This document shows, one piece after another, positions 1 through 64,000 of a stretch of DNA of 64,000 bases; position 1 is the stretch's first letter, and every line of letters starts with the position of its first letter. Source of the stretch: Candidatus Rifleibacteriota bacterium (lineage in GTDB: Bacteria > Muiribacteriota > Ozemobacteria > Ozemobacterales > Ozemobacteraceae). The stretch lies in contig JADFZL010000002.1 of the NCBI GenBank assembly GCA_015232575.1, positions 124,001-188,000 of the forward strand, in the 5' to 3' direction. The translations under genes were made by a program, and so were the position numbers. The notes under the pieces are model-generated. The model was not told the origin of the DNA. It searched no databases and saw nothing but the letters and a program-made list of their open reading frames with translations.

Positions 1-528
1 GACCGCCCGCTTGATGCAGAAAAACTTATGAAAAATATCCGCGTTGCTTTGAATTCATCAGATGTTCAGGAAGCGGTGAAAATTTCACGTCAGGAACTTC
101 ATCCACTGGGAAGTGTTTTATACGCTGGTCTGACACATCTTGGCCTTCCAAGGCAGAATATGCTTGACCACATGAGAGAAGAAGCGTTGAGGCAATTGAG
201 AAATATTTCCAGACACAATTCGATTCTTTCGACCATTGCAGGTGTGTCACCCCTTCTTGGGCTGACTGGTACAATCCTTGGCATGATTACATCATTTTCA
301 GTTATCTCGACTATTGGAATCGGCGATCCTACTGCTCTGGCAGGCGGAATTTCAGAAGCGCTTTACACAACTGCAGCCGGGCTTTTTGTTGGAATTCCAT
401 CACTGGTAGTTTATAACTGGTGCGAAAACAAAGTTGCACAATTTGAAGATGCGGTTGAATACTGTTCTCTTGACCTTGCCAATTCTCTTCCGCCCAGGGA
501 CAGCAGCTATGAAAAAGCTTCTTCCTGA
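1..528 (+). CDS. exbB: ExbB/TolQ/MotA-family proton channel, 5' partial
   Basis: The reading frame is open from the first base, so the true start lies left of the window; the ATG at 28 is internal. The visible part has the family's typical C-terminal half: a cytoplasmic stretch, then two hydrophobic segments around the motif SPLLGLTGTILGMITSF and a second helix near TTAAGLFVGIPSLVVYNW. In this family the subunit forms the inner-membrane proton channel that powers TonB or TolA. The next genes encode ExbD and TonB, overlapping in order, which favours ExbB over TolQ or MotA. At least one N-terminal membrane helix is missing from the visible part. Confidence 0.9.
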   Translation, partial: DRPLDAEKLMKNIRVALNSSDVQEAVKISRQELHPLGSVLYAGLTHLGLPRQNMLDHMREEALRQLRNISRHNSILSTIAGVSPLLGLTGTILGMITSFSVISTIGIGDPTALAGGISEALYTTAAGLFVGIPSLVVYNWCENKVAQFEDAVEYCSLDLANSLPPRDSSYEKASS

Positions 529-934
529 AAGAAAGCGGCCACAACCGCAGATTGTCCTGACGAATCTGATTGATGTCATTCTTATGCTGGTGTTTTTTTT
601 CATGATAACAAGCTCATTTGCAAAAGAAAAAAACCGTATTCCGATAGAATTGCCAGCAGCTTCAAGTTCAGGTATTTCACAGGGCGAAATATTATCTGTT
701 GTTATCAATAACGATGGCGTTGCGTTTGTAAATTCTATTGAGTTGAATGTCGATGCATTGAAACAGAAAGTCGCCGAATATATTGCTTCAAATCAGGGAA
801 CTGATCCGCAGATTCTTGTTGAAGCAGATGTTTCAACTGATTATGGAAAAGTAGTTTCACTACTTGATGAAATAAGGATGGCCGGAGGGAAGAACATTGG
901 CCTTTCTACGAAAAATAAGTCTGAAGTTAGATAG
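509..934 (+). CDS. exbD: ExbD/TolR biopolymer transport protein
   Basis: A protein of 141 residues with a short cytoplasmic N-terminus, one membrane helix (LIDVILMLVFFFMITSSF) and a periplasmic ExbD/TolR domain. The Asp inside the helix (the D of LIDV) is the conserved proton-binding residue of the family. The ATG at 509 is preferred over an upstream in-frame start because it gives the normal short, basic N-terminus (MKKLLPERKRPQPQ) and has an AGGGA-type ribosome site just upstream. It overlaps the end of exbB by 20 bases, so the two are probably translated together. Confidence 0.9.
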   Translation: MKKLLPERKRPQPQIVLTNLIDVILMLVFFFMITSSFAKEKNRIPIELPAASSSGISQGEILSVVINNDGVAFVNSIELNVDALKQKVAEYIASNQGTDPQILVEADVSTDYGKVVSLLDEIRMAGGKNIGLSTKNKSEVR

Positions 935-1865
935 TTTTCTGCCTGAATGTTCAGATGTACGCGAGAAAGAAGAGTTCCAGCTTTCTCTGTTGGTTCATTT
1001 CGCTTTCTTCTTACTTCTGAGTGTGTTTTTTGCTGTTTTTCATGTCGATCATACGATTATTCCAAAAAACATAGCACCCGTAAGACTTATATCCGGAAGC
1101 GGATTCAATCAGAATAATTCTGAATCTCTTCCATTCCGAAAATCTTTGTTTTCAGATGTTTCAAAGTTTAACACTGAAAAAAATACGGCATCTGCAAAGA
1201 ATTCCAGACAAAAAAAGAACGTTCTCAAGAAAAAAACTCTGAAAAAAACAGATGTAAAAAAGGCTGTTACAAAATCACCTGTTGTTGCAACCAAAAAATC
1301 TGTTAAAAGTGAAACTCAACCTGCAGAGACCAAAGAACCGGAAAAATCTGTTATCAAGACAGCTAAATTCGAAACTGATGCTGTGACTCCATTTGCACTG
1401 AATGAGCCGGTAAAAAATGATATTGAATCACTTGTTGATGATACCCTTGGAGAGCCACTCAGACGCGAACCAGAAACAACTGAAACAGTTTCACAGAGTG
1501 AAAACCCGGGGAAATCTGTTGAGAAAAGCATTGGAACTGACGGAGATGAATTTCAGGTTGTAGATCTGGAATCCTTTGGCGATCAGAATAAAAGTTTCGC
1601 TCCGCCTTCTATCGTTTCAAAAGTTATCCCTGATTACCCGGAATGGGCAAGGAAAAAGGGAATTAAAGGTCAGGCGACATACAAAGTCATGATCATGGAA
1701 TCTGGAACTGTTGGAGATGTTATTCATCTGTCATCTACAGTTGATTCCAGGATGGCTGTTCTCGGAGCTCAGGCTTTGCGAAGATGGCTTTTCACGCCAG
1801 TACTTGATGGCGGCGAACCTGTCAGAACCTGGGTGAAAATTGCAGTGCACTTTCAACTTAAATAG
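897..1865 (+). CDS. tonB: TonB energy-transducing protein
   Basis: A protein of 322 residues: a cytoplasmic N-terminus, a membrane anchor at about 31-50, a long Lys/Glu/Thr-rich periplasmic spacer (about 95-230) and a C-terminal TonB domain with the hallmark IPDYPEWARKKGIKGQ stretch. It carries proton-motive energy from ExbB/ExbD to outer-membrane transporters. The start is an unusual TTG at 897, supported by a strong GGAGGG at 884-889 seven bases upstream. It overlaps exbD by 38 bases. No TonB-dependent receptor is encoded in the window, so the substrate cannot be inferred. It is convergent with the cyclase gene, with no clear terminator in the 53-base gap. Confidence 0.88.
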   Translation: MAFLRKISLKLDSFLPECSDVREKEEFQLSLLVHFAFFLLLSVFFAVFHVDHTIIPKNIAPVRLISGSGFNQNNSESLPFRKSLFSDVSKFNTEKNTASAKNSRQKKNVLKKKTLKKTDVKKAVTKSPVVATKKSVKSETQPAETKEPEKSVIKTAKFETDAVTPFALNEPVKNDIESLVDDTLGEPLRREPETTETVSQSENPGKSVEKSIGTDGDEFQVVDLESFGDQNKSFAPPSIVSKVIPDYPEWARKKGIKGQATYKVMIMESGTVGDVIHLSSTVDSRMAVLGAQALRRWLFTPVLDGGEPVRTWVKIAVHFQLK

Positions 1866-1918
1866 AATAGTCTCGCAGCCACAGGATACAAAGACAAGAA
1901 ATGTGGGTTGTTATTATT

Positions 1919-4900
1919 TTATCGATGAGAATCGGCTAGAAGTGAATAGGCTGTGACTGTGCGGGTTTTACCTTTAATTGGTGGAAGGTCAAGCAGACTC
2001 ACTGTTTGTGTATTTTCGAAGGTGTTGATTTTTTTTGCTGATTCATAAGTGAGCGTTTCCATGACAATTCCACCGATTTCTCTTTCGCCTTCTGAAGCAA
2101 TTTGTCCGCCTCTGCTGAGTTTAAATGATAATTCACCCAGTCTGGATGCCAGGTTTACCGTATCTCCGATTACCGTGTAATCTTCGCGAGCTTCGCCGGT
2201 GCCTATTATTCCGGCTAATACCGGTCCAGTGACTATCCCGGCTCCGATAGGTTGTTTGCTGTTTTCGGAAATTTCGAAGGCGGTTTTACAGATTTCTGAA
2301 GCAGCAATTATTGCTGAAGAACTGGCTTTTTCAATTCCTCCTTGAGTGCTGTGAGGAAACGTAGCAAGAACTTTATCTCCGATAAATTTGTCTATTTCTC
2401 CGCCATGATTTCTGATAATTTTTGATACTTTTTCAAGGTGCCTGTTCAGTAGAAAAATCAGTTTTTCAGGAGACATTCCTGATATGACTTTTTTGAAATT
2501 CGCGACTCCGATGAACATGACTGTCGTTTGAATCAGTTCACCCTTTCTTGCTGCTTCCTCACGATCTTTGTCTCTTGCTGCGCTCCGTACCGATTCAGAA
2601 ACGAATTTCATCAGCAATTTACCTTCAGCAACTGATTTAGCAACAGAATTATATGCAATTGCCAATTGAGAAAACTCACCGCCGTATTTCGGATCAAGTC
2701 TGATGGAGAAGTCTTTCTGCATAAATCTTTTTAATGCAAAAACAAGTTCAGAAACCGGAAGAATAAATCCTGATGCTGCGTTGAAAGCCAAAAGAATTGA
2801 AAAAAGAAGTAGAACAGCAAGAAGACTTTTCTGAGTTTCTGTTCCGGAAGACGCTTCTGAAATGAATTTTCCAATGGATGTGGTGTATGAATAGATAAGG
2901 CTTTCATTTAATAATCCGGGAATTGTTGTTTTTAATATTTCATCATCATTATTTTCGGATATCATTTTGAAGGCAGGCATATTTGATTCGTTTGCGATAA
3001 GCGATAATTCATGCTCATCGGAAGGTTTTTTCTCATAGAGGTCTTCAAGATCAACGGTTCTATCGAGTTTTTCCAGTTCTGTTTTCCAGAATGGGAACTT
3101 GTATGAAATGTTCGGAAAAGCTCTCAGGAAGGCTTTAACATGTCTTCCCGGAGCTAAAAGATTGTGCTTTTCAATTTGAATGAAATTGTTTTTGTGTATT
3201 GAATTGCTTTTAAGGGAAAGGCGAAAAAGAAATAGAGGTTTTCCATTTTCATTGATGTAATAACCTAAAATATAATTTTTCTGATCGTCAAGAGGAAGTG
3301 ATGGTGAAAATAAATTTGGTGAGTGTCCTGATTCCGCAATTTCCTCAGGCGATGAAACAAATAGAAGCAGTTTATTCATTTCTTCAACGCCATAGTCAAT
3401 AAAAGTACTTGGGTCAAAAGTGTTTTTCAGAGTTCCCGGTTCAGAATATGATGCACCAAGCCCTGAAAGACTTTTGAAACCGGTACTCTGAATGAACTGA
3501 AATTGTATGTCATTTTCTCTTGATTGCCCAGGTTCAAGATCGACTGAAAAGCCTTCCGGTCCGGCAAGCGTGTTTCGACCGATTAATATTCCACGATTGT
3601 AAAAATAATTTATTAAACTTGAACTTAATTCGTCGGTTAGTTTTTTTCGATCTTTTTTTGATGCCTTTCTCAGCCTGTGTATCTTGTCGAGTAAAAATTT
3701 TGAATTCTCATGTTTAAATATGTTTGCCATTGTATACGAAAGAAACATATCTTCAAATTTCTCTGCATTGGAAGATGTCTGCTGAATTCGTTTTTCTTCT
3801 TTATATTGTGTTAAAAAAGTTCTTTCAATATTGCCTCTTTCAAGTGAAAAATATGCACATACAAGAGTCGGGATGATTGAAAAAACAAAAGCACCAGCCA
3901 TCTGATATTTCAGAGAAATTTTAACTCCACTTTTATTGCCAAGCATTCTTTTTGCAGCCGAAATTCCTGTAAATATCCAGATAAATGAAATAATAATCAA
4001 GAATTTTCTTTGTTGCGAAAGAGTTTTATCGTAGTTGGACGATCTTTCTCTGATTGCAGAAATTACTTCCCCATTATCTGTTTTAAGAGATTTTGAAATC
4101 AATTTGTTGGAAATCGGGCTTAAAGCAGCTGAATTGCCTGGGAATTCTGTTGCATCATCGTAGAGAATGGTGCATTTGCTATTTTTGAAATTACTTATCA
4201 AAGCTTTTTTCCGATTTTTGCCCGTCATATCTTCCGGATGTAAAAAAAGAAGAATGATTCCCGGCTTTCCGTCGGGAAGTAGAATGGAAGACCAGAAAAA
4301 ATATACCGGATGATCTGAAAGATCAAGCAACAGGAATTGATCAAGTGATTTTTTTACAATTTCATCCGGAGTTAATTTGAGGTTGTAAAGAATTGTTTTT
4401 TTCAATTCCCAGGTTGAACTTTGCCTGAGAAGATTATTATGAAAAACTATGCTTAATAATCTCAGGAATTTTTTATCGAAATCTGTGTGAGATTGATTGT
4501 TTAAAATCAATTTTGGTTCTGATGAAATTGATGTCAGACACCAATCAAGTGATGGGAAAGTCTTTCTGCATTGTAAAAGTTTATTATTAATGCTTTTAAC
4601 ATCATTTTCGCTAATGTTTTCAATTTTTCCAGTGGGAATTTTGAAATTATCGAAGACGGAAGAAATAAATCTTTTGAAAAAAATTGATATTTGTACAGAT
4701 GGATCTTTTGAACGGGCAGCATGATTTAAATCTTGAATGAGTTGTCGCTCTATTGTTTCTGAAATACCTGATTTATAAGAGTTTTCAGAGAATTTAAAAG
4801 AGAAAAGCATAAAAAAAAGCGGAAGAAAAAGAAAAATGGCAGTGAAAAACCAGCGCCGATAATTAGTTTGTTTCTTATCAATTTTATTTTCAGAATGTGC

Positions 4901-7900
4901 ATAGGGCAGCAGATTTTCTTCTTGTGTTAATTTCTCCTGAAATATTTGATTTTCAATATTTGATGCAGATGATGTATTGTCTTCAGAATCTTCTGATTTT
5001 TTTGATTCGTTAGATTCTGATTCTTTTGATTTATAAGAATCTGCAATTGTATCAACTTTCAATTCAAAACAACCTGGTGAGTCATAAATTTCTTCAAATG
5101 AATAGTGGCGGTTAACTATTTCTGCAATTCTTGTGGAACAGACTATTCCGGAATGTCTGCCTTTTTTTGATGCGGCTTCGAGCTCATTGGCAATTTTCAT
5201 CGTATCGCCGAGTACAGAAAAATCCAGACGAGTGTCTTTGTCACCCATTACACCAGTTATAACTTCTCCAATGTCAATTCCAACGCCGATTTTATATGTG
5301 AATAGTCCAGATTTTTCTCTGGCTCTGTTGATTTCATGATGCGATTTCATCATCATTTGAGCCGCTTTAATCGCCCTTATAGCAATATGTTCGTGTTTTT
5401 CTTCATGAGCGTGGCAGAAGATTGCCTGAATAGCGTCACCAATAAATCGGTCAACTGTTCCGCCATTATCATTAATAGCTTTTGTCATGGCTTTAAGATG
5501 AACATTTATCATGTCAAAAACTTCCGGTGGAGAATGGGCTTCAGAAAGTGTAGTAAAGCTTCTGACATCAGAAACAAGAGTGACCAGAATTCTTCTTGTA
5601 CCTGTAACAGCATTATCCAGGTCTCCATCAGAAACCACTTTTAGAACATCTGGCGGGACGAATTTGCTCATTATCTGTCTTTCAGAAAGCCAACCTCGCA
5701 TAATGTCAAGGTTTTTACACGCAAACCCAAGTTCATCCTGTCTTTCTTCGATCAATCTTGTACTCAGATCACCTTTTTCGATTTTTTTCAGGCTGTTGAT
5801 CATTCCGGTAAGAGGCTTTACTAGCCAATTTGAAAGAATTAATGCAAATATTCCGGTAAAAAGTGCTGACAATATTATACCGGAATAGATCCAGAGAACT
5901 TCTTTCTGAATGCTTTTCATGATCGGCTCAAGTGAAGCACCGGCTATTATTGAAATTCCCTCATTGGGTCTGCTTATGATAATTCTTCTTTCTCCGAAAC
6001 GTTCATTTTTGAACTCACCTCTTACCTCTCTATTCAGATTTATCAACGTTTGTGAATTTCCTGCTTGGCATAAAATTTCATATTTCTCATCTTTTGATCT
6101 TACAAGTGCAAGAAAGAAATCTGGATCTGAATAGTTCAGAGTCTTAACATACTTACTCATTGAATGAATAACAGCGTTATTCAGATTAGAAATAATATGC
6201 AGCAGATACGTAAGATTTCCTTTTGATTGTACAAGATTGGTATATCGCATACTGGAGCTGTTAGTCTGTCCCATGCGTTGAATCGTGTCTGGTTTTGCTT
6301 GAAGTGAGTCGTTTTTTTCCAGAACACCAAGCTTTGTGATAAAACTTGCATCTTTATTCTCATTTACAGTTTTCGTACCTTTAAAAAGGGCCTTATCAAG
6401 ATATTCCATTGAGAATGCGTGGTAAATAAATTCGGTCAGCTTTCTGGAATCTGGATTAACAGTATCAGCAAATTGTACAAATTGCTTTTCATCTTCGCTG
6501 AAAAGCATAGCAGCATCAAGCTGGAAGTTTTGTTTTTCAAGTCTTTCTTCAATGCTCATTTTTAAATATGACTCAAAATTCTTATCGTATTTTAATTTTT
6601 CTGAATAGTAAGTGTTTTCAAGTTCTTTGGATAGCCAATTAGTTATTTCTCTTCCTTTATTGTGAAATCTGGAATTTACTATTGATGCTTCAGCTTCAAC
6701 TTTTCTGATTTCAGCAGTCAGTTTTTTGTCGAGTGCTGCTTTGAGATTTACAGAAAGATCATATTCCAGGCGTTTTCCTGAGTTTAAAATTATTATAAAA
6801 ACCGGAAGAGTAAGGCTCAAAAACCATAAAAAAAGTGATTGTCTGATGGTAAGATTTATGGATATTCTATTAGTTAGTTTTGAAATTGAGAAAAATGTCC
6901 AGAAGACGATGAAGAGTAATAAGTAGATATTTTTCCAGATTTCAATCTGAGTCAGCTTATCCGAAGGTTTTTTGGAAAACAGAATGCCGAGTTCGGCCAG
7001 TCGCGGATCCAGTACACAGGGAATTGCCCTGAAGTGTTTTGTCGAATAATTTTTAAACTCGGGGAAATTGATAATTCCAAGATGGCTTGATTTGTCTGGT
7101 GGAGTAAGCTTAAGAAAAGCAGCAATTTCTGATAAAAGTGATCTGGTTTCTGAGCATCTTATTTTTGGATGAAAAGCAGGCCGATATTTTTTTGAAACTG
7201 CTTTTTCCATCGGGAGAAAGGCTGGAAAAATGTTTTTACTTTTAAATATGTTTTCCCAGTTCGATAAGATTGATTTTTTTATTTGTGTACGGTGGTCTTT
7301 TTCAATAGGGAAGATCATGAGGAAGGCACCGCATATTTTACCCTTTCTTTCCAGAGTGTTCCATATTGCCATTGCAAAATTTGAGTGATAAAAGGCGTAA
7401 AATGCTTTTCCTCTTGTTTCATTTGAGAAAATATTTCTAGTTATTCCAGGACCAAATAATGTTTTTATCCGCTGAAAAACAATAGGATCGTCAAGGGAGT
7501 TTTCCTTTCTGGTCGAACTCAGCGAAAGATCTTTGAGAAGGCGTGACAAAATTGTTTTGTATTCACTGCTGTATCCTGGTTGGTTAATCAGGTTAAAAGA
7601 GATGCCATCATTCGAATATGATGCCCAGATGACAGGTTTAACAAAATCTTTTACTTGTGCATTTTTCAATGCACTTGAAAAAATAAAATCAATTTTGGAT
7701 GTCGAAGTGGCTGAGGAAAATGATCTGCTGTATTTTTCTGCAGTGATTTCTGCCCAGAAGGAAAATTTACTGGAATTTCGGAAAATATCAGAAAATTTTC
7801 CAGCTTTTTCGGTCCACGCTTCTTCAGAGGTTTTCCGCGTTAGTTCTCTTTCTGATTTTGAGTCAATGATAAGAATAAGCAGTGGAATGACGCTTAGAGC

Positions 7901-7948
7901 AAAAGATAATGCAAATGAAAAAAATTTATTGGTTTTACTTGAAGACAT
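1919..7948 (-). CDS. Tandem membrane class III adenylyl cyclase, C1/C2-like pseudoheterodimer
   Basis: A 2009-residue protein made of two similar halves. Each half has a membrane helix, an extracytoplasmic region, two further helices flanking a short cytoplasmic stretch, a second extracytoplasmic region, a helix with a HAMP-like segment, and a class III nucleotide cyclase domain. Approximate positions are helices at 9-28, 338-356, 370-391, 684-705, 1033-1052, 1315-1330, 1346-1368 and 1708-1730, and cyclase domains at 785-960 and 1806-1995. The first domain keeps both metal-binding aspartates (D794, D838) but has R834, S911, K918 and E922 at the substrate-Lys, Asp/Thr, Asn and Arg positions. 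The second has G1814 at the first metal site but keeps K1854, D1858, T1925, N1932 and R1936. Together they should build one complete ATP site, as the C1 and C2 halves of animal membrane cyclases do. A Ser/Glu/Asp-rich linker (about 975-1000) joins the halves. The gene follows the RsbW-like gene after 4 bases. cAMP production is inferred from the Lys/Thr pair. Confidence 0.9.
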   Translation of the reverse strand: MSSSKTNKFFSFALSFALSVIPLLILIIDSKSERELTRKTSEEAWTEKAGKFSDIFRNSSKFSFWAEITAEKYSRSFSSATSTSKIDFIFSSALKNAQVKDFVKPVIWASYSNDGISFNLINQPGYSSEYKTILSRLLKDLSLSSTRKENSLDDPIVFQRIKTLFGPGITRNIFSNETRGKAFYAFYHSNFAMAIWNTLERKGKICGAFLMIFPIEKDHRTQIKKSILSNWENIFKSKNIFPAFLPMEKAVSKKYRPAFHPKIRCSETRSLLSEIAAFLKLTPPDKSSHLGIINFPEFKNYSTKHFRAIPCVLDPRLAELGILFSKKPSDKLTQIEIWKNIYLLLFIVFWTFFSISKLTNRISINLTIRQSLFLWFLSLTLPVFIIILNSGKRLEYDLSVNLKAALDKKLTAEIRKVEAEASIVNSRFHNKGREITNWLSKELENTYYSEKLKYDKNFESYLKMSIEERLEKQNFQLDAAMLFSEDEKQFVQFADTVNPDSRKLTEFIYHAFSMEYLDKALFKGTKTVNENKDASFITKLGVLEKNDSLQAKPDTIQRMGQTNSSSMRYTNLVQSKGNLTYLLHIISNLNNAVIHSMSKYVKTLNYSDPDFFLALVRSKDEKYEILCQAGNSQTLINLNREVRGEFKNERFGERRIIISRPNEGISIIAGASLEPIMKSIQKEVLWIYSGIILSALFTGIFALILSNWLVKPLTGMINSLKKIEKGDLSTRLIEERQDELGFACKNLDIMRGWLSERQIMSKFVPPDVLKVVSDGDLDNAVTGTRRILVTLVSDVRSFTTLSEAHSPPEVFDMINVHLKAMTKAINDNGGTVDRFIGDAIQAIFCHAHEEKHEHIAIRAIKAAQMMMKSHHEINRAREKSGLFTYKIGVGIDIGEVITGVMGDKDTRLDFSVLGDTMKIANELEAASKKGRHSGIVCSTRIAEIVNRHYSFEEIYDSPGCFELKVDTIADSYKSKESESNESKKSEDSEDNTSSASNIENQIFQEKLTQEENLLPYAHSENKIDKKQTNYRRWFFTAIFLFLPLFFMLFSFKFSENSYKSGISETIERQLIQDLNHAARSKDPSVQISIFFKRFISSVFDNFKIPTGKIENISENDVKSINNKLLQCRKTFPSLDWCLTSISSEPKLILNNQSHTDFDKKFLRLLSIVFHNNLLRQSSTWELKKTILYNLKLTPDEIVKKSLDQFLLLDLSDHPVYFFWSSILLPDGKPGIILLFLHPEDMTGKNRKKALISNFKNSKCTILYDDATEFPGNSAALSPISNKLISKSLKTDNGEVISAIRERSSNYDKTLSQQRKFLIIISFIWIFTGISAAKRMLGNKSGVKISLKYQMAGAFVFSIIPTLVCAYFSLERGNIERTFLTQYKEEKRIQQTSSNAEKFEDMFLSYTMANIFKHENSKFLLDKIHRLRKASKKDRKKLTDELSSSLINYFYNRGILIGRNTLAGPEGFSVDLEPGQSRENDIQFQFIQSTGFKSLSGLGASYSEPGTLKNTFDPSTFIDYGVEEMNKLLLFVSSPEEIAESGHSPNLFSPSLPLDDQKNYILGYYINENGKPLFLFRLSLKSNSIHKNNFIQIEKHNLLAPGRHVKAFLRAFPNISYKFPFWKTELEKLDRTVDLEDLYEKKPSDEHELSLIANESNMPAFKMISENNDDEILKTTIPGLLNESLIYSYTTSIGKFISEASSGTETQKSLLAVLLLFSILLAFNAASGFILPVSELVFALKRFMQKDFSIRLDPKYGGEFSQLAIAYNSVAKSVAEGKLLMKFVSESVRSAARDKDREEAARKGELIQTTVMFIGVANFKKVISGMSPEKLIFLLNRHLEKVSKIIRNHGGEIDKFIGDKVLATFPHSTQGGIEKASSSAIIAASEICKTAFEISENSKQPIGAGIVTGPVLAGIIGTGEAREDYTVIGDTVNLASRLGELSFKLSRGGQIASEGEREIGGIVMETLTYESAKKINTFENTQTVSLLDLPPIKGKTRTVTAYSLLADSHR

Positions 7949-7952
7949 CAGA

Positions 7953-8849
7953 TTACAGAACTTTTCTCATTCTTACCATGTTTCCGGTTCCCAGGAATTC
8001 CAGTTCATTGAACTGAAAACGGGCAAGAAAAATGCCTCTGCCATGAGCTAAAAGCATCTGTTCAGGGCTCAGAGGGTCGGGAAGATTTTTCCAGTCAAAT
8101 CCCTTGCCTTCATCTATTACAACCCATTCGCAGAAAGTGTCAGTCTGAGAGAAATTTATTTCTGTTTTGCGAGATCCAAATACAGGGTGTTTTTTTCTTT
8201 CGTTGAAAAGATTTTCGATAGAATCACCCGATGAATCAAGAGCTGCTGTTTTTTCCTGATAGGATATTTCAAGGTTTCCGTGTTCAATAGCGTTGGTAAT
8301 GAGTTCTGTTAAGCCCAGACGTATTTCCATTCGGGCTTTTGGTGAGAAAGCATTGTGAGTTGCCCGAACAAGAAATTCTGTAATATGAGGAATCATTTCA
8401 ATGTCGTTGTCCAGCCTTATTCTGAATTGCTGGTGGCTGATCACATTCAGAATTTCTATTCCAGTTCGTCTTGCAATAACAATTGCGGTATATTTTTTCA
8501 ACAAACCGGACATTTCTTCTTCATTAACATTTTGAGTGAAAAAATTGCTTGCTTTATTTTTCATTGCTGCAAGAATAAGATCCTGGCGTCCGGCAGGAAG
8601 GGCAACGAGAACGATAATCTGAGGATCAATCTGCCGGATTTCTCCGACTATCGAGAGGTCTTCAGGTTTAAGAACTGGAAGATCAAGAATTAATATTTCT
8701 GGTTTTTTTGAACCTATTTTCTGTAAATAATCAGAAATTGTTGCAACTGAAAGAAGAATTTGTGTTGATTGAGATACTGCCAGAACTCCAAGAAGGTTGC
8801 GGGTTTCTTTCCTGGAAGATATCAATAGAGTTCTTATTGCAGAAAACAT
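7953..8849 (-). CDS. Degenerate receiver fused to RsbW-like histidine-kinase-type ATPase
   Basis: A protein of 298 residues. Residues 1-120 look like a CheY-type receiver: D56 in the ILILDLP strand matches the phosphoacceptor, but the N-terminal acidic pair is replaced by Ser-Ser (residues 11-12) and the conserved C-terminal Lys is absent. Residues 140-298 form a HATPase_c domain of the anti-sigma/RsbW type, with an N-box (E182, N186), a G1 box (D246-EGKGF) and a G2 box (HGRGIFL from 269). There is no histidine-phosphotransfer domain, so it is not a classical sensor kinase. RsbW relatives bind or phosphorylate STAS-type antagonists or sigma factors. It lies 4 bases upstream of the tandem cyclase and probably shares its transcript, so it may control, or be controlled by, that pathway; no direct evidence shows this. 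Confidence 0.82.
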   Translation of the reverse strand: MFSAIRTLLISSRKETRNLLGVLAVSQSTQILLSVATISDYLQKIGSKKPEILILDLPVLKPEDLSIVGEIRQIDPQIIVLVALPAGRQDLILAAMKNKASNFFTQNVNEEEMSGLLKKYTAIVIARRTGIEILNVISHQQFRIRLDNDIEMIPHITEFLVRATHNAFSPKARMEIRLGLTELITNAIEHGNLEISYQEKTAALDSSGDSIENLFNERKKHPVFGSRKTEINFSQTDTFCEWVVIDEGKGFDWKNLPDPLSPEQMLLAHGRGIFLARFQFNELEFLGTGNMVRMRKVL

Positions 8850-9044
8850 GGATATTTTCCTCTCAAAGGAATCTTTATATCATATTCTGTCTCATTCTAT
8901 TACCCGGAAATTAAATATTTATGATATCCTTTTTTATTGTGCCGTTATTTGATTATATATAATTTTTTTTTAATTGGCAACTTTTCGAAGAAGATTCAGA
9001 AGATGATCAGAACTATATGTTTACAGGTGCGCAATTCATTGTGC

Positions 9045-10151
9045 CTAAGGTATTATTCTTGAAATTACCTGATTAGCAAAAGTCAGCCCGTTTTTGGAGA
9101 GCATGAAGGAATCCGAATTTCTTTCCAGGTTTCCAGCAGCAATTTCGCTTTGAATTGCCTGAAATATTTCATCAGGAATACTTCCAAACTTTTTTTCAAA
9201 ATCTTTAATTGAAAAACCCTCGCAGAGAAGGCGAAGCCTCAGGAAAATATATTCTGTGATTGAAATATTGCGGTCGATTTTTTCCTGAATGATGTTCTTT
9301 GATAATAACCATTCATGGATATCCGGCGGGTTAGAAAAACGTACGCCATTAATTGTACTTACTGCCGATGGACCGATACCGACATAATCAAGTCCATGCC
9401 AGTATTGAAGATTGTGACGACATTCCCTTCCTGTAGTACAGAAGTTGGAAATTTCATAGTGTTTAAAACCATTTTGCTTCAGCAGGTCAGAAATTTCAAA
9501 AAGCTCGCTGGCATCAATGTCATCAGTATCCGGAAACTTTCCTGCCAAATGCATTTTATGCAGTTCGGTGTTTTCTTCAATTGATAAAAAATATGCTGAA
9601 ATATGCTTGAACTGATAGTTCATGAGGCATTCTCCGAGATCATTCTTTATGCTTTTACAGCCCGGAATTCCAAGAATAACATCAATTCCGGCGTTTTCTG
9701 TAATTGAAAAAACATTTTCAAAAGCCAGTTTATTAAATTCTGAACAGGTATTTCTTCCAATTGTTTTTAATTCAGAGTTTTGAAATCTTTGAATTCCAAC
9801 GTTGATACGCAGTTTGGGAAGATGTTTTAAAATTTTCGCTGATTTTTTATCAAATGTTTCCGGGTTTGTTTCAATTGAAAATTCACTTATTGTGTGCTCT
9901 GACAATACCGGAGAAAGGATTTTCATCAGCCTGGTAAGAAACTCTGAACCAGGTGCTGTCGGATTTCCACCTCCGATAAAAATTGTAATTTCTGGTTTCA
10001 GAAAGGACTTTTTTTCTAAAAGTTCTTTTTTCAGATTTTCAAGATAGGCTTCTATCATTTCAGGTCGTGGAATGACAGAGTAAAAAGCACAATAGTTGCA
10101 CTTATTTAAACAGAATGGTACATGGATATAAAGTCCTTCAGCAGAGGGCAT
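9045..10151 (-). CDS. hemW: HemW-like radical SAM protein
   Basis: A protein of 368 residues beginning with the family signature YIHVPFCLNKCNYCAFYS; C14, C18 and C21 form the CX3CX2C site for the radical SAM [4Fe-4S] cluster. The GGGNPT motif near residue 60 and the HNLQYWHGLDYVGIGPSA block are typical of HemW rather than of true oxygen-independent coproporphyrinogen oxidase HemN. HemW is thought to act as a heme chaperone. It starts 5 bases after the upstream secreted-protein gene, so it is probably the last gene of that transcript. The 195-base gap to the next gene shows no strong terminator. Confidence 0.9.
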   Translation of the reverse strand: MPSAEGLYIHVPFCLNKCNYCAFYSVIPRPEMIEAYLENLKKELLEKKSFLKPEITIFIGGGNPTAPGSEFLTRLMKILSPVLSEHTISEFSIETNPETFDKKSAKILKHLPKLRINVGIQRFQNSELKTIGRNTCSEFNKLAFENVFSITENAGIDVILGIPGCKSIKNDLGECLMNYQFKHISAYFLSIEENTELHKMHLAGKFPDTDDIDASELFEISDLLKQNGFKHYEISNFCTTGRECRHNLQYWHGLDYVGIGPSAVSTINGVRFSNPPDIHEWLLSKNIIQEKIDRNISITEYIFLRLRLLCEGFSIKDFEKKFGSIPDEIFQAIQSEIAAGNLERNSDSFMLSKNGLTFANQVISRIIP

Positions 10152-10156
10152 CTGAA

Positions 10157-11227
10157 TTAAATATCATTTATGAAACCGTCAAATGAATTGTCCATTTCAG
10201 AAGTTGTTTTGTCAGATGTTGATTTATCAGAAATTTTCTTATCGGATGATTTTTCATGTGTATTTTCAGTTTTTTTGTCGAGCTTTTTTTCGGCGGTTTT
10301 TTCAGATATTTTTTCAGGATTTCTTTCAGGAGTTATTTCAGGAATTTCGGCTTGAATTTTTTCAGGGGAGCTTTCTGCAATTTTTCCAACAGAAGCTTCT
10401 GCAGTTGCATCGGCAGGTTTTTCAGTGGATTTCTCAGGCGAAGGATCTTTAACTTTTTCATCTGTCTTCTTTTCTTCCCGTATGACTGGATTTTCAGTTT
10501 CAACATCAATGTTGCCAAAATCATCCAGACCAGCCAGCACATCTACTGTTGACGAAGAAGGTTTTGCCGAAATCAGACTTTGAATTAATTTCCCAAATCT
10601 TTTATTTATTCCAGTCTCCAGAGTTTCTGAAAAGCTTTTAATACTTATATTTGTAGGATAAAGTGCAAGAAAATTTTCAATGTAGTATTTTAATGTCCGT
10701 TTTTCGGTATCGGAAAGCTTAGAATATGATGATTCAAAGCGTTCAACAATATTAGAGTCGCGTTCTTTGTCTATACCAAGTGATAGGAGAAAGCTTGCCT
10801 GAAAAACTGAATCAAGTACAGGCGAAATATTGATAATCAGAACCTGCGGATAACCAATCAATCCAGATAGTGCCCATTTACCGAATAGAGTTTTTGATAA
10901 GGTTTTTTCAAGATAATCATTTTGAAAACGGCTTGTCAAAGTGAAAATGTTGTCAGATTCCCGCAGAAAGTTTTGAATCGAATAGTGCATTTTAAGCATT
11001 TCATTTTCTGTACCATTATTCGCTGCTGAAATAAGTGGAAGAAATGTAATGGGTGAATTCAAAAGGTCAATTATTTTTCTATCTCTTGATAATTGTGTAA
11101 GAAGTCTATTTTCATTTGTAATCAGCCACATTTGAAGGTTTTCCGTCGTATTATCTTCCTGCGCTGTTACCGGAGATAATGAATACGCCAGGATGGCAAA
11201 AAGTACAATAATAATCCTGCTATGCAT
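10157..11227 (-). CDS. Secreted protein with Glu/Lys/Pro-rich C-terminus, unknown function
   Basis: About 356 residues from the preferred ATG at 11227, which gives a clean signal peptide (MHSRIIIVLFAILAYSLSPVTAQ). An earlier in-frame ATG at 11266 would add 13 residues before it. The body to about residue 230 looks helical with no recognisable motif. The C-terminal part is low complexity, with repeated short units such as EKxxEK, EKPADA and EKSSDK, resembling a flexible periplasmic linker. It sits 45 bases after another secreted-protein gene and 5 bases before hemW. I do not recognise a family. Confidence 0.7.
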   Translation of the reverse strand: MHSRIIIVLFAILAYSLSPVTAQEDNTTENLQMWLITNENRLLTQLSRDRKIIDLLNSPITFLPLISAANNGTENEMLKMHYSIQNFLRESDNIFTLTSRFQNDYLEKTLSKTLFGKWALSGLIGYPQVLIINISPVLDSVFQASFLLSLGIDKERDSNIVERFESSYSKLSDTEKRTLKYYIENFLALYPTNISIKSFSETLETGINKRFGKLIQSLISAKPSSSTVDVLAGLDDFGNIDVETENPVIREEKKTDEKVKDPSPEKSTEKPADATAEASVGKIAESSPEKIQAEIPEITPERNPEKISEKTAEKKLDKKTENTHEKSSDKKISDKSTSDKTTSEMDNSFDGFINDI

Positions 11228-11272
11228 AATTTGAAGCACATCTCCTGAATAATTCATGTGTTGCATGTGAAA

Positions 11273-11980
11273 TTAATTATTTACTTCAACGAGTTGAAAG
11301 GATGTTTTGATAGTTTCTCGGAATTTCCATAAAGTTCGAATGATTGCTATTTCTTTATTGTTGAAAGCCAGTCCATAATCGATTGTCCAGTCGCCTGAAG
11401 TGAAGGTCCCCTTTTTGCCATCATATCTCATGGTACCTTTAACCTGAATTTTCCTTTTCGAAGCCTTTTCCTGGGGAAGAACTACATTTGCGCGAATTCC
11501 CATTGTGAAGTCGTCTGTCTTTTCATCATACTGAACTAATGAAAGTTCCCAGATCAAAAGAACTTTTTCCCCAAAAATTTCAATTTCTTTCTCGATTTTT
11601 TTTGTTTCGTTTTTCTTCCATGATGCTTCAGGAAAATAAAGAAAAAACGGCTGCTGCTCTTTATCAAGACAGAAATCATGAACTGGCTTCATCGTCTGAC
11701 TTGTAAGACGCCGCGTCCGGAAATTGCTTCCCTTTATGTCCAGCAGGTAGACGCCATCTTTTTTTGCAACAACAGTTACATTAATATTATCAGTTGCAGT
11801 AGCAACAGATTTTAGGGTGTTTTCATTAAAATACATTTCACGCCTGCATTCAGAGGTTATCTGATACTTGAAAACCTGTCCGGGAATAAGATCAAGTTTC
11901 AGGTCTATTGCCTCTGCAATGTAAGACATGAAAATAAGAATAATAACCGCTATCGAACGATAAAACTGATTAATCGACAT
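11273..11980 (-). CDS. Secreted beta-rich protein, unknown function
   Basis: A protein of 235 residues with a signal peptide (hydrophobic IAVIILIFMSYIAEA, cleavage near residue 25). The mature part alternates short polar and hydrophobic segments typical of beta structure, including LDLIPGQVFKYQI near its start and GTMRYDGKKGTFTSGDWTIDYG towards the end. No cysteine pairs or catalytic motif are evident. It lies 13 bases downstream of rng on the same strand, with the EK-rich secreted protein after it, so all three may be co-transcribed. The pattern recalls uncharacterised periplasmic proteins whose sequence opens with a lipid- or peptide-binding-like beta sheet; the function is not known. Confidence 0.7.
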   Translation of the reverse strand: MSINQFYRSIAVIILIFMSYIAEAIDLKLDLIPGQVFKYQITSECRREMYFNENTLKSVATATDNINVTVVAKKDGVYLLDIKGSNFRTRRLTSQTMKPVHDFCLDKEQQPFFLYFPEASWKKNETKKIEKEIEIFGEKVLLIWELSLVQYDEKTDDFTMGIRANVVLPQEKASKRKIQVKGTMRYDGKKGTFTSGDWTIDYGLAFNNKEIAIIRTLWKFRETIKTSFQLVEVNN

Positions 11981-11993
11981 TTATTCTCTCAGT

Positions 11994-13487
11994 TTAAGAT
12001 AACTTTTTTTCGATATCCTGAGATAAAACTGGCTCAACCTTAAAAGTGTCAAACATATATTCCGGATTCGCTTTAGCAAACAACTTTCTTTTAACGCGCT
12101 TTTCAAGTTCTGAAAGATGCCAGTTGTTGTTGGCGGTGAAAAAATCAATTACGTTGTGGTGCGCTGTAATAGACAGAGAATCGCATTCAAAAGATCTGGC
12201 ATCATTGATCACCTGTGTTCTTATTTTATTAGCAACGGAGATCGTTGAAAAAACATATCCATTTCCGCTGCAGCATGGGCAGGGAGTTTTAAGAATCTCG
12301 ACAAGAGACTGCGATGTTCGTTTCCTTGTCATCTGAATAAGACCCAGTTCGGACATTTCAATGATATTCGGGCGATTTCTGTCTCCCTTGAAACATTCTC
12401 TGAGGGTTTTATACACTGTTTGTCTGTGTTTCGGGTCTTCCATGTCAATAAAATCAATAACGATCATTCCGGCAAGATTACGAAGTCTGATCTGCCTGGC
12501 AATTTCTTTTGCTGCTTCAAGATTAACTCTGGTTACGGTTTCTTCCAGACCGACTCCGCCACTGAATTTTCCGCTGTTGACATCAATTGCAACAAGAGCT
12601 TCGGTTCTTTCGATTACAATTGATCCGCCAGATGGAAGCGATACCTTTGGTCTGAGCGCATTTTGAATTTCTTCCTCAATTCCAAATTCTTCGAAAATCG
12701 GAATCTGTGATTGAAAAAGTTCAAACGATGCACGCTGCAAGGGTGACAGGAAGTCTCCGAATTCAAGAATATTCTTGTACTCATCAGGAGAATCGATGAT
12801 AAATTTATCAATATCGTCAGTGAAGAAATCTCTCGCCATTTTGAGCGGAAGAGAAATATCGCGATGTATCATGCTTCTCAGCGGTGCGGTTTTAATTTTC
12901 TTTTCAATTTTGTTCCAGAATTTCAGCAGAACTTTCAGATCTGACGCAATTTCCTTTTCGTCAAGGCCTTCTGCAGCTGTTCTGAAAATCAGTCCGACAT
13001 CTTTTGGAAGAATTTTTCTTCCGATTTGTCTGAGACGCTCGCGTTCGGTTTCAGAAGATATTCTTTTAGAGACATGTATCTGTTCTACAGTAGGCGTAAG
13101 AACCAGGTATCGACCCGGCAGCGAAAGAAACATTGTACATCTTGGACCTTTTGGCGGTACAGGTTCTTTGAGAATCTGTATGACGACCTCCTGGTCAACT
13201 TTCAGGACATTCTGAATCTGGCTTTTGAAAATGTCTTTAAAATCATCGTCTTCACTGGAAAACGTTTCTACGCCTGTAAGAGGCAGAAAAGCATCTTTCT
13301 GAAGACCGATGTCAATAAATGCAGCTTGAGTTCCGGGAACGACGTTTGCTACACGTCCTTTGAAAATGGAGCCCACTATTTTTTCAGAGGCCTGTATTTC
13401 AAAAAAAAGTTCGTTTAGCTGGTCATTAAGAATGATTGCTGCACGAGTTTCATAAGGACCGCAATTAATTATAATTTTCTTAGACAA
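11994..13487 (-). CDS. rng: Ribonuclease E/G family endoribonuclease
   Basis: A protein of 497 residues, close to RNase G length and without the long RNase E tail. The N-terminal S1-like RNA-binding segment contains GSIFKGRVANVVPGTQAAFIDIG in shortened form (about 40-63). The DNase-I-like catalytic core has the two metal aspartates in AIDVNSG and MIVIDFIDM, and the zinc-link motif PCPCCSGNG lies near residue 405. The enzyme cleaves single-stranded AU-rich RNA and processes rRNA and mRNA. It follows the TIGR03960 and DUF2344 genes, a conserved bacterial neighbourhood for RNase E/G. Confidence 0.93.
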   Translation of the reverse strand: MSKKIIINCGPYETRAAIILNDQLNELFFEIQASEKIVGSIFKGRVANVVPGTQAAFIDIGLQKDAFLPLTGVETFSSEDDDFKDIFKSQIQNVLKVDQEVVIQILKEPVPPKGPRCTMFLSLPGRYLVLTPTVEQIHVSKRISSETERERLRQIGRKILPKDVGLIFRTAAEGLDEKEIASDLKVLLKFWNKIEKKIKTAPLRSMIHRDISLPLKMARDFFTDDIDKFIIDSPDEYKNILEFGDFLSPLQRASFELFQSQIPIFEEFGIEEEIQNALRPKVSLPSGGSIVIERTEALVAIDVNSGKFSGGVGLEETVTRVNLEAAKEIARQIRLRNLAGMIVIDFIDMEDPKHRQTVYKTLRECFKGDRNRPNIIEMSELGLIQMTRKRTSQSLVEILKTPCPCCSGNGYVFSTISVANKIRTQVINDARSFECDSLSITAHHNVIDFFTANNNWHLSELEKRVKRKLFAKANPEYMFDTFKVEPVLSQDIEKKLS

Positions 13488-13521
13488 TCAATACTCCTTG
13501 TAAAATTGAGAGGATCAATTA

Positions 13522-14241
13522 TTATACTAATTCCCTTTCGATTTTTGTAATGCTGAACTTTCCGTCGCCTAGATAAGCAGCAAGAGCATTAACTGTTTTT
13601 GATGGCGAAATAGATTTGCCTGCTGAATTGATCGGGCGGAAAGTGTAAATCACCTGATTATATTTTGACAAAGAAGGATTTTCAAGGGCTGAAATACTTT
13701 TTTCATTTTCATTTTCATTTGCAGTTATGGAAACCACGGAGTTGTCAGACACTGAAAAACATGAAACTGATTCAGATGGTACAAAATATTCTGGAGTACT
13801 ACCAGGGGGAAGATCAATTTTCAAATTTGGATCAGTGAAAAAGCTCAGAATCATGCGGTTTACCTCTGCTGAAGAAGAGTTGCAATAGATTCTGATAATT
13901 ACTTTGAAGTCGTTTCCATCAGGAAAGGCTTCTGAGGTAAACTTTCTTACTTTTTCAAGTGAAAAGCCTATCGGGAATTGCTTTGAAAGGGCTGATGAGA
14001 CTTCATCTTCAGGCATATCATCTGAAAGGTAGAAATCAAAAAATTCTGATTTCCCATGAAAACCAAGCGGAAGAGCGGGTCCATAACTGCATTTAATCCT
14101 TGGATGAAAACCCTGAGTGACAAGATACGGAAGTCCTGACCTTCGAATGGCTCTGATTAGAGAATTCATTGAATCAAGATGTGCCAGGTAAATTGCCGGA
14201 AAAACTTTTGAGTAGGTCATTCTGTATTTTTGTGAAGTCAT
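13522..14241 (-). CDS. DUF2344 / TIGR03936 radical-SAM-associated protein
   Basis: A protein of 239 residues with the family's opening pattern: YRMTYSKVFPAIYLAHLDSM, followed by the Arg-rich RAIRRSGLPYLVTQGFHPR. In many bacteria this domain is fused to, or directly follows, the TIGR03960 radical SAM protein; here its start overlaps that gene's stop by four bases (ATGA). No enzymatic motif is known for the family. Its steady pairing with RNase E/G suggests a role in RNA or ribosome maturation, but that is inference. The segment around residues 150-200 is Ser/Asn/Glu-rich and probably a poorly conserved loop. Confidence 0.88.
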   Translation of the reverse strand: MTSQKYRMTYSKVFPAIYLAHLDSMNSLIRAIRRSGLPYLVTQGFHPRIKCSYGPALPLGFHGKSEFFDFYLSDDMPEDEVSSALSKQFPIGFSLEKVRKFTSEAFPDGNDFKVIIRIYCNSSSAEVNRMILSFFTDPNLKIDLPPGSTPEYFVPSESVSCFSVSDNSVVSITANENENEKSISALENPSLSKYNQVIYTFRPINSAGKSISPSKTVNALAAYLGDGKFSITKIERELV

Positions 14242-15938
14242 ATATTATTTTTTCCACCCGCAAGTTCCATTGCTCGGGTATATTCATCTCTGAAATATTT
14301 TTCCGGAACGCGGAAATCTATAAAGCTCCACGGAAGCTGTTCTGAAAAATCTCGTTGTCTGATACACTTCGAAATATCAATCTGACATTCATCGAAAGCC
14401 TCACGCCATTTTTCAGGCTTAAAATGTTCGTTCCAGCCATCAAAATGGCAGCCTTTAGCGTGTGCTGCAAGAAGAAGCCGGCCAGCCTGTTCATCGCCTC
14501 TGGCTAAAACAGCTTCAATAGTGCACAGGAACTCATCTCTCCACGAAACTTTTACTCCGGTTTTTCTCAGGCGGCTGATAAGACCTTTTCTTCTGCGTTC
14601 AAGTTCTGCTCCGCTTATCTGCTCTGACCACTGAAAGGGCGTAAATGGTTTCGGAATGAACGGTGAAATGCTTATTGAAAATTCTTTCCTGAGTTTCAGT
14701 CTGCGGTTTCTGTCAACGATCTTTTCGACCAGCACCGCTATTCCATCTACGTCTTCATCTGTTTCGAATGGAAGTCCGATCATGAAATATAGTTTAACGA
14801 CTTTGAATGCGGAATCTTTTGCTATTTCAATGACGCTCAGAATCTCTTCTTCCGTGATCTTTTTTCCGATTATATCTCGAAGTCTTTGTGTGCCAGCCTC
14901 AGGTGCAAATGTGAGCCCAGATTTCTTAAGTCTGGAGGCCATCTTTATAAGATTCAGCGTTTTATCGTTCATTCGAAGAGATGGAAGGTTGAAATTCGCA
15001 TCAGGGTAGGGGAGATTTGCTTCAATAGAAGTAACAAGATCTGATAATTCAGAAAAGTCTGATGTAGAAAGGGAAACAAGCCCAAGAGCCTCATCTCCGG
15101 TATTTTTCATTATTTCCTGTGACCAATTTGCAAGGTCCGCTGCTTTTCGCTCTCTTTTTGGACGGTAATAGAAGCCCGCGTTGCAGAATCTGCAGCCTTG
15201 AATGCATCCTCTGAAGATTTCAATCGGAGAACGGTCGTGAACACTTTCAACATGAGATGCAACAGGCTTTAGCGGAGGTGGACTATTGTGAAAACCGTGA
15301 AAAACTCTCTTCCGAACGTTCTTCGGAACAGATGGTACATAAAACCCTTCAATATTTGATATTTCGTTCAAAATTGATTTTCTGTCAGCGTTGCACTTTT
15401 TTGCGTTGAGAAGTACATCACTGATTTCCAGTATTGCTTCTTCGCCATCGCCGATGAGTATTGCATCGAAAAAAGCAGCCACTGGCGCAGGATTGGATGC
15501 TGATGGGCCACCGGCTATTACAATCGGAAAAGAAGTTCGTTCTGATGCCAGAAGTGGAATTTTTCCCAGTTCCAGCATTTCAAGGACATTTGTGAAGGTC
15601 ATTTCGTAGGGCAGGGTGATTCCGAGGAGGTGAAACTGATTAAGCGGACGGTAACGTTCTAGTGAAAACAATGGAACGTCCTTACTTCGCAGCAGTCTGT
15701 TAAAATCAACCCAGGGAGAAAATACCCTTTCAACATTGATATCAGAGCGTTTGTCAAGAATCGAGTAAAGAATTTTCAGGGCTATGTTTGACATGCCCAA
15801 TTCATACAAATCTGGATAAGAAAGGCAGACATCAAGCAGCGCATCTTTTTTTTCAGCAGCCTGATTCCATTCTCCGCCAATATATCGAGAAGGTTTTTCA
15901 ACGGAAAGCAAGTCCCAGTGAGTGATTCCGTTTATCAT
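14238..15938 (-). CDS. TIGR03960-family B12-binding-domain radical SAM protein
   Basis: A protein of 566 residues. The N-terminal part resembles a cobalamin-binding Rossmann fold (SYPDLYELGMSNIALKILY, and GGPSASNPAPVAAFFDAILI). The radical SAM core has the CX3CX2C site in CIQGCRFCNAGFYYRPKRER, with later core motifs LPSLRMND, LTFAPEAGTQRLRD and KLYFMIGLPFETDED. The substrate is unknown. It is coupled on both sides, overlapping the upstream 80-residue gene and the downstream DUF2344 gene by four bases each. The order radical SAM - DUF2344 - RNase G is conserved in many phyla. Confidence 0.92.
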   Translation of the reverse strand: MINGITHWDLLSVEKPSRYIGGEWNQAAEKKDALLDVCLSYPDLYELGMSNIALKILYSILDKRSDINVERVFSPWVDFNRLLRSKDVPLFSLERYRPLNQFHLLGITLPYEMTFTNVLEMLELGKIPLLASERTSFPIVIAGGPSASNPAPVAAFFDAILIGDGEEAILEISDVLLNAKKCNADRKSILNEISNIEGFYVPSVPKNVRKRVFHGFHNSPPPLKPVASHVESVHDRSPIEIFRGCIQGCRFCNAGFYYRPKRERKAADLANWSQEIMKNTGDEALGLVSLSTSDFSELSDLVTSIEANLPYPDANFNLPSLRMNDKTLNLIKMASRLKKSGLTFAPEAGTQRLRDIIGKKITEEEILSVIEIAKDSAFKVVKLYFMIGLPFETDEDVDGIAVLVEKIVDRNRRLKLRKEFSISISPFIPKPFTPFQWSEQISGAELERRRKGLISRLRKTGVKVSWRDEFLCTIEAVLARGDEQAGRLLLAAHAKGCHFDGWNEHFKPEKWREAFDECQIDISKCIRQRDFSEQLPWSFIDFRVPEKYFRDEYTRAMELAGGKNNI

Positions 15939-16177
15939 TTCAGCAGCGGATTCTTGAATGTAAAAACAAAATCAAGATTTTTTCCCGAGAGTTCAACATC
16001 TATAGCAAGCTGTTCCTGCGGAATTTTGATTTCTGAAGATGCTTTTCGACTGAGTTCTTCAAGGAAAATATCAAGCTCAAGTTCGTTCATCTGAAGACGG
16101 TTTCCAAGAAGAAGCCTCTTAAGATCATCTGATGCGGCTGATGAAACCGGTGAAACGGGTGAATTTTCTGTTGTCAT
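15935..16177 (-). CDS. Small conserved-context protein, 80 aa, unknown
   Basis: An 80-residue protein with a Ser/Pro/Thr-rich N-terminus, then a helical stretch (DDLKRLLLGNRLQMNELELD) and a short mixed C-terminus. There is no signal peptide, membrane helix or cysteine. It is translationally coupled to the radical SAM gene by a four-base overlap and follows the TPR lipoprotein gene by 5 bases, so it is almost certainly expressed. I do not recognise a family. The tight coupling suggests an accessory role with either neighbour. Confidence 0.6.
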   Translation of the reverse strand: MTTENSPVSPVSSAASDDLKRLLLGNRLQMNELELDIFLEELSRKASSEIKIPQEQLAIDVELSGKNLDFVFTFKNPLLK

Positions 16178-16182
16178 ATTTT

Positions 16183-17250
16183 TTACGGCTCCCTGTCAGC
16201 CAGTTTCTTTTCCATCTCTGCTACACGTTTTGCAACGTATGGATTTCTCGGATTAGCACTTAAAGCCGCATTGTATGAAGAAAGAGCAGAAGCATATTCG
16301 CGGCGGGCAAGAAAGATATCGCCCATGTTTGTATAGGCATCTGTATAATCTGGAGACAGATCAAGTGCTCTTCTAAAGTGATGAAGAGCTGATGCATATA
16401 CTTTATTGCGCTGATAGGCTATTCCAAGTTGATAATGAATAAGAGGGTTTTTATCATCTATTCTTACAGCAGATTCAAATTCCTTCAACGAAGATTGTAC
16501 CTGACCGACGAGAAGGTACAACTCACCAAGATTTATCAGTACCTGCAAGTTTCCTCTGTCTTTAATCTTGTATGCCTGAAAGTGTCTGATGGCCTCATGG
16601 TAGTTTCCCTGCTGCTGATAAGTTTTAGCGAGCGCAAATCGAGCCTTAAGATGGTGTGCATCAATTTCAATGCACCTTTTCAGGAGAGCTATTCCATCTT
16701 TCTCACGATTCTGATGAAACAGGAATACACCAAGATTGTAATAGGTTTCAGCATATCTGGGATCAAGTGAAAGAGTGATGCGCCACTCGTCTATTGCGTC
16801 ATCAACGCGTCCAAGTTTGTAGTAAGCGAGACCAAGGTTATGATGAGCATCAATAAATTTGGGTTCAGCCTTCAAGGCTTTTTTCAGATAATCAATTGCA
16901 ACAAACGTTTTGCCATACTGGCCTGCGAGTGTTCCATACATGTAATCGTCTTTGACCTTTTCGGAAACATCTTTTTTAAATTTTCCGGTTCTTGGTCCAA
17001 TTGGTGGCAAAAGGTCTGTAACAGGAATATTTCTAACTTTATCAGTTATAGCAAGCTTAAAAGCTGATGATTTGGAAGAAGTATTCTTTTTCCCGGATGA
17101 ATCCTTTTTACATCCTGAAAAAAGAGTAGTACTTAATGCCAAAATCAATCCAAAACAGCAGATGCGAAATATTGAAAAAAAGCTTTTTTTGTTATTAAAA
17201 ATTCTGTAATTTCTAGTCAAGTCATGTTTCCTTGTATAAAATTTATTCAA
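16183..17250 (-). CDS. TPR-repeat lipoprotein
   Basis: Up to 355 residues with a lipobox ending at C47 (TLFSGC), so it is predicted to be a lipoprotein. From about residue 95 to the end it consists of six or more tetratricopeptide repeats, for example AHHNLGLAYYKLGRVDDAIDEW and AETYYNLGVFLFHQNREKDG in shortened form. TPR lipoproteins usually scaffold envelope or secretion complexes, but no partner is fixed by the motifs. The N-terminus before the hydrophobic segment is unusually long. A TTG at 17220, eight bases after an AAGGA site, would shorten it by ten residues and is a plausible alternative start. It heads the transcript through the radical SAM genes to rng. Confidence 0.85.
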   Translation of the reverse strand: MNKFYTRKHDLTRNYRIFNNKKSFFSIFRICCFGLILALSTTLFSGCKKDSSGKKNTSSKSSAFKLAITDKVRNIPVTDLLPPIGPRTGKFKKDVSEKVKDDYMYGTLAGQYGKTFVAIDYLKKALKAEPKFIDAHHNLGLAYYKLGRVDDAIDEWRITLSLDPRYAETYYNLGVFLFHQNREKDGIALLKRCIEIDAHHLKARFALAKTYQQQGNYHEAIRHFQAYKIKDRGNLQVLINLGELYLLVGQVQSSLKEFESAVRIDDKNPLIHYQLGIAYQRNKVYASALHHFRRALDLSPDYTDAYTNMGDIFLARREYASALSSYNAALSANPRNPYVAKRVAEMEKKLADREP

Positions 17251-17359
17251 GTGTACAATTCAATAGACACCGCAGGCCAATAAAAAAAGTATTCTATCAT
17301 ACATCTCAACTATTGCCAATACCTGACTGCATAAAATCGGGGGAAACGTTTGGGTCTGC

Positions 17360-18022
17360 TCAGTAATCAGCAATCAGGCTGATCAATTCAATTGGAGATT
17401 TGATCAGGAATTTTGCACCAGCTGCTTTTAATTCACTTTCTGAACGAAAACCCCATAATGCTCCAACAGAAATCATTTTAGCATTGGAAGCAGTGTGCAT
17501 ATCAACATCGGAATCTCCGACAAAAAAGGTTTCTGCAGGGGTTGTTCCAGTATTTTCAGCAATTAATAGTGCCTGTGTCGGATCAGGTTTTTTGGGAAAA
17601 TCTTTTCTTGCTCCAAGAACTTGTCTGAAATTCCATTTATGAAAAAACTTTCTGACATTTAATTCTGTAAAATTATGTGGCTTGTTTGACAAAATAGAAA
17701 ACATTATATTGTTCTGTTCAAGAAAATCAAGAGTTTCAGGGATTTGAGAGAATATGCAGGTTTTTATGTGCCATCTCTGAGAGTATTCTTTTTCCATGGC
17801 TTCCAATACTTTGCTGTGAAGATTTTGAGAAAATTGATTTTCTGGAATTGCTCTTCTGATAAGAGTATCCATTCCACTTCCAATCATCATTCTGCAAGCT
17901 TCTCTGGTGTGTGTGGAAAGATTGAATTGTTCCAGCACTGAATTTAAGGAATCAGTTAAGTCATCAAGGGTGTCAAGAAGTGTTCCATCTAAATCAAAGA
18001 TTATGCTTTTTATCTTACTCAT
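17360..18022 (-). CDS. HAD-family phosphatase (phosphoglycolate phosphatase-like)
   Basis: About 220 residues from the ATG at 18022, chosen because it places the HAD motif at the N-terminus (MSKIKSIIFDLDGTLLDTL; nucleophile D10, acid D12) and follows an AGGG site. A longer frame starting at 18130 would run into the upstream gene. Motif II is in SILSNKP, the conserved Lys lies in the KPDPT segment and motif III is GDSDVDM. A helical cap follows motif I, as in Gph-type phosphatases. The substrate is not certain; phosphoglycolate, pyrophosphate or sugar phosphates are all possible. It lies 5 bases after the TolB-like gene. Confidence 0.87.
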   Translation of the reverse strand: MSKIKSIIFDLDGTLLDTLDDLTDSLNSVLEQFNLSTHTREACRMMIGSGMDTLIRRAIPENQFSQNLHSKVLEAMEKEYSQRWHIKTCIFSQIPETLDFLEQNNIMFSILSNKPHNFTELNVRKFFHKWNFRQVLGARKDFPKKPDPTQALLIAENTGTTPAETFFVGDSDVDMHTASNAKMISVGALWGFRSESELKAAGAKFLIKSPIELISLIADY

Positions 18023-18027
18023 TATCC

Positions 18028-18873
18028 CTATTTTATCCAGATCGGAGTTTTTCCGCTGCACAAGACCTGCTGGTCCAATCCATTTGTCCGGCTGATCATT
18101 ATCTGATTTCCTGATTCGAAACAAATCCATTTGTCATCAGGCGAAACAGCTGGATACAAGCCAACTATCAGAGGCCGCCTGGACAATCTGTTTGTGGTGT
18201 TCATAAACTCAATTTCACTTCGTCCATATTTATCTGTAATGTACGCAATATGTTTTCCATCACTTGCAAAAACTGGAAAAGATTCATTTGTTTGAGGGGT
18301 GTTTGTAATGTTCATAATTCCCTGTGCTTTTGTAGAAATCAGGAAAAGGTCGGTGGTTCCGTTTTCCATAAGCGCAGTTGCAGCAATCCAATTGTCGTCT
18401 GGAGACCAGTTTGCAGAGACGATTCTTCTTTCAGACATTTTGACAAATATTTTTTGCTTAATGCTGAAAACCATCAGAGGCGATTTTTCGTCAGACAATG
18501 TAAAAAGAAAAAAGTTTCCACTGTTTGAGAATCCATGGAAAAGGCCACCATCCATAAGTTTCTGGCATTTTTTATGGCTTGGTTTCAGAAAGAACATTTC
18601 TGAATTCAATGAAGATGTTCTATTGGTAATGCCAATCAAACCAAGCTTTCCATGAGCTTTTGGCAGGACAGGGTTCGAAAAATATGGAGATAATCGTCTT
18701 TTGCCGGTGCCATCAGGGTTTATAACTGCCAGAAATGATTTTCCAGGCTCAAGAGTTTCGATATAAAGTATTCTGCCTGGAAGCTTAGCTGCATAGGCAT
18801 TTGAAACAGCTAGAAGGAAAATTAAAACTATCGTAACAACGGGAAAACAATTTGAAAAATTTGCATATCTCAC
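18028..18873 (-). CDS. Secreted TolB-like beta-propeller (PD40 repeats)
   Basis: About 281 residues from a GTG at 18873. This start has an AAGGAAG site (18883-18889) nine bases upstream and yields a classical signal peptide (RYANFSNCFPVVTIVLIFLL then AVSNAYA). The longest frame begins at 18921 but would start inside the terminator hairpin of the previous gene, so it is rejected. The mature part has WD40-like/TolB repeats: SANWSPDDNWIAATALM, FPVFASDGKHIAYITD, YPAVSPDDKWICFESG. TolB-type propellers bind Pal or other envelope proteins. No Pal, TolA or TolQ gene is adjacent, so a true TolB role is unproven. Confidence 0.8.
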   Translation of the reverse strand: MRYANFSNCFPVVTIVLIFLLAVSNAYAAKLPGRILYIETLEPGKSFLAVINPDGTGKRRLSPYFSNPVLPKAHGKLGLIGITNRTSSLNSEMFFLKPSHKKCQKLMDGGLFHGFSNSGNFFLFTLSDEKSPLMVFSIKQKIFVKMSERRIVSANWSPDDNWIAATALMENGTTDLFLISTKAQGIMNITNTPQTNESFPVFASDGKHIAYITDKYGRSEIEFMNTTNRLSRRPLIVGLYPAVSPDDKWICFESGNQIMISRTNGLDQQVLCSGKTPIWIK

Positions 18874-18901
18874 AATCAATGTCTTCCTTAGGAATAAAAT
18901 T

Positions 18902-18928
18902 AAAAAGGACGGGAATTTCACCCGTCCT
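18902..18928 (-). terminator. Rho-independent terminator after the LysM gene
   Basis: A perfect 8-bp stem (AGGACGGG at 18906-18913 pairing with CCCGTCCT at 18921-18928) with a 7-base loop. Read on the minus strand it is followed by TTTTTAATTTT. It lies 36 bases downstream of the Thr-rich LysM gene's stop and directly upstream of the TolB-like gene, whose real start is therefore probably downstream of it. Confidence 0.8.
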
Positions 18929-18964
18929 GAGTATAACTCAAAGAATTATAAAAATTCCAGTTTT

Positions 18965-21157
18965 TTATTGAATTGTTGGAAAAAGTGCCTGAAGCGGAAT
19001 AAATTGTATTACCTTTTCCTGATTCACCTGAATAACTTTTTCATAATCTTTCACTTCTTTTATCAGTTTTGTTATCTCTGCTGCATTTTCAGGTTTGGGA
19101 TTTGCTTTCAGTTCTGCAAGTCTTGCTGAAGATGCTGTAAGTGATGGTGTTGTCTGGTCTATTACTCCCTGCGCAACCTGAGCTTTCATCTGGGCAATTT
19201 TGAATATTTCTGAGAATTTGGTAAATGCCTCTGACAATCTTTTCTTGTGTTGTTCAACCTTTTGGGCTGCTTCCTCAATTGTTGGCTGCCAGAAAGTCCA
19301 TTTGTTTTTGGTTACTCTATCTTCAACTACTGCTTTCTCATATTCTTTCTGAGCTTCAAGCAGAGATTGCTCAAGGGTGTAAAGGCAATATGGCCCCTGA
19401 ACTTCCAGGAAAGGAGCGAGCGGTGAAGAGTGAGTGTGTCTCTCTATTGGAAGGAGCGGAATTGCGTTTCGTATTGCATCGGAGTAAGTAGATTGAGGAA
19501 AAGCAAGCAGGTCAGCAACGCCTAATTCAGTAATAGCGGCCGTATAGTTTGCCTGTGCAGCTGTGGACGGTGCCTGAGTTCCCGTTCCGGTGCTAACGCC
19601 GGTTCCTGTGTTGGTTACTATGGCCGTAAATGTCAGAACGGCAGTGTCGCTAGGAGCCTGTGTCGAAGTTCCGGTGCTGGAACCAGTTCCTGTGTTGGTT
19701 ACTATGGCAGTAAAAGTAAGTACCGCAGTTCCGGTAGGAGCTTGTGCTGAAGTTCCGGTGCCTGGCAACACAAAACTGGCAGGAACAAGAGTAAGCGAGT
19801 TGCCTATCAATTCCCATCTGTAACCTTCCGGAGGATTAAGGGCCATCCAGTCTTCGTGTGTAAGGATATTGCGTTTGATCATTTCATCTACAACCTGAGG
19901 AGTGAAAGATGGAACGGTTCCACCTACAGGAGCGATCTGAATTATCAGTTCATTGACAGCTTTCTGCAGGAAATCGCGTTTTTCTCCAATGGGCATGTTT
20001 TTAATAATTACTGTGCCTGTATTTGTGCTGGTTGAGGTTCCTGTTACTGTGTTTGCACTAGTTGATGTTGGCGCCTGTGCTCCGGTGCTTGTTGAGGTAG
20101 AGGTGCCTGTGTATGTCAGGAGATTGGTGTAAGTGTTTGTCATGAAGCTTGTGTATGTATTTGTAAGAACATTAGTAGCTGTCAGAGCAGCAGTATAAGT
20201 CATCGTCTGAGTAGCTGTCATGAGGTTTGTATAAGTAACAGTCAGAGCATTTGTAAAGGTGTTTGTCAGAACATTTGTGCTTGTAAGTACATTTGTATAT
20301 GTCTGGTAGCCGGTTGCTGTACCGGTTGCTATGTTTGTATAGGTGCTTGTAAGAACGTTTGTATAAGTTTCAATAGGTGCTTGTGTCGCTGTTGTTGTGC
20401 TGGTGGTGGTGTTTTTATCGTCTTTGAAAATGTTTACAATTGCCGCGATAAGCTGAGAAAGGCTCTGAAGAAGAGCTGAGTCAGTTGTTCCACCGGCGTT
20501 GTATATTGGGTTTCCAGTGCTGTCAAAACCAATAGGAGTCTGGGGGGTGGTATTTGCTGTCGTTCCATTGCTGTAAATAGGGCGCCCCTGACCGTCATAT
20601 CCAATTATTTGTGTTGTTGGAGTTGTAGTAGGGATGTTCGAAGCGGTATTTCCTGAAGTGGGGGTTGTATTCCAGGTTGACCAGCCGCTATTGTTTGGAA
20701 CGGTTGTTGGATTGGTCGTTGGAATTTCCGGGGACATGGCAGAAGTACCCTGTGGCTGTGTAGGAAGCGGTGCAGAAGCAGCAGCAGTATCTGAAGGTAT
20801 ATCAAAAGTCCAACCGACCTGTATGAGATTCGGGTTGCTGACTAGTGATGGATAGCGACTTTTATTTGCTTCAATGATTTTATTGTATTTGGAACCATCG
20901 CCGAAATATTTCTGGGCAATTTTCCACAAAGTATCTCCAGAGACTACTTTATGTGTTTTACCTGAAGACGAATCAGGTGATTGAGCCAGAAGCGGGAGAT
21001 TGACCGGCTGCCCAGTATTCACCTGAGGAGCCTGAGTATTTGGTGTCGTCGGAACCATCTGAACATTTCCAACGCCAGTTTCTTCAAATGGAGTTCTTGC
21101 TTCAGCTATAAGCGGCGTCAATAGAACAATCAAAACAAATATTCTGAACAATTTCAT
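18965..21157 (-). CDS. Secreted LysM protein with long Thr-rich repeat region
   Basis: A protein of 730 residues with a signal peptide (MKLFRIFVLIVLLTPLIAEA). One LysM domain at about 69-121 (VVSGDTLWKIAQKYFGDGSK) should bind peptidoglycan. Then comes a Pro/Thr/Asn-rich stretch, a degenerate repeat region (about 261-382) of units like YTNVLTST and TNTYTN, and two copies of a 28-residue unit containing TAVLTFTAIVTNTGTG (about 475-530). A Lys/Glu-rich coiled-coil segment (about 590-715) ends the protein. The ATG at 21157 is preceded by GGGAGG at ideal spacing. The Thr-rich region may be a glycosylated or extended stalk; that is inference. It has its own terminator and probably its own promoter. 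Confidence 0.82.
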   Translation of the reverse strand: MKLFRIFVLIVLLTPLIAEARTPFEETGVGNVQMVPTTPNTQAPQVNTGQPVNLPLLAQSPDSSSGKTHKVVSGDTLWKIAQKYFGDGSKYNKIIEANKSRYPSLVSNPNLIQVGWTFDIPSDTAAASAPLPTQPQGTSAMSPEIPTTNPTTVPNNSGWSTWNTTPTSGNTASNIPTTTPTTQIIGYDGQGRPIYSNGTTANTTPQTPIGFDSTGNPIYNAGGTTDSALLQSLSQLIAAIVNIFKDDKNTTTSTTTATQAPIETYTNVLTSTYTNIATGTATGYQTYTNVLTSTNVLTNTFTNALTVTYTNLMTATQTMTYTAALTATNVLTNTYTSFMTNTYTNLLTYTGTSTSTSTGAQAPTSTSANTVTGTSTSTNTGTVIIKNMPIGEKRDFLQKAVNELIIQIAPVGGTVPSFTPQVVDEMIKRNILTHEDWMALNPPEGYRWELIGNSLTLVPASFVLPGTGTSAQAPTGTAVLTFTAIVTNTGTGSSTGTSTQAPSDTAVLTFTAIVTNTGTGVSTGTGTQAPSTAAQANYTAAITELGVADLLAFPQSTYSDAIRNAIPLLPIERHTHSSPLAPFLEVQGPYCLYTLEQSLLEAQKEYEKAVVEDRVTKNKWTFWQPTIEEAAQKVEQHKKRLSEAFTKFSEIFKIAQMKAQVAQGVIDQTTPSLTASSARLAELKANPKPENAAEITKLIKEVKDYEKVIQVNQEKVIQFIPLQALFPTIQ
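20012..20375 (-). repeat. Degenerate Thr/Asn-codon repeat inside LysM gene
   Basis: About 360 bp of short imperfect repeats, each coding for a variant of Tyr-Thr-Asn-x-Leu-Thr-x-Thr. Units vary in order and sequence, so the tract looks old and drifting rather than a recent expansion. It could still vary in length between strains by slippage or recombination, changing the stalk length of the surface protein. Confidence 0.65.
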
Positions 21158-21194
21158 AGGCTACCTCCCAGCGAGTTTACATTCCTACTATAGA

Positions 21195-21200
21195 ATTATA
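21195..21200 (-). promoter_or_regulatory. Possible -10 box for the LysM gene
   Basis: A perfect TATAAT on the minus strand lies 38-43 bases upstream of the LysM start. No good -35 hexamer is seen 16-18 bases before it (only GAAACT). The placement suits a monocistronic LysM transcript. Confidence 0.35.
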
Positions 21201-21221
21201 CCTTATATACAAGAAAAAGTT

Positions 21222-22352
21222 TCACTTATTTGGATTTTTTTCCAAAGAATTTTTATATATCGCTTCTGTGCGAAGTACAAATCTGTCCAGGGTAAAGTTT
21301 TTTTCTACAGATATTCTTGCCTGTTTGCCTAAATTATATTTTAACGGAGAATCGTTGAAAAGTCCAGTGAGGCTTTTGAAGAGACTTTGCGAGTCGGCAG
21401 GCGGAATAAGTAATCCATTTTCTCCGTTGATAATTATTTCAGGAATTACACCAACCGTTGTTGCAATAACAGGCTTTCCTGTTGCCATGAATTCGAGGGT
21501 CACTCTCGAATTGGCTTCGGATGCGATTGATGATACAACGCCAATGTCAATTCCATTGATTGCTTCTTCAAGGTTTTCAACGTAACCGGGGCATCGGATA
21601 TTTTCTTCTATTCCGAAATATCGAGCTTTATCTTTGAGCCATGAAAAAGTTCTCTGGCTCTCGTATCCCATGAAAACTGCAAGGAATTTGTACTTATTCT
21701 TTTTTAGCATTCCCAAGGCTTCAAGAGTGTATTCATGACCCTTTACAGGGTCAAGTCTTGCAACCATTCCTATTATTACAGTATTGCTGTCAGCGCCATA
21801 CTCTGAACGGAATCTTTTCTGTTTATTCAGATCTGGTTTGAATTTTTCAGTGTCAATGGCACCATATACAACATCAATTTTTTCCTGAGGCATGTCAAGC
21901 AACTGAGTACACAATTTTTTATGAAGCATGCTGCTGACAATCAGCCTGTCAGTCCAGGTGTGGTGTACATACCTGTTTATAAAATGTCCCTTCGGCGGAT
22001 CAATGTCAGTGCGGCTGCGGATAACTATTGTTTCAGGTGAATATTTTCTGGCCATCATTCCGGCCATCCAGGCGCCTTCATTAATATGACTCGAGAGTAT
22101 GTCCGGCTTAAACGAGGTGAGAACCTTTTTGAATTTTTTCAACGAATGTATGTACAACATCGGGTTTCTGTGGTTTAATCTGATACTGTCGTCACAGTTT
22201 ATTCCAAGTTCGGAAGCCTTTTTGAAGGGTTTGCCGGGTTCGGTCAGAAGAAGGACCTCGTGCCCTCTATCTATGAGAAGTTTACACAACGTGACACAAT
22301 AATCTGAAGCTCCGCTCCAGTTGGGGGAATTCAAAACCTGCAGAATTTTCAT
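21222..22352 (-). CDS. GT4-family glycosyltransferase
   Basis: A protein of 376 residues with the two-domain GT-B pattern. The N-terminal domain starts MKILQVLNSPNWSGASDYC (glycine-rich acceptor loop) and the C-terminal domain has IIGMVARLDPVKGHEYTLEA and the E-x7-E-type motif around SSIASEANSRVTLEFMATGK, typical of retaining GT4 enzymes. It probably adds a sugar to lipopolysaccharide or another envelope glycan. Its start overlaps the stop of the upstream GT2 gene by four bases, so the two are translationally coupled. Donor and acceptor cannot be told from the sequence. Confidence 0.88.
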   Translation of the reverse strand: MKILQVLNSPNWSGASDYCVTLCKLLIDRGHEVLLLTEPGKPFKKASELGINCDDSIRLNHRNPMLYIHSLKKFKKVLTSFKPDILSSHINEGAWMAGMMARKYSPETIVIRSRTDIDPPKGHFINRYVHHTWTDRLIVSSMLHKKLCTQLLDMPQEKIDVVYGAIDTEKFKPDLNKQKRFRSEYGADSNTVIIGMVARLDPVKGHEYTLEALGMLKKNKYKFLAVFMGYESQRTFSWLKDKARYFGIEENIRCPGYVENLEEAINGIDIGVVSSIASEANSRVTLEFMATGKPVIATTVGVIPEIIINGENGLLIPPADSQSLFKSLTGLFNDSPLKYNLGKQARISVEKNFTLDRFVLRTEAIYKNSLEKNPNK

Positions 22353-23131
22353 TTGTGATATTTTCTTTCTGACAATTCAAGATACTTAAGATAGGAAAAG
22401 GAATTGGAAAAGACATCGCCTGCTGCTGCAGCAAAACCCTGCCATCCATCAAGAAAACCGCGTTTTATGATATATCTTCTGAAAAATCTGGAAGCAGGTT
22501 TCAATAAAAGATAAAAAATTCCACTGAAGAAATTACGGGGAATGTTTTCTGATTCCCAGAAACTAGCCTGGAAAGATGTGTAAAAGTCAAGTTTTTTAAT
22601 ATATGTGGAAACATCAGGGTAAGGATGATGTTCAAAGTGATTATTTATTTTCCCGATTTTTCCGTCAACTTTAAGAGATTCATGAACGTGTCTATTGGGG
22701 AAATTCGCTTTCCCGTTGCGGAAAAGCCTTGTCTGAAAGTCGGGGTACATGCTTCCGTGGTGGAGCGGTTGTCCAAAATAATAATTCAGTCTTGGAATTT
22801 TGAATGCGGAATATTCATTTGGTTTATTGCCAGCGAGCATTTCCTTTATTTCTAACCAAAGCTTTTCGGGAATTATTTCATCAGGGTCAAGGTAAAAAAT
22901 CCAATCAGTTGAAAGATTAGAAAATCCAAAACTTTTATTTATGTTCAGGTTCGCATTATTTGGGCGCGAAAAAATTCTTAAATTTGTGAATTTTCGGGCA
23001 ATTTCCATGGTTTTATCATGAGATTCGCAATCAACCAGCACAACCTGATCTGCTGGCAACGCCGATTTTAGAGCCGCCTCAATATTCTTTTCTTCATTGT
23101 AGGCAATAATTGAAATGCCTATTGTTTCCAT
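22349..23131 (-). CDS. GT2-family glycosyltransferase (WaaE/KdtX-like)
   Basis: A protein of 260 residues with a GT-A fold: an opening ISIIAYNEEKNIEAALKSA strand-helix, VVLVDCESHDKT, and FYLDPDE carrying the metal-binding acidic motif. The later block FPNRHVHESLKVDG is typical of WaaE/KdtX-type lipopolysaccharide core glucosyltransferases. It is the first gene of a two-gene glycosylation operon with the GT4 gene. The product is probably cytoplasmic and membrane-associated. Confidence 0.87.
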   Translation of the reverse strand: METIGISIIAYNEEKNIEAALKSALPADQVVLVDCESHDKTMEIARKFTNLRIFSRPNNANLNINKSFGFSNLSTDWIFYLDPDEIIPEKLWLEIKEMLAGNKPNEYSAFKIPRLNYYFGQPLHHGSMYPDFQTRLFRNGKANFPNRHVHESLKVDGKIGKINNHFEHHPYPDVSTYIKKLDFYTSFQASFWESENIPRNFFSGIFYLLLKPASRFFRRYIIKRGFLDGWQGFAAAAGDVFSNSFSYLKYLELSERKYHK

Positions 23132-23240
23132 AATATTTTCCTGATATCAAACTTACTCTGCTGAAGATTAACACTTAAACGAGACTTTTTTCAAGAAAAT
23201 TTTCTTTTCCAAAAATAGTTGGAACTTTTTTGCATATTTG

Positions 23241-23270
23241 TTGTCAAACGCAATTGATAATATCTAATAA
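23241..23270 (+). promoter_or_regulatory. Possible sigma-70 promoter of ABC exporter operon
   Basis: TTGTCA at 23241-23246 and TAATAA at 23265-23270, spaced 18 bases, lie 31 bases before the GTG start at 23301. The surrounding divergent intergenic region (23132-23300) is AT-rich, so a chance match is possible. Confidence 0.35.
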
Positions 23271-23300
23271 TCAATAATATTTTTTTCAGGAGGATGCGGC

Positions 23301-24266
23301 GTGATTGAGGTGAAAAATGTCACCAAGCTTTATGGAAACTACAGAGCCGTGGATAATATTTCCTTTACTGTTGAAAAAGGCGAGGTAATTGGCCTTTTAG
23401 GACCTAATGGTGCTGGAAAAACAACCACGATGAGAATTTTAACCTGCTTCATACCGGCAACGTCCGGTGATGTAAAAGTTGCAGGTTATGATGTTTTTGA
23501 AGACTCGATAGAAGTCAGGCGCAGGGTAGGTTATCTGCCTGAAACTCCGCCTCTCTATCCCGAGATGACAGTTTCTGCATATCTGAATTTTATTTCTGAC
23601 ATCAGAGAAGTACCGTACAGCAGAAAACGCCAGAGAATCAGTGATGTTATTGAGCGGACGGGTCTCGCAGACCATTATACCCGCGTGATATCAACACTTT
23701 CAAAGGGATATCGTCAGAGAGTCGGTCTTGCACAGGCATTGCTGCATGACCCGGAAGTCCTTATTCTGGACGAGCCCACCGTTGGACTGGATCCGAACCA
23801 GATTATTGAAGTTCGCGGAGTTATTCAGAACCTGTCAAAAGACCATACTGTCATATTGTCAACTCACATTCTGTCAGAAGTGAAAGTTACCTGTAAAAGA
23901 GTAGTAATCATACACGAAGGCAGAATTGCAAAAATAGACACAGTTGAGAACCTTGAAAAACAGGGTCACGATGCAAATACTTATGTGATTGTACTGAAGC
24001 CTTCTTCCCTTGACTGGAAATCTTCTGTTGAGCTTGTACCAGACATCAGAATAGACTCTGAGGAAGTAATGGGGGACAGAGTGCGTTTCATTCTGCATGC
24101 TTCTCAACCTTCTTTTGAGCACTTCTTCAATGCAGTTGTTGAGAAAAAGCACATTTTCACTGAAATATCTCCGGTAAGAGCATCACTTGAAGAAGTTTTC
24201 CTCAAGTTGACCCGTGGCGACGAAGGCCAGGCGTCATTGAAGGAAGAAAGGAAGGTTGCAGCATGA
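23301..24266 (+). CDS. ABC transporter ATP-binding protein (GldA-like)
   Basis: A protein of 321 residues with Walker A LLGPNGAGKTTT, the ABC signature LSKGYRQRVGLAQALLHDP, Walker B VLILDEPTVGLDP and the switch His in STHILSEV. The C-terminal 90 residues are the extra domain typical of DrrA/GldA-type exporters. The start is GTG with AGGAGG at 23288-23293. It drives the permease encoded next and overlaps that gene by four bases. Together with GldF- and GldG-like proteins it forms a widespread ABC export or gliding-type complex whose substrate is not known in most bacteria. Confidence 0.92.
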   Translation: MIEVKNVTKLYGNYRAVDNISFTVEKGEVIGLLGPNGAGKTTTMRILTCFIPATSGDVKVAGYDVFEDSIEVRRRVGYLPETPPLYPEMTVSAYLNFISDIREVPYSRKRQRISDVIERTGLADHYTRVISTLSKGYRQRVGLAQALLHDPEVLILDEPTVGLDPNQIIEVRGVIQNLSKDHTVILSTHILSEVKVTCKRVVIIHEGRIAKIDTVENLEKQGHDANTYVIVLKPSSLDWKSSVELVPDIRIDSEEVMGDRVRFILHASQPSFEHFFNAVVEKKHIFTEISPVRASLEEVFLKLTRGDEGQASLKEERKVAA

Positions 24267-24973
24267 AAATACTGGCTATTTTGAAAAAAGAACTTCAGAT
24301 ATATTTCTTTTCTCCAATTGCATATATCGTTTTTTCATCTTTTCTATTCATACTTGGTTACCTTTTTACTGTTGGTCTTCTGGCAAGTAAAATGGCAACT
24401 CTTCAGCCGCTTCTTGGTAACGCAGGTTTTATTCTTCTTCTTGTTTCGCCTGTACTGACCATGAGGCTGATAAGCGAAGAGCGCCGTTCAAACAGTATTG
24501 AGCTGCTTCTGACTTCGCCAATATCGGCTGTTGAAGTCGTTATCGGAAAGTTCCTGGGATGTTTTTTCATTTATCTTGTTCTGATTTTCTTCACACTGCA
24601 GTATCCGCTGATTCTTTCACATTATTCTCAGAACCTTGATCTGGGACCCATTTACAGCGGCTATATCGGCTTGATTCTTTTGTGTGCTTCATACGTATCA
24701 GTTGGACTTTTTGCAAGTGCGTTGACACAGAATCAGATTATTGCAGCTATGCTCAGCTACGGCGGATTACTGATATTCTGGATCTTCGGATTCATGAAAT
24801 ATGCTTTTGATAACCAGTTTGGGGAATTAATGTCTAAATTGTCATTGCTTGACAGATATCAGGAATTTCTCAAAGGTGTTGTGGATTCGGGGAATGTAAT
24901 CTTTTTTGTGGTTTTCACAATTCTGTGGCTGTTTCTTGCTACAAGAGTCCTCGAATCTGAGCGCTGGAGGTAA
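24263..24973 (+). CDS. ABC-2 permease (GldF-like)
   Basis: A protein of 236 residues with six predicted membrane helices (for example IAYIVFSSFLFILGYLFTVG and FFVVFTILWLFLATRVL). The motif LTMRLISEERRSNSIELLLTSP is characteristic of ABC-2 type permeases of the GldF/NosY type. It is the membrane partner of the upstream ATPase, with start and stop overlapping by four bases. The next gene starts 6 bases later. Confidence 0.9.
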   Translation: MKILAILKKELQIYFFSPIAYIVFSSFLFILGYLFTVGLLASKMATLQPLLGNAGFILLLVSPVLTMRLISEERRSNSIELLLTSPISAVEVVIGKFLGCFFIYLVLIFFTLQYPLILSHYSQNLDLGPIYSGYIGLILLCASYVSVGLFASALTQNQIIAAMLSYGGLLIFWIFGFMKYAFDNQFGELMSKLSLLDRYQEFLKGVVDSGNVIFFVVFTILWLFLATRVLESERWR

Positions 24974-24979
24974 TCAGTT

Positions 24980-26578
24980 ATGAATAATAAACGTATAGAA
25001 TCAGGATTTTTTGCAGTTTCAATTCTTCTTCTCGGCCTGGTAACAATTCTTGCTTCAGGAATTTACTGGGTTATGTATCCGAGCCGCACCGAGATTACCC
25101 AATGGATACTAATTGCGGGTGCCTCACTTATTTTCCTTGGTTTCCTTGTTCAGCCGAAACTCATTATTGATATTGTTACGAGCAGAAGAACCCTGTTGTG
25201 GATAAACGACGCTTTTCTTGTTCTGGCAATTGTCGGAATTGGAATTTTGCTTGGAATAATAGCAGCAAGACGTCATTATCGATACGATTTTACCAAAGAT
25301 GCACTGTTCTCTGTTTCCGATAAGACAAAGAAAGTATTGGGTGCCATGAAAAAGGAAGTCAAGATAACAGCGTTCTTCCCGAAGGGTTCTGTTGAAGGAT
25401 CTCTTGTTGATGATCTTCTTTCTGAATACAAGAGATATACTGATGCAGACAAGTTTCAATACAAGATTATTGATCCATTCAGAGATCCTATAACTGCCAA
25501 GGCGATGAATATCAATAACCCGGGAACCGTTGTTGTACAATGTGAAACAAATCGCAAAGATATTTTTCCCAATGAGCTGTTTCAGCAGACAAGCCGATAC
25601 ATGCCCAATGAATCACCAAAATTCCAGGGTGAACAGGCTGTTACCTCAGCAATTTTGAATGTTACGTCAGGTTCGAAAAGAAAAGTTATGTTTGTCACGG
25701 GGCATGAAGAACCGCGTCTTTCTTCATACAACGCGCAGGGCCTGGCTGGAATTCAGCAGTATCTTGTTAAGGAAAATTATGAAGTCGGTGAAGTTTCCCT
25801 GATGGAGGCTATTCCTACTGATACAGCAGTTCTTGCGATAATTTCCCCGAAAAAAGCTTTTCACGCTAACGAGATCAATGCATTAAACAAGTATATTAAA
25901 GATAGTAAAAAGAGCCTTTTTGTGGCGCTTGATCCTGACAGCAAAGTTGACGAACTTGATGCCTTTCTTGTGGAAAATTTCGGTGTAGTTGCCAACAGGG
26001 AAATAATAATTAATCCGTCTGGAATCGGAAATGATCCATCGCTTGTTGTACCTTCCTATGAACAGCATCAGATTGTAAAAGTGCAGATGGAAGCAAAATC
26101 AGGCGTTCTCATGCAGCTCTGCCGATCTTTTTCCTTCGAGAAAAAAGATCCGTGGCAAATTACGCCTATCTTGAAAACATCAGCTGAATCTTATGCAAAG
26201 CGTGATTTGAACGAAGTAATGGCCGGAAACATACAGTTCAACCAGGGAAGAGATGCACGTGGTCCTCTTAATGTTGGTCTTGCTGTTGAAGGCAGTGGTG
26301 CGGCTTCCGGAACAAAGATCGTAATGCTTGGAGATGCTGATTTCGCCTCGAATAAACTTCTTCAGGTTCAGGGAAACTCTGATCTGATTGTAAATTCGAT
26401 CAACTGGCTTGCTGGTCAGGAAGAACTTATTTCAATCGGCCCGAAGTCTCTTGAATTTGGAACAGTAACGCTCGACAAAGACCAGGGAAATTTAATACTG
26501 ATTCTCACCATGGTAGTTTCGCCACTTGTAATCTTTTTGCTTGGCGGATCTGTCTGGTGGATGCGCAGGAGGGTATAG
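24980..26578 (+). CDS. GldG-like ABC auxiliary protein
   Basis: A protein of 532 residues with three N-terminal membrane helices (about 10-30, 38-58 and 75-95), a large extracytoplasmic part and one C-terminal helix (LILILTMVVSPLVIFLLGG) followed by basic residues. Motifs of the GldG/Intraflagellar-transport-like domain are visible: FSVSDKTKKVL, KRKVMFVTGHEEPRL and IVMLGDADFASNKLL. Such proteins always accompany this ABC type and are thought to act as periplasmic accessory subunits. It lies tightly between permease and DUF4340 genes. Confidence 0.88.
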   Translation: MNNKRIESGFFAVSILLLGLVTILASGIYWVMYPSRTEITQWILIAGASLIFLGFLVQPKLIIDIVTSRRTLLWINDAFLVLAIVGIGILLGIIAARRHYRYDFTKDALFSVSDKTKKVLGAMKKEVKITAFFPKGSVEGSLVDDLLSEYKRYTDADKFQYKIIDPFRDPITAKAMNINNPGTVVVQCETNRKDIFPNELFQQTSRYMPNESPKFQGEQAVTSAILNVTSGSKRKVMFVTGHEEPRLSSYNAQGLAGIQQYLVKENYEVGEVSLMEAIPTDTAVLAIISPKKAFHANEINALNKYIKDSKKSLFVALDPDSKVDELDAFLVENFGVVANREIIINPSGIGNDPSLVVPSYEQHQIVKVQMEAKSGVLMQLCRSFSFEKKDPWQITPILKTSAESYAKRDLNEVMAGNIQFNQGRDARGPLNVGLAVEGSGAASGTKIVMLGDADFASNKLLQVQGNSDLIVNSINWLAGQEELISIGPKSLEFGTVTLDKDQGNLILILTMVVSPLVIFLLGGSVWWMRRRV

Positions 26579-26582
26579 AAAC

Positions 26583-28604
26583 ATGAAAAAGCGTTTTTTT
26601 CCCACGTTCGTTGCAATAGTAATATTTGCAGTGCTTTATGTATATGCTAATAAATATGAGATTGAACCCATTCCCAATGCAGGAGAAGATAACCCCGTTC
26701 TGCTGTGCGATTTCAGACCTTCGGATGTGAAATCCATCACTTGGAAAAAGGGAACTCCAGATGAAATAAAAGTCGAGTGTAAAACTGAAGAGGCAAAAAC
26801 ATCTTATACGCTCGTTAAGCCGCACCAGTGGCGCGGAGATGAAAGCGAAATCGGCGGGTTACTGCGGAATTTCGAAGATTTCAATTCTGAAAGAATTATT
26901 GCTGTAAATGCCTCTGACAGCTCTATTTATGGTATTTCAACTCAGTCTCAGCAATTGCATGTTGAATTAGCTACAAAAACATATATTTTCACGCTTGGGT
27001 CAAATAATCCGATTGGCAACTCTGTTTACTTTATGAGAGATGGAGATCCGACAATTTATCTTGTTAAGGGAGTCATCAGTCCGGCTTTTAATAAAACATT
27101 CAATGAACTCAGAGCAAAAAATATTTTCCCTGAAGATTTCACTGGTGTTAATTCTGTTGAACTTTTTAATGGTACAGATACATTTAAAATGCAGAAACCC
27201 ACCGGAGAAGAATGGAAAATTGTCGAACCCAAAATTTGCAAAGCTGATAGTACGGAAGTTTCCACAGTTATCTTTTCAACTCATGACATAAAGGCTGCAA
27301 GATTTGTTCAGGACGAATGGGATTCGAAGCAAAAAGATGAGAAAGCCGAAGAACTTGACAAATTTGGTTTTGAGAAACCTTTTTGCAAAGTTTCATTTTC
27401 TGAAAATGCTTCAAAAAGCTGGCAGTTTATCGTTGGAAAAGAAGAGAATGGTGAAAGATATGTCAGAAGATCTGATTCACGGACAGTTTATGCGGTTCCT
27501 TCGTCTATTCTGACAGTTCTTGATAAAACTTTTAACAATCTGAGAACAAAAGATCTGCCTGTAGTTGACAAAAAAGATGTTAAGAAGGTTTCTTTGCGCA
27601 GCAACGGAACAGTTTGTGAAATTGAACCGGCAAGCCCAACCTGGAAGTGCAATGGTAAAGATGTTGATGAACCAAAGCTTAATGCAATGTTTGAAGCATT
27701 GCGTTCTAACAGGGTAAAAGATTTCTTCCCGACTGCTGAAACAGAAGCGCGTGGTCTTTCGAAGCCGGGCGATGCAGAAAGAATTGAATTTGTAACAGCC
27801 AGTGGAACCACATCTTTTGTTTTTGGGAAAGGCGAAGCAACACATATTTCCATTCTCATCGAAGGACGGGATGAAATATTCAGCGTTCCGATACAAATGC
27901 ATGAGTCGTTCAAAGCACTTTATGATTCTGTAAAGCCACAGCCGAAGACTGAAAATGCCACTTCAACTCCAGCATCAATCTCTGCAACTACAGTAACTCC
28001 GGTAGCAGTAGATGCAGTAGCTACTTCATCAGAGATCAAGCCAGCGGTAACAGAAGAGAAGCCCGTTGAGGAAGCTCAGCCAGCAACAGTAGATGCAGTC
28101 GCAACTTCATCAGAGATCAAGCCAGCGGTAACAGAAGAGAAGCCCGTTGAGGAAGCTCAGCCAGCAGCAGTAGATGCAGTCGCAACTTCATCAGAGATCA
28201 AGCCAGCGGTAACAGAAGAAAAACCCGTTGAAGAAGCTCAGCCAGCAGCAGTAGATGCAGTCGCAACTTCAACAGAGATCAAGCCAGCGGTAACAGAAGA
28301 AAAACCCGTTGAAGAAGCTCAGCCAGCAGCAGTAGATGCAGTCGCAACTTCAACTGAACTCAAGCCAGCGGTAACAGAAGAAAAGGCCGTTGAAGAAGCT
28401 CAGCCAGCAGCGGTTGATGCAGTAACAACTTCAACAGAGCTCAAGCCAGCAGTAATAGAAGAAAAGCCCGTTGAAGAAGCTCAGCCAGCAGCGGTTGATG
28501 CAGTAGCAACTTCAACAGAGATCAAGCCAGCGGTAACAGAAGAAAAGCCTGTTCAGGGTGTGAGTTCAGAGACAGTTGAAGGGGCTGGGTCAGCCAATAA
28601 TTAA
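26583..28604 (+). CDS. DUF4340 protein with C-terminal 27-residue repeats
   Basis: About 673 residues from the ATG at 26583, chosen because AGGAGGG (26567-26573) precedes it and it gives a clean membrane anchor (RFFPTFVAIVIFAVLYVYA). The rest is extracytoplasmic: repeated DUF4340-like units of beta structure to about residue 465 (e.g. SIYGISTQSQQLHVELATK and YVRRSDSRTVYAVPS). A Pro/Glu/Ala/Thr-rich tail follows, with about seven copies of a 27-residue unit. DUF4340 proteins are regular partners of the GldA/F/G-type ABC system. The repeat tail is unusual for the family. Confidence 0.85.
   Translation: MKKRFFPTFVAIVIFAVLYVYANKYEIEPIPNAGEDNPVLLCDFRPSDVKSITWKKGTPDEIKVECKTEEAKTSYTLVKPHQWRGDESEIGGLLRNFEDFNSERIIAVNASDSSIYGISTQSQQLHVELATKTYIFTLGSNNPIGNSVYFMRDGDPTIYLVKGVISPAFNKTFNELRAKNIFPEDFTGVNSVELFNGTDTFKMQKPTGEEWKIVEPKICKADSTEVSTVIFSTHDIKAARFVQDEWDSKQKDEKAEELDKFGFEKPFCKVSFSENASKSWQFIVGKEENGERYVRRSDSRTVYAVPSSILTVLDKTFNNLRTKDLPVVDKKDVKKVSLRSNGTVCEIEPASPTWKCNGKDVDEPKLNAMFEALRSNRVKDFFPTAETEARGLSKPGDAERIEFVTASGTTSFVFGKGEATHISILIEGRDEIFSVPIQMHESFKALYDSVKPQPKTENATSTPASISATTVTPVAVDAVATSSEIKPAVTEEKPVEEAQPATVDAVATSSEIKPAVTEEKPVEEAQPAAVDAVATSSEIKPAVTEEKPVEEAQPAAVDAVATSTEIKPAVTEEKPVEEAQPAAVDAVATSTELKPAVTEEKAVEEAQPAAVDAVTTSTELKPAVIEEKPVEEAQPAAVDAVATSTEIKPAVTEEKPVQGVSSETVEGAGSANN
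28008..28553 (+). repeat. 81-bp in-frame direct repeats, about 7 copies
   Basis: Near-identical 81-bp units begin with GTAGATGCAGTAG at 28008 and recur at 28089, 28170, 28251, 28332, 28413 and 28494, the last diverging near its end. They encode 27-residue units containing AVDAVATSSEIKPAV and TEEKPVEEAQP. Neighbouring copies differ by only a few bases, which indicates recent expansion and probable length variation between strains. Confidence 0.92.
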
Positions 28605-28640
28605 GAATAATAACTGCTGATAGAAATTTTCAGTGTGAAT

Positions 28641-28666
28641 AATCGGGGTTCAGATGAACCCCGATT
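28641..28666. terminator. Hairpin between convergent genes
   Basis: A perfect 12-bp stem (AATCGGGGTTCA / TGAACCCCGATT) with a 2-base loop between the convergent DUF4340 and 238-residue genes; it overlaps the latter's stop codon. The T-tracts are weak, so it may act in either direction or protect 3' ends. Confidence 0.65.
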
Positions 28667-29381
28667 ATTTGCTATTCAGTGAGTCAAAGTCATTTTCAGA
28701 AACATCTTCGCCTGTAAAATCAAGGTAAACTATGCTTTGATTTGTGTAAAATGATGGATTTATTTTACTGGGTGCGCTCTTTGATTGAAGACTGAGGATG
28801 CCATTGTTATTCTGGCTTGATTCGATTTCTTTTTCTGTCTCAGTTTCAGTTTCAGTTTTTGAAAAGTCTTCCATATCAGTTATTTTCAAAACTTTTTCTG
28901 ACGGAAGATCGTCAATGGAATAAATTTCACTTTCACCGAGAAGGTTCTGAAGTTCTACAGGAAGTGTATCGGTTTCTTCGTCAATGAAAACTTTTTCTGA
29001 TGCAGTAGAAATTTCTGTTGGAACAACAGCTGTCGGAAAAATAAGTGTTTCGGAAGCATTCTTTTCTTCAGATAATGATGATTCATCAGTAAGCAGAACA
29101 AAAGTTTTAATTTCTTTTGCTGAAGACGCTATTGATGTTTCTTTGGCTGCTTCAGCAAGAAATTTTTGAAAAACTTTCTGATATTCATTGTAAAGGACTT
29201 CAGAATCTGGTGAATTTTTCAGCCTCGCTTCAATATATTTTTTATATGCTTCAGAGTATTCACATGTAAGACTGCTTAATTTTTCAAATTTGCTTTCAGC
29301 GGCAAAACCCTGATTGGCAGAAAAAAAGCAGATAAGAAAGGCAAAAGTAACGCGGATAACGATTTCAGATCTGGTTTTCAT
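28665..29381 (-). CDS. Secreted acidic protein following motB, unknown function
   Basis: A protein of 238 residues with a signal peptide (VIRVTFAFLICFFSANQGFA) and an acidic, Ser/Glu-rich mature part without cysteines or recognisable motifs; one part is a run of Thr-Glu pairs. Its start overlaps the motB stop by four bases, so it is made together with the stator. It may be a periplasmic partner of MotB, but this rests on gene order alone. Confidence 0.68.
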   Translation of the reverse strand: MKTRSEIVIRVTFAFLICFFSANQGFAAESKFEKLSSLTCEYSEAYKKYIEARLKNSPDSEVLYNEYQKVFQKFLAEAAKETSIASSAKEIKTFVLLTDESSLSEEKNASETLIFPTAVVPTEISTASEKVFIDEETDTLPVELQNLLGESEIYSIDDLPSEKVLKITDMEDFSKTETETETEKEIESSQNNNGILSLQSKSAPSKINPSFYTNQSIVYLDFTGEDVSENDFDSLNSK

Positions 29382-30187
29382 TTTTGTTTTCCCTTTTTGG
29401 AATTGGAAGGAGTTTGAGTTTGTGTTGCTGAGGCGGTTTCACTGGTCCAGAGGGTGCTCTGTCCATCATCATGTTTAAGTACAATAATGCTGACTCTGCG
29501 GTTTGAAAAGTGCGACGGATCTGATCTAATAAAGGGTCTGGTGTCGGCGCATCCTCTCAGTTCCTTCATGCGCTTATTGTCCAGTCCGTTCATTGATAAA
29601 ACTGCTCTGGCGGTGTTGGCTCTTTCAAGTGACAGTGCCCAGTTGTCTTTTCCTGACTTTGAAACAGAGCTGTCGGTGTGTCCTTCTATGATGATTGAAT
29701 TAGGTATCCAGACAAGATTTTGAGCGATTTCTTCAAGAACTTTTTTTCCCGCGGCACTGAAATTTCCGCTTCCAGCTTCAAAGATGCTGTCATTCTGATC
29801 TTCAATGAGCTCAAGTCTGAGTCCTTCTTCAATTTCCTGATATTTGATATTTGCTTTAAGCGCTTTTATTCGCTTAATTCCTTCTTTAAAGGCATTAACA
29901 GAAGTATTATATCGCTTTTTTGAATAATCCATTTTTGAGTGGAATGGCCAGTTGATGCTGAATGGAATATTTCCGAGAATTTTGTTGTACTCAAGAAAAT
30001 CCATGACATCAGTTTTGCCGGCTGTTGTAGCTTCCTGTTTAAAATATTCAGCGATAGCTTTTTTTTTGGCGTTACTAAGACCGAGAATCCACATTACAAG
30101 AAAAAAAGCCATCATTGCAGTAACGAAATCTGCATAAGCAACCTTCCATGCACCACCGTGGTGGCCAGCTTTTTTTTGCTTTCTCAT
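29378..30187 (-). CDS. motB: MotB-like stator protein with OmpA domain
   Basis: A protein of 269 residues: a basic cytoplasmic N-terminus, one membrane helix (FVTAMMAFFLVMWILGLS) preceded by the proton-binding D20 in AYAD, a plug/linker, and a C-terminal OmpA-like peptidoglycan-binding domain (IIIEGHTDSS, then LSLERANTARAVLSMNGLD). It pairs with MotA, encoded 53 bases upstream, to form an ion-driven stator. No flagellar genes lie in the window, so it may serve a flagellum encoded elsewhere or another motility or envelope machine. Confidence 0.9.
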   Translation of the reverse strand: MRKQKKAGHHGGAWKVAYADFVTAMMAFFLVMWILGLSNAKKKAIAEYFKQEATTAGKTDVMDFLEYNKILGNIPFSINWPFHSKMDYSKKRYNTSVNAFKEGIKRIKALKANIKYQEIEEGLRLELIEDQNDSIFEAGSGNFSAAGKKVLEEIAQNLVWIPNSIIIEGHTDSSVSKSGKDNWALSLERANTARAVLSMNGLDNKRMKELRGCADTRPFIRSDPSHFSNRRVSIIVLKHDDGQSTLWTSETASATQTQTPSNSKKGKQK

Positions 30188-30240
30188 TTAATCTCTTCTT
30201 CGAGCTGAAATCTGTTTCAGCTAAATTGTCTCAGGCTTGA

Positions 30241-31098
30241 TTAATTTGTTGGAATGCTCTTTAGTTCATTTTCAAGTTCCATGAATGATGGTCTTATGTT
30301 TGGTGGAATTTGTCTTCTAGCCATTTCGAGACAAATTTTTGGAGCACATCCTTCTGAAAATGATAATACAACGGTTTTTATACATACAAAGAATTCTTCT
30401 TCCTGCTTAATACCGTGGGCAACTGCTGCGGCAAGCGGATTAAATATTCCGTAGGCCAGAAGAATACCAAGAAATGTTCCGACAAGTGCTGCACCGACTT
30501 TAGCACCAATTTGTGCGGGCGGTCCATCAATTGCGCCCATGGTGATAACAACCCCGAGAACCGCTGCGACTATTCCGAAGCCTGGAAGTGAATCGCCCAT
30601 ATTTTGAAGAACATGTACTGGAAGACTCAGAGTTTCTGTAGAAACATCCAGATCGCCATCCATAAGCGATTCCAACTGTTTTTCAGCGCCACCCTGAATC
30701 TGAAGTCTGAGAGAGTCGCAGAAGAAGTTCAGGGCTCTGACATTGGTCGAAAAAGCCTTTGCCGATTGAAGTATTTCGCTTGTTTCAGGGGATTCTACGT
30801 GCCTTTCAAGAGCAAGAATGCCTTCTTTTCTCGCCAGAGTGAAGAAAACATAGATCATTTTGAGGAATTCAAGGTACGTATGCTTATCGTAATGCTTGGG
30901 AGAAAGCAGACCCTTAAGCGAATCTATCGTGACCTTTACGCCGTGAAAACCAAAACCGATAACGATTGAGCCAAATACCGCTCCTCCGATAATAATGAAC
31001 TCAGAAATCTGCATCAAAGGAGCCAACGCGCCTCCATGCATTGTATATCCAAGGAGGATACTTCCCATTACGATAATAAAACCAATGACAACTGCCAT
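30241..31098 (-). CDS. motA: MotA-like stator protein
   Basis: A protein of 285 residues with four membrane helices, two near the N-terminus (VVIGFIIVMGSILLGYTM and ISEFIIIGGAVFGSIVIGFG) and two in the C-terminal third (GIVAAVLGVVITMGAI and GAALVGTFLGILLAYGI). The cytoplasmic loop carries the charged helices that contact the rotor in flagellar stators. The conserved Pro-rich PGFGIVAAVLGV is typical of true MotA rather than ExbB. It starts a three-gene operon with motB and the secreted protein. Confidence 0.92.
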   Translation of the reverse strand: MAVVIGFIIVMGSILLGYTMHGGALAPLMQISEFIIIGGAVFGSIVIGFGFHGVKVTIDSLKGLLSPKHYDKHTYLEFLKMIYVFFTLARKEGILALERHVESPETSEILQSAKAFSTNVRALNFFCDSLRLQIQGGAEKQLESLMDGDLDVSTETLSLPVHVLQNMGDSLPGFGIVAAVLGVVITMGAIDGPPAQIGAKVGAALVGTFLGILLAYGIFNPLAAAVAHGIKQEEEFFVCIKTVVLSFSEGCAPKICLEMARRQIPPNIRPSFMELENELKSIPTN

Positions 31099-31272
31099 AG
31101 AATGCCCTGCCTCAAATGAGATTGAATAATATGAAATGATCTACCGGGATTATAACAGAAAGTATATGAAAAACGAAACCATAAAAATGGACTTAAAAAA
31201 AATCATAGAAATTATACATAATATTCTAATAAAAGTCGATGTCATAGATAATTATTCATTTTTGGGGAAACA

Positions 31273-32325
31273 ATGGAATACGAAAAAAGCGCTGCTATAT
31301 TTTTCCACCCGGACTTTCTTTTACATGACAAATTCTGCACATGTGAAGATGGTGGCAGAATGGAACTTATTGTCGAAAAACTGAATTTCGAAGGGTTATG
31401 GGGCGAAAATATTGTTGAAGCCGATATGGCTCCCATGAAGAGATTAAAAGATGTTCATGATGAGATTTTCTTAAACGATCTGCATAAAAAAATTACTCAT
31501 GGAACTGAGAAAATCGAAGAAAACACCCCGGTCATGGATAAATCTTTCGAAATTGCGCGTAGAGGAGCTGGTGGGGTAATTGATGCAATTGACATGGTGA
31601 TGGAGGAAAAAATATCATCTGCCCTGTGTCTTACAGCAATGCCCGGTCACTTTTCAGGAATCAGAAGTGTAAAAGGTGGGAGTCTTATAAATTACGCTGC
31701 AGTTGGTGCACACTTCCTGACAAAAAAATATTGTCTTGAAAAAACCGTAATAATAGATCTTGATGCGGCTCATTTTTCTGGAACACAGGAAATTTTCAAT
31801 AAAAGACGGGATGTTCTTACAATTTCTATGCATGAATATCCGGCATTTCCCGGAACCGGACACTATTCTGAGACAGGCGAAGCACCTGCAAGGGGGCTGA
31901 CTGTTAACATTCCAGTCCCATCAGGTTATGGAGACCGTGAATACCACGCTTCTATCAGAGAAATAATCGTTCCAATTGTTAAACAGTACGAACCTAAATT
32001 TATTATTCTCTGCATGGGAACAAATGTTCTGGCCGGCGATTCTTCATTTCACCTGCTTTTATCTGAAAATGGGTTTCTTTCAGTTTTTTCAGAAATTTTC
32101 AATCTTGCAAAAACGACATGCAAGAGCAAAATGATTACAATTCTTGAAGGCGGAATGGCTGGAAAAACCCCGGCGTCAGCGATTTCAAAAATTGCACATT
32201 TTTTACTAAAGAATTCTTCAATATCTGTCGATAGAACGGACAGGCGAGAGATTGTATCTTATGTAGACTGGTATTCTTACTCGAAAGTATTAAAAAATCA
32301 TTTCCGAAAGTTTTGGCGAATCTGA
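31273..32325 (+). CDS. Histone-deacetylase-fold protein lacking zinc ligands
   Basis: A protein of 350 residues that follows the arginase/deacetylase fold of HDAC-type enzymes: LLHDKFCTCEDGGRMELI, MPGHFSGIRSV, DLDAAHFSGTQEIF, SMHEYPAFPGTGHYSETG and CMGTNVLAGDSSFH align with the usual blocks. Key residues are changed: the second His of the active-site pair is F127 (after H126), the His zinc ligand is A166 (after D164), and the second Asp ligand is N251. Only one of three zinc ligands remains, and no catalytic Tyr is seen in the LEGGMAGK block. It is therefore probably a pseudoenzyme or binds something else. It stands alone on the plus strand, divergent from motA. Confidence 0.8.
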   Translation: MEYEKSAAIFFHPDFLLHDKFCTCEDGGRMELIVEKLNFEGLWGENIVEADMAPMKRLKDVHDEIFLNDLHKKITHGTEKIEENTPVMDKSFEIARRGAGGVIDAIDMVMEEKISSALCLTAMPGHFSGIRSVKGGSLINYAAVGAHFLTKKYCLEKTVIIDLDAAHFSGTQEIFNKRRDVLTISMHEYPAFPGTGHYSETGEAPARGLTVNIPVPSGYGDREYHASIREIIVPIVKQYEPKFIILCMGTNVLAGDSSFHLLLSENGFLSVFSEIFNLAKTTCKSKMITILEGGMAGKTPASAISKIAHFLLKNSSISVDRTDRREIVSYVDWYSYSKVLKNHFRKFWRI

Positions 32326-32357
32326 ATCCTTTATCAGGATGGTTACTGGAGGTCATT

Positions 32358-34304
32358 ATGTTATTGCTGAAGTGGTTGCGGGCTAAGGAAGCCCTGGTTG
32401 CCATTTTCCTTGGTCTGGCTCTTGCGACTGTTCCAAACGCAGTCTCTGGGCAGGACCCAAATTCTAACTATTCTCAGGATGGCGGATTGTATGCAGATGC
32501 CCTTAATTCTGCGCCGCCGGTTATCAGGCCTGTAAAGGTTGTTGCTGCTCCACTCGGTTCACAGGAATATCGTCCTCCGGTAGAACCACCTGGTGCAGGT
32601 GCGCCCGCTGCAGGTGAGTCAGAAATCTATACAGTTCAACCGGGTGATACTGCTGCATTGATAAGCAAAAAGGTGTTTGGAACCAGTGCAAAATGGCAGC
32701 AGCTTCTTGCGGCAAACGGTTTGGCAGATGCAAGAAATCTTCGAGTTGGAATGCAGCTTAAGATTTCTGGAGAGGCCTCTGGTGATGTAGCGCCTGTTGA
32801 AAGAGCTTATACTGAGCAGAATATGCCTGTTCAGATGGCTTCAGCTCAAAGACCTGCAACGGTAAGACCTCAGAAAGTTGAGCCGGATTTCGAGGTTCCA
32901 GCTCCTGAAGATGCTGGAAGTCCAGTGGAACCTCCGAGAAAACGTTCGGCGGAAATAGAAGATGCCGATGCAAGCTATTCTGGTTCACACAGTGGAGCTT
33001 ACGTTATTCAGAGAGGCGATACTCTTGGTAAAATAGCCAAAAAGACGCTTGGTTCAGCTAAAAGATGGCGTGAAATTGCCAAATCAAATCCCAAAATGAA
33101 TCCAAACAAGCTCATAGTTGGGCAGTCGATTTCCATACCGGGTTCAGGCGATGATTCTGGTATGTCAGGACAAAGACAGGCGAATGCAGGGAATTCCAAT
33201 TACCCGGCATCTTATGATGCTGGTGCCGCATATAATTCTCCGCAACCAACTTATTCACCACCGCCTTTGACGCCGCCTCCGGCTATGGCGCCGCCACCCT
33301 CACAGGGAATTATGGCTTATCCGCCACCGCCTCCTGCGGCATTTGCCCCGTCTGCCCCGGCATACACACCGGCACCGGTCATGGAGGCGCCACCGCCCGT
33401 AATGGTTGCACCACCACCGGTTCTCTCTTCTCCGCCACCGGTTAATAATTCTGAGCGCTATAACCTGCCTGACGAGTTGAAGCCGACTGGATATACTCCG
33501 TATTTCGCTAATATGCGTGCAGCCCCGGGCTTGTTTAATACGGAATGTGCATTTTATCCGTTTATCAAAACCTGGAATATCGGTTTCCATTTTCAATATG
33601 AAAAATATAAATATCTGAACGATAGAGATAAGGTTATCGAAGGAAGACAATGGCTCCTTCCACTCAATCTTATGTATACCGGTCGAAAATTAACAGTCGG
33701 TCTTTCAGTTCCATTCCAGGATTGGGAGGTCACTAGATCTGGTATTCTTGCTCCTACGGTCAATCTATCAGGTATGCATGATCCGGAACTGAGGGTTGGT
33801 TATCAGATATGGAAAAATCTTGAGGGCACACACGCTGTAAGTCTTCATGTTGCAGGAAGATTTCCTGGAGATAACTTCCATCAGCCTTATACGAACATGA
33901 GTGGGAAGACAAGAACAAATGTTCGCGTAGGACCAGCTGAAGCAACGCGTGGTTCCTGGACAGAACTTGGCGGTGCATATTCCGGAGAACTGAGCAATCG
34001 TTGGACAAGTCACGTTAACCTCGCTGTAGCAAATGACTCAGAAGATGGAATTGCACGGTATATGTATAGAACGGCTGTGGATTACAAAGTGAATCACAAT
34101 CTCTCGCTGGTCGGCGAATTAAATGGAACAACCTGGGAAATGGATCATGGCCCGGATGGTGCAAATATAGATCTTCTTCTCGGTATGGTTCTGTTTAATG
34201 AAAGATGGCAGGGAATTCTCGGATTCCCAATGTCAATTGAACGTCAGTGGGGTTATGGTAACGACTTTGGAGTTGTAATGGGTGTTAACCATCGATGGGA
34301 TTAA
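32358..34304 (+). CDS. Double-LysM, Pro-rich protein with probable outer-membrane barrel
   Basis: About 648 residues from the ATG at 32358, which follows GGAGGT at 32348-32353; a TTG at 32313 would lie inside the previous gene. A signal peptide (LVAIFLGLALATVPNAVSG) is followed by two LysM domains (YTVQPGDTAALISKKVFG near residue 93, YVIQRGDTLGKIAKKTLG near 215). Next is a Pro-rich linker with PPPA/PPPV runs (about 295-370). The C-terminal 270 residues alternate aromatic and polar residues, as in outer-membrane beta-barrels (WNIGFHFQYEKYKY, LTVGLSVPFQDWEV). It may link peptidoglycan and the outer membrane. The barrel is a pattern-based guess. Confidence 0.8.
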   Translation: MLLLKWLRAKEALVAIFLGLALATVPNAVSGQDPNSNYSQDGGLYADALNSAPPVIRPVKVVAAPLGSQEYRPPVEPPGAGAPAAGESEIYTVQPGDTAALISKKVFGTSAKWQQLLAANGLADARNLRVGMQLKISGEASGDVAPVERAYTEQNMPVQMASAQRPATVRPQKVEPDFEVPAPEDAGSPVEPPRKRSAEIEDADASYSGSHSGAYVIQRGDTLGKIAKKTLGSAKRWREIAKSNPKMNPNKLIVGQSISIPGSGDDSGMSGQRQANAGNSNYPASYDAGAAYNSPQPTYSPPPLTPPPAMAPPPSQGIMAYPPPPPAAFAPSAPAYTPAPVMEAPPPVMVAPPPVLSSPPPVNNSERYNLPDELKPTGYTPYFANMRAAPGLFNTECAFYPFIKTWNIGFHFQYEKYKYLNDRDKVIEGRQWLLPLNLMYTGRKLTVGLSVPFQDWEVTRSGILAPTVNLSGMHDPELRVGYQIWKNLEGTHAVSLHVAGRFPGDNFHQPYTNMSGKTRTNVRVGPAEATRGSWTELGGAYSGELSNRWTSHVNLAVANDSEDGIARYMYRTAVDYKVNHNLSLVGELNGTTWEMDHGPDGANIDLLLGMVLFNERWQGILGFPMSIERQWGYGNDFGVVMGVNHRWD

Positions 34305-34327
34305 TTAATCCCTAATAGTAATTGAAT

Positions 34328-34364
34328 CGAGCGGCCTGAATTTTCATGGTCGCTCGCATTTTTT
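34328..34364 (+). terminator. Terminator after LysM/barrel gene
   Basis: The stem GAGCGGCC / GGTCGCTC (one G-T pair) with an 11-base loop is followed by a short T-run (CATTTTTT), 24 bases after the stop codon. Confidence 0.72.
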
Positions 34365-34527
34365 AACAGATCATTAGTTAAGAGTTTTTGTTTGAAAAAA
34401 ACTTTTAAATATGATAGAAATTACTTATGTTTCCTCCAATCCGTTTTCCTTACATCTACTTTTTAGTGGGTCGTGGAAAAATTAAGAGAGTATTAAAAGT
34501 ATTAAAAGAAGGAAAAGAAGGTTAAGA

Positions 34528-34983
34528 ATGCATCTGCTGATAATAAACACTGATAAGAGTTACTCAGAAAATCTGAAATATTCGCTTGAAACAATGGGGC
34601 ATGAACTGGATATTTCCTGCGATCAAGCCTCTGGAGAGGAGTTATTCCAGGCAAGTAAACATGAAATGGTTCTTATCGGGCATGAACCGGGACAAATTGA
34701 TTCACTGGGTTTGCTGAAAAAATTCAGAGCAATTAATCCCGATCTCAGAGTTGTTATTTCATGGCCCCAGGCAGATGTGCGGTTTGTTTGTGAAGCTGTT
34801 CATGAGCGTGTTTTTGATTTTTTTACAGAGAAAATAGATTTCAGATTTCTTATTCTTCTTCTTGATGAAACCGAGCAGAGAATAAAAGTTGAGAGTGAGA
34901 GAAAAGAACAGCATTCGCGACTCGCCATGGGTTATGCCAGACTAAAACAAGCTTATAATGATCTTCAGGAGCGGTTAAAATGA
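34528..34983 (+). CDS. Degenerate receiver with C-terminal coiled coil
   Basis: A protein of 151 residues. Residues 1-120 have the alternating strand-helix pattern of a CheY-like receiver (MHLLIINTDKSYSENLKYSL at the start, LRVVISWP later), but the N-terminal acidic pair is reduced and the phosphoacceptor strand reads MVLIGHEPG with no Asp. The last 30 residues are charged and heptad-like, probably a coiled coil. It overlaps cheA by four bases, so it belongs to the chemotaxis operon. A phosphorylation-independent adaptor or scaffold for CheA is the simplest reading. Confidence 0.72.
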   Translation: MHLLIINTDKSYSENLKYSLETMGHELDISCDQASGEELFQASKHEMVLIGHEPGQIDSLGLLKKFRAINPDLRVVISWPQADVRFVCEAVHERVFDFFTEKIDFRFLILLLDETEQRIKVESERKEQHSRLAMGYARLKQAYNDLQERLK

Positions 34984-37343
34984 GTGAAATGTCACGGGAC
35001 GAGGAATGGAAGAGTATTCTCGCCGTGTTTATCTCAGAAAGTTCTGAAATGCTTGATGAGGTTGAACCTAAGCTTGTTGATCTGGAGAGATCATCATCGT
35101 CAGAAGATTCATCGATAATAATTAATTCTATTTTCAGACTTTTTCATACACTTAAAGGTGGCGCAGCCTCTCTTGGTTTGAACGTAATAAGAGATTTGAC
35201 CCACCAGGCAGAAACTTTTTTCGACCTTTTTCGTACAGGTGATAGGACAATATCCCCTGAAGATATTGATCTTCTCGGTCTTTCCGTAGACTTCTTAAGA
35301 GAAATCCTTGATAGAACTTCTATGGAATTCGATGATACGGCTTTGAGAGTTCGTGCAGAAGAGCTTACCCAGAAAATTGTTCAGAGAATGAAACCTGGAA
35401 GTTCCATCAAGCCAGCAAAGTCAGAGCCACTAAAGTCTGTACCATCAAAGCCTGAACCCATTGTTGAGAGTGCTCAATCGAATTGTTTAGAGGCGAATTT
35501 GGATCTATCTGAAGATTTTGAAGCAGATTTTTTAAACTTTAATGCTCAGGATTTTTTTAATTCTGAAAACGAAGCTGAAATTTCAAATCTAAAAGATATT
35601 TCGGAATCTCTTCTCGAAATGAATGTTGAAATCACTCCAGAAATGGAAAAAATATTTATAAAAGAAGTCTCTGAATTTCTCAAAGATGCTGGAGATGCAG
35701 TATCCTCACTCGATCTTTCCCCGCAGAAAGATAGTATTGTAAAAGCATGCAGGGCAATCAAGTCTTGTGTTGTACGTGCGAGGTTTTTTAACTTCTTTTC
35801 TTTTTCAGTTATAGGCAGTAATATTAACAAAATTCTTTGTAATATGCATAATGGAAGCATTCCAATAACTAAAGGAGTTACTTCCGCTATTCTCAATGGA
35901 ATAGATTCTCTCAAAAATGCATTGGCGAATTATGACAATAATTCGGATTTTTATTTGTCCAACGAAGATGAACTTGTTGCAATCTATACAAAAATTCTTA
36001 AAGAACCACAACTGTTAAAAAAGTCTCCGATTGGACAAATTCTTGTTGACAGTGGATATATTTCTGAAGATGCTCTTCAGGAAGCTTTGCATATTCAGAA
36101 ACAGGAAGAAGAAAAGCCGTTCGAAAAGAAAGCTGATTCTCTTCATGCGGGTTCCGAAGCATCATCTCAGAAGCAGGCTATTAGAGTTACCACAGAAAAA
36201 CTTGATTCTCTTGTTGAACTGGTTGGTGAGCTTGTTATTTCTGTTGCAAATATTGCAAATTGCCCCCAATTCGTTGAAATAAAAAGAGATCGCCTGGAAA
36301 AAGCTTTTGACCGTTTAAATAAAATTACCAAAGATCTTCAGAATGTTGCCATGTCAGTGCGTATGATACCAGTTTCAGGGCTCTTTCGGAAGATGGTCAG
36401 ACCTGTAAGAGACCTTGCAAAGGGCCTTGGAAGAAAAATAGATCTGAAATTCGTTGGCGAAGAAACAGAAGTTGACAAAAATGTCATAGAACAGATAAGC
36501 GATCCGCTCATGCACATGATTCGCAACAGTGTCGATCATGGAATCGAAGCACCTGAGAAGCGTGCGATGGTTGGGAAACCTGAAATGGGCGTCATTACTC
36601 TTGAAGCACGGCACTCAGGATCAGAAGTTCTTATAATCGTTAAAGACGACGGTCAGGGGCTTAATCGGGAAAGAATTCTTGAAAAAGCCATAAAAAATGG
36701 ACTATTCGATGGAAAACCTGATAGTATCAGAGATGAGGATGTTTATAAGTTTATCTTTGAACCTGGTTTTTCGACTGCTGAGGCTGTGACAGAGGTTTCC
36801 GGACGTGGGGTGGGAATGGATGTTGTACGGAAAAACATAGAAAAGCTTAAAGGCCGCATCGAAATCAAATCTGTTGCTGGCTCTGGCACACAGTTTATTA
36901 TCAGAATTCCTCTTACGATGGCAATAATTGACGGAATGGTTGTCAGAGTTGGAAAAGAGCGCTATATTATTCCGACTCAGAATATTATAGAAGTATTTCG
37001 TCCGAAAAGTGACTGTATTTCACGTGTCAGTCAGCATGGTGAACTGATATCGATAAGAGGCAATCTTCTTCCATTATACAGAATTGGTGAAATATTCGGG
37101 ATTAATGTTTATGAAAAGGAGCCAACTCGCGCAAATATAATGATTATTGAAAGCGATGGGCAGTCATTTGGCTTTCTGGTAGATGAAATAATTGGGCAAC
37201 AGCAGACAGTAATAAAAACGCTTGGTGATAAATTTGGAAACATGCCTGGAGTGTCGGGTGCGGCAGTAATGCCTGATGGGCGGGTAGGTCTGATTCTTGA
37301 TGCATCTGGAATGAGAAGGCTTGCACAGAACGAGATTTCCTGA
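34980..37343 (+). CDS. cheA: CheA chemotaxis histidine kinase
   Basis: A protein of 787 residues. Domains in order: an N-terminal HPt with the phospho-site H56 (RLFHTLKGGAASLG); a second HPt-like bundle (about 205-320) in which the matching position is K261; a short segment IGQILVDSGYISEDALQEAL (about 350-370) resembling the MshEN/GspE N-terminal motif; a P3 dimerisation helix pair (about 400-460); a HATPase (HMIRNSVDHGIE near 512, DDGQGL near 558, GRGVGMDVV); and a CheW-like P5 domain (about 645-775). It should phosphorylate the CheY and CheB encoded downstream. The second HPt cannot accept phosphate and may be structural. The operon contains no receptor gene. Confidence 0.94.
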   Translation: MSEMSRDEEWKSILAVFISESSEMLDEVEPKLVDLERSSSSEDSSIIINSIFRLFHTLKGGAASLGLNVIRDLTHQAETFFDLFRTGDRTISPEDIDLLGLSVDFLREILDRTSMEFDDTALRVRAEELTQKIVQRMKPGSSIKPAKSEPLKSVPSKPEPIVESAQSNCLEANLDLSEDFEADFLNFNAQDFFNSENEAEISNLKDISESLLEMNVEITPEMEKIFIKEVSEFLKDAGDAVSSLDLSPQKDSIVKACRAIKSCVVRARFFNFFSFSVIGSNINKILCNMHNGSIPITKGVTSAILNGIDSLKNALANYDNNSDFYLSNEDELVAIYTKILKEPQLLKKSPIGQILVDSGYISEDALQEALHIQKQEEEKPFEKKADSLHAGSEASSQKQAIRVTTEKLDSLVELVGELVISVANIANCPQFVEIKRDRLEKAFDRLNKITKDLQNVAMSVRMIPVSGLFRKMVRPVRDLAKGLGRKIDLKFVGEETEVDKNVIEQISDPLMHMIRNSVDHGIEAPEKRAMVGKPEMGVITLEARHSGSEVLIIVKDDGQGLNRERILEKAIKNGLFDGKPDSIRDEDVYKFIFEPGFSTAEAVTEVSGRGVGMDVVRKNIEKLKGRIEIKSVAGSGTQFIIRIPLTMAIIDGMVVRVGKERYIIPTQNIIEVFRPKSDCISRVSQHGELISIRGNLLPLYRIGEIFGINVYEKEPTRANIMIIESDGQSFGFLVDEIIGQQQTVIKTLGDKFGNMPGVSGAAVMPDGRVGLILDASGMRRLAQNEIS

Positions 37344-37375
37344 ATTCTTTTTCTGATTTTTTGAGGAGTAAAAAA

Positions 37376-37912
37376 ATGGTAGAAAAAATCAATGCTTTGA
37401 ATGTTGCAGATAGATCTGCGAAAGACCTGCATGGGGTCGCAGCGAGTAGATTTTCTGGAAAATATCTTACCTTTAAACTAGCAGATGAGGAATATGGCAT
37501 TGGAATTCTCAAAGTTCGTGAAATCATTGGCCTGCTTGAGATAACCATGGTTCCAAGAATGCCGGCATTTGTCAGAGGAGTTATTAATCTCCGGGGAAAG
37601 GTTATTCCAGTTATTGATCTTCGATTGAAATTTGGAATGCCGCTTACAGATGACACAAAGCTTACGTGTATTATAGTTGTTGATCTTAAAAGAGGCGATG
37701 TGAGCACTCTTGTGGGAATTCTTGTCGATACAGTGAGCGAAGTTGTTAATATCGCAGAAACTGATATTGATAAAACCCCAAATTTTGGCGCCAAAGTTAA
37801 CACATCATTTATCATGGGAGTTGCCAAAATTAAGGGAGGAGTTAAAATTCTTCTGGATATCGATCAGGTGCTTGGTATAGAGGAATTCCATGCTGTAGTT
37901 GCATCAAAATAA
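37376..37912 (+). CDS. cheW: CheW adaptor protein
   Basis: About 178 residues from the ATG at 37376, which follows GAGGAG; an earlier in-frame TTG at 37361 overlaps that ribosome site and is rejected. The single CheW domain shows FKLADEEYGIGILKVREIIG and the conserved RGVINLRGKVIPVIDLR. CheW links chemoreceptors to CheA. A short N-terminal extension of about 20 residues precedes the domain. It lies between cheA and cheR with gaps of 32 and 6 bases. Confidence 0.93.
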   Translation: MVEKINALNVADRSAKDLHGVAASRFSGKYLTFKLADEEYGIGILKVREIIGLLEITMVPRMPAFVRGVINLRGKVIPVIDLRLKFGMPLTDDTKLTCIIVVDLKRGDVSTLVGILVDTVSEVVNIAETDIDKTPNFGAKVNTSFIMGVAKIKGGVKILLDIDQVLGIEEFHAVVASK

Positions 37913-37918
37913 TTTTTT

Positions 37919-38764
37919 ATGCTTGACGAGGGAAAAAGTAATTTTTTTGACGCAGGCCTTTCCCCTGAAATATTTTCGAACATAAGTCGTCTGGTATGTG
38001 AAAAGAGTGGGATTGAACTCCACGAGGGAAAGGAATCTCTTGTTGCTGCAAGGCTTGGAAGAAGATTAAGGGCTCTTGGATTAAACTCTTATGATGAATA
38101 TTTATCTTATCTGTTAACAGATGGAGCTGTTGTAGAAATAGTCCACCTGCTTGATGCCATTTCCACAAATGTTACAAGCTTCTTCAGAGAAGCGCATCAT
38201 TTTGAAATCCTTCATAATTATCTTGAACTTTGGAAGAATAAAGGGCAAAGACGTTTCAGATTTTGGTCAGCAGCCTGTTCTTCGGGGGAAGAACCTTATT
38301 CTATGGCTATGATTGCCAACGAAGTGCTTCCTGATACTTTATTTGACTGGCGAATACTGGGAACTGACATATCAACAAAAGTTCTTGAAGCTTCTGAAAT
38401 TGCGGTTTACAGTCAGGGAAAGGTGAAAGAAGTTCCGGAGGATTTTTTGAAAAAGTATTTTGAATTAAAGCAAATATCTTCAGAAAATTCTTTTGAAATT
38501 AAAAGCTTTTTGAAATGTAAACTTGTTTTTAAATGGTTGAATTTATCTCAGATTCCTTTTCCCATGACGGGGCCTCTCGACGTTGTATTTTGCCGAAATG
38601 TAATGATATATTTTGGATCACGCGTTAGAGATGCACTATTAAAAGAAATTACACGACTTCTTAAACCAGGGGGCATTCTATTTGTTGGAGCTTCTGAATG
38701 TCTGAGCAGTCTTCCATCAGATTTCAGAACAGTTGGACCCTCAACTTATGAAAAGATAGGTTGA
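37919..38764 (+). CDS. cheR: CheR chemoreceptor methyltransferase
   Basis: A protein of 281 residues. The N-terminal helical CheR domain (about 15-75) is followed by the SAM-binding domain with TSFFREAHHFEIL, RFWSAACSSGEEPYSMAM, LGTDIS and VVFCRNVMIYF. It transfers methyl groups to receptor glutamates. There is no TPR extension. It starts 6 bases after cheW and ends 6 bases before cheB. Confidence 0.94.
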   Translation: MLDEGKSNFFDAGLSPEIFSNISRLVCEKSGIELHEGKESLVAARLGRRLRALGLNSYDEYLSYLLTDGAVVEIVHLLDAISTNVTSFFREAHHFEILHNYLELWKNKGQRRFRFWSAACSSGEEPYSMAMIANEVLPDTLFDWRILGTDISTKVLEASEIAVYSQGKVKEVPEDFLKKYFELKQISSENSFEIKSFLKCKLVFKWLNLSQIPFPMTGPLDVVFCRNVMIYFGSRVRDALLKEITRLLKPGGILFVGASECLSSLPSDFRTVGPSTYEKIG

Positions 38765-38770
38765 TTCTGT

Positions 38771-39820
38771 ATGATAAAAATACTTATTGTTGATGACTCA
38801 GCGACTATGCGAAAAATCCTTCGCAGCGGACTTTCTGCTGTTCCTGATTTTCTGATTGTCGGTGAAGCAGTTGATTCCTATGATGCCAGGGATAAAATCA
38901 TTCAGCTTCAACCTGACGTGATAACTCTGGATGTCGAAATGCCTCGTTTGAACGGAATTGAACTGTTGAAAAGGCTCATGATATATTATCCACTACCGGT
39001 AATAATGGTTAGTGCTTTAACAGAACTGGGAAAAAAAACAACCTTTGAAGCGCTTGAAGCAGGCGCTTTCGATTTTGTTACAAAGCCATCAACCAGTGGA
39101 TGCACAACTGCAGAAATGATTGCTGAACTTGTTGAAAAAATAAAGATGGCGGTTCGTGTGAATTTGAAAGAGCTGCGAACTGCTGCTGTAAGTTCTGGAA
39201 AGGTCAGAGTTGAAAAGCAGATAAGTTCTTTTTTACAGAAAGACAAATCAGAAATAAATGTCATTGCAATTGGGTCATCAACTGGCGGAACAAATGCGTT
39301 AAGGGAAATTATTTCGCAATTGCCAGATAATCTTCCGGGAATAGTCATAGTTCAGCATATTACTCCGGGTTTTACTAGACTTTTCGCTGAGAGATTAAAT
39401 GAGTGCGGAAAAATCAGGGTTAAGGAAGCTGAAAATGGTGAAATTGTTTCACCGGGGTTTGCGTATGTTGCAGCTTCGAACAGTCATACAAGATTAAAAT
39501 CTTCTGGTGATTCGTATTTGATCGAATGTACACCAGGCGATTCGATTTGTGGTCACAAACCTTCTGTTGAGGCTCTCTTCTCATCGGTTGCACAAGTTGC
39601 CGGAAAGAGAGCTATTGGAATTATTCTTACCGGAATGGGCGGAGACGGAGCCGGAGGACTTCTGGCAATGAGAAATTCTGGATCAAGAACGCTTGGTCAG
39701 AACGAAAGTTCCTGTGTCGTATATGGAATGCCAAAAGTTGCATGGGAAAAGGGAGGAGTGGAAAAACAAGTTTCACTGGAAGAAATACCAGCAGAAATTA
39801 TTAAACTATTAAACTGTTAA
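38771..39820 (+). CDS. cheB: CheB receptor methylesterase/deamidase
   Basis: A protein of 349 residues. The receiver domain (1-125) has the acidic pair D8/D9, phospho-site D54 (VITLDVEMP) and a Lys in FVTKPS. The catalytic domain (about 160-349) has the expected triad blocks: Ser in IGSSTGGTNAL, His in QHITPGFT and Asp in LTGMGGDGAGG. It should remove receptor methyl groups when phosphorylated by CheA. It is the last gene of the tight che operon before the separate cheY. Confidence 0.94.
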   Translation: MIKILIVDDSATMRKILRSGLSAVPDFLIVGEAVDSYDARDKIIQLQPDVITLDVEMPRLNGIELLKRLMIYYPLPVIMVSALTELGKKTTFEALEAGAFDFVTKPSTSGCTTAEMIAELVEKIKMAVRVNLKELRTAAVSSGKVRVEKQISSFLQKDKSEINVIAIGSSTGGTNALREIISQLPDNLPGIVIVQHITPGFTRLFAERLNECGKIRVKEAENGEIVSPGFAYVAASNSHTRLKSSGDSYLIECTPGDSICGHKPSVEALFSSVAQVAGKRAIGIILTGMGGDGAGGLLAMRNSGSRTLGQNESSCVVYGMPKVAWEKGGVEKQVSLEEIPAEIIKLLNC

Positions 39821-39982
39821 GTACCGTACATTTAATTGCAATATAAAACACCTTTGACTTATTTGTGTTTTCATGATAAATTCATTTCGTTCAGATTTTT
39901 CGTAGTTATTTGACCGTCCTGAATAACTTAGGCGGTAAATAAATTCGACTTAATAAGTAAAATATTTCCGTGGAGGGTATCT

Positions 39983-40345
39983 GTGGGCAAAAGAGTTATG
40001 ATTGTTGATGATGCAGCCGTTATGAGAATAATGCTTAAGCAGCTTTTGACAAAAAGTGGTTATGAAGTAGTTATGGAAGCAACTTCAGGGGCAGATGCGG
40101 TAGCAAAATATCCTTCAGTTAAGCCTGATCTTGTTACAATGGATATAACAATGCCCGATATGGACGGTATCGCTGCTGTAAAAGAAATCGTAAAGATGGA
40201 CCCGGACGCCAAGATCGTCATGTGTTCTGCCATGGGAACCATTGACAAAGTAAAAGCTGCAATATTGGCTGGAGCAAAGAACTTTCTTGTAAAACCCCTT
40301 CAACCGGAAAAAGTTATTGCAACCATTCAGCAGGTTCTTGGTTAA
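39983..40345 (+). CDS. cheY: CheY response regulator
   Basis: A single receiver domain of 120 residues with D9/D10, phospho-site D54 (VTMDITMP), the Thr/Ser position in MCSAMG and Lys in FLVKPL. The start is GTG with a GGAGG site a few bases upstream. It is separated from cheB by 162 AT-rich bases, so it may have its own promoter, and it ends with a strong terminator. Confidence 0.93.
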   Translation: MGKRVMIVDDAAVMRIMLKQLLTKSGYEVVMEATSGADAVAKYPSVKPDLVTMDITMPDMDGIAAVKEIVKMDPDAKIVMCSAMGTIDKVKAAILAGAKNFLVKPLQPEKVIATIQQVLG

Positions 40346-40361
40346 TCGACTAAAACAAAAT

Positions 40362-40405
40362 ATAAAGCAAAGCGCCCTGCTAATAAGCAGGGCGCTTTGC
40401 TTTAT
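40362..40405. terminator. Strong bidirectional terminator after cheY
   Basis: A perfect 20-bp inverted repeat (40362-40381 with 40386-40405) and a 4-base AATA loop, GC-rich in the middle and A/T-rich at the ends. It serves cheY from the left and the HDOD gene, which converges from the right and ends at 40411. Confidence 0.93.
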
Positions 40406-40410
40406 ATAAA

Positions 40411-41541
40411 CTAAAACATCGGATGTCCTTCTGTCAGAACTTTCTCAAATTCTTCGGATGGGCTTTCTGCCCATGTTATTTCGGCTTTATAAAGCATGAA
40501 ATAGCCTACAAGTTTCGAATAATAAGAAACATAAGGTGTTCCGTTTCTTTCATTCAGATAATTGTTGGCACAAAAGACTGGCAAAGTGAGACGATTCCAG
40601 CCAACTGCTTTAAGAGAATGATGATCTCCTATGATATTTGTAAGATATTCAGGGAAATTCCATTTGGTGGCGAGCTGTCTTCCGATTGCCTGATGGTCGA
40701 CTCCGAAAATCATAAGTTCGCCGAAATAACTTGGCTTTTTTTCTTCTTCAGCAAAATTAAGTACAAGCTGATATTTCTCTGGAAAAACAAACGCAAGAGC
40801 CTGTTGTCCTATGTCATGCAGCAGACCACCAAGCCAAACTTTAGAATGTTCGTCCCTGGGGGCTTTCGCAGACTTTGAAATGAATTCAGCCAGAATGCCA
40901 CACTGTTTTCCGTGGTCGATAACATCTTTTTGTGAAGTAAAAATGTTTGTTACGCCGTGGTAAAAATTATACAGGAACAACGTTCTGAGGTTGTTCATTC
41001 CAAGTGTGACCATCGCAGGAGAAAGCGATTCGATCTTATTTCCACGATAGAACATGGCTGAGTTAACCATTCGAAGAATCTGTGAAACAAGTCCGGGGTT
41101 TTCCCTGACCATTTTTTCAAGTTCTTCAAGATTGGCATTTGGATTACTGATGTAGGTCATCAGACGATAAGCATCAGTATTAAGGATTGGAACCTCTTTT
41201 AGCCTTGATAAAATGGCTTTAGTGGTTTCTTCGCCCATGAGAGCAAGTTGAGCACTCTTTTTACTGGGAAATACTGTTATACCTACGTTTTTGCAACTTT
41301 CAATGACTTCAGGAAGTTTTGCGATAGCTTTGAACTTCGTGCGCATGGAAAGTTCTGAGAGATAGTTGTAGAACTCTATATCAGCACCTTCAATTGAAGT
41401 GAGGATAAGAATTATATCGGATGAACTTTTGGAAATGGAAGATAGAGTCCGAAAGACCTCGTCATCATCGCGTGCGATGCGTCCTTCTATTGTTACTTCC
41501 TTAAGTCCATTTGGCAATGTTTCAACTTGAATCTTTCCCAA
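40411..41541 (-). CDS. HDOD signalling protein with STAS-like N-terminus
   Basis: A protein of 376 residues. The first 95 have the alternating pattern of a STAS-type domain (IILILTSIEGADIEFYNYLSE shortened), followed by an HDOD domain (about 115-310) with VRENPGLVSQILRMVNSAMF and the HDxxQ-like LGGLLHDIGQQALAF. HDOD proteins are regulatory relatives of HD phosphohydrolases that often lack activity. The start is TTG at 41541 after AAGGAAAA. The next gene upstream is a full-length paralogue. The pair lies beside the chemotaxis cluster, so a signalling link is plausible. Confidence 0.85.
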   Translation of the reverse strand: MGKIQVETLPNGLKEVTIEGRIARDDDEVFRTLSSISKSSSDIILILTSIEGADIEFYNYLSELSMRTKFKAIAKLPEVIESCKNVGITVFPSKKSAQLALMGEETTKAILSRLKEVPILNTDAYRLMTYISNPNANLEELEKMVRENPGLVSQILRMVNSAMFYRGNKIESLSPAMVTLGMNNLRTLFLYNFYHGVTNIFTSQKDVIDHGKQCGILAEFISKSAKAPRDEHSKVWLGGLLHDIGQQALAFVFPEKYQLVLNFAEEEKKPSYFGELMIFGVDHQAIGRQLATKWNFPEYLTNIIGDHHSLKAVGWNRLTLPVFCANNYLNERNGTPYVSYYSKLVGYFMLYKAEITWAESPSEEFEKVLTEGHPMF

Positions 41542-41633
41542 TTTTCCTTTTCCTTGTACTATGTATTTATTACATTATAACCGAACAACGCTAAAAAATG
41601 AAACATTTTTTTAAAATTCACCTGTAAATTTAA

Positions 41634-42761
41634 TTAAAACGACGGACCTTCAGATTCAAATGCTTTAATCAGCTCATCATCCGGATTTTCCCATTTCATT
41701 TCTTTATTCATAAGCTGAAAATATTCAACCAGTTTTTCTTTATACGAAGGTGCAGGCAATCCATCACGGTTATTCAGATACGTGTTTGCACAGAAAACAG
41801 GTAATGTTAATTTTTTTCCATCAACAATCTGAAGATAATGGTGGTCACCAACTATGTTTTGAAGATATTCCGGAAAATTCCATTTGTTCGCAAGAATTTT
41901 TCCGACTGATTGATGTTCTGTTCCAAAAGTAACCAATTCGCCAAGATAGGTTGGCATCTTCTGTTCTTTTACAAAATTTCTTGCGACATTGTATTTTTCG
42001 GGAAAGAAAAAAGCCAGGGCTTGTCCCCCGACATCATGCAGCAATCCGGCAAGCCATATTTTTGACAAATCAGCCTTTGATGCACCGGCTTGTTTTGCGA
42101 TATATTCTGCAACAACTGCACACTGTTTTCCGTGATCAATTAATTCCTTCTGAGCACCAAATATTCCCATAACACTGTGATAAAAGTTGAATTCGAACAG
42201 ACGTCTCAAATGCGTAAGACCAATTGTTACAAGAGCCTGTGAAAGAACAGTTATTTTCTGATTCCGATAAAAGAAGGATGAATTTGCAATTCTCAGGATC
42301 TGGCTTACCAATCCCGGATTATCCTTTATCATCTTTTCTAGTTCTTCATAATTTGCATTAACATCGTTAGTATACGAAACGAGCTTGTAAGCATCATTAC
42401 TCAATATTGGAACGTCGCGCAGTTTTGAAAGGAGCATTTTAATCGTTTCATCACCGGCAAACGATAATTGTGCGCTTTTAATACTTGGAAATATTTTAAG
42501 ACCCATAGAAAGGCAGTAATTTGACACAGTTGAATTATTTGAGACAACTTTCAGTTTGCTTCGGGAAGAAACGTTGTTGAGATGGTCATAAAATTCCTTA
42601 TCTGCAGATTCCAGACCGGTAAGATTTACAATAAAACTTGCATGACCTTTGGAAATATTTGAAACCGCCCTGAATAATTCAGTATCGTTTCGTGCTACTG
42701 TTCCCTCAATGTTTATGTAAGGGAAACCACCGTCCAGGGTTTCTACTCTATAATTTGCCAT
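41634..42761 (-). CDS. HDOD signalling protein, paralogue of the downstream gene
   Basis: A protein of 375 residues, colinear with the downstream HDOD protein over its whole length, with the same STAS-like N-terminus, IKDNPGLVSQILRIANSSFF and LAGLLHDVGGQALAF. The ATG follows a GAGGGG site. The two genes are 92 bases apart and probably arose by tandem duplication. Divergence is moderate, so both are likely to be functional and specialised. Confidence 0.85.
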   Translation of the reverse strand: MANYRVETLDGGFPYINIEGTVARNDTELFRAVSNISKGHASFIVNLTGLESADKEFYDHLNNVSSRSKLKVVSNNSTVSNYCLSMGLKIFPSIKSAQLSFAGDETIKMLLSKLRDVPILSNDAYKLVSYTNDVNANYEELEKMIKDNPGLVSQILRIANSSFFYRNQKITVLSQALVTIGLTHLRRLFEFNFYHSVMGIFGAQKELIDHGKQCAVVAEYIAKQAGASKADLSKIWLAGLLHDVGGQALAFFFPEKYNVARNFVKEQKMPTYLGELVTFGTEHQSVGKILANKWNFPEYLQNIVGDHHYLQIVDGKKLTLPVFCANTYLNNRDGLPAPSYKEKLVEYFQLMNKEMKWENPDDELIKAFESEGPSF

Positions 42762-42920
42762 TTTTCCCCCCTCGCGCTATTCAATGAATGGGCGGTAATA
42801 AAAATGAATTCTCTAATCCTATCGGATGTCTGTTAAAAAAAGTGTATAAAAATTTTATATTGGCTATTGCATGAATTTGAAAAATATCATACAGTCAAAA
42901 AAAAACTTCAGGAGAGTTTC

Positions 42921-43631
42921 ATGTTTTCAGTATCTGAATATTTTAAATTTGTTGATAATTTTATGTTTCCGGAATTATTTGAAAAAAAGCTTAATGGGTT
43001 CGACGATCTGGAGCAAATTTGGGACATATTGAAAAGAATCCACAGAGGTTTTGTCGCTCAGAAAGTAAAACCCCAGATTCTTGGAGTCGTAGAAGAAGGT
43101 GCAATTTTAAAGGGCGAAGACATTTATGTTGGAAAGAATACAAAAATTCAGGCTGGTGCAATGATAATTGGACCGGCAATAATTGGCGCAAATGCTGAAA
43201 TCCGCCATGGTGCATATATCAGGGGACATGTTATTGTTGCAGATGGAGCAATTGTAGGACATTCCTCGGAAGTTATACGTTCTGTTCTTCTTCCGGGTGC
43301 AAAAGCGCCGCATTTTAATTATGTTGGAGACTCAATTCTTGGCACTAAAGTGAACCTTGGTGCTGGTACAAAACTTTCAAATCTCAAGAATGATGTAAGC
43401 GAAGTTCTTGTAAAAGTTGGTAATGAGACTTATGAGACTCATTTGAAAAAATTTGGGGCGATTCTTGGCGATAATTGTATGATCGGTTGTAATGCAGTTA
43501 CAAATCCAGGTACCATAATGGGACGTAATTGCCGGGTTTATCCGAATTCAACTGTTTCTGGTGTACACTCAAAGAACGCTATCATCAAACTTCGTCAGAA
43601 CATCGAAATGGGAACTGTCAGCGAAGACTGA
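42921..43631 (+). CDS. Left-handed beta-helix (hexapeptide repeat) protein
   Basis: About 236 residues from the ATG at 42921 after GGAGAG; an earlier start at 42867 lacks a ribosome site. Residues from about 55 on form hexapeptide repeats (VGKNTKIQAGAMIIGPAIIG, GANAEIRHGAYIRG), as in GlmU C-terminal acetyltransferase domains and sugar O- or N-acyltransferases. The nucleotidyltransferase half of GlmU is absent. The block LGDNCMIGCNAVTNPGTIMG resembles coenzyme A-binding coils. The substrate is unknown, but a nucleotide-sugar or envelope role is likely. Confidence 0.8.
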   Translation: MFSVSEYFKFVDNFMFPELFEKKLNGFDDLEQIWDILKRIHRGFVAQKVKPQILGVVEEGAILKGEDIYVGKNTKIQAGAMIIGPAIIGANAEIRHGAYIRGHVIVADGAIVGHSSEVIRSVLLPGAKAPHFNYVGDSILGTKVNLGAGTKLSNLKNDVSEVLVKVGNETYETHLKKFGAILGDNCMIGCNAVTNPGTIMGRNCRVYPNSTVSGVHSKNAIIKLRQNIEMGTVSED

Positions 43632-43751
43632 CATGAATATGCTTGTTGCGTAATTAACGAATTAGAATATTTATGATTAGAATAAAACATTGAACAGTGC
43701 TGCAAATCTGGATTAGAGCATTTTCGTTAACTTAAATCCAGAATTTTGATT

Positions 43752-43816
43752 CTGTCATTTCGACTGAAGGGAGAAATCTGGCATTTACCAGAATTCTCCC
43801 TTCGCTTGAGATAATC
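43752..43816. repeat. Palindromic intergenic repeat, copy A
   Basis: An imperfect inverted repeat: the left arm 43752-43781 (CTGTCATTTCGACTGAAGGG then AGAAATCTGG) pairs with the right arm 43788-43816 (CCAGAATTCTCCCTTCGCTT then GAGATAAT). Similar arms recur at 57443-57510 and in half form at 49225-49242. It lies in the 242-base gap between the beta-helix gene and ygfK. Confidence 0.75.
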
Positions 43817-43873
43817 AAGGGTGCACCCTCTGCCCGGAATATTCGTGGTAGAGGGTGGGTTGAGGGTCTGCTG

Positions 43874-46800
43874 CTAGAAGTTTAACAACGGATGGTTTGC
43901 CAGAGAATTATACAATACAGCCATTTTCGCAGCTGTTGTTGAGTTGAATTCAGCTTTTTTATCGTCGATTAAAACTTTTTTCAATTCAAGAGTTTTTTCA
44001 TCAAAGTGTGCGAGAATTCCCGAACTGGCATCTGAAAATTCGAACATGCCGTTGTTTTTTGAAAGTGCAAGGGTTTTTCCGGCAACTTTATGAAGAAGAA
44101 CATTTTTCGAAAATCTGAACCCGTTTTCTTCGTGTGAAAAGCTCTCATCAGTGAGATAAAACTTGGTTTTTTCCATGAACGGTGAACCTGATGTAGGGCA
44201 GAAGGTCGTGCAGTTTCCACATTCATTGCAGAAATCACCAACATTTGCAACTTGATTTTTCTGCGAAATTCTCAATACTCCTGATTTTTCGATCTTTATG
44301 TCTGATTTCTCATTTTCAGAACTGACTGCTCTGTAAATTATATAGTCTGAAGGTTGAATCTGAAAGCCAATGTTTGCGCGATTAGGGCACACAGTAACAC
44401 AGATATTGCATATTTCATCGCAGAAAAGACATCTCTCAGACTCAGTGCGTGCCATTTTTTCAGTCATCGTTTCTGTTACCAGTGAAAAATCTCCGCTTGC
44501 TGCAGTGAAATTTTCTGAAAGCTTTTCCGGAAGAATTCTAACAGCTCTTTTTTGGATAAGTTCCGAATAAGAAATGTCTTTTTGATTATGTTGAACTTCC
44601 TCAACCCCAGCTAATCTGGAAATATTCCATGCTGCTGCTTTTCCGTCGCTTATTGCCTTTATTACAGTTGATGGTCCCCTGTAAAGGTCGCCACCGATGA
44701 AAACATTTTTCAGTTTGCATTCGCGGGTTACAGCGTCGGCTGTAATATCTGATGGATTCATGAAATCAATCGCGCTTTCCTGACCAATTGCCGGAATAAT
44801 AAAATCGGCAGCAATTTCAAATTCAGAACCTTCAATTTTTTCCGGACGCGCTCTGCCGCTGGAGTCTTTTTCTCCCTGCTTCATTTTGTAACATTTCAGA
44901 TGTAGTCTGCCATCGGAATAATGAATTGATGAAGGAGCTGTCAAGGGCATTACAGGAATTCCCTCTTTAGCAAGAGCTTCTATTTCTTCTCTGTCAGCGG
45001 GCATGTCACTTATTGTACGACGATAAACAACTATTACTTCGCCATCTTTGTCGATGAGACGTTTTGCAGTTCTTGCAACGTCCATTGCTGAATTTCCGCC
45101 GCCCAGTACCAGAACTTTCTTTTTCAGAAATATTTTTTCTCCATGTTTTGCTTTTGAAAGGAAATCAAGAAAATCCCTGCAATTTGGATGATCTTCGCCG
45201 GGAATTCCCATTTTCTTTGTTTTCTGTGCGCCAGTTGCAATGTAAACAATGTCGAATTCCTTTCTTATCTTTTCAAACTCATCTTTGTTGATGTTGTGTC
45301 CGAATTTAAAATCTACACCCAGTTTTTTGATATGTTCAATGTCTTTATTAATGGCTTCAGCTTTAATTCTGAATGCAGGGATAACTTCCGAGACCATACC
45401 GCCGGCGATGGACTTTGTTTCAAAAACTGTTACTGAGAAACCATTTAATGCCAGGAAATAAGCGCAGGAAAGACCTGAAGGTCCGGCGCCGATTATGGCT
45501 ACTTTTTTTGAATTCCCTGACAATTTTGAAGCCTGTTTTGAATGGGACTGTGAAGCTTTTTTCTCATTTTCGTTTTGGCTCAGAAATCTTTTAACTTCAC
45601 GTATCATTACTGGTTGATCATAATTCTGTCTGGTACATTTTCCCTGGCATGTATGATCGCAGACCATTCCGCAGATGTTCGGCAGTGGATTAGTCTTTCT
45701 TATTACTTCAAGTGCTTCATCGTATTTTCCCAATGATGTCAGATATAGATATTGCGGAATATCCTGGTTGACGGGGCATGTTTGTTCACATGGAGCACTG
45801 ATGCAGTCAAAAGATTCCAGTTTTCTGGAAGTTTTAATATGCTCACCCTTTTTGAATTCATTTTTGTAAAAATCAACATCAGAAACTTTTTCAGCATATT
45901 TTTGCAGATTGGCGAGTGCAGCAGCTTTTACATCAGAAGACTTCTTTTCATTTTTTGCAATAATGAATGAATCAATATTTCCTGAGGAATACTTTTTGAA
46001 ATCATTGCTGATATTATCGAGATATTGTTTGATTCTCATGTAGCCACCGGGTTTCAGAATGTCAGAACAGACTGTGAGGGGCTTCATTCCAGTTGCCAGA
46101 ATATCTGACACGTTGAAACAATCGATACCGGCGCAGAATGAAATATCAAGTTCTCCCTTGAATTCGCACTGCAGTTTCTTTGCGACATTGATACTTACCG
46201 GATGCAGTGCGCGGCCGCTCATATACATCATTTTTTCATTTTCAGGAAAAACCGGTTTGTGATTTACCGATTCGAGTGTATTCGTAAGCTTCAGTGAAAA
46301 ATCGACACCATTTTTGAGTGAACTTTCTTTCAGGTTTTTTATGATTTTAAGTGCATCGGGATATTTAACATCATGGCCGAAGGCTTCATCGGGGACATTG
46401 GTTACGAATCCAAGTTTTTCATTCAGGATTTTTCTCAGTTCCTGTGCGCCCAGAAGTGTTGGGTTCAGTTTTACAGTAGTGTGAAGTTTCTTTTCTTCAA
46501 TAAGGTATCTGCCAATTTTTTCAATTTCATCTGGCGGACAGCCGTGCATTGTTGAAAGAGTGACGTTGTTTGAAATGCAGTTCGGAATATTAATTTGACG
46601 AATATGCGGATAAATGGCCGCAAGAGTGTCTATTTTCGAATCTTTCTCTTTTCTGCAGGAAGCCATTTTTGAAAAAAAGGTTTGTACATTTTCTTTCAGA
46701 ATGCCTTCCATGTTGTAGCCAACGCTCATGTTGAATATGCATCCAAGACCATTTTTGTTGTCCTGGCCGAGCATGTCTTTTAGAAGATGGATGATTATCC

Positions 46801-47182
46801 AGGCATTCAGGTATTCTTCAAAGGACTGGGTCAGTTTCAGTTCCTGTGACCATTCACAGTTGTACCCTTCGTCCTGCATGTCAATACAAGGTTTTGAAAC
46901 ATTGAGCTCGTCGAGAGTCTGGACGGTTTTTAATTCTATGTATCTGGCACCGCATAACCAGGCTGCAATGATGTTTTGTGCCATTTGGGTATGTGGTCCG
47001 GCAGCAACGCCGAGCGGAGTTTCAAGAACCTGGTCATATCTTTTCATTCTGAAAGTATCATTTGCAGAAGGTTTGAAAAAAAGTGAGGCTGGAATTCCAA
47101 GCATTTCATTTTTCTGTTCAAAATCTTTTTTTAGACTTGAGAACAGATGTGCGACTGAAATAAGCGAAAAATCTTTTGACAT
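43874..47182 (-). CDS. ygfK: YgfK-type iron-sulfur flavoprotein oxidoreductase
   Basis: A protein of 1102 residues, close to E. coli YgfK in order. It opens with a dihydropyrimidine-dehydrogenase-like TIM-barrel region (about 1-400; ETPLGVAAGPHTQMAQN). Next comes a Cys-rich N-terminal GltD-type cluster region (SAPCEQTCPVNQDIPQYL and ICGMVCDHTCQGKC, about 455-510), then FAD and NAD(P)H folds (AIIGAGPSGLSCAYF near 564, LVLGGGNSAMDVART near 695). Two C-terminal ferredoxin-like clusters follow (CLFCDEICNICVTVCPNR near 920, CNECGNCTTFCPTSG near 990). It is likely an electron-bifurcating or NAD(P)H-linked oxidoreductase. YgfK is annotated as a putative selenate reductase subunit in E. coli, but no molybdenum hydroxylase or selenium gene is near here, so the physiological substrate is open. 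Confidence 0.88.
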   Translation of the reverse strand: MSKDFSLISVAHLFSSLKKDFEQKNEMLGIPASLFFKPSANDTFRMKRYDQVLETPLGVAAGPHTQMAQNIIAAWLCGARYIELKTVQTLDELNVSKPCIDMQDEGYNCEWSQELKLTQSFEEYLNAWIIIHLLKDMLGQDNKNGLGCIFNMSVGYNMEGILKENVQTFFSKMASCRKEKDSKIDTLAAIYPHIRQINIPNCISNNVTLSTMHGCPPDEIEKIGRYLIEEKKLHTTVKLNPTLLGAQELRKILNEKLGFVTNVPDEAFGHDVKYPDALKIIKNLKESSLKNGVDFSLKLTNTLESVNHKPVFPENEKMMYMSGRALHPVSINVAKKLQCEFKGELDISFCAGIDCFNVSDILATGMKPLTVCSDILKPGGYMRIKQYLDNISNDFKKYSSGNIDSFIIAKNEKKSSDVKAAALANLQKYAEKVSDVDFYKNEFKKGEHIKTSRKLESFDCISAPCEQTCPVNQDIPQYLYLTSLGKYDEALEVIRKTNPLPNICGMVCDHTCQGKCTRQNYDQPVMIREVKRFLSQNENEKKASQSHSKQASKLSGNSKKVAIIGAGPSGLSCAYFLALNGFSVTVFETKSIAGGMVSEVIPAFRIKAEAINKDIEHIKKLGVDFKFGHNINKDEFEKIRKEFDIVYIATGAQKTKKMGIPGEDHPNCRDFLDFLSKAKHGEKIFLKKKVLVLGGGNSAMDVARTAKRLIDKDGEVIVVYRRTISDMPADREEIEALAKEGIPVMPLTAPSSIHYSDGRLHLKCYKMKQGEKDSSGRARPEKIEGSEFEIAADFIIPAIGQESAIDFMNPSDITADAVTRECKLKNVFIGGDLYRGPSTVIKAISDGKAAAWNISRLAGVEEVQHNQKDISYSELIQKRAVRILPEKLSENFTAASGDFSLVTETMTEKMARTESERCLFCDEICNICVTVCPNRANIGFQIQPSDYIIYRAVSSENEKSDIKIEKSGVLRISQKNQVANVGDFCNECGNCTTFCPTSGSPFMEKTKFYLTDESFSHEENGFRFSKNVLLHKVAGKTLALSKNNGMFEFSDASSGILAHFDEKTLELKKVLIDDKKAEFNSTTAAKMAVLYNSLANHPLLNF

Positions 47183-48264
47183 TATTCTTCTCCTTGATTT
47201 TGTTTTAACTGTTTTACTGAAAAAGACTCTGTAGAAACTTTTGAAAGTAATTCTTTTGAATCTGAGGCATTTTCAGGGATATTTTTTTCAATTTCACTGA
47301 CTGATTTGCTTTTTGGCTGTGATTGAGTACTATCATTAGAATTGTTATCAGAATCATTTTCTGAGTTTTCACCTTTAGCTTTATCTTCAGCTACATTTGA
47401 AGTTTCATCTGTGTTTTCAGTAATTTCGTTTGTTGGTGAAGATATTTTATCTGTAGATGAAGATATGTTGTCTGTAGATGAAGCTATTAGCTCATTTTCG
47501 TTGTTTGCAACTTTTGTTGAACTTGCTGTGGCTGTGTTAGTTGTATTTGATGCAATCGAAGTCCCATTTGGCTGTGGTTTATCATCGGGTTCATCTGAAG
47601 GTATTGAAGGATGGATACTTTCGACTTTTACAAACTTGAGGTTTTCTGTGCCGGGCGAATCGATCCATTTTCCGGTAATCTGAACAGGACCATTGAGGTT
47701 TTCCTGTTGCTTAACCGCTGCAAGAAGTATAAGATTCGATGACAACTGATATCGTTCACCATCTTTCGTTTCAACAGCCCATCTTCTTAGAAATTTCCGA
47801 CTTTTCAGATAAATTTCTTCCGGAACAATTGTTCCTTCCAGTGTTATCGATTTTGCTTCCTTTTTTTCAGCGTCTTCAGCGCTTTCTTCAGAAATTTCTG
47901 ATCCGAGAATCTGTCTGATTTCCATTGTATTCCAGAAATCTTTCTGAAGACCTTGACTTTCTGTACCGTTAGATTCATCAAATAAAATTGTTTCCGATGA
48001 AATTTCAGCTGAAGGACTTGCATTTACGCTGTCAGGATTTTCATCTCCAAGAAGCATTGGCGGAAGTTCTATTGAGGAATATTCCAAGAGGTCCTTAACA
48101 AGGTTTTCTGGTTGCAATCGTGTTAAACTCTGCTTCATTTGTGATTCAGAAATGTTTGGTAAATCAGAATTCGTTTTCTTGTCTGAATCAGCAGCAATGC
48201 ATGGGAAAATAAAACTGAAGATATAAAAAATAAATAGTACCGTTTTTTTTCCAGGTTTATTCAT
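47182..48264 (-). CDS. Secreted protein coupled to ygfK, unknown function
   Basis: A protein of 360 residues with a signal peptide (KTVLFIFYIFSFIFPCIAA). Residues about 130-205 form a compact beta-rich segment (ITLEGTIVPEEIYLKSRKFL, VQITGKWIDSPGTENLKFV) that could be an OB-like fold. The rest is Ser/Thr/Asn/Glu-rich low complexity with runs such as STDKISSPTNEITENTDE. Its stop overlaps the ygfK ATG by one base (TAATG), indicating coupled translation, although the two products should end up in different compartments. Confidence 0.7.
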   Translation of the reverse strand: MNKPGKKTVLFIFYIFSFIFPCIAADSDKKTNSDLPNISESQMKQSLTRLQPENLVKDLLEYSSIELPPMLLGDENPDSVNASPSAEISSETILFDESNGTESQGLQKDFWNTMEIRQILGSEISEESAEDAEKKEAKSITLEGTIVPEEIYLKSRKFLRRWAVETKDGERYQLSSNLILLAAVKQQENLNGPVQITGKWIDSPGTENLKFVKVESIHPSIPSDEPDDKPQPNGTSIASNTTNTATASSTKVANNENELIASSTDNISSSTDKISSPTNEITENTDETSNVAEDKAKGENSENDSDNNSNDSTQSQPKSKSVSEIEKNIPENASDSKELLSKVSTESFSVKQLKQNQGEE

Positions 48265-48400
48265 TATTTTTGACTGTCCTCTAACAGGATTAAAGCATAC
48301 TTGAATAATTCATCGGCAATGATAAAACGAATGAATGAATTATTTCAATAACAAATATGAAGAAATATGTTGAATAAATAAAAAAAAATCATTATGTCTA

Positions 48401-48429
48401 TTGACATGCGCAATTTCTTGGAGTAAATT
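48401..48429 (+). promoter_or_regulatory. Sigma-70 promoter of small secreted protein
   Basis: TTGACA (48401-48406), a 17-base spacer and TAAATT (48424-48429), 58 bases before the ATG at 48487, which has GGAGGT at 48475-48480. The consensus -35 and ideal spacing suggest a fairly strong promoter. Confidence 0.7.
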
Positions 48430-48486
48430 GCCCAACTTGAAGGCAAAATTCTTGCCGAGATCGAAAAGTTTGACGGAGGTCAAGAA

Positions 48487-49113
48487 ATGAAAAGATTAAT
48501 TCCAGTATTGTTGGCAGCAGCTCTGCTTATGCCGGTAACCAGCGAAGCAAAGGCAAAAAAGAGCAAAAAGGCAGCCCTGGTTATGGGCAAGGAAGTTATT
48601 TTTGTTGCTTCTGATTTGAGAACAGCAAGTCTTGAAAAAGATTCTGTGAACAATGTAAAACATTCACTTGTTTATTATTGTCCAATTGAAAATTCCCATG
48701 AGACAGCTCCTGGTGTAGATGCCAGCGGTCACGCTCTTATCCCAGCTTTCAAACACGGCGATGTATGGTATCCTCTCAGCTATGACGAAAATGGAAAAAT
48801 TATTGTTGCTGGAAATCCGCCAGTAGCACTTGATGCAGCAGCTTGCCCAACTCCTTGCGGAACCGAAGTTTGCGAACCCAAGAAAGAAAAGAAATGCAAA
48901 GTCAGCAAAAAAGGCAAAAAAGGCAAAAAAGGCAAAAAAGCAAAAGCTCCAGAAGCAACAACTGAAGCAGCTCCAGAAGCAAAGGCTCCAGAAGCAGCAG
49001 CAGACGCAGCCCCAGCCCCAGCAGCAGAAACAAAGGCTCCGGAAGCAGCAGCCGATGCAGCTCCAGCAGCTCCAGCAGCAACAGAAGCCGCAACAGAAGC
49101 AAAGACCAACTAA
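48487..49113 (+). CDS. Small secreted Ala/Lys/Pro-rich protein
   Basis: A protein of 208 residues with a signal peptide (MKRLIPVLLAAALLMPVTSEA). A compact N-terminal domain of about 100 residues contains a Cys in YYCPIENSHE and later CPTPCGTEVCEP. It is followed by a lysine-rich segment (KKGKKGKKGKK) and an Ala/Pro/Glu tail of repeated units like EAKAPEAAADAAP. Strong promoter and terminator signals flank it, so it is monocistronic and probably abundant. Its role is unknown; the basic and acidic tail segments suggest a surface- or DNA/peptidoglycan-associated protein. Confidence 0.78.
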   Translation: MKRLIPVLLAAALLMPVTSEAKAKKSKKAALVMGKEVIFVASDLRTASLEKDSVNNVKHSLVYYCPIENSHETAPGVDASGHALIPAFKHGDVWYPLSYDENGKIIVAGNPPVALDAAACPTPCGTEVCEPKKEKKCKVSKKGKKGKKGKKAKAPEATTEAAPEAKAPEAAADAAPAPAAETKAPEAAADAAPAAPAATEAATEAKTN

Positions 49114-49131
49114 TTTTTAAGTTTATAACAC

Positions 49132-49162
49132 AAAAAGCGACCTCAAACAGGGTCGCTTTTTT
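49132..49162 (+). terminator. Rho-independent terminator
   Basis: An 11-bp stem AAAAAGCGACC / GGTCGCTTTTT with an 8-base loop and a T-run (TTTTTT), 18 bases after the stop of the Ala-rich secreted protein gene. Confidence 0.93.
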
Positions 49163-49224
49163 GTTTCTATCTTTTTATCCTTACAATAATTTCATAATTC
49201 CTGATGTGTATATGTCGTATTTTA

Positions 49225-49242
49225 CCTTCGGTCGAAATGACA
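49225..49242. repeat. Half copy of the palindromic intergenic repeat
   Basis: CCTTCGGTCGAAATGACA matches the right arm of the dispersed repeat in inverted orientation (compare CTGTCATTTCGACTGAAGGG at 43752). No complete second arm is seen. Confidence 0.5.
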
Positions 49243-49323
49243 TTTATTAATGACCCTTTTATTAAAATTTGCCGTCTTATGCGACTGCAAACCTCTTCTA
49301 CTTTATCTTTTCATTAGGTAATG

Positions 49324-49893
49324 TTATTCTTTTACTTCTATTCTGATGCGATAGGTGGAACCGTCATTACTTTCGGTAACATCGCTAACAGTGCCAAGCT
49401 TTGAAGCTTTTTCTCTGATTGCATCCCGGTAAGCTTCTTTTAATGCGGCATTTATTTGTCCACGGGCTTCTATTGCTAATTTAAACAGTTCTTCAGATGC
49501 TTTTTGACCGAGCTCATCCTGCGCCATTTTAGTCAACTCAGGGCTTATTAGCTCATTATTTTCTTTTGCTGACTGGATCCTGGCAAGCCAATCCGGGAGG
49601 AAATCATCGTTAATAGTTACTTCCATAGATTTTGGTACTGGAACATTAAGCCGCATTGTCATGGTTTCCGGGAAAAAAACTGCACTGTTTCCATACTTGC
49701 AGGGCATGGCAAGTCCCTGATCTGTTTCAATGAAGCCCCGTTTAATCAGTATCTGTCGTAAAATATGTTGCATCTGAATGATTGGCAGAATTTCCATCAG
49801 CTCGAAAGTCATTGAAAAACTACCGAGTTTTTCACGTGCTACAGGGGCAAGTAAAATATTAAGTGGAAGTCTTATTGCATAAGACCGACTCAT
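49324..49893 (-). CDS. Unknown protein, last gene of FtsH-MoxR cluster
   Basis: A protein of 189 residues. It begins with SRSYAIRLPLNILLAPVARE, followed by a mixed alpha/beta body and a helical, charged C-terminal region (EARGQINAALKEAYRDAIRE). It has no signal peptide, membrane helix or known motif. The ATG has an excellent AAGGAGG site although it overlaps the upstream gene by 35 bases, so the overlap is real. It may be one of the small X-domain proteins that accompany FtsH/MoxR/vWA-type systems; this is inferred from its neighbours. Confidence 0.72.
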   Translation of the reverse strand: MSRSYAIRLPLNILLAPVAREKLGSFSMTFELMEILPIIQMQHILRQILIKRGFIETDQGLAMPCKYGNSAVFFPETMTMRLNVPVPKSMEVTINDDFLPDWLARIQSAKENNELISPELTKMAQDELGQKASEELFKLAIEARGQINAALKEAYRDAIREKASKLGTVSDVTESNDGSTYRIRIEVKE

Positions 49894-50815
49894 GGATAGC
49901 CTCCTTTAATTCAATGCTTTCACGATATATTTCAGCGCAGCGACTATATTCAGCAACTTCTTTATCAAAGCCGAAAATTTCGGCTGCACCAGCAATAAAC
50001 CTTTCGTCATCAATGTTTGTTGTGCCTTTTCCTGTCCAGAGTGATATTGCTGAGCGCACTTCAGCAATCAGCTCAAGAACGTAATCCAGCGAGTTTTTAT
50101 TAATCTCTACTGGCTGATTAACAAAAATTTCGAGACCACCTGCTTTTTCAGCGGTGTATTTACGCGGTGTGTGCAATGAAGTAGTTTTCATGCTTCCAGA
50201 TAAGTATAATGTGCATGCTGCAAGATAATCTGCGGCTTTCTCAATTATGTAATCGCGAAGCGGAAGTTCAACCTCTGAAGGTTTACTCAAAAGTTTACGC
50301 CATGGAAGATTTGTTATCTGAGCATTTTGCCATGTCATGAAAACAGCTTTCACAAGCCAGTTCGCCGAGTTTTTCTGAAGCCATTCAAAAGAATACTGTG
50401 AAAAATCCTGAAGGCAGATGCTCACCAGAATAGCATCTGCTGGCAAAACCAGATGGAAGGATGGCTCAACTTTTTGTACCGGAAAAAGCATAAGCTCATA
50501 AAGTCTTTGTGCTGAACGATGTGAGAATTTAAGATCAACATTCTGCCAGAATTGCTGATCGGTTACTGCAAATCGTTTGGTATAGCCATCAACATCAAAT
50601 AAAAATTTCCGAAGACCAAAGGTCGAAAGGAAAAATCTCTGTATTGCCGACTTGACCATAGTTTGCCATTTATCGAAAAATTCTTCAGAAAATTCAATTT
50701 CCTTTGGCAGTTCATTAATATATAAATTTCCTTCAACCGAAGGATTTATTGCTCCTTTCAGCAGCTTTTCCACATAGCTGAGCAGCATATCTTCAGGATA
50801 AAGTTCTACTTTCAC
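49859..50815 (-). CDS. Unknown protein of the FtsH-MoxR cluster
   Basis: A protein of 318 residues, mostly helical, with several aromatic segments (FFDKWQTMVKSAIQRFFLST, NSANWLVKAVFMTWQNAQI). It has no membrane helix, signal peptide or nucleotide-binding motif. The start is GTG at 50815, overlapping the upstream gene's TGA by four bases, which is clear translational coupling. I do not recognise a family. Its fixed position in the block suggests a structural or effector component. Confidence 0.72.
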   Translation of the reverse strand: MKVELYPEDMLLSYVEKLLKGAINPSVEGNLYINELPKEIEFSEEFFDKWQTMVKSAIQRFFLSTFGLRKFLFDVDGYTKRFAVTDQQFWQNVDLKFSHRSAQRLYELMLFPVQKVEPSFHLVLPADAILVSICLQDFSQYSFEWLQKNSANWLVKAVFMTWQNAQITNLPWRKLLSKPSEVELPLRDYIIEKAADYLAACTLYLSGSMKTTSLHTPRKYTAEKAGGLEIFVNQPVEINKNSLDYVLELIAEVRSAISLWTGKGTTNIDDERFIAGAAEIFGFDKEVAEYSRCAEIYRESIELKEAIHESVLCNKTST

Positions 50816-51111
50816 TGTTTTAGTTCCCGCTTCTGTTGTGTTTGAGCATTAATAAGAATACCGCTTTCATTGCTGCGCAATTCAGGGTGATGATCAAGAC
50901 AAACTGCAGCAATCTTACCGCTGCGAACCTGCTCTGCTATTGTGTTACCAAATACTCCCGCAGTCTGTTTGAGTACTTCTTCTAAAAGCTCACCACTTCT
51001 GATAGCATCATTGATTTCAACTGATGACATGCTGTCATCGTTAAAATCAACCAGAATACGTGTAGCGCCAGTCACCTCATTGAATTCAAAATCAATAATA
51101 AACTTACGCAT
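50812..51111 (-). CDS. Small unknown protein of the FtsH-MoxR cluster, 99 aa
   Basis: A protein of 99 residues with an N-terminal beta hairpin pattern (FIIDFEFNEVTGATRILVDF), then an acidic helix (SVEINDAIRSGELLEEVLKQ). The ATG follows GGAG. It resembles small alpha/beta accessory proteins that accompany AAA+ conflict modules, but I cannot name a family. It is the first of three coupled genes downstream of the repeat-filled gap. Confidence 0.68.
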   Translation of the reverse strand: MRKFIIDFEFNEVTGATRILVDFNDDSMSSVEINDAIRSGELLEEVLKQTAGVFGNTIAEQVRSGKIAAVCLDHHPELRSNESGILINAQTQQKRELKQ

Positions 51112-51148
51112 CCATAATCTCCACTCTTCAAAAATCTAATAACCCGCT

Positions 51149-51320
51149 TTAATCCAACATCTTGTGCCACGAATCGAGAATCATCTAAATCTACTTTAAT
51201 CCAACATCTTGCATCACGAATCAAGAATCTTCTAAATCTGCTTTAATCCAAAATCTTGCATCACGAATCAAGAATCATCTAAATCTGCTTTAATCTAAAA
51301 TCTTGTATCTTGTATCTTGA
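51149..51320. repeat. 47-bp tandem repeat, about 3.5 copies
   Basis: Units start with TTAATCCAACATCTTG at 51149, 51196, 51243 and 51290, the last truncated. Each carries ATCACGAATCAAGAAT and TCTAAATCTGCT. A CT-rich low-complexity tract (to about 51410) follows. The whole 301-base gap 51112-51412 is non-coding and lies inside the otherwise compact cluster. Confidence 0.9.
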
Positions 51321-51412
51321 AAATCTGCGAAATCTGCGTAATCTGCGGAAAAAAATCTTTTCTTGTCTTGTATTGTCTTGTCTTTTCTTTTCTTTTCCCA
51401 ATGTTCTTCTTA

Positions 51413-52018
51413 TTAATCTATAGTTTCTCTTGTTTTCCGTAAAATGCGACTTACTTCATGATCATCCCCGAGCGGTGTTCCGTTGAGCAGTATGAGACCA
51501 TCGCGTAAAATAATTTCTATTTCCCGCTTATTAAGAGGCCATTCTCTCTGTAGATCGGCATAATATTCCGTTATAAAGTGTAAAGTCTGATTATCCGATC
51601 CAATCCAGCGGCGGCTTTCTGATGCATGTGCTGCGATATACGGTCCGGCAATAATTAAATCGCAGAGTCCAACTGCCTGCATTTTTTCCGAATTTGCCTG
51701 AATTTGCTGCCAGGTGTAGCCAGTGAAAAGGATTATACCTTTTTTGTAGAAATTTCTGAGATTTTGCAGCAGTGAGATCAATTCAAAAGCCTGATCAAGC
51801 GGTTCCCCGCCAAGTAGAGACAAACCGTCAGTGCGAGTTGCTGCTTCAGCTATTCTTGAAGCAAGCTCTGTGACACTTATAAAATCTCTGGCGTCGGCAT
51901 TAAACATTTGCGGATTACAGCATTGCTGACATCTGATGCTGCAACCCTGAAACCAAACAGCCGTGCGTTTGCCGGGTCCTTCAACAGAAGTAAGAGGCTC
52001 AAATCTGGCGATCTGCAT
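51413..52018 (-). CDS. Radical SAM activase-like protein (NrdG/PflA type)
   Basis: A protein of 201 residues. C26, C30 and C33 form the radical SAM CX3CX2C cluster site (WFQGCSIRCQQCC), followed by LLGGEPLDQA and ILFTGYTWQQI, as in anaerobic ribonucleotide reductase or pyruvate formate-lyase activating enzymes. No glycyl radical enzyme or nrdD is in the window, so the substrate may be a partner in this cluster. It overlaps the upstream 439-residue gene by 20 bases, indicating a shared operon. Confidence 0.85.
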   Translation of the reverse strand: MQIARFEPLTSVEGPGKRTAVWFQGCSIRCQQCCNPQMFNADARDFISVTELASRIAEAATRTDGLSLLGGEPLDQAFELISLLQNLRNFYKKGIILFTGYTWQQIQANSEKMQAVGLCDLIIAGPYIAAHASESRRWIGSDNQTLHFITEYYADLQREWPLNKREIEIILRDGLILLNGTPLGDDHEVSRILRKTRETID

Positions 52019-53318
52019 TTTTCACCATCTTTTCGATTGAATCATTGATCATTTTGCCGAGAACCTTTTCCTGATCGTCATTTGAAAGTGCTGCAAATTC
52101 ATCTGTCTGCGGAAACTCAGTTTTTACAAAACTGCACGTTTCTGAATATTTTTCAGCAAAAACCCATCGTTGTGCATTATCGCGCAGCAGAGTTTTCAGA
52201 TCAATGTTTTCTTTTCCTGTAACAAGACGAATTCTTCTGCTCAGATCTTTTTCCTGCAGAAAATGTCTGAAAAAACCGCACGCGTCGTCCAGGGAAGAGG
52301 GTTTAAAACCATCCAGAAAAATAATAACATCAACCATATCTTTTACAAATACTTCAATTATTTTTTCGGAAAAATTGAAACACCATGCGAATAATAAGGC
52401 CAGATGACGTTCATTTTCGAAAAACTCTGTGAGGGTGACTTTGATAACAATATCGCGTCGAATACGGAAAACAGCTCCTGAATCACGTTTATAGTATGTA
52501 AGCTGGTTCTCGATAAACTTGTAATCAAATAAATCGAATTCCATGCTCTCGTCAATGAATGCAAGCTCTGAGAGCACCAGGGATGCGATATTGCCTTTGT
52601 TTGTCAGTTCATCATAGCCGCCAAGCGGTAAGGTCTGTGGCTCGCCATATCTTGTCACAACCCACGATCCTTCTTCCCTGAGAGTAAAAACACTTCGTGT
52701 CCAGAAGAGCATGCCTTTCATTGCACGAGTCATGCGGCGAAAAAAGTAGCGATCAACGGGCCGATCAAACAGGTCTGGATGTCCGATCTCAAAAATATCG
52801 TCAGCGTAAAAACGAAATTCCAACCTGGAAAATTCACTTAAAGCTTTACTGTAAATATTTTCAAGTACAGCATCGACATCAAAACCGGCTGAATCGGCGT
52901 TTACAATATTAAAAGAGTTCTCAAGGTCAGAATCGGAAAAGACTATTTTTTCATGTCGGAATGAGGGTAGCCGCTCAATTATCTGCTGAAAAATGCCGGG
53001 AGCGATAGAAGTATTCCGATCAGCGCCACTCAGCAAAAAGATTCCCTCAAGACGGTCGGCTCCTTCTGCGGAGAAAATTTTGTTCAGATATTCGTTTTCC
53101 AGAGTAAATTCAGCGCTGTCAGAGAGCTTTTCGCCTTCTGCAATTGCCATGAATTTTTCCATCAGGCGTGCAATAAATCCCGGCGGAATGGCATGATAGC
53201 CACGTCTTACCATGTCTTTCCAGAAATCGCGTGCAAAAGCGTAAAGCTCTTTATAGCCAGATTTCTGCAGAGACATTTTGTACCAGAATGCTATTTGATC
53301 GGGTTGCAGGAACTTCAT
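51999..53318 (-). CDS. Unknown 439-aa protein downstream of MoxR
   Basis: A protein of 439 residues. Motifs: an N-terminal helical part (YKELYAFARDFWKDMVRRGY), and a central region with FLLSGADRNTSIAP and RMTRAMKGMLFWTRSVFTL. The C-terminal part has VDVIIFLDGFKPSSLDDACG. The position directly after moxR (12 bases) is where vWA-domain proteins usually sit, but a classical MIDAS motif (DxSxS...T...D) is not evident. It could be a degenerate vWA protein or an unrelated adaptor. No signal peptide or membrane helix is seen. Confidence 0.75.
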   Translation of the reverse strand: MKFLQPDQIAFWYKMSLQKSGYKELYAFARDFWKDMVRRGYHAIPPGFIARLMEKFMAIAEGEKLSDSAEFTLENEYLNKIFSAEGADRLEGIFLLSGADRNTSIAPGIFQQIIERLPSFRHEKIVFSDSDLENSFNIVNADSAGFDVDAVLENIYSKALSEFSRLEFRFYADDIFEIGHPDLFDRPVDRYFFRRMTRAMKGMLFWTRSVFTLREEGSWVVTRYGEPQTLPLGGYDELTNKGNIASLVLSELAFIDESMEFDLFDYKFIENQLTYYKRDSGAVFRIRRDIVIKVTLTEFFENERHLALLFAWCFNFSEKIIEVFVKDMVDVIIFLDGFKPSSLDDACGFFRHFLQEKDLSRRIRLVTGKENIDLKTLLRDNAQRWVFAEKYSETCSFVKTEFPQTDEFAALSNDDQEKVLGKMINDSIEKMVKNADRQI

Positions 53319-53330
53319 TGCTGAGAGACC

Positions 53331-54314
53331 TTAATCAAGATTTGCAAGTCTTTCTTCGATATAATCCTTAATTTTTCTGACATCGGAAAAGTTATTGCCG
53401 CAGTAGCAGAGAATCTTGAGATCATCGCGGGTTACATTTCCACCGTTAAATATGAAAGCCTGAGTCAATATGACTTTGTAGAGTTTGATCAGTTTGCGGT
53501 CGGTAATTTCAACCTTCAGTTCATCGGCAAGCACCGAAATTAAAGCTTTAAAAGCTGTAGTTATGCGCTCGTCGCCCAGCAGGTGCTTATCGTCTCGTTC
53601 AATGGCATTTGGCAGAACTGTTGATACGACATAATCATGTATTAAAATAAAATCATCGAGAGTGCAGTCTGATTTCCAGGGTTTTTCACGGTTATAGATG
53701 CGGCTTTCAAATGAAACGCCCATTCTAATCAATTCATGAAAACAGCTGTCACGAACGGAAAGTGTTTCGGCTTTAATTATAAAGCGGTCTTTCAGGGCGT
53801 CAAATTCCCCGAAATCCGGAATCTCGTTGCTGGCAGCAAACATGCACACCAGAGGCACTGGAATTGCTTTTCCTTCCTGATAATATTTTCGTTCGTTAAT
53901 TACAGTCAGCAGCATATTGAGAATGGCTGAATTGGCTTTGAATATTTCATCAAGAAATGCAATTTTAGCAGTGGGAAGATGGCCATCTACTTTGCGCAGA
54001 TATCGACCGCTTTTTAATTCCTGAATATCAACAGGTCCCATTATTTCGCTGGGTTCGGAAAATTTGGTCAGCATATATTCGAAATAGTCTTCTGATTTCA
54101 TTCCAAGGCCCTGGCAGAAAATAGAAACTAACATTGATTTTGCTGTTCCGGGTCTGCCAATGAAAAGCATGGGTTCCTGCGCTGCAACTGCTACCAGCAT
54201 CAGCTTCAGCAGATCACTTCTCTTTAGAAAAAAGTCATTCAGGCGTGTATAGTAATCAACAATTCTCGCTCGTGCTTCATTGATTTGATCAATATTCTGT
54301 GTCTGTAAAGTCAT
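53331..54314 (-). CDS. MoxR-family AAA+ ATPase
   Basis: About 327 residues from the ATG at 54314, which has GGAGA upstream; a longer frame starts at 54326 but lacks a site. Walker A is FIGRPGTAKSMLVSIF, Walker B KIAFLDEIFKANSAILNMLL, with sensor-1 NE in FAASNEIPDFGEFDALKDRF and an Arg finger in the following segment. MoxR ATPases act as chaperones or remodellers, often with vWA proteins. The gene sits between the 1010-residue protein and the 439-residue unknown. Confidence 0.92.
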   Translation of the reverse strand: MTLQTQNIDQINEARARIVDYYTRLNDFFLKRSDLLKLMLVAVAAQEPMLFIGRPGTAKSMLVSIFCQGLGMKSEDYFEYMLTKFSEPSEIMGPVDIQELKSGRYLRKVDGHLPTAKIAFLDEIFKANSAILNMLLTVINERKYYQEGKAIPVPLVCMFAASNEIPDFGEFDALKDRFIIKAETLSVRDSCFHELIRMGVSFESRIYNREKPWKSDCTLDDFILIHDYVVSTVLPNAIERDDKHLLGDERITTAFKALISVLADELKVEITDRKLIKLYKVILTQAFIFNGGNVTRDDLKILCYCGNNFSDVRKIKDYIEERLANLD

Positions 54315-54363
54315 TTTTTTCTCCATTGGTTATTAGTACTATAAAACAATAAATGGTATTTAA

Positions 54364-57300
54364 TTAAACATTGCAGGCATTGACGAATTCTTTATAAGCT
54401 TCATCACCACGCGCTGCTTGTACAAAAGCGTGTTGAATCCAGAAAACTTTGCGCTTTTCCAATAACTGATGAAACTCAAGTTTTTTTGGAACCAAATCTG
54501 CAAGTGTGCCAATACTCAAAAAGCACAAGACTGTTAATGTTTCAGCGAAAAGCTCATGATCATTATTTTTGGCTGCTTCAGTAAGCCAGCGCATTGCCCG
54601 TGCGGTTAAATTATCAAGCTGGAAGCGTCTGACAGGCGAGCTTGTAAGCAGGAGGCATAGAATAATCCATTCAACTGAAGCGCAGAAATCTCTCTGGCCA
54701 TTTGGAGGTTGTGGAATTCTATTTATGAGCAGATTGAAAAGGCGTTGTTCATCAACAGGTCTTCTATAGGCCAGCGACAGACGGAACATATCGCAATACA
54801 GGGTCAGGCTGAATATGTCCCAACCCTCTTTTTCATCTGTTTGGAATTTTGACGGAGCGAAGTATTTAATAAAGTCGGGGTGGGGGCCATATTCTGAAAC
54901 CATTAACAATAAGAGACGCTGTGATTTGGCCATCGCGACCACATCTTTAGAGTGGAGTGCCAGTTTGAAAAATTCGTCCCAGTTATTTTCGCCGTTGCTG
55001 AACCTGGTAAAAATAGCTCTGGCAATCGGTTTTCCATCAGATGCCTGCGGAAATTCGGTTTCACCATTGAGAGAGCGCATCCAGGCGACATTTTTGAGAA
55101 TTCCATATTTTTGGAACATTTCTTCGCTGCGATAAAATAGAAATGGAGGTTTATAAAGCTCACCAGTAAAGAAATCACGCAAAGGTGTTTCTTTGATTTT
55201 TTCCATGGTAAGCAATTTTATCCAACGACTTACTGCTGGCTGTAAACCTTCATTTGTCGCTGACTCTGGCCAATCATGAATCATCTGTAAAAAGAAAGCA
55301 GTTAAGTTCGTTTTTGAAGGGGTTTTCTTTTGATAACTATCGGAAGTTGGAGTGGGAGTATTTATTGGTCCGATGAGTTTTTCTGCAGCATCTTTGTCAA
55401 GATTTACAGCCAGAATTTTCTTTAATTGCATCCTTGCCACGTTAATAGCAGAAAGATTGTTGCAGCAACCAATCTGTTGCAGTAATTTCTTCACATTTAC
55501 CGAAATTCTGGGCAAATCTTTTAAAGTAAGCAGTTCAACACGGTTCTCAAAGTTCATACTGCCGATTCCGGCAATACTTGCTTCATTAAAACTGAAAAAC
55601 TTGCGTTTTTCTGCCGAAAAACCGTTTTTCATGCCTGCAACTGCCTGATTAAAAACGTCACGATCATCGAATTTTGCTGCGTATGTGAGTAACAAAGCAT
55701 AATGAAACTCAGAACTGACAGATTCGGACCGCATTGCTGAAAGCAGCCGACCTTTATCTTTTTCATTTATCTGATCTGAATGAAGTTTGACAAGTTCCGG
55801 ATGATCGCGGCAGAATTCGAGTGCACAGTCCACCAGAACGGGAGTATTACCTGTCAGAACTGCTGCATCCATGGCGGAAGCAAGAGAAGAAAATTTCATC
55901 TTCATGCGTCGTGTAATTTCGGAGCGTTTTTGCCATAGCTGTGAATTGGTTACGTTTATTAGAAGCTGACGATCAATATCTTCGACTTGCAGATGCAACT
56001 GAGCAGTTTCTGAATCTCCGATTTCCGGAATTACATCAAGATTGAATGAAGAACTGCGTCGTTTCCTGCCTTCGGCACCAGTTTCTTTGAAATTGCCAAC
56101 TTGTCCATTTTCAGACACTGCCTGAAGTTTCTGGTATATCTGGGTTTTTGATTCAATAAGAATCAACTGCTTTTTTTTTTTCAGTTCTTTGAACTCGAAC
56201 TGCCAGGATGGTTTCTGCATTTTTGCCTTGTCTATGGCGCTTTCTATCTCAAGTGTTATGAAGTCTTCAATATTTATCATGTCATCACTGCAGAGATGAA
56301 TGCAGCGAATTCCGTTCTCGCTGTTATCAAAACAGATATAATCAGCCATTTTTGCCGAGAACATTTTGTGAAGTCGATCTGAAGAGAGTTTTGGAGCGAG
56401 ACAATATCCTGACGGAATCATAACGTGTTCTTCACTTTCTCCATACGCTGGAAAAGCATCGGACAAAATGCTTGCCAGGCCTCGTTCAGTCTGATTATCT
56501 CTGGCTAGAATGAAAATCCTGCCATCATCACATGCCCAGCAGCGGTAATTGTGAAATTTTTTCAGTGATTCATTGCTGATAATTGCCTTGAGTCTGGATC
56601 GGTCTTCAATTTTCCAGAAAACTTCTGAAAGCTTTCGGTCAACTTTGCGTAGACATGGCTTGATTGAAAGGTTTTCAGTCAGATCTTTCTGCGGAACATT
56701 AATTTCTGCAAAATCGACTTTGATAATGCTTTCACCTTTTTTCCAGGAAGGTTTCAGATTGAGCAGATTTCCATTTTTTTGTATCAGAAGAATGCCGCTA
56801 TCCATGACTTTGAACTGATTAAAGCATTCGGGCCCGGAGAGACCATTAATTCGCCATCCGGCTTCAATATAGATTCCTGAGTGTCCTTCAACCTGGTTGA
56901 ACCATGTAAAACCAATCTGTTCAAGAGTATTGAAGACCCATAACGACGGATGAGAAATCTTCAGCAGAAAAGTTTCACGCTGATTATCAAAAACTGTAAA
57001 CTCAAACTGTCCCTGCTGAAGAATAAAATGATTTTTGATTGCAGCAAAGAGAACGTCCCGATCGGCGGTTACGAGAATTACTTCGTTAGCTACTTTTCGC
57101 GTTTCCTCTGGTTTGATGATAATTTTTCGAAAAAGATCCAGCCAGGACATTGTCTTAATCGGACCAGCCGGTGTTCCTTCTTCCCAGACTTTTTCGGGTG
57201 CCTGAATCTGACCCTGAATCAGAGTGTTGAGGCGGCCAAGTATGCTCTGTTCGGTGTTAATCTCCCACCATACAGGCCATGGCGGTTCGATTTCCTGTGT

Positions 57301-57396
57301 AAATCGTCCTTTTAACTGACCCGATGATGCAAAAAAGTTCACCGTCAGCAAGTCTGCCGGTGTTTTCATTCGCAGATATCTAAGAGGCTTGTTCAT
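54364..57396 (-). CDS. 1010-aa protein of the FtsH-MoxR cluster, unknown function
   Basis: A soluble 1010-residue protein. Residues 1-400 are beta-rich (FVNTL-type segments such as HPSLWVFNTLEQIGFTWF and NYRCWACDDGRIFILARDN) and look like two or three related small domains. A Lys-rich stretch (FKELKKKKQLILIES, near 415) separates them from a helical C-terminal half (about 490-1010; e.g. VLVDCALEFCRDHPELVK) that may be an alpha-solenoid. There are no transmembrane, signal or catalytic motifs. It lies between the FtsH-like protease and the MoxR ATPase. The size and layout suggest a scaffold or target-recognition component. Confidence 0.8.
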   Translation of the reverse strand: MNKPLRYLRMKTPADLLTVNFFASSGQLKGRFTQEIEPPWPVWWEINTEQSILGRLNTLIQGQIQAPEKVWEEGTPAGPIKTMSWLDLFRKIIIKPEETRKVANEVILVTADRDVLFAAIKNHFILQQGQFEFTVFDNQRETFLLKISHPSLWVFNTLEQIGFTWFNQVEGHSGIYIEAGWRINGLSGPECFNQFKVMDSGILLIQKNGNLLNLKPSWKKGESIIKVDFAEINVPQKDLTENLSIKPCLRKVDRKLSEVFWKIEDRSRLKAIISNESLKKFHNYRCWACDDGRIFILARDNQTERGLASILSDAFPAYGESEEHVMIPSGYCLAPKLSSDRLHKMFSAKMADYICFDNSENGIRCIHLCSDDMINIEDFITLEIESAIDKAKMQKPSWQFEFKELKKKKQLILIESKTQIYQKLQAVSENGQVGNFKETGAEGRKRRSSSFNLDVIPEIGDSETAQLHLQVEDIDRQLLINVTNSQLWQKRSEITRRMKMKFSSLASAMDAAVLTGNTPVLVDCALEFCRDHPELVKLHSDQINEKDKGRLLSAMRSESVSSEFHYALLLTYAAKFDDRDVFNQAVAGMKNGFSAEKRKFFSFNEASIAGIGSMNFENRVELLTLKDLPRISVNVKKLLQQIGCCNNLSAINVARMQLKKILAVNLDKDAAEKLIGPINTPTPTSDSYQKKTPSKTNLTAFFLQMIHDWPESATNEGLQPAVSRWIKLLTMEKIKETPLRDFFTGELYKPPFLFYRSEEMFQKYGILKNVAWMRSLNGETEFPQASDGKPIARAIFTRFSNGENNWDEFFKLALHSKDVVAMAKSQRLLLLMVSEYGPHPDFIKYFAPSKFQTDEKEGWDIFSLTLYCDMFRLSLAYRRPVDEQRLFNLLINRIPQPPNGQRDFCASVEWIILCLLLTSSPVRRFQLDNLTARAMRWLTEAAKNNDHELFAETLTVLCFLSIGTLADLVPKKLEFHQLLEKRKVFWIQHAFVQAARGDEAYKEFVNACNV

Positions 57397-57442
57397 TATT
57401 TTTTTAAGTCAGTATGTATCTTCTTAATAATTCGGTGATTCT

Positions 57443-57510
57443 CTGTCATTTCGACCAGAGGGAGAAATCGGCTTTCCTTTTGGAGATCTCTCCATTCGTT
57501 CGAGATGACA
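57443..57510. repeat. Palindromic intergenic repeat, copy B
   Basis: The left arm TGTCATTTCGACCAGAGGGA then GAAATC (57443-57469 region) pairs imperfectly with the right arm GATCTCTCCATTCGTTCGAG then ATGACA (57484-57510). It is the same element as at 43752-43816 and lies between the FtsH-like and 1010-residue genes. Confidence 0.72.
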
Positions 57511-57550
57511 ACGAAACAGGCGTTTCTACGTTATCTTTTTCATTCTACCA

Positions 57551-59635
57551 TTATTGATTAGACACGTTAGTATTATAGAATTGTTCAATTTCCTCAGGCT
57601 CCAGAGTTCGTTTCTGCTGCAAATAATCGACAAGTGCAATTACATTCTGGCGATTTTTTTCGATATATGCGCAAACATCAGAATATACCTTGTTTATTAT
57701 TTTGTTAATATGCGGGGAAAGCTGAGGCAGATAATAAGGGTCTGGCTGCCCATTCTGCTGGGAAAATTCGCGCGGCATTCCTATCATTCCGTAAACTGCA
57801 GCCATGTCTGTGGCAATAGCTGTAGCTTTGCGCAAATCCTGCGATGCACCGGTCGAGGTTTCCCCGAAGAATACTTTTTCAGCGGCATAGCCGCCGATTG
57901 AGATGCCAATTTCGCTGTATAAACGGCTTTCCGTATAAAAATGCGCCCTTTTCGAGATCGATTCGACAAAGCCAAGCGAATCAGTACCACCGCTTTCAAG
58001 AGTAATGCGCTTTATTTCCTGCTGGCGCTGGTAAAGGTAAAACATAAGTGCGTGTCCGGCTTCATGAGTTGCGACAACCCGCTCTTCATCTTTTGAGAGG
58101 CAGGCTTCCTGTACTAATGTTTTGAGCCATCGCTGCTGAGTTTCTTCGTCGGCAGTGTCTTTGTTATTATTTATAAGATAACGCTTAAGACCTTTTATCA
58201 AGGCACTCAGATGATCTCCTGTATACGGGGTTCCGAGGTTTGTTGCTCTTCCTGTCCAGTCGGCAAGTTTATCGATTTGTGGCTTATTCATGCCGGTTTC
58301 GAATTTCTGATTGTAGAGAGTCAGGATTGCTTTACGGTCTTCCCAATCGGGATATGGAATCTCAATTTGAAATTCAAAGCGGCCCGGGCGCAGAAAAGCT
58401 GGATCAAGACTATCAACAAAGTTTGTTGTTCCGATTACCAGTACCATCTGTTCTTTTCTGAATCCATCCATTTCGGTAAGAAGCTGGTTTACCATTGAAT
58501 GAGCTGACTGTGATGCGCCATCAGAAGCTGTGCCACTTCTGGCACCTGCGATAGAGTCAAGTTCGTCAAAAACGATTACAGAAGGAGCTGTAGCGCGGGC
58601 GCGTGCAAAAAGACGGCGAACATTGGCTTCACCTTCGCCGACCCATTTTGATTTCAATTCCGGACCATTGACTATGAAAATTGCGGCATTAAGCGCTTCG
58701 GCGATGCCTTTTGCAAAAAGGGTTTTACCTGTTCCGGGCGGACCATGAAAAATCATGCCGCGTGGAATAATCGACTCAATTTTGCGAATTTTTGCTTCAT
58801 CGCTCATCGATGCTGTGGCTTGCAACATCTGCAGGATATTCTCACGTATCTGAGTTTTAACATTTTTATAGCCCGCGATATCACGGTCCAGCTCAATTTC
58901 TGAAAGACCCACTCCGCCGCAGGCAGTATAATCGCGCAATTCCCTCATATAATTATTGTACATTTCCCTGTCAGACGGATCGAAATCGGCTTTGCGCGAA
59001 AAAATGCCCATTATTCCGCGGAAACGTATCGGATTTAATCCGGAAACGAACCTGTAGATACCCATCAGGTTTATCTTGCCAACTGCAAATTTACGCGCTT
59101 CAATTTCTGTTATTAGGTTGGCTATGCGGTTTCTGGGAATGCCAAGCATTTCGCAGCGTGCTGGAAATGCCTGTGCGATAAGCTCTGGCAAAGTGAAATC
59201 AGGGTCTTCAAATGCTATCAGGGTGAGCGTGGGATTTTCGTGAATAGTGGTCATAATTTCACGTGCTTCCATAGTCAGACCGCCGGGAATAGTCGAAGTA
59301 ATAATATCGAGATAAGGCAGAAAAAAGACTTTGTTCGGCTCAGTGTTGTTTACCAGATCACGCAGTTGCCCAACAATGCGACTGAGGCGCGAACCTGTCG
59401 TCGAGTCAGAGCTTCCCCGCCCGTCAATTATGCTTATGCTTTTGCCTTCGGTCGCAAGCCTGCGTTTTAAGATGCTCTGCAAATAAGGTATTATCTGCTT
59501 TTCACATCGAACGAGCACCGAAACTTCGTCTTTAAGTCGTCCGCACACAAAGCGCAATTGTTCCTGATAACATTGTTCAACAGCATCAAAAGGCGACAAT
59601 TTGCGTGGTAATTCGTTCAATGCAACTTCAAGCAT
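57551..59635 (-). CDS. Soluble FtsH-like AAA+ metalloprotease
   Basis: About 694 residues from the ATG at 59635, which follows GGAG; a longer frame to 59665 is unlikely. Residues 1-265 lack the membrane helices of normal FtsH and look like a degenerate AAA module (KVFFLPYLDIITS, LTLIAFEDPDFTLPEL, no Walker A). A canonical AAA domain follows (GPPGTGKTLFAKGIAEALN near 300, VIVFDELDSIAG near 355, RPGRFEFQIEIPYPD). The M41 peptidase domain has zinc ligands H524, H528 (HEAGHA) and D600 (GASQDL). It is therefore an active-looking ATP-dependent protease that is cytosolic. It heads the conserved-looking cluster with the 1010-residue and MoxR genes. Confidence 0.9.
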   Translation of the reverse strand: MLEVALNELPRKLSPFDAVEQCYQEQLRFVCGRLKDEVSVLVRCEKQIIPYLQSILKRRLATEGKSISIIDGRGSSDSTTGSRLSRIVGQLRDLVNNTEPNKVFFLPYLDIITSTIPGGLTMEAREIMTTIHENPTLTLIAFEDPDFTLPELIAQAFPARCEMLGIPRNRIANLITEIEARKFAVGKINLMGIYRFVSGLNPIRFRGIMGIFSRKADFDPSDREMYNNYMRELRDYTACGGVGLSEIELDRDIAGYKNVKTQIRENILQMLQATASMSDEAKIRKIESIIPRGMIFHGPPGTGKTLFAKGIAEALNAAIFIVNGPELKSKWVGEGEANVRRLFARARATAPSVIVFDELDSIAGARSGTASDGASQSAHSMVNQLLTEMDGFRKEQMVLVIGTTNFVDSLDPAFLRPGRFEFQIEIPYPDWEDRKAILTLYNQKFETGMNKPQIDKLADWTGRATNLGTPYTGDHLSALIKGLKRYLINNNKDTADEETQQRWLKTLVQEACLSKDEERVVATHEAGHALMFYLYQRQQEIKRITLESGGTDSLGFVESISKRAHFYTESRLYSEIGISIGGYAAEKVFFGETSTGASQDLRKATAIATDMAAVYGMIGMPREFSQQNGQPDPYYLPQLSPHINKIINKVYSDVCAYIEKNRQNVIALVDYLQQKRTLEPEEIEQFYNTNVSNQ

Positions 59636-59850
59636 TCCTGATCTCCAAAACCTAAAATATACCAATGCTCACTTAAAGATTTCAAATCTATGCTCTTAAT
59701 TTGTGAAAAAATATGAATTTATCAATGCTTTTAAACATGGCCTGTAATATTTCAATTTTATGGTAAAACATTTTAATAACGTTTATGTAATTACTCTTTT
59801 GATTGAAAACTGGAATCCGTGGGTTCTGACTTGCAGATGTTGTTTCCCTT

Positions 59851-60114
59851 TCAGTTTTTATCGTAATGATATCGGAATGATACAAACTTCAGCTGGTTGT
59901 CTTCGACCTTATAAACTATTCTGTGCTCATGATCTATTCTTCGTGACCAGAAACCTTTCAGATTGAATTTAAGAGGTTCTGGTTTTCCAATGCCTTCGAA
60001 TGGTGAACGGTCGATTTCTTTTATTAATTCATTGATTCTTTTCAACTGCTTTTTGTCATGCTCAAACCAGTATAAATAGTCTTTCCAGGCTTCATCAGTA
60101 AAAAGCTTATTCAT
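59851..60114 (-). CDS. yoeB: YoeB/Txe-family toxin
   Basis: 87 residues from the ATG at 60114, with E46, R65, H83 and Y84 at the catalytic positions of the YoeB ribosome-dependent mRNA interferase (PEPLKFN, SRRIDHEHRIVYKV, FRYHY). A longer frame starts at 60138 inside the antitoxin gene. The start overlaps the antitoxin stop by eight bases, typical for this pair. Confidence 0.95.
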   Translation of the reverse strand: MNKLFTDEAWKDYLYWFEHDKKQLKRINELIKEIDRSPFEGIGKPEPLKFNLKGFWSRRIDHEHRIVYKVEDNQLKFVSFRYHYDKN

Positions 60115-60364
60115 CTGATAACAACTGCTTTTCGACAACCTTGCCGTTATTCAGTTGTTCGATGGATTTCCTGAGATGTTTTGCATTAGCTTCATTGCTG
60201 AGCAGATAGCTGGTTTCAAGCAGGCTGTTGTATTCATTGATAGAAATCAGAACAAGGTTTTCGTTGTTTTTCCTTGAAATGATCATTGGTTCATGATCAT
60301 GAAACACTTTATCCAGATATCGTTTAAGGTTCTGTCGCAGGTCAGAATAAGATACAGCATCCAT
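60107..60364 (-). CDS. yefM: YefM/Phd-family antitoxin
   Basis: 85 residues from the ATG at 60364 (MDAVSYSDLRQNLKRYLDKV) preceded by GGAGAGAG; a longer start at 60421 is unsupported. The N-terminal DNA-binding and dimerisation domain continues with PMIISRKNNENLVLISINEY. The C-terminal flexible tail (LRKSIEQLNNGKVVEKQLL) should bind YoeB. The gene is autoregulated, as the operator upstream shows. Confidence 0.95.
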   Translation of the reverse strand: MDAVSYSDLRQNLKRYLDKVFHDHEPMIISRKNNENLVLISINEYNSLLETSYLLSNEANAKHLRKSIEQLNNGKVVEKQLLSDE

Positions 60365-60378
60365 ATTTCTCTCTCCTT

Positions 60379-60412
60379 TGTACAGGATAATGTACTTAAA
60401 AAGATTTGTCAA
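60379..60412 (-). promoter_or_regulatory. yefM-yoeB promoter with overlapping YefM operator
   Basis: On the minus strand: -35 TTGACA (60407-60412), 17-base spacer, -10 TATCCT (60384-60389). Two TGTACA-type palindromic cores, TGTACA (60379-60384) and TGTAC (60391-60395), lie 12 bases apart centre to centre across the -10 region. The E. coli YefM operator has the same TGTACA core and, as I recall, the same spacing, so autorepression is likely conserved. Confidence 0.82.
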
Positions 60413-60480
60413 TATATGCAACTTTTTGAAAAATTGATATTTTTACTTCAAATTGCGGATTATATTTTATCATAATTATT

Positions 60481-60518
60481 GCCGCCCCCCAAAATGCGTT
60501 TTATTCTTTGGGGGCGGC
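60481..60518 (-). terminator. GC-rich hairpin after secreted-protein gene
   Basis: The stem GCCGCCCCCCAAAA / TTTGGGGGCGGC (one mismatch/bulge) with a loop of about 12 bases lies 14 bases downstream of the 442-residue gene. The T-tract is poor, so it may be a terminator or an mRNA-end stabiliser. Confidence 0.6.
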
Positions 60519-60531
60519 GTGAAGTTTTGTT

Positions 60532-61860
60532 TTACCTTGAGATAAGTTTTTTTATTGATTCATCTTGCTTTACCTGACTCTCAAACATTTTTTTAAAATT
60601 TGGAATTGCGTTTTTAATTATCGTATTAGTCGAAGTTTCGATTTTCTTCTGGAAGGCATCAATTTTTGCTGTGTAATCTGCTGCGTAAGGGTCAAACTTC
60701 TTTGCTTCGTCAAACATTCCAAGAGCTTCTGCGGTCATCTTGTCAAATTCTGTGCTGTTTATGAATTTTTTGAATTCTTCAATCTGAGATTTGCTTGGAT
60801 AGACCGATGTATCAGATGCGGGCTCGGAAGTGACACCAGGCTCTGGATGAATTGTACAATGCCATTCATAAGCACTTTCATTAGTCTTAGTTATTTCGTA
60901 TTTTCCCTTTTCAGGGCATTCTGGAAAGTTTTTCAAATACTTAGAGCTGACAAGAAATTCCGGAATTATTGAAAGTGTCAGTGTTGCCGGCATTGGATTG
61001 TAATCCATGCACAGCATTTCGACTGCGCCCATTAAAACTCTCTGGTTAGCTGAGCAACTTTTGACAGGCGAAGCGGTGTTTGTTTCCGATGAAACCACAT
61101 TTTTCTGCATGTTCAATGGCAGGATGAATACAACGTTTTCATAACTGTTACGTAAATCCTCATCGCTTTCCTTTTTAGAATCTTCTTTGATCATATTCAG
61201 TGCAGTAGCAATATATTTTTTTTCGCTTTCAAGATACTTTGCTGCGGAAAGTGTTGCGCTGGGCTGAGATTTCAGAAATTGGCAGGCATCTTCGACAATT
61301 TTTTTGTCTTTGGATAAATTGACTAGTTCTTTGAACCCGCTCAGTGAGATGTTTTTCAGAGCAATGCCGATCATTCCGGCGATGAGAGTTCCGTCAAATT
61401 CGACGTGTTTTCCCATACAAAAGATAGCCTTGAAAGTCTCAAAAGCTTTGTCGGGTTTTCCGTCTTTTAATTGCATCAAACCGTAAACTCTGGCTGTTCT
61501 GGCAAGTTCACGCAGGCGTCTGAAAGGCGCGACCGGATCATCTGCCCTATACGTGCGTTCATATCCGAACCTGCATTCTTTGCATTCAGCGCCCTGAATA
61601 AGCATCTTAAAGACGGTATTCAGTTTTCCATCAGTAAAGAAATTTTTTGTTTTGGAAGAAAGTTTTTCAAGAGCGGCGACATTCTCGACAGTGTTTATTT
61701 CTGTCATAACTTGTTCTGGCACAGGGGTCAGAAACCCTATTGCCATGAGATAGCCTACAGCAGCGTTCGGGGTAGGCAGTGAAGACGAAAGATCCTGGGC
61801 GAAAAGCGGAAAGACAGATGCCATAGCCATTATCAGGAGAATTGAAACGGATTTTTTCAT
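60532..61860 (-). CDS. Secreted protein of unknown function, 442 aa
   Basis: About 442 residues from the ATG at 61860 (signal peptide MKKSVSILLIMAMASVFPLFA), with GGAG upstream; a longer frame from 61905 is unlikely. The mature part is helical and includes the Cys pair ECKECRFGYER near residue 95 and CPEKGKY further on. It has no membrane helix. It is the last gene on this strand after the anti-sigma-like gene, 65 bases apart, so it may belong to the ECF regulon. I recognise no family. Confidence 0.75.
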   Translation of the reverse strand: MKKSVSILLIMAMASVFPLFAQDLSSSLPTPNAAVGYLMAIGFLTPVPEQVMTEINTVENVAALEKLSSKTKNFFTDGKLNTVFKMLIQGAECKECRFGYERTYRADDPVAPFRRLRELARTARVYGLMQLKDGKPDKAFETFKAIFCMGKHVEFDGTLIAGMIGIALKNISLSGFKELVNLSKDKKIVEDACQFLKSQPSATLSAAKYLESEKKYIATALNMIKEDSKKESDEDLRNSYENVVFILPLNMQKNVVSSETNTASPVKSCSANQRVLMGAVEMLCMDYNPMPATLTLSIIPEFLVSSKYLKNFPECPEKGKYEITKTNESAYEWHCTIHPEPGVTSEPASDTSVYPSKSQIEEFKKFINSTEFDKMTAEALGMFDEAKKFDPYAADYTAKIDAFQKKIETSTNTIIKNAIPNFKKMFESQVKQDESIKKLISR

Positions 61861-61925
61861 ATTGTACTCCTTATGTGATTTTCCTATTTTAATCGGCGTA
61901 TGCATCCGCCGTTTGAAACCTTGAG

Positions 61926-62360
61926 TTATGAATCAAAAGTATCCTGTTGAAGCGATGAAATGTTAACTTCTGACCCGAAACCTGATACAAATGGTGCTTC
62001 ATTAACCAGCCAGATGCTTGAGAAACCGCCAATTTCCCTGGCAATGCTTTCATTGCTTGTATCCATTGATACATGAATAGCACGTGCAATGACCTCTGCT
62101 GATGATGCATTGGAATTGCCAGGAAATGTCTGCTGCAAAGTATTTTCTTCTGATTTATTGTCCTGAATATAAAAGACAAATACGCTGACGATTACTATAA
62201 GTAATGCAGTTAAACCAATGATAATCTTAATCGGTGAATGTCGTGGCTGATTCCAGACCGCGCGTTTCTGCAGGCGGCTGTAAACTTCTGCTGGCGCCTT
62301 TTCAAGTGGTTGATTGAGCAGCAGGTTTTCCACTGGATCATTCCCATTCGTGGTGGTCAT
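61926..62360 (-). CDS. Membrane anti-sigma-like partner of ECF sigma factor
   Basis: A protein of 144 residues: an N-terminal cytoplasmic segment of about 42, one membrane helix (IIIGLTALLIVIVSVFVFYI) and an extracytoplasmic C-terminus. Its start overlaps the sigma gene's stop by four bases, the usual sigma/anti-sigma order. It lacks the zinc-binding HxxxCxxC motif of ZAS anti-sigma factors, so the assignment rests on context and topology. Confidence 0.7.
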   Translation of the reverse strand: MTTTNGNDPVENLLLNQPLEKAPAEVYSRLQKRAVWNQPRHSPIKIIIGLTALLIVIVSVFVFYIQDNKSEENTLQQTFPGNSNASSAEVIARAIHVSMDTSNESIAREIGGFSSIWLVNEAPFVSGFGSEVNISSLQQDTFDS

Positions 62361-62887
62361 AAAACCTCCTTCAATTTTTGAAGAGCATATCGGTACCGGG
62401 AGGCTGCTGTGTTCAACGAGACTTCCTGTATTTCTGCGATCTCATCAAAGGTCAGATCTCCCCAGATTTTAAGTGCTACAACTTCCCGCTGTTCTTCGGA
62501 AAGCTGACTCATGGCTTTTTCCATATCCATTGAAGCATCAAGTTTTTCCGTTTGATGTTCGGAAAACCCAGTATGCGTGTCATCTTCTAGTGTTGAATGA
62601 ACTTGTTCGCGTTTTTTCCTGATCGCCAGATATTTTGCAGTCGAGAAAAGATATGCACGCGGGTTGGCGACACTTTTCATCTTTTCAGGGTGTTCTACCC
62701 ATGGCAAAAAACTGTCATGCAGCACATCTGCAATTTCATCTGCTCCAATAGTGAACGCCCGGCGCAGATATGTGCTTATGCGGTCAGCCAGAGCAGCATA
62801 TAACAGATCGAAGCCCTTACGCGGGTTCATCCGATAGACCTCAGCAGCTTTTACTATTTCGTTGTTATTTTGCATACGTTTCACCAT
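62357..62887 (-). CDS. ECF-type RNA polymerase sigma factor
   Basis: Up to 176 residues. Sigma-2 region: DEIADVLHDSFLPWVEHPEK and ANPRAYLFSTAKYLAIRKKR. Sigma-4 region: LSEEQREVVALKIWGDLTFD, EIAEIQEVSLNTAASRYRYA. An alternative start at 62875 would remove four residues. It should direct transcription of an envelope or stress regulon under control of the next gene's product. It diverges from the secreted amidohydrolase gene. Confidence 0.92.
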   Translation of the reverse strand: MVKRMQNNNEIVKAAEVYRMNPRKGFDLLYAALADRISTYLRRAFTIGADEIADVLHDSFLPWVEHPEKMKSVANPRAYLFSTAKYLAIRKKREQVHSTLEDDTHTGFSEHQTEKLDASMDMEKAMSQLSEEQREVVALKIWGDLTFDEIAEIQEVSLNTAASRYRYALQKLKEVL

Positions 62888-62961
62888 ATAAGTGCCACAA
62901 GTTGATGTTTTTTGTCTAACAAATTAAAATATTTTTAGAAAAGCTTTGCAACTTGTTCCAT

Positions 62962-62990
62962 TTACAAAAATTATTGTAGTGTATTATACT
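62962..62990 (+). promoter_or_regulatory. Promoter candidate for the amidohydrolase gene
   Basis: TTACAA (62962-62967), a 17-base spacer and TATACT (62985-62990) lie about 150 bases before the ATG. The leader (62991-63137) is unusually long and might hold regulation; no clear structure is seen. Confidence 0.5.
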
Positions 62991-63137
62991 ATCAGGGCTG
63001 AGAAGTCTGAAAATATCAATAGCGATTTGTTTATATAGTGTCCAATTGTATGAAGTTTTCGAGGTGTTGAAAGACTGCGTCGAATTATAATTGAATCGAA
63101 AAAATTTATAATTGCGTTTCTTATGAGGGAGGATTAA

Positions 63138-64000
63138 ATGAGAAGTTCAGTGAAAATGTTTTGCCTTGTCGGAGCTTTTTTTCTTGGTTTTGTACCTTTT
63201 GTTCTTGCCGATGAATTCGATGATACCAGAAAGATCGTTTCGGAAGTTGTTAAAAAACTTGAACCATCGCTTATTGAATTCAGGCATGATTTGCACATGT
63301 TTCCCGAATTATCCAACCGTGAAAGCAGAACATCCCAGAAAATAGCTGAAAAACTTTTAAAGATCGGTCTTGACGAAGTAAAGACCGGAATAGCAAGCAC
63401 TGGAATTGTTGCTGTACTGAAAGGCGGAAAACCTGGACCGACAGTTGCTTTCAGGGCAGACATGGATGCTCTTCCGATTCAGGAAACAAGGGATATGCCT
63501 TATAAATCACAAAACCCTGGAGTCATGCATGCATGTGGACACGATGTTCATACAACTATAGGTATAGGAGTTGCGGAAACTCTTGCACAGATAAAAGATC
63601 AGATTCCCGGCACAGTGAAATTCATTTTTCAGCCGGCTGAAGAAGGCGCTCCAGATGGCGAAGCTGGCGGAGCAGGAGAAATGATAAAACAGGGAGCTCT
63701 TGATAATCCGAGGCCAGATGCAATTTTTGGCCTTCATGTTGAATCAGAGGGAACAGCGGGAAAAATTTCACTTCTTTCAGGACCTGCAATGGCTTCTGAA
63801 GATGGGCTGAAAATAGTGATCATAGGGAAAAGCGCTCACGGTGCAAAACCGCACAATGGAATTGATGCAATTGTTGTAGCCGCAAATGTAATCAACGCTC
63901 TTCAAATGATTCGAAGCCGTCGGACTGACCCAAGAGAAGCCTTTGTTCTTACTTTGGGAACAATACATGGCGGAGCACGTGCAAACATAATTGCAGAGAG
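63138..64000 (+). CDS. Secreted M20D-family amidohydrolase, 3' partial
   Basis: The ATG at 63138 follows GAGGGAGG. 287 residues are visible before the window ends. A signal peptide (MFCLVGAFFLGFVPFVLA) is followed by the M20D peptidase/amidohydrolase pattern: LIEFRHDLHMFPELS, TVAFRADMDALPIQE, PGVMHACGHDVHTT and IFQPAEEGAPDG. Family members hydrolyse N-acyl amino acids, hippurate or indole-acetyl-amino acids with a dinuclear metal site (Cys/His in ACGHD, Glu pair in AEEG). Export to the periplasm is less common than a cytoplasmic location. Confidence 0.92.
   Translation, partial: MRSSVKMFCLVGAFFLGFVPFVLADEFDDTRKIVSEVVKKLEPSLIEFRHDLHMFPELSNRESRTSQKIAEKLLKIGLDEVKTGIASTGIVAVLKGGKPGPTVAFRADMDALPIQETRDMPYKSQNPGVMHACGHDVHTTIGIGVAETLAQIKDQIPGTVKFIFQPAEEGAPDGEAGGAGEMIKQGALDNPRPDAIFGLHVESEGTAGKISLLSGPAMASEDGLKIVIIGKSAHGAKPHNGIDAIVVAANVINALQMIRSRRTDPREAFVLTLGTIHGGARANIIAE

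Follow-up and report, generated by a model that had tools for sequence, protein, structure and literature searches.

Homodimerisation of class III adenylyl cyclases has been presented as a feature that sets bacteria fundamentally apart from eukaryotes (Beltz 2016, PMC4821796), and a fused dimeric class III cyclase has been regarded as unknown in bacteria, the fusion being dated to early eukaryotes, with the attendant question of what advantage was gained by fusing (Schultz 2022, PMC9552081). Co-expressed chimeras of the mycobacterial cyclase Rv1625c carrying the substitutions D300A and R376A, respectively, regain activity (PMC4821796), and this reconstitution represents a direct precedent for a composite active site. 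A search limited to open-access sources found no literature on bacterial class III cyclases with two domains, nor on cyclases of Riflebacteria, a phylum of uncultured bacteria. In this study, we describe a Riflebacteria gene located in a 64,000-nucleotide stretch of DNA (the window), the product of which is very likely a membrane-receptor class III adenylyl cyclase with one composite C1:C2 site, evolved independently of animals, its activity and the pairing of its domains being inferred.

The gene (1919..7948, minus strand, as are all features of its product) starts with ATG and encodes 2009 aa without internal stops. Pfam analysis of the product identified two HAMP and two Guanylate_cyc stretches, PF00211 being above its cut-off on both C1 and C2, by which both domains qualify as having the class III fold. 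Additionally, hydropathy predicted eight transmembrane (TM) helices, four in the first half (aa 10-28, 335-353, 370-388 and 687-705) and four in the second (aa 1033-1051, 1315-1333, 1351-1369 and 1712-1730), so that each half of approximately 1000 aa would read as TM helix, sensor 1, two TM helices, sensor 2, TM helix, HAMP and cyclase. In the first half, extracytoplasmic domain 1 (6950..7855, aa ~32-333) and extracytoplasmic domain 2 (5891..6778, aa ~391-686, also placed by profile comparison) were delimited on an AlphaFold model, neither having a Pfam match, and are followed by HAMP 1 (5696..5836, aa 705-751, Pfam) and the catalytic domain C1 (5060..5593, aa ~786-963, alignments). The second half comprises extracytoplasmic domain 1 (4010..4792, aa ~1053-1313) and extracytoplasmic domain 2 (2816..3838, aa ~1371-1711), which are homologous to their first-half counterparts (97.5%, E 5e-12 and 97.8%, E 1e-12, respectively), HAMP 2 (2624..2767, aa ~1728-1775, the second Pfam HAMP stretch, with approximate limits read off the sequence) and the catalytic domain C2 (1937..2536, aa ~1805-2004, Pfam and alignments). 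In the AlphaFold model of aa 1-971 (pLDDT 86, pTM 0.69), a pair of alpha/beta domains is extracytoplasmic, and a HAMP and a catalytic domain of class III fold are also present; Foldseek matched this C1 fold to CyaC, Cya2 and CyaB. Homology between the two halves was found by profile comparison to extend from end to end (857 columns, E 4e-73), with the sensor domains in register, indicating that the whole receptor was duplicated and not the catalytic domain alone; no relationship between sensor 1 and sensor 2 was detectable by this method. A Pfam search of 24 members found no known sensor family that covers the extracytoplasmic domains, which look Cache-like in secondary structure, an impression that is unverified.

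The roles of the catalytic residues are those of established class III enzymology. Residues were assigned by alignment to a fragment of Spirulina CyaC and to mammalian C1 and C2 domains, the mammalian sequences being checked against PDB chains. In the column order metal, Lys, metal, Asp/Thr, Asn and Arg, C1 displays D,R,D,S,K,E (D794, R834, D838, S911, K918 and E922) and C2 displays G,K,D,T,N,R (G1814, K1854, D1858, T1925, N1932 and R1936). All of these save S911 and D1858 had been singled out in an earlier note made from the sequence alone, and each lies where it was said to lie and in the catalytic column expected of it. The IKGK motif (K1994) is also retained in C2. Neither C1 nor C2 possesses all of the catalytic residues, as each domain of a homodimeric cyclase would, and the full set for the six positions is present only across C1 and C2 combined, as is expected of a dimer of the two. 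The corresponding mammalian states are D,K,D,D,T,H for AC5 C1 and S,K,S,D,N,R for AC2 C2. Judged from the alignment, the split is the animal one, save that the second Asp (D1858) is still present in C2, where it is not conserved in the family, and having Thr in place of Asp at the adenine position would make the protein class IIIb-like.

A scan of GTDB contigs identified 71 loci, nearly all labelled as Riflebacteria or Ozemobacter. The submitter labels of hits named 'Methylomirabilis' and 'Erysipelotrichia' look wrong, as genomes G040 and G041 equal G006 and G025, of the window's own family, in match count and best E-value. The search for homologues with the same split, which the earlier note had proposed, returned 70 fused genes with both domains scored, distributed over 21 genomes, i.e. 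the window genome, which contributes six, and 20 other named Riflebacteria assemblies; this number of open-frame fused genes rules out a sequencing artefact that joined two genes. C1 was observed to be N-terminal in every fused protein and to carry both metal Asp residues in 70/70, the exceptions to its pattern of loss being Asn in 3, Arg in 6 and both in 1. C2 carries Lys, Asn and Arg in all 70 and Thr or Ser at the adenine position in 70/70, while the first metal Asp is present in none (0/70) and the second-Asp position varies freely (E 35, D 32, G 3). The split and order are identical in 69 of the 70, the odd one (L106) having a C1 with Asn and Arg, yet Ser at the Thr position. Furthermore, the invariant columns in an alignment of 58 fused proteins include both C1 Asp residues and the C2 Lys, Asn and Arg. 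The complementary pattern far exceeds chance, and the apparent purifying selection on exactly those residues that one composite site requires is the strongest functional evidence.

It could be argued that the losses represent decay and that the protein is a dead or weak sensor scaffold which signals otherwise or inhibits complete cyclases, given that each domain alone is without essential residues. However, decay would not keep the exact complementary set invariant in 70 genes, nor would it recur in several lineages, and such a scaffold is considered very improbable. A guanylyl instead of an adenylyl cyclase is equally hard to credit: sequence is not always reliable for the specificity of bacterial class III enzymes, and a close PDB sequence match, the cyanobacterial Cya2 (2w01), is described as a guanylyl cyclase, but the Lys and Thr/Ser found in all 70 C2 domains constitute the ATP-type pair of class IIIb, while guanylyl cyclases usually possess Glu and Cys. 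The adenylyl cyclase assignment is retained, with both catalysis and substrate inferred. Outside Riflebacteria only plasmids were sampled and uniqueness to the phylum is not claimed; among 533 cyclase-bearing plasmid records, none had one place spanning most of the query, and the plasmid matches listed were single domains or, in Rhizobium, two separate genes.

The window genome (7.05 Mb, 54 contigs) contains 43 PF00211 matches, and ten paired systems were identified among its cyclases, of which six are fused (the window gene and L031-L035) and four are adjacent-gene pairs (L036-L039) whose genes code for 925-999 aa. Complementary losses were observed in all ten. Of the single-domain cyclases in this genome, 18 were scored and all proved to be complete (16 DKDTNR and 2 DKDDNR), which makes residue loss specific to the paired systems. 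In three of the four adjacent pairs (L036, L038 and L039) the genes overlap by ATGA, suggesting that translation is coupled and that both partners are made in equal amounts. The mammalian order of C1 followed by C2, as claimed in the earlier note, is found in all fused proteins, while some gene pairs depart from it, the C2 gene being first in L037, L038, L094, L110 and family f7. Class III cyclases were found in 40/40 Riflebacteria genomes searched (8 to over 60 matches each), and a search with the fused profile gave matches in each of 16 genomes from seven other families. None of the matches listed in those 16 genomes had a frame of about 2000 aa, which suggests, without proving it, that only the window's own family has fused forms. 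Ten regions from other families were read. In family f7, the C2 gene leads in adjacent pairs (e.g. GKKTNR + DRDLAY in L142, where three C2/C1 pairs follow one another), a single pair is present in family f2 (L150, KKDTNR + DKDSSR), and the pairs of family f8 (L146 and L147, DKDTNR + DKGTNR) consist of one complete partner and one that is without the second metal Asp only.

The AlphaFold modelling that the earlier note had suggested as a check was performed on a relative, L048, over aa 692-1880 (HAMP1-C1-...-HAMP2-C2; pLDDT 82, pTM 0.62), which is 28% identical to the window protein over the modelled span. The seven best PDB matches of this model were all mammalian (AC5, AC9 and AC8), and its TMq was 0.34 for AC9 (about 400 residue equivalents) versus 0.15 for the single-domain CyaB (about 180). 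Such a gap is what would be expected from simultaneous superposition of C1 and C2, so that a match over both domains was obtained for the predicted C1:C2 fold of the relative; the C1:C2 interface itself was only inferred, indirectly, from TM-scores without coordinates, and the global rmsd was large (27 A). In combination with the invariant complementary residues of the 70 genes and the two-gene forms, the match to AC5, AC8 and AC9 supports the central proposal of the earlier note, namely one C1/C2 composite site in mammalian order, with activity remaining inferred. The composite site may alternatively form between chains, C1 of one fused molecule pairing with C2 of another; each dimer would then have two sites, and the complex would comprise four receptor halves. 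Dimers of chains are a common working form of HAMP and class III domains, and the two-gene forms necessarily pair between chains; against this, the predicted single chain appears, from its TM-scores, to place C1 and C2 as in AC9, although a one-chain model cannot exclude the alternative. Pairing between chains is considered unlikely, though it remains a real possibility, and pairing within the chain is an inference.

Phylogenetic trees were built after removal of the six catalytic columns. Fused C1 domains group with some two-gene C1 domains (support 97, and 98/93), a pattern repeated by the C2 domains of fused and two-gene forms (95, and 100/99). As two-gene forms branch beside or inside the fused groups, the divergence of C1 and C2 is older than the fusion; their nesting among fused C2 domains leaves the number of fusions unresolved, and either two fusions or one fusion with later splitting would be possible on these trees. 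The two partners of a pair are sister to each other in f8 (100/100) and also in f2 (100/99), indicating that asymmetry arose more than once. Mammalian C1 and C2 were observed to group with L001 (100), a separate single-domain cyclase of the window genome (DKDDNR) with Asp at the adenine position.

The same order and residue split might nevertheless be taken to reflect one ancestral C1/C2 duplication, common to the bacterial proteins and the animal membrane cyclases and inherited vertically or by transfer. The AU test rejected the tree in which C1 is joined to animal C1 and C2 to animal C2 (p 7.6e-7, dlnL 131), while a tree of separate origins fits as well as the free tree. Joining of C2 only (p 0.38) or of C1 only (p 0.17) was not rejected, and the mammalian branches are long; the common ancestry of the C1/C2 pair that would mark an animal-type class IIIa cyclase fails on the joint constraint. 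This duplication is further contradicted by the grouping of the animal domains with L001, by the unlike membrane parts, which are 4+4 TM combined with HAMP and large sensor domains here and 6+6 TM in animals, and by the two-gene forms, which offer a local route to fusion within the phylum; it is judged the least credible of the alternatives. The resemblance of VMFIGVANF to a mammalian C2 strand, remarked upon in the earlier note, does not reflect shared ancestry of the split, since the joint tree was rejected. It is likely that Riflebacteria evolved animal-style enzymes independently, with complementary half-site loss beginning repeatedly in adjacent gene pairs (f1/f7, f2 and the early-stage f8) and one family then fusing its pair and multiplying until a genome had several copies. 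The fused enzyme would be an asymmetric receptor that brings up to four different extracytoplasmic inputs to one site.

In the proposed mechanism, C1 would provide both metal-binding Asp residues, and C2 the Lys and Thr that contact adenine and the Asn and Arg that stabilise the transition state, creating a single ATP site; in the pseudo-symmetric second site these residues are missing, and no catalysis is expected there. Signals from up to four extracytoplasmic domains, whose ligands and sensing function are inferred, would pass through the paired HAMP helices to alter the C1:C2 geometry and hence the cAMP output. Two adjacent coupled genes in Riflebacteria are likely to have diverged to complementary losses and then fused, independently of the corresponding events in animals. 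The window genome has 17 cNMP-binding domain matches above the Pfam cut-off, and the proteins concerned are possible cAMP receivers. Upstream of the cyclase, a gene of 298 aa with an HATPase_c_2 (RsbW/SpoIIAB-like) C-terminus (7953..8849, minus strand) is separated by 4 bp from the ATG of the cyclase and is its probable operon partner. A conserved operon with this gene or with TonB genes was ruled out, as a search for seven neighbour proteins, in which the positive control worked, placed none of them close to another member of the family.

One bacterial phylum, often one genome, contains complete single cyclases, two-gene heteromers at early and full stages of loss, and fused forms, and both the reason for fusing and the steps by which a homodimer becomes a pseudoheterodimer can be tested directly in soluble bacterial domains. 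Genome surveys are also warned that such half-site domains should not be counted as dead cyclases. In comparison with described systems, the class IIIb enzymes Spirulina CyaC and Pseudomonas CyaB are the nearest in bacterial sequence and fold type and share the Lys/Thr adenine residues; however, their domains are single and complete and associate into symmetric homodimers that have two sites. Rv1625c/Cya of Mycobacterium tuberculosis is likewise a bacterial membrane class III cyclase in which complementary mutants reconstitute one site, but it is a class IIIa homodimer of complete domains, with one domain per chain and a 6-TM anchor. Animal soluble guanylyl cyclase alpha/beta and the fungal heterodimeric rhodopsin-cyclases resemble the split Riflebacteria pairs as heteromeric class III enzymes from separate genes, yet they are eukaryotic and have other sensors, and soluble guanylyl cyclase yields cGMP. 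Mammalian AC1-9, which include the best structural matches, share the architecture of a pseudoheterodimer, i.e. one chain of homologous halves arranged as module-C1-module-C2, with the metals in C1 and Lys, the adenine residue, Asn and Arg in C2. They differ in their independent origin (joint AU test) and in their membrane module, a 6-TM bundle as opposed to four TM helices, two extracytoplasmic domains of ~300 aa and HAMP; neither the two 6-TM bundles nor the C2 Asp at the adenine position (T1925 here; Thr/Ser in 70/70) that mark animal-type class IIIa enzymes are present. The Riflebacteria protein works, as inferred, like an animal membrane adenylyl cyclase, while its ancestry, its membrane architecture and its adenine-binding residue place it outside that family.

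Two adjacent cyclase pairs (L146 and L147, in genomes G036 and G039 of f8, a family of Riflebacteria outside the window's own) each comprise one partner that is complete and another in which the second metal Asp is the sole loss. Because the partners of each pair are sister sequences, these pairs seem to show, at an early point, the complementary-loss process of the other paired and fused cyclases. At eight loci (L084, at 223-18200, L073, L100, L080, L098, L101, L103 and L106), two or three fused cyclases are arranged in head-to-tail runs, suggesting a recent expansion of the fused form through duplication.

The two-gene pair L075 (5988-8957 and 9053-12079) nests among the fused proteins in the trees, and possibly represents a fused gene that was split secondarily. 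In the pairs L094 and L110, the C2 gene comes first and His occupies the first metal position of C2. In the first catalytic-domain tree with the six catalytic columns masked, their C2 domains did not join the main C2 group and may represent a further independent origin; however, the likelihood was better when they were constrained to lie inside that group.

In the window, the gene upstream of the cyclase gene (7953-8849, minus strand; 4 bp from the cyclase start) encodes a C-terminal HATPase_c_2 (RsbW-like) domain and an N-terminus that has no Pfam match and reads like a degenerate receiver domain. Genes for ExbB, ExbD and TonB (1-1865, plus strand) are oriented so that they face the cyclase gene's 3' end.

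Class III cyclase repertoires are very large phylum-wide, with 8 to more than 60 PF00211 matches per genome (G000, the window's source, and 39 other Riflebacteria genomes). A single-domain cyclase of G000 (L001, G000:C23:6895-7431), carrying Asp at the adenine position, is of the class IIIa type, clustering in the tree with mammalian C1 and C2 (support 100, as given there).
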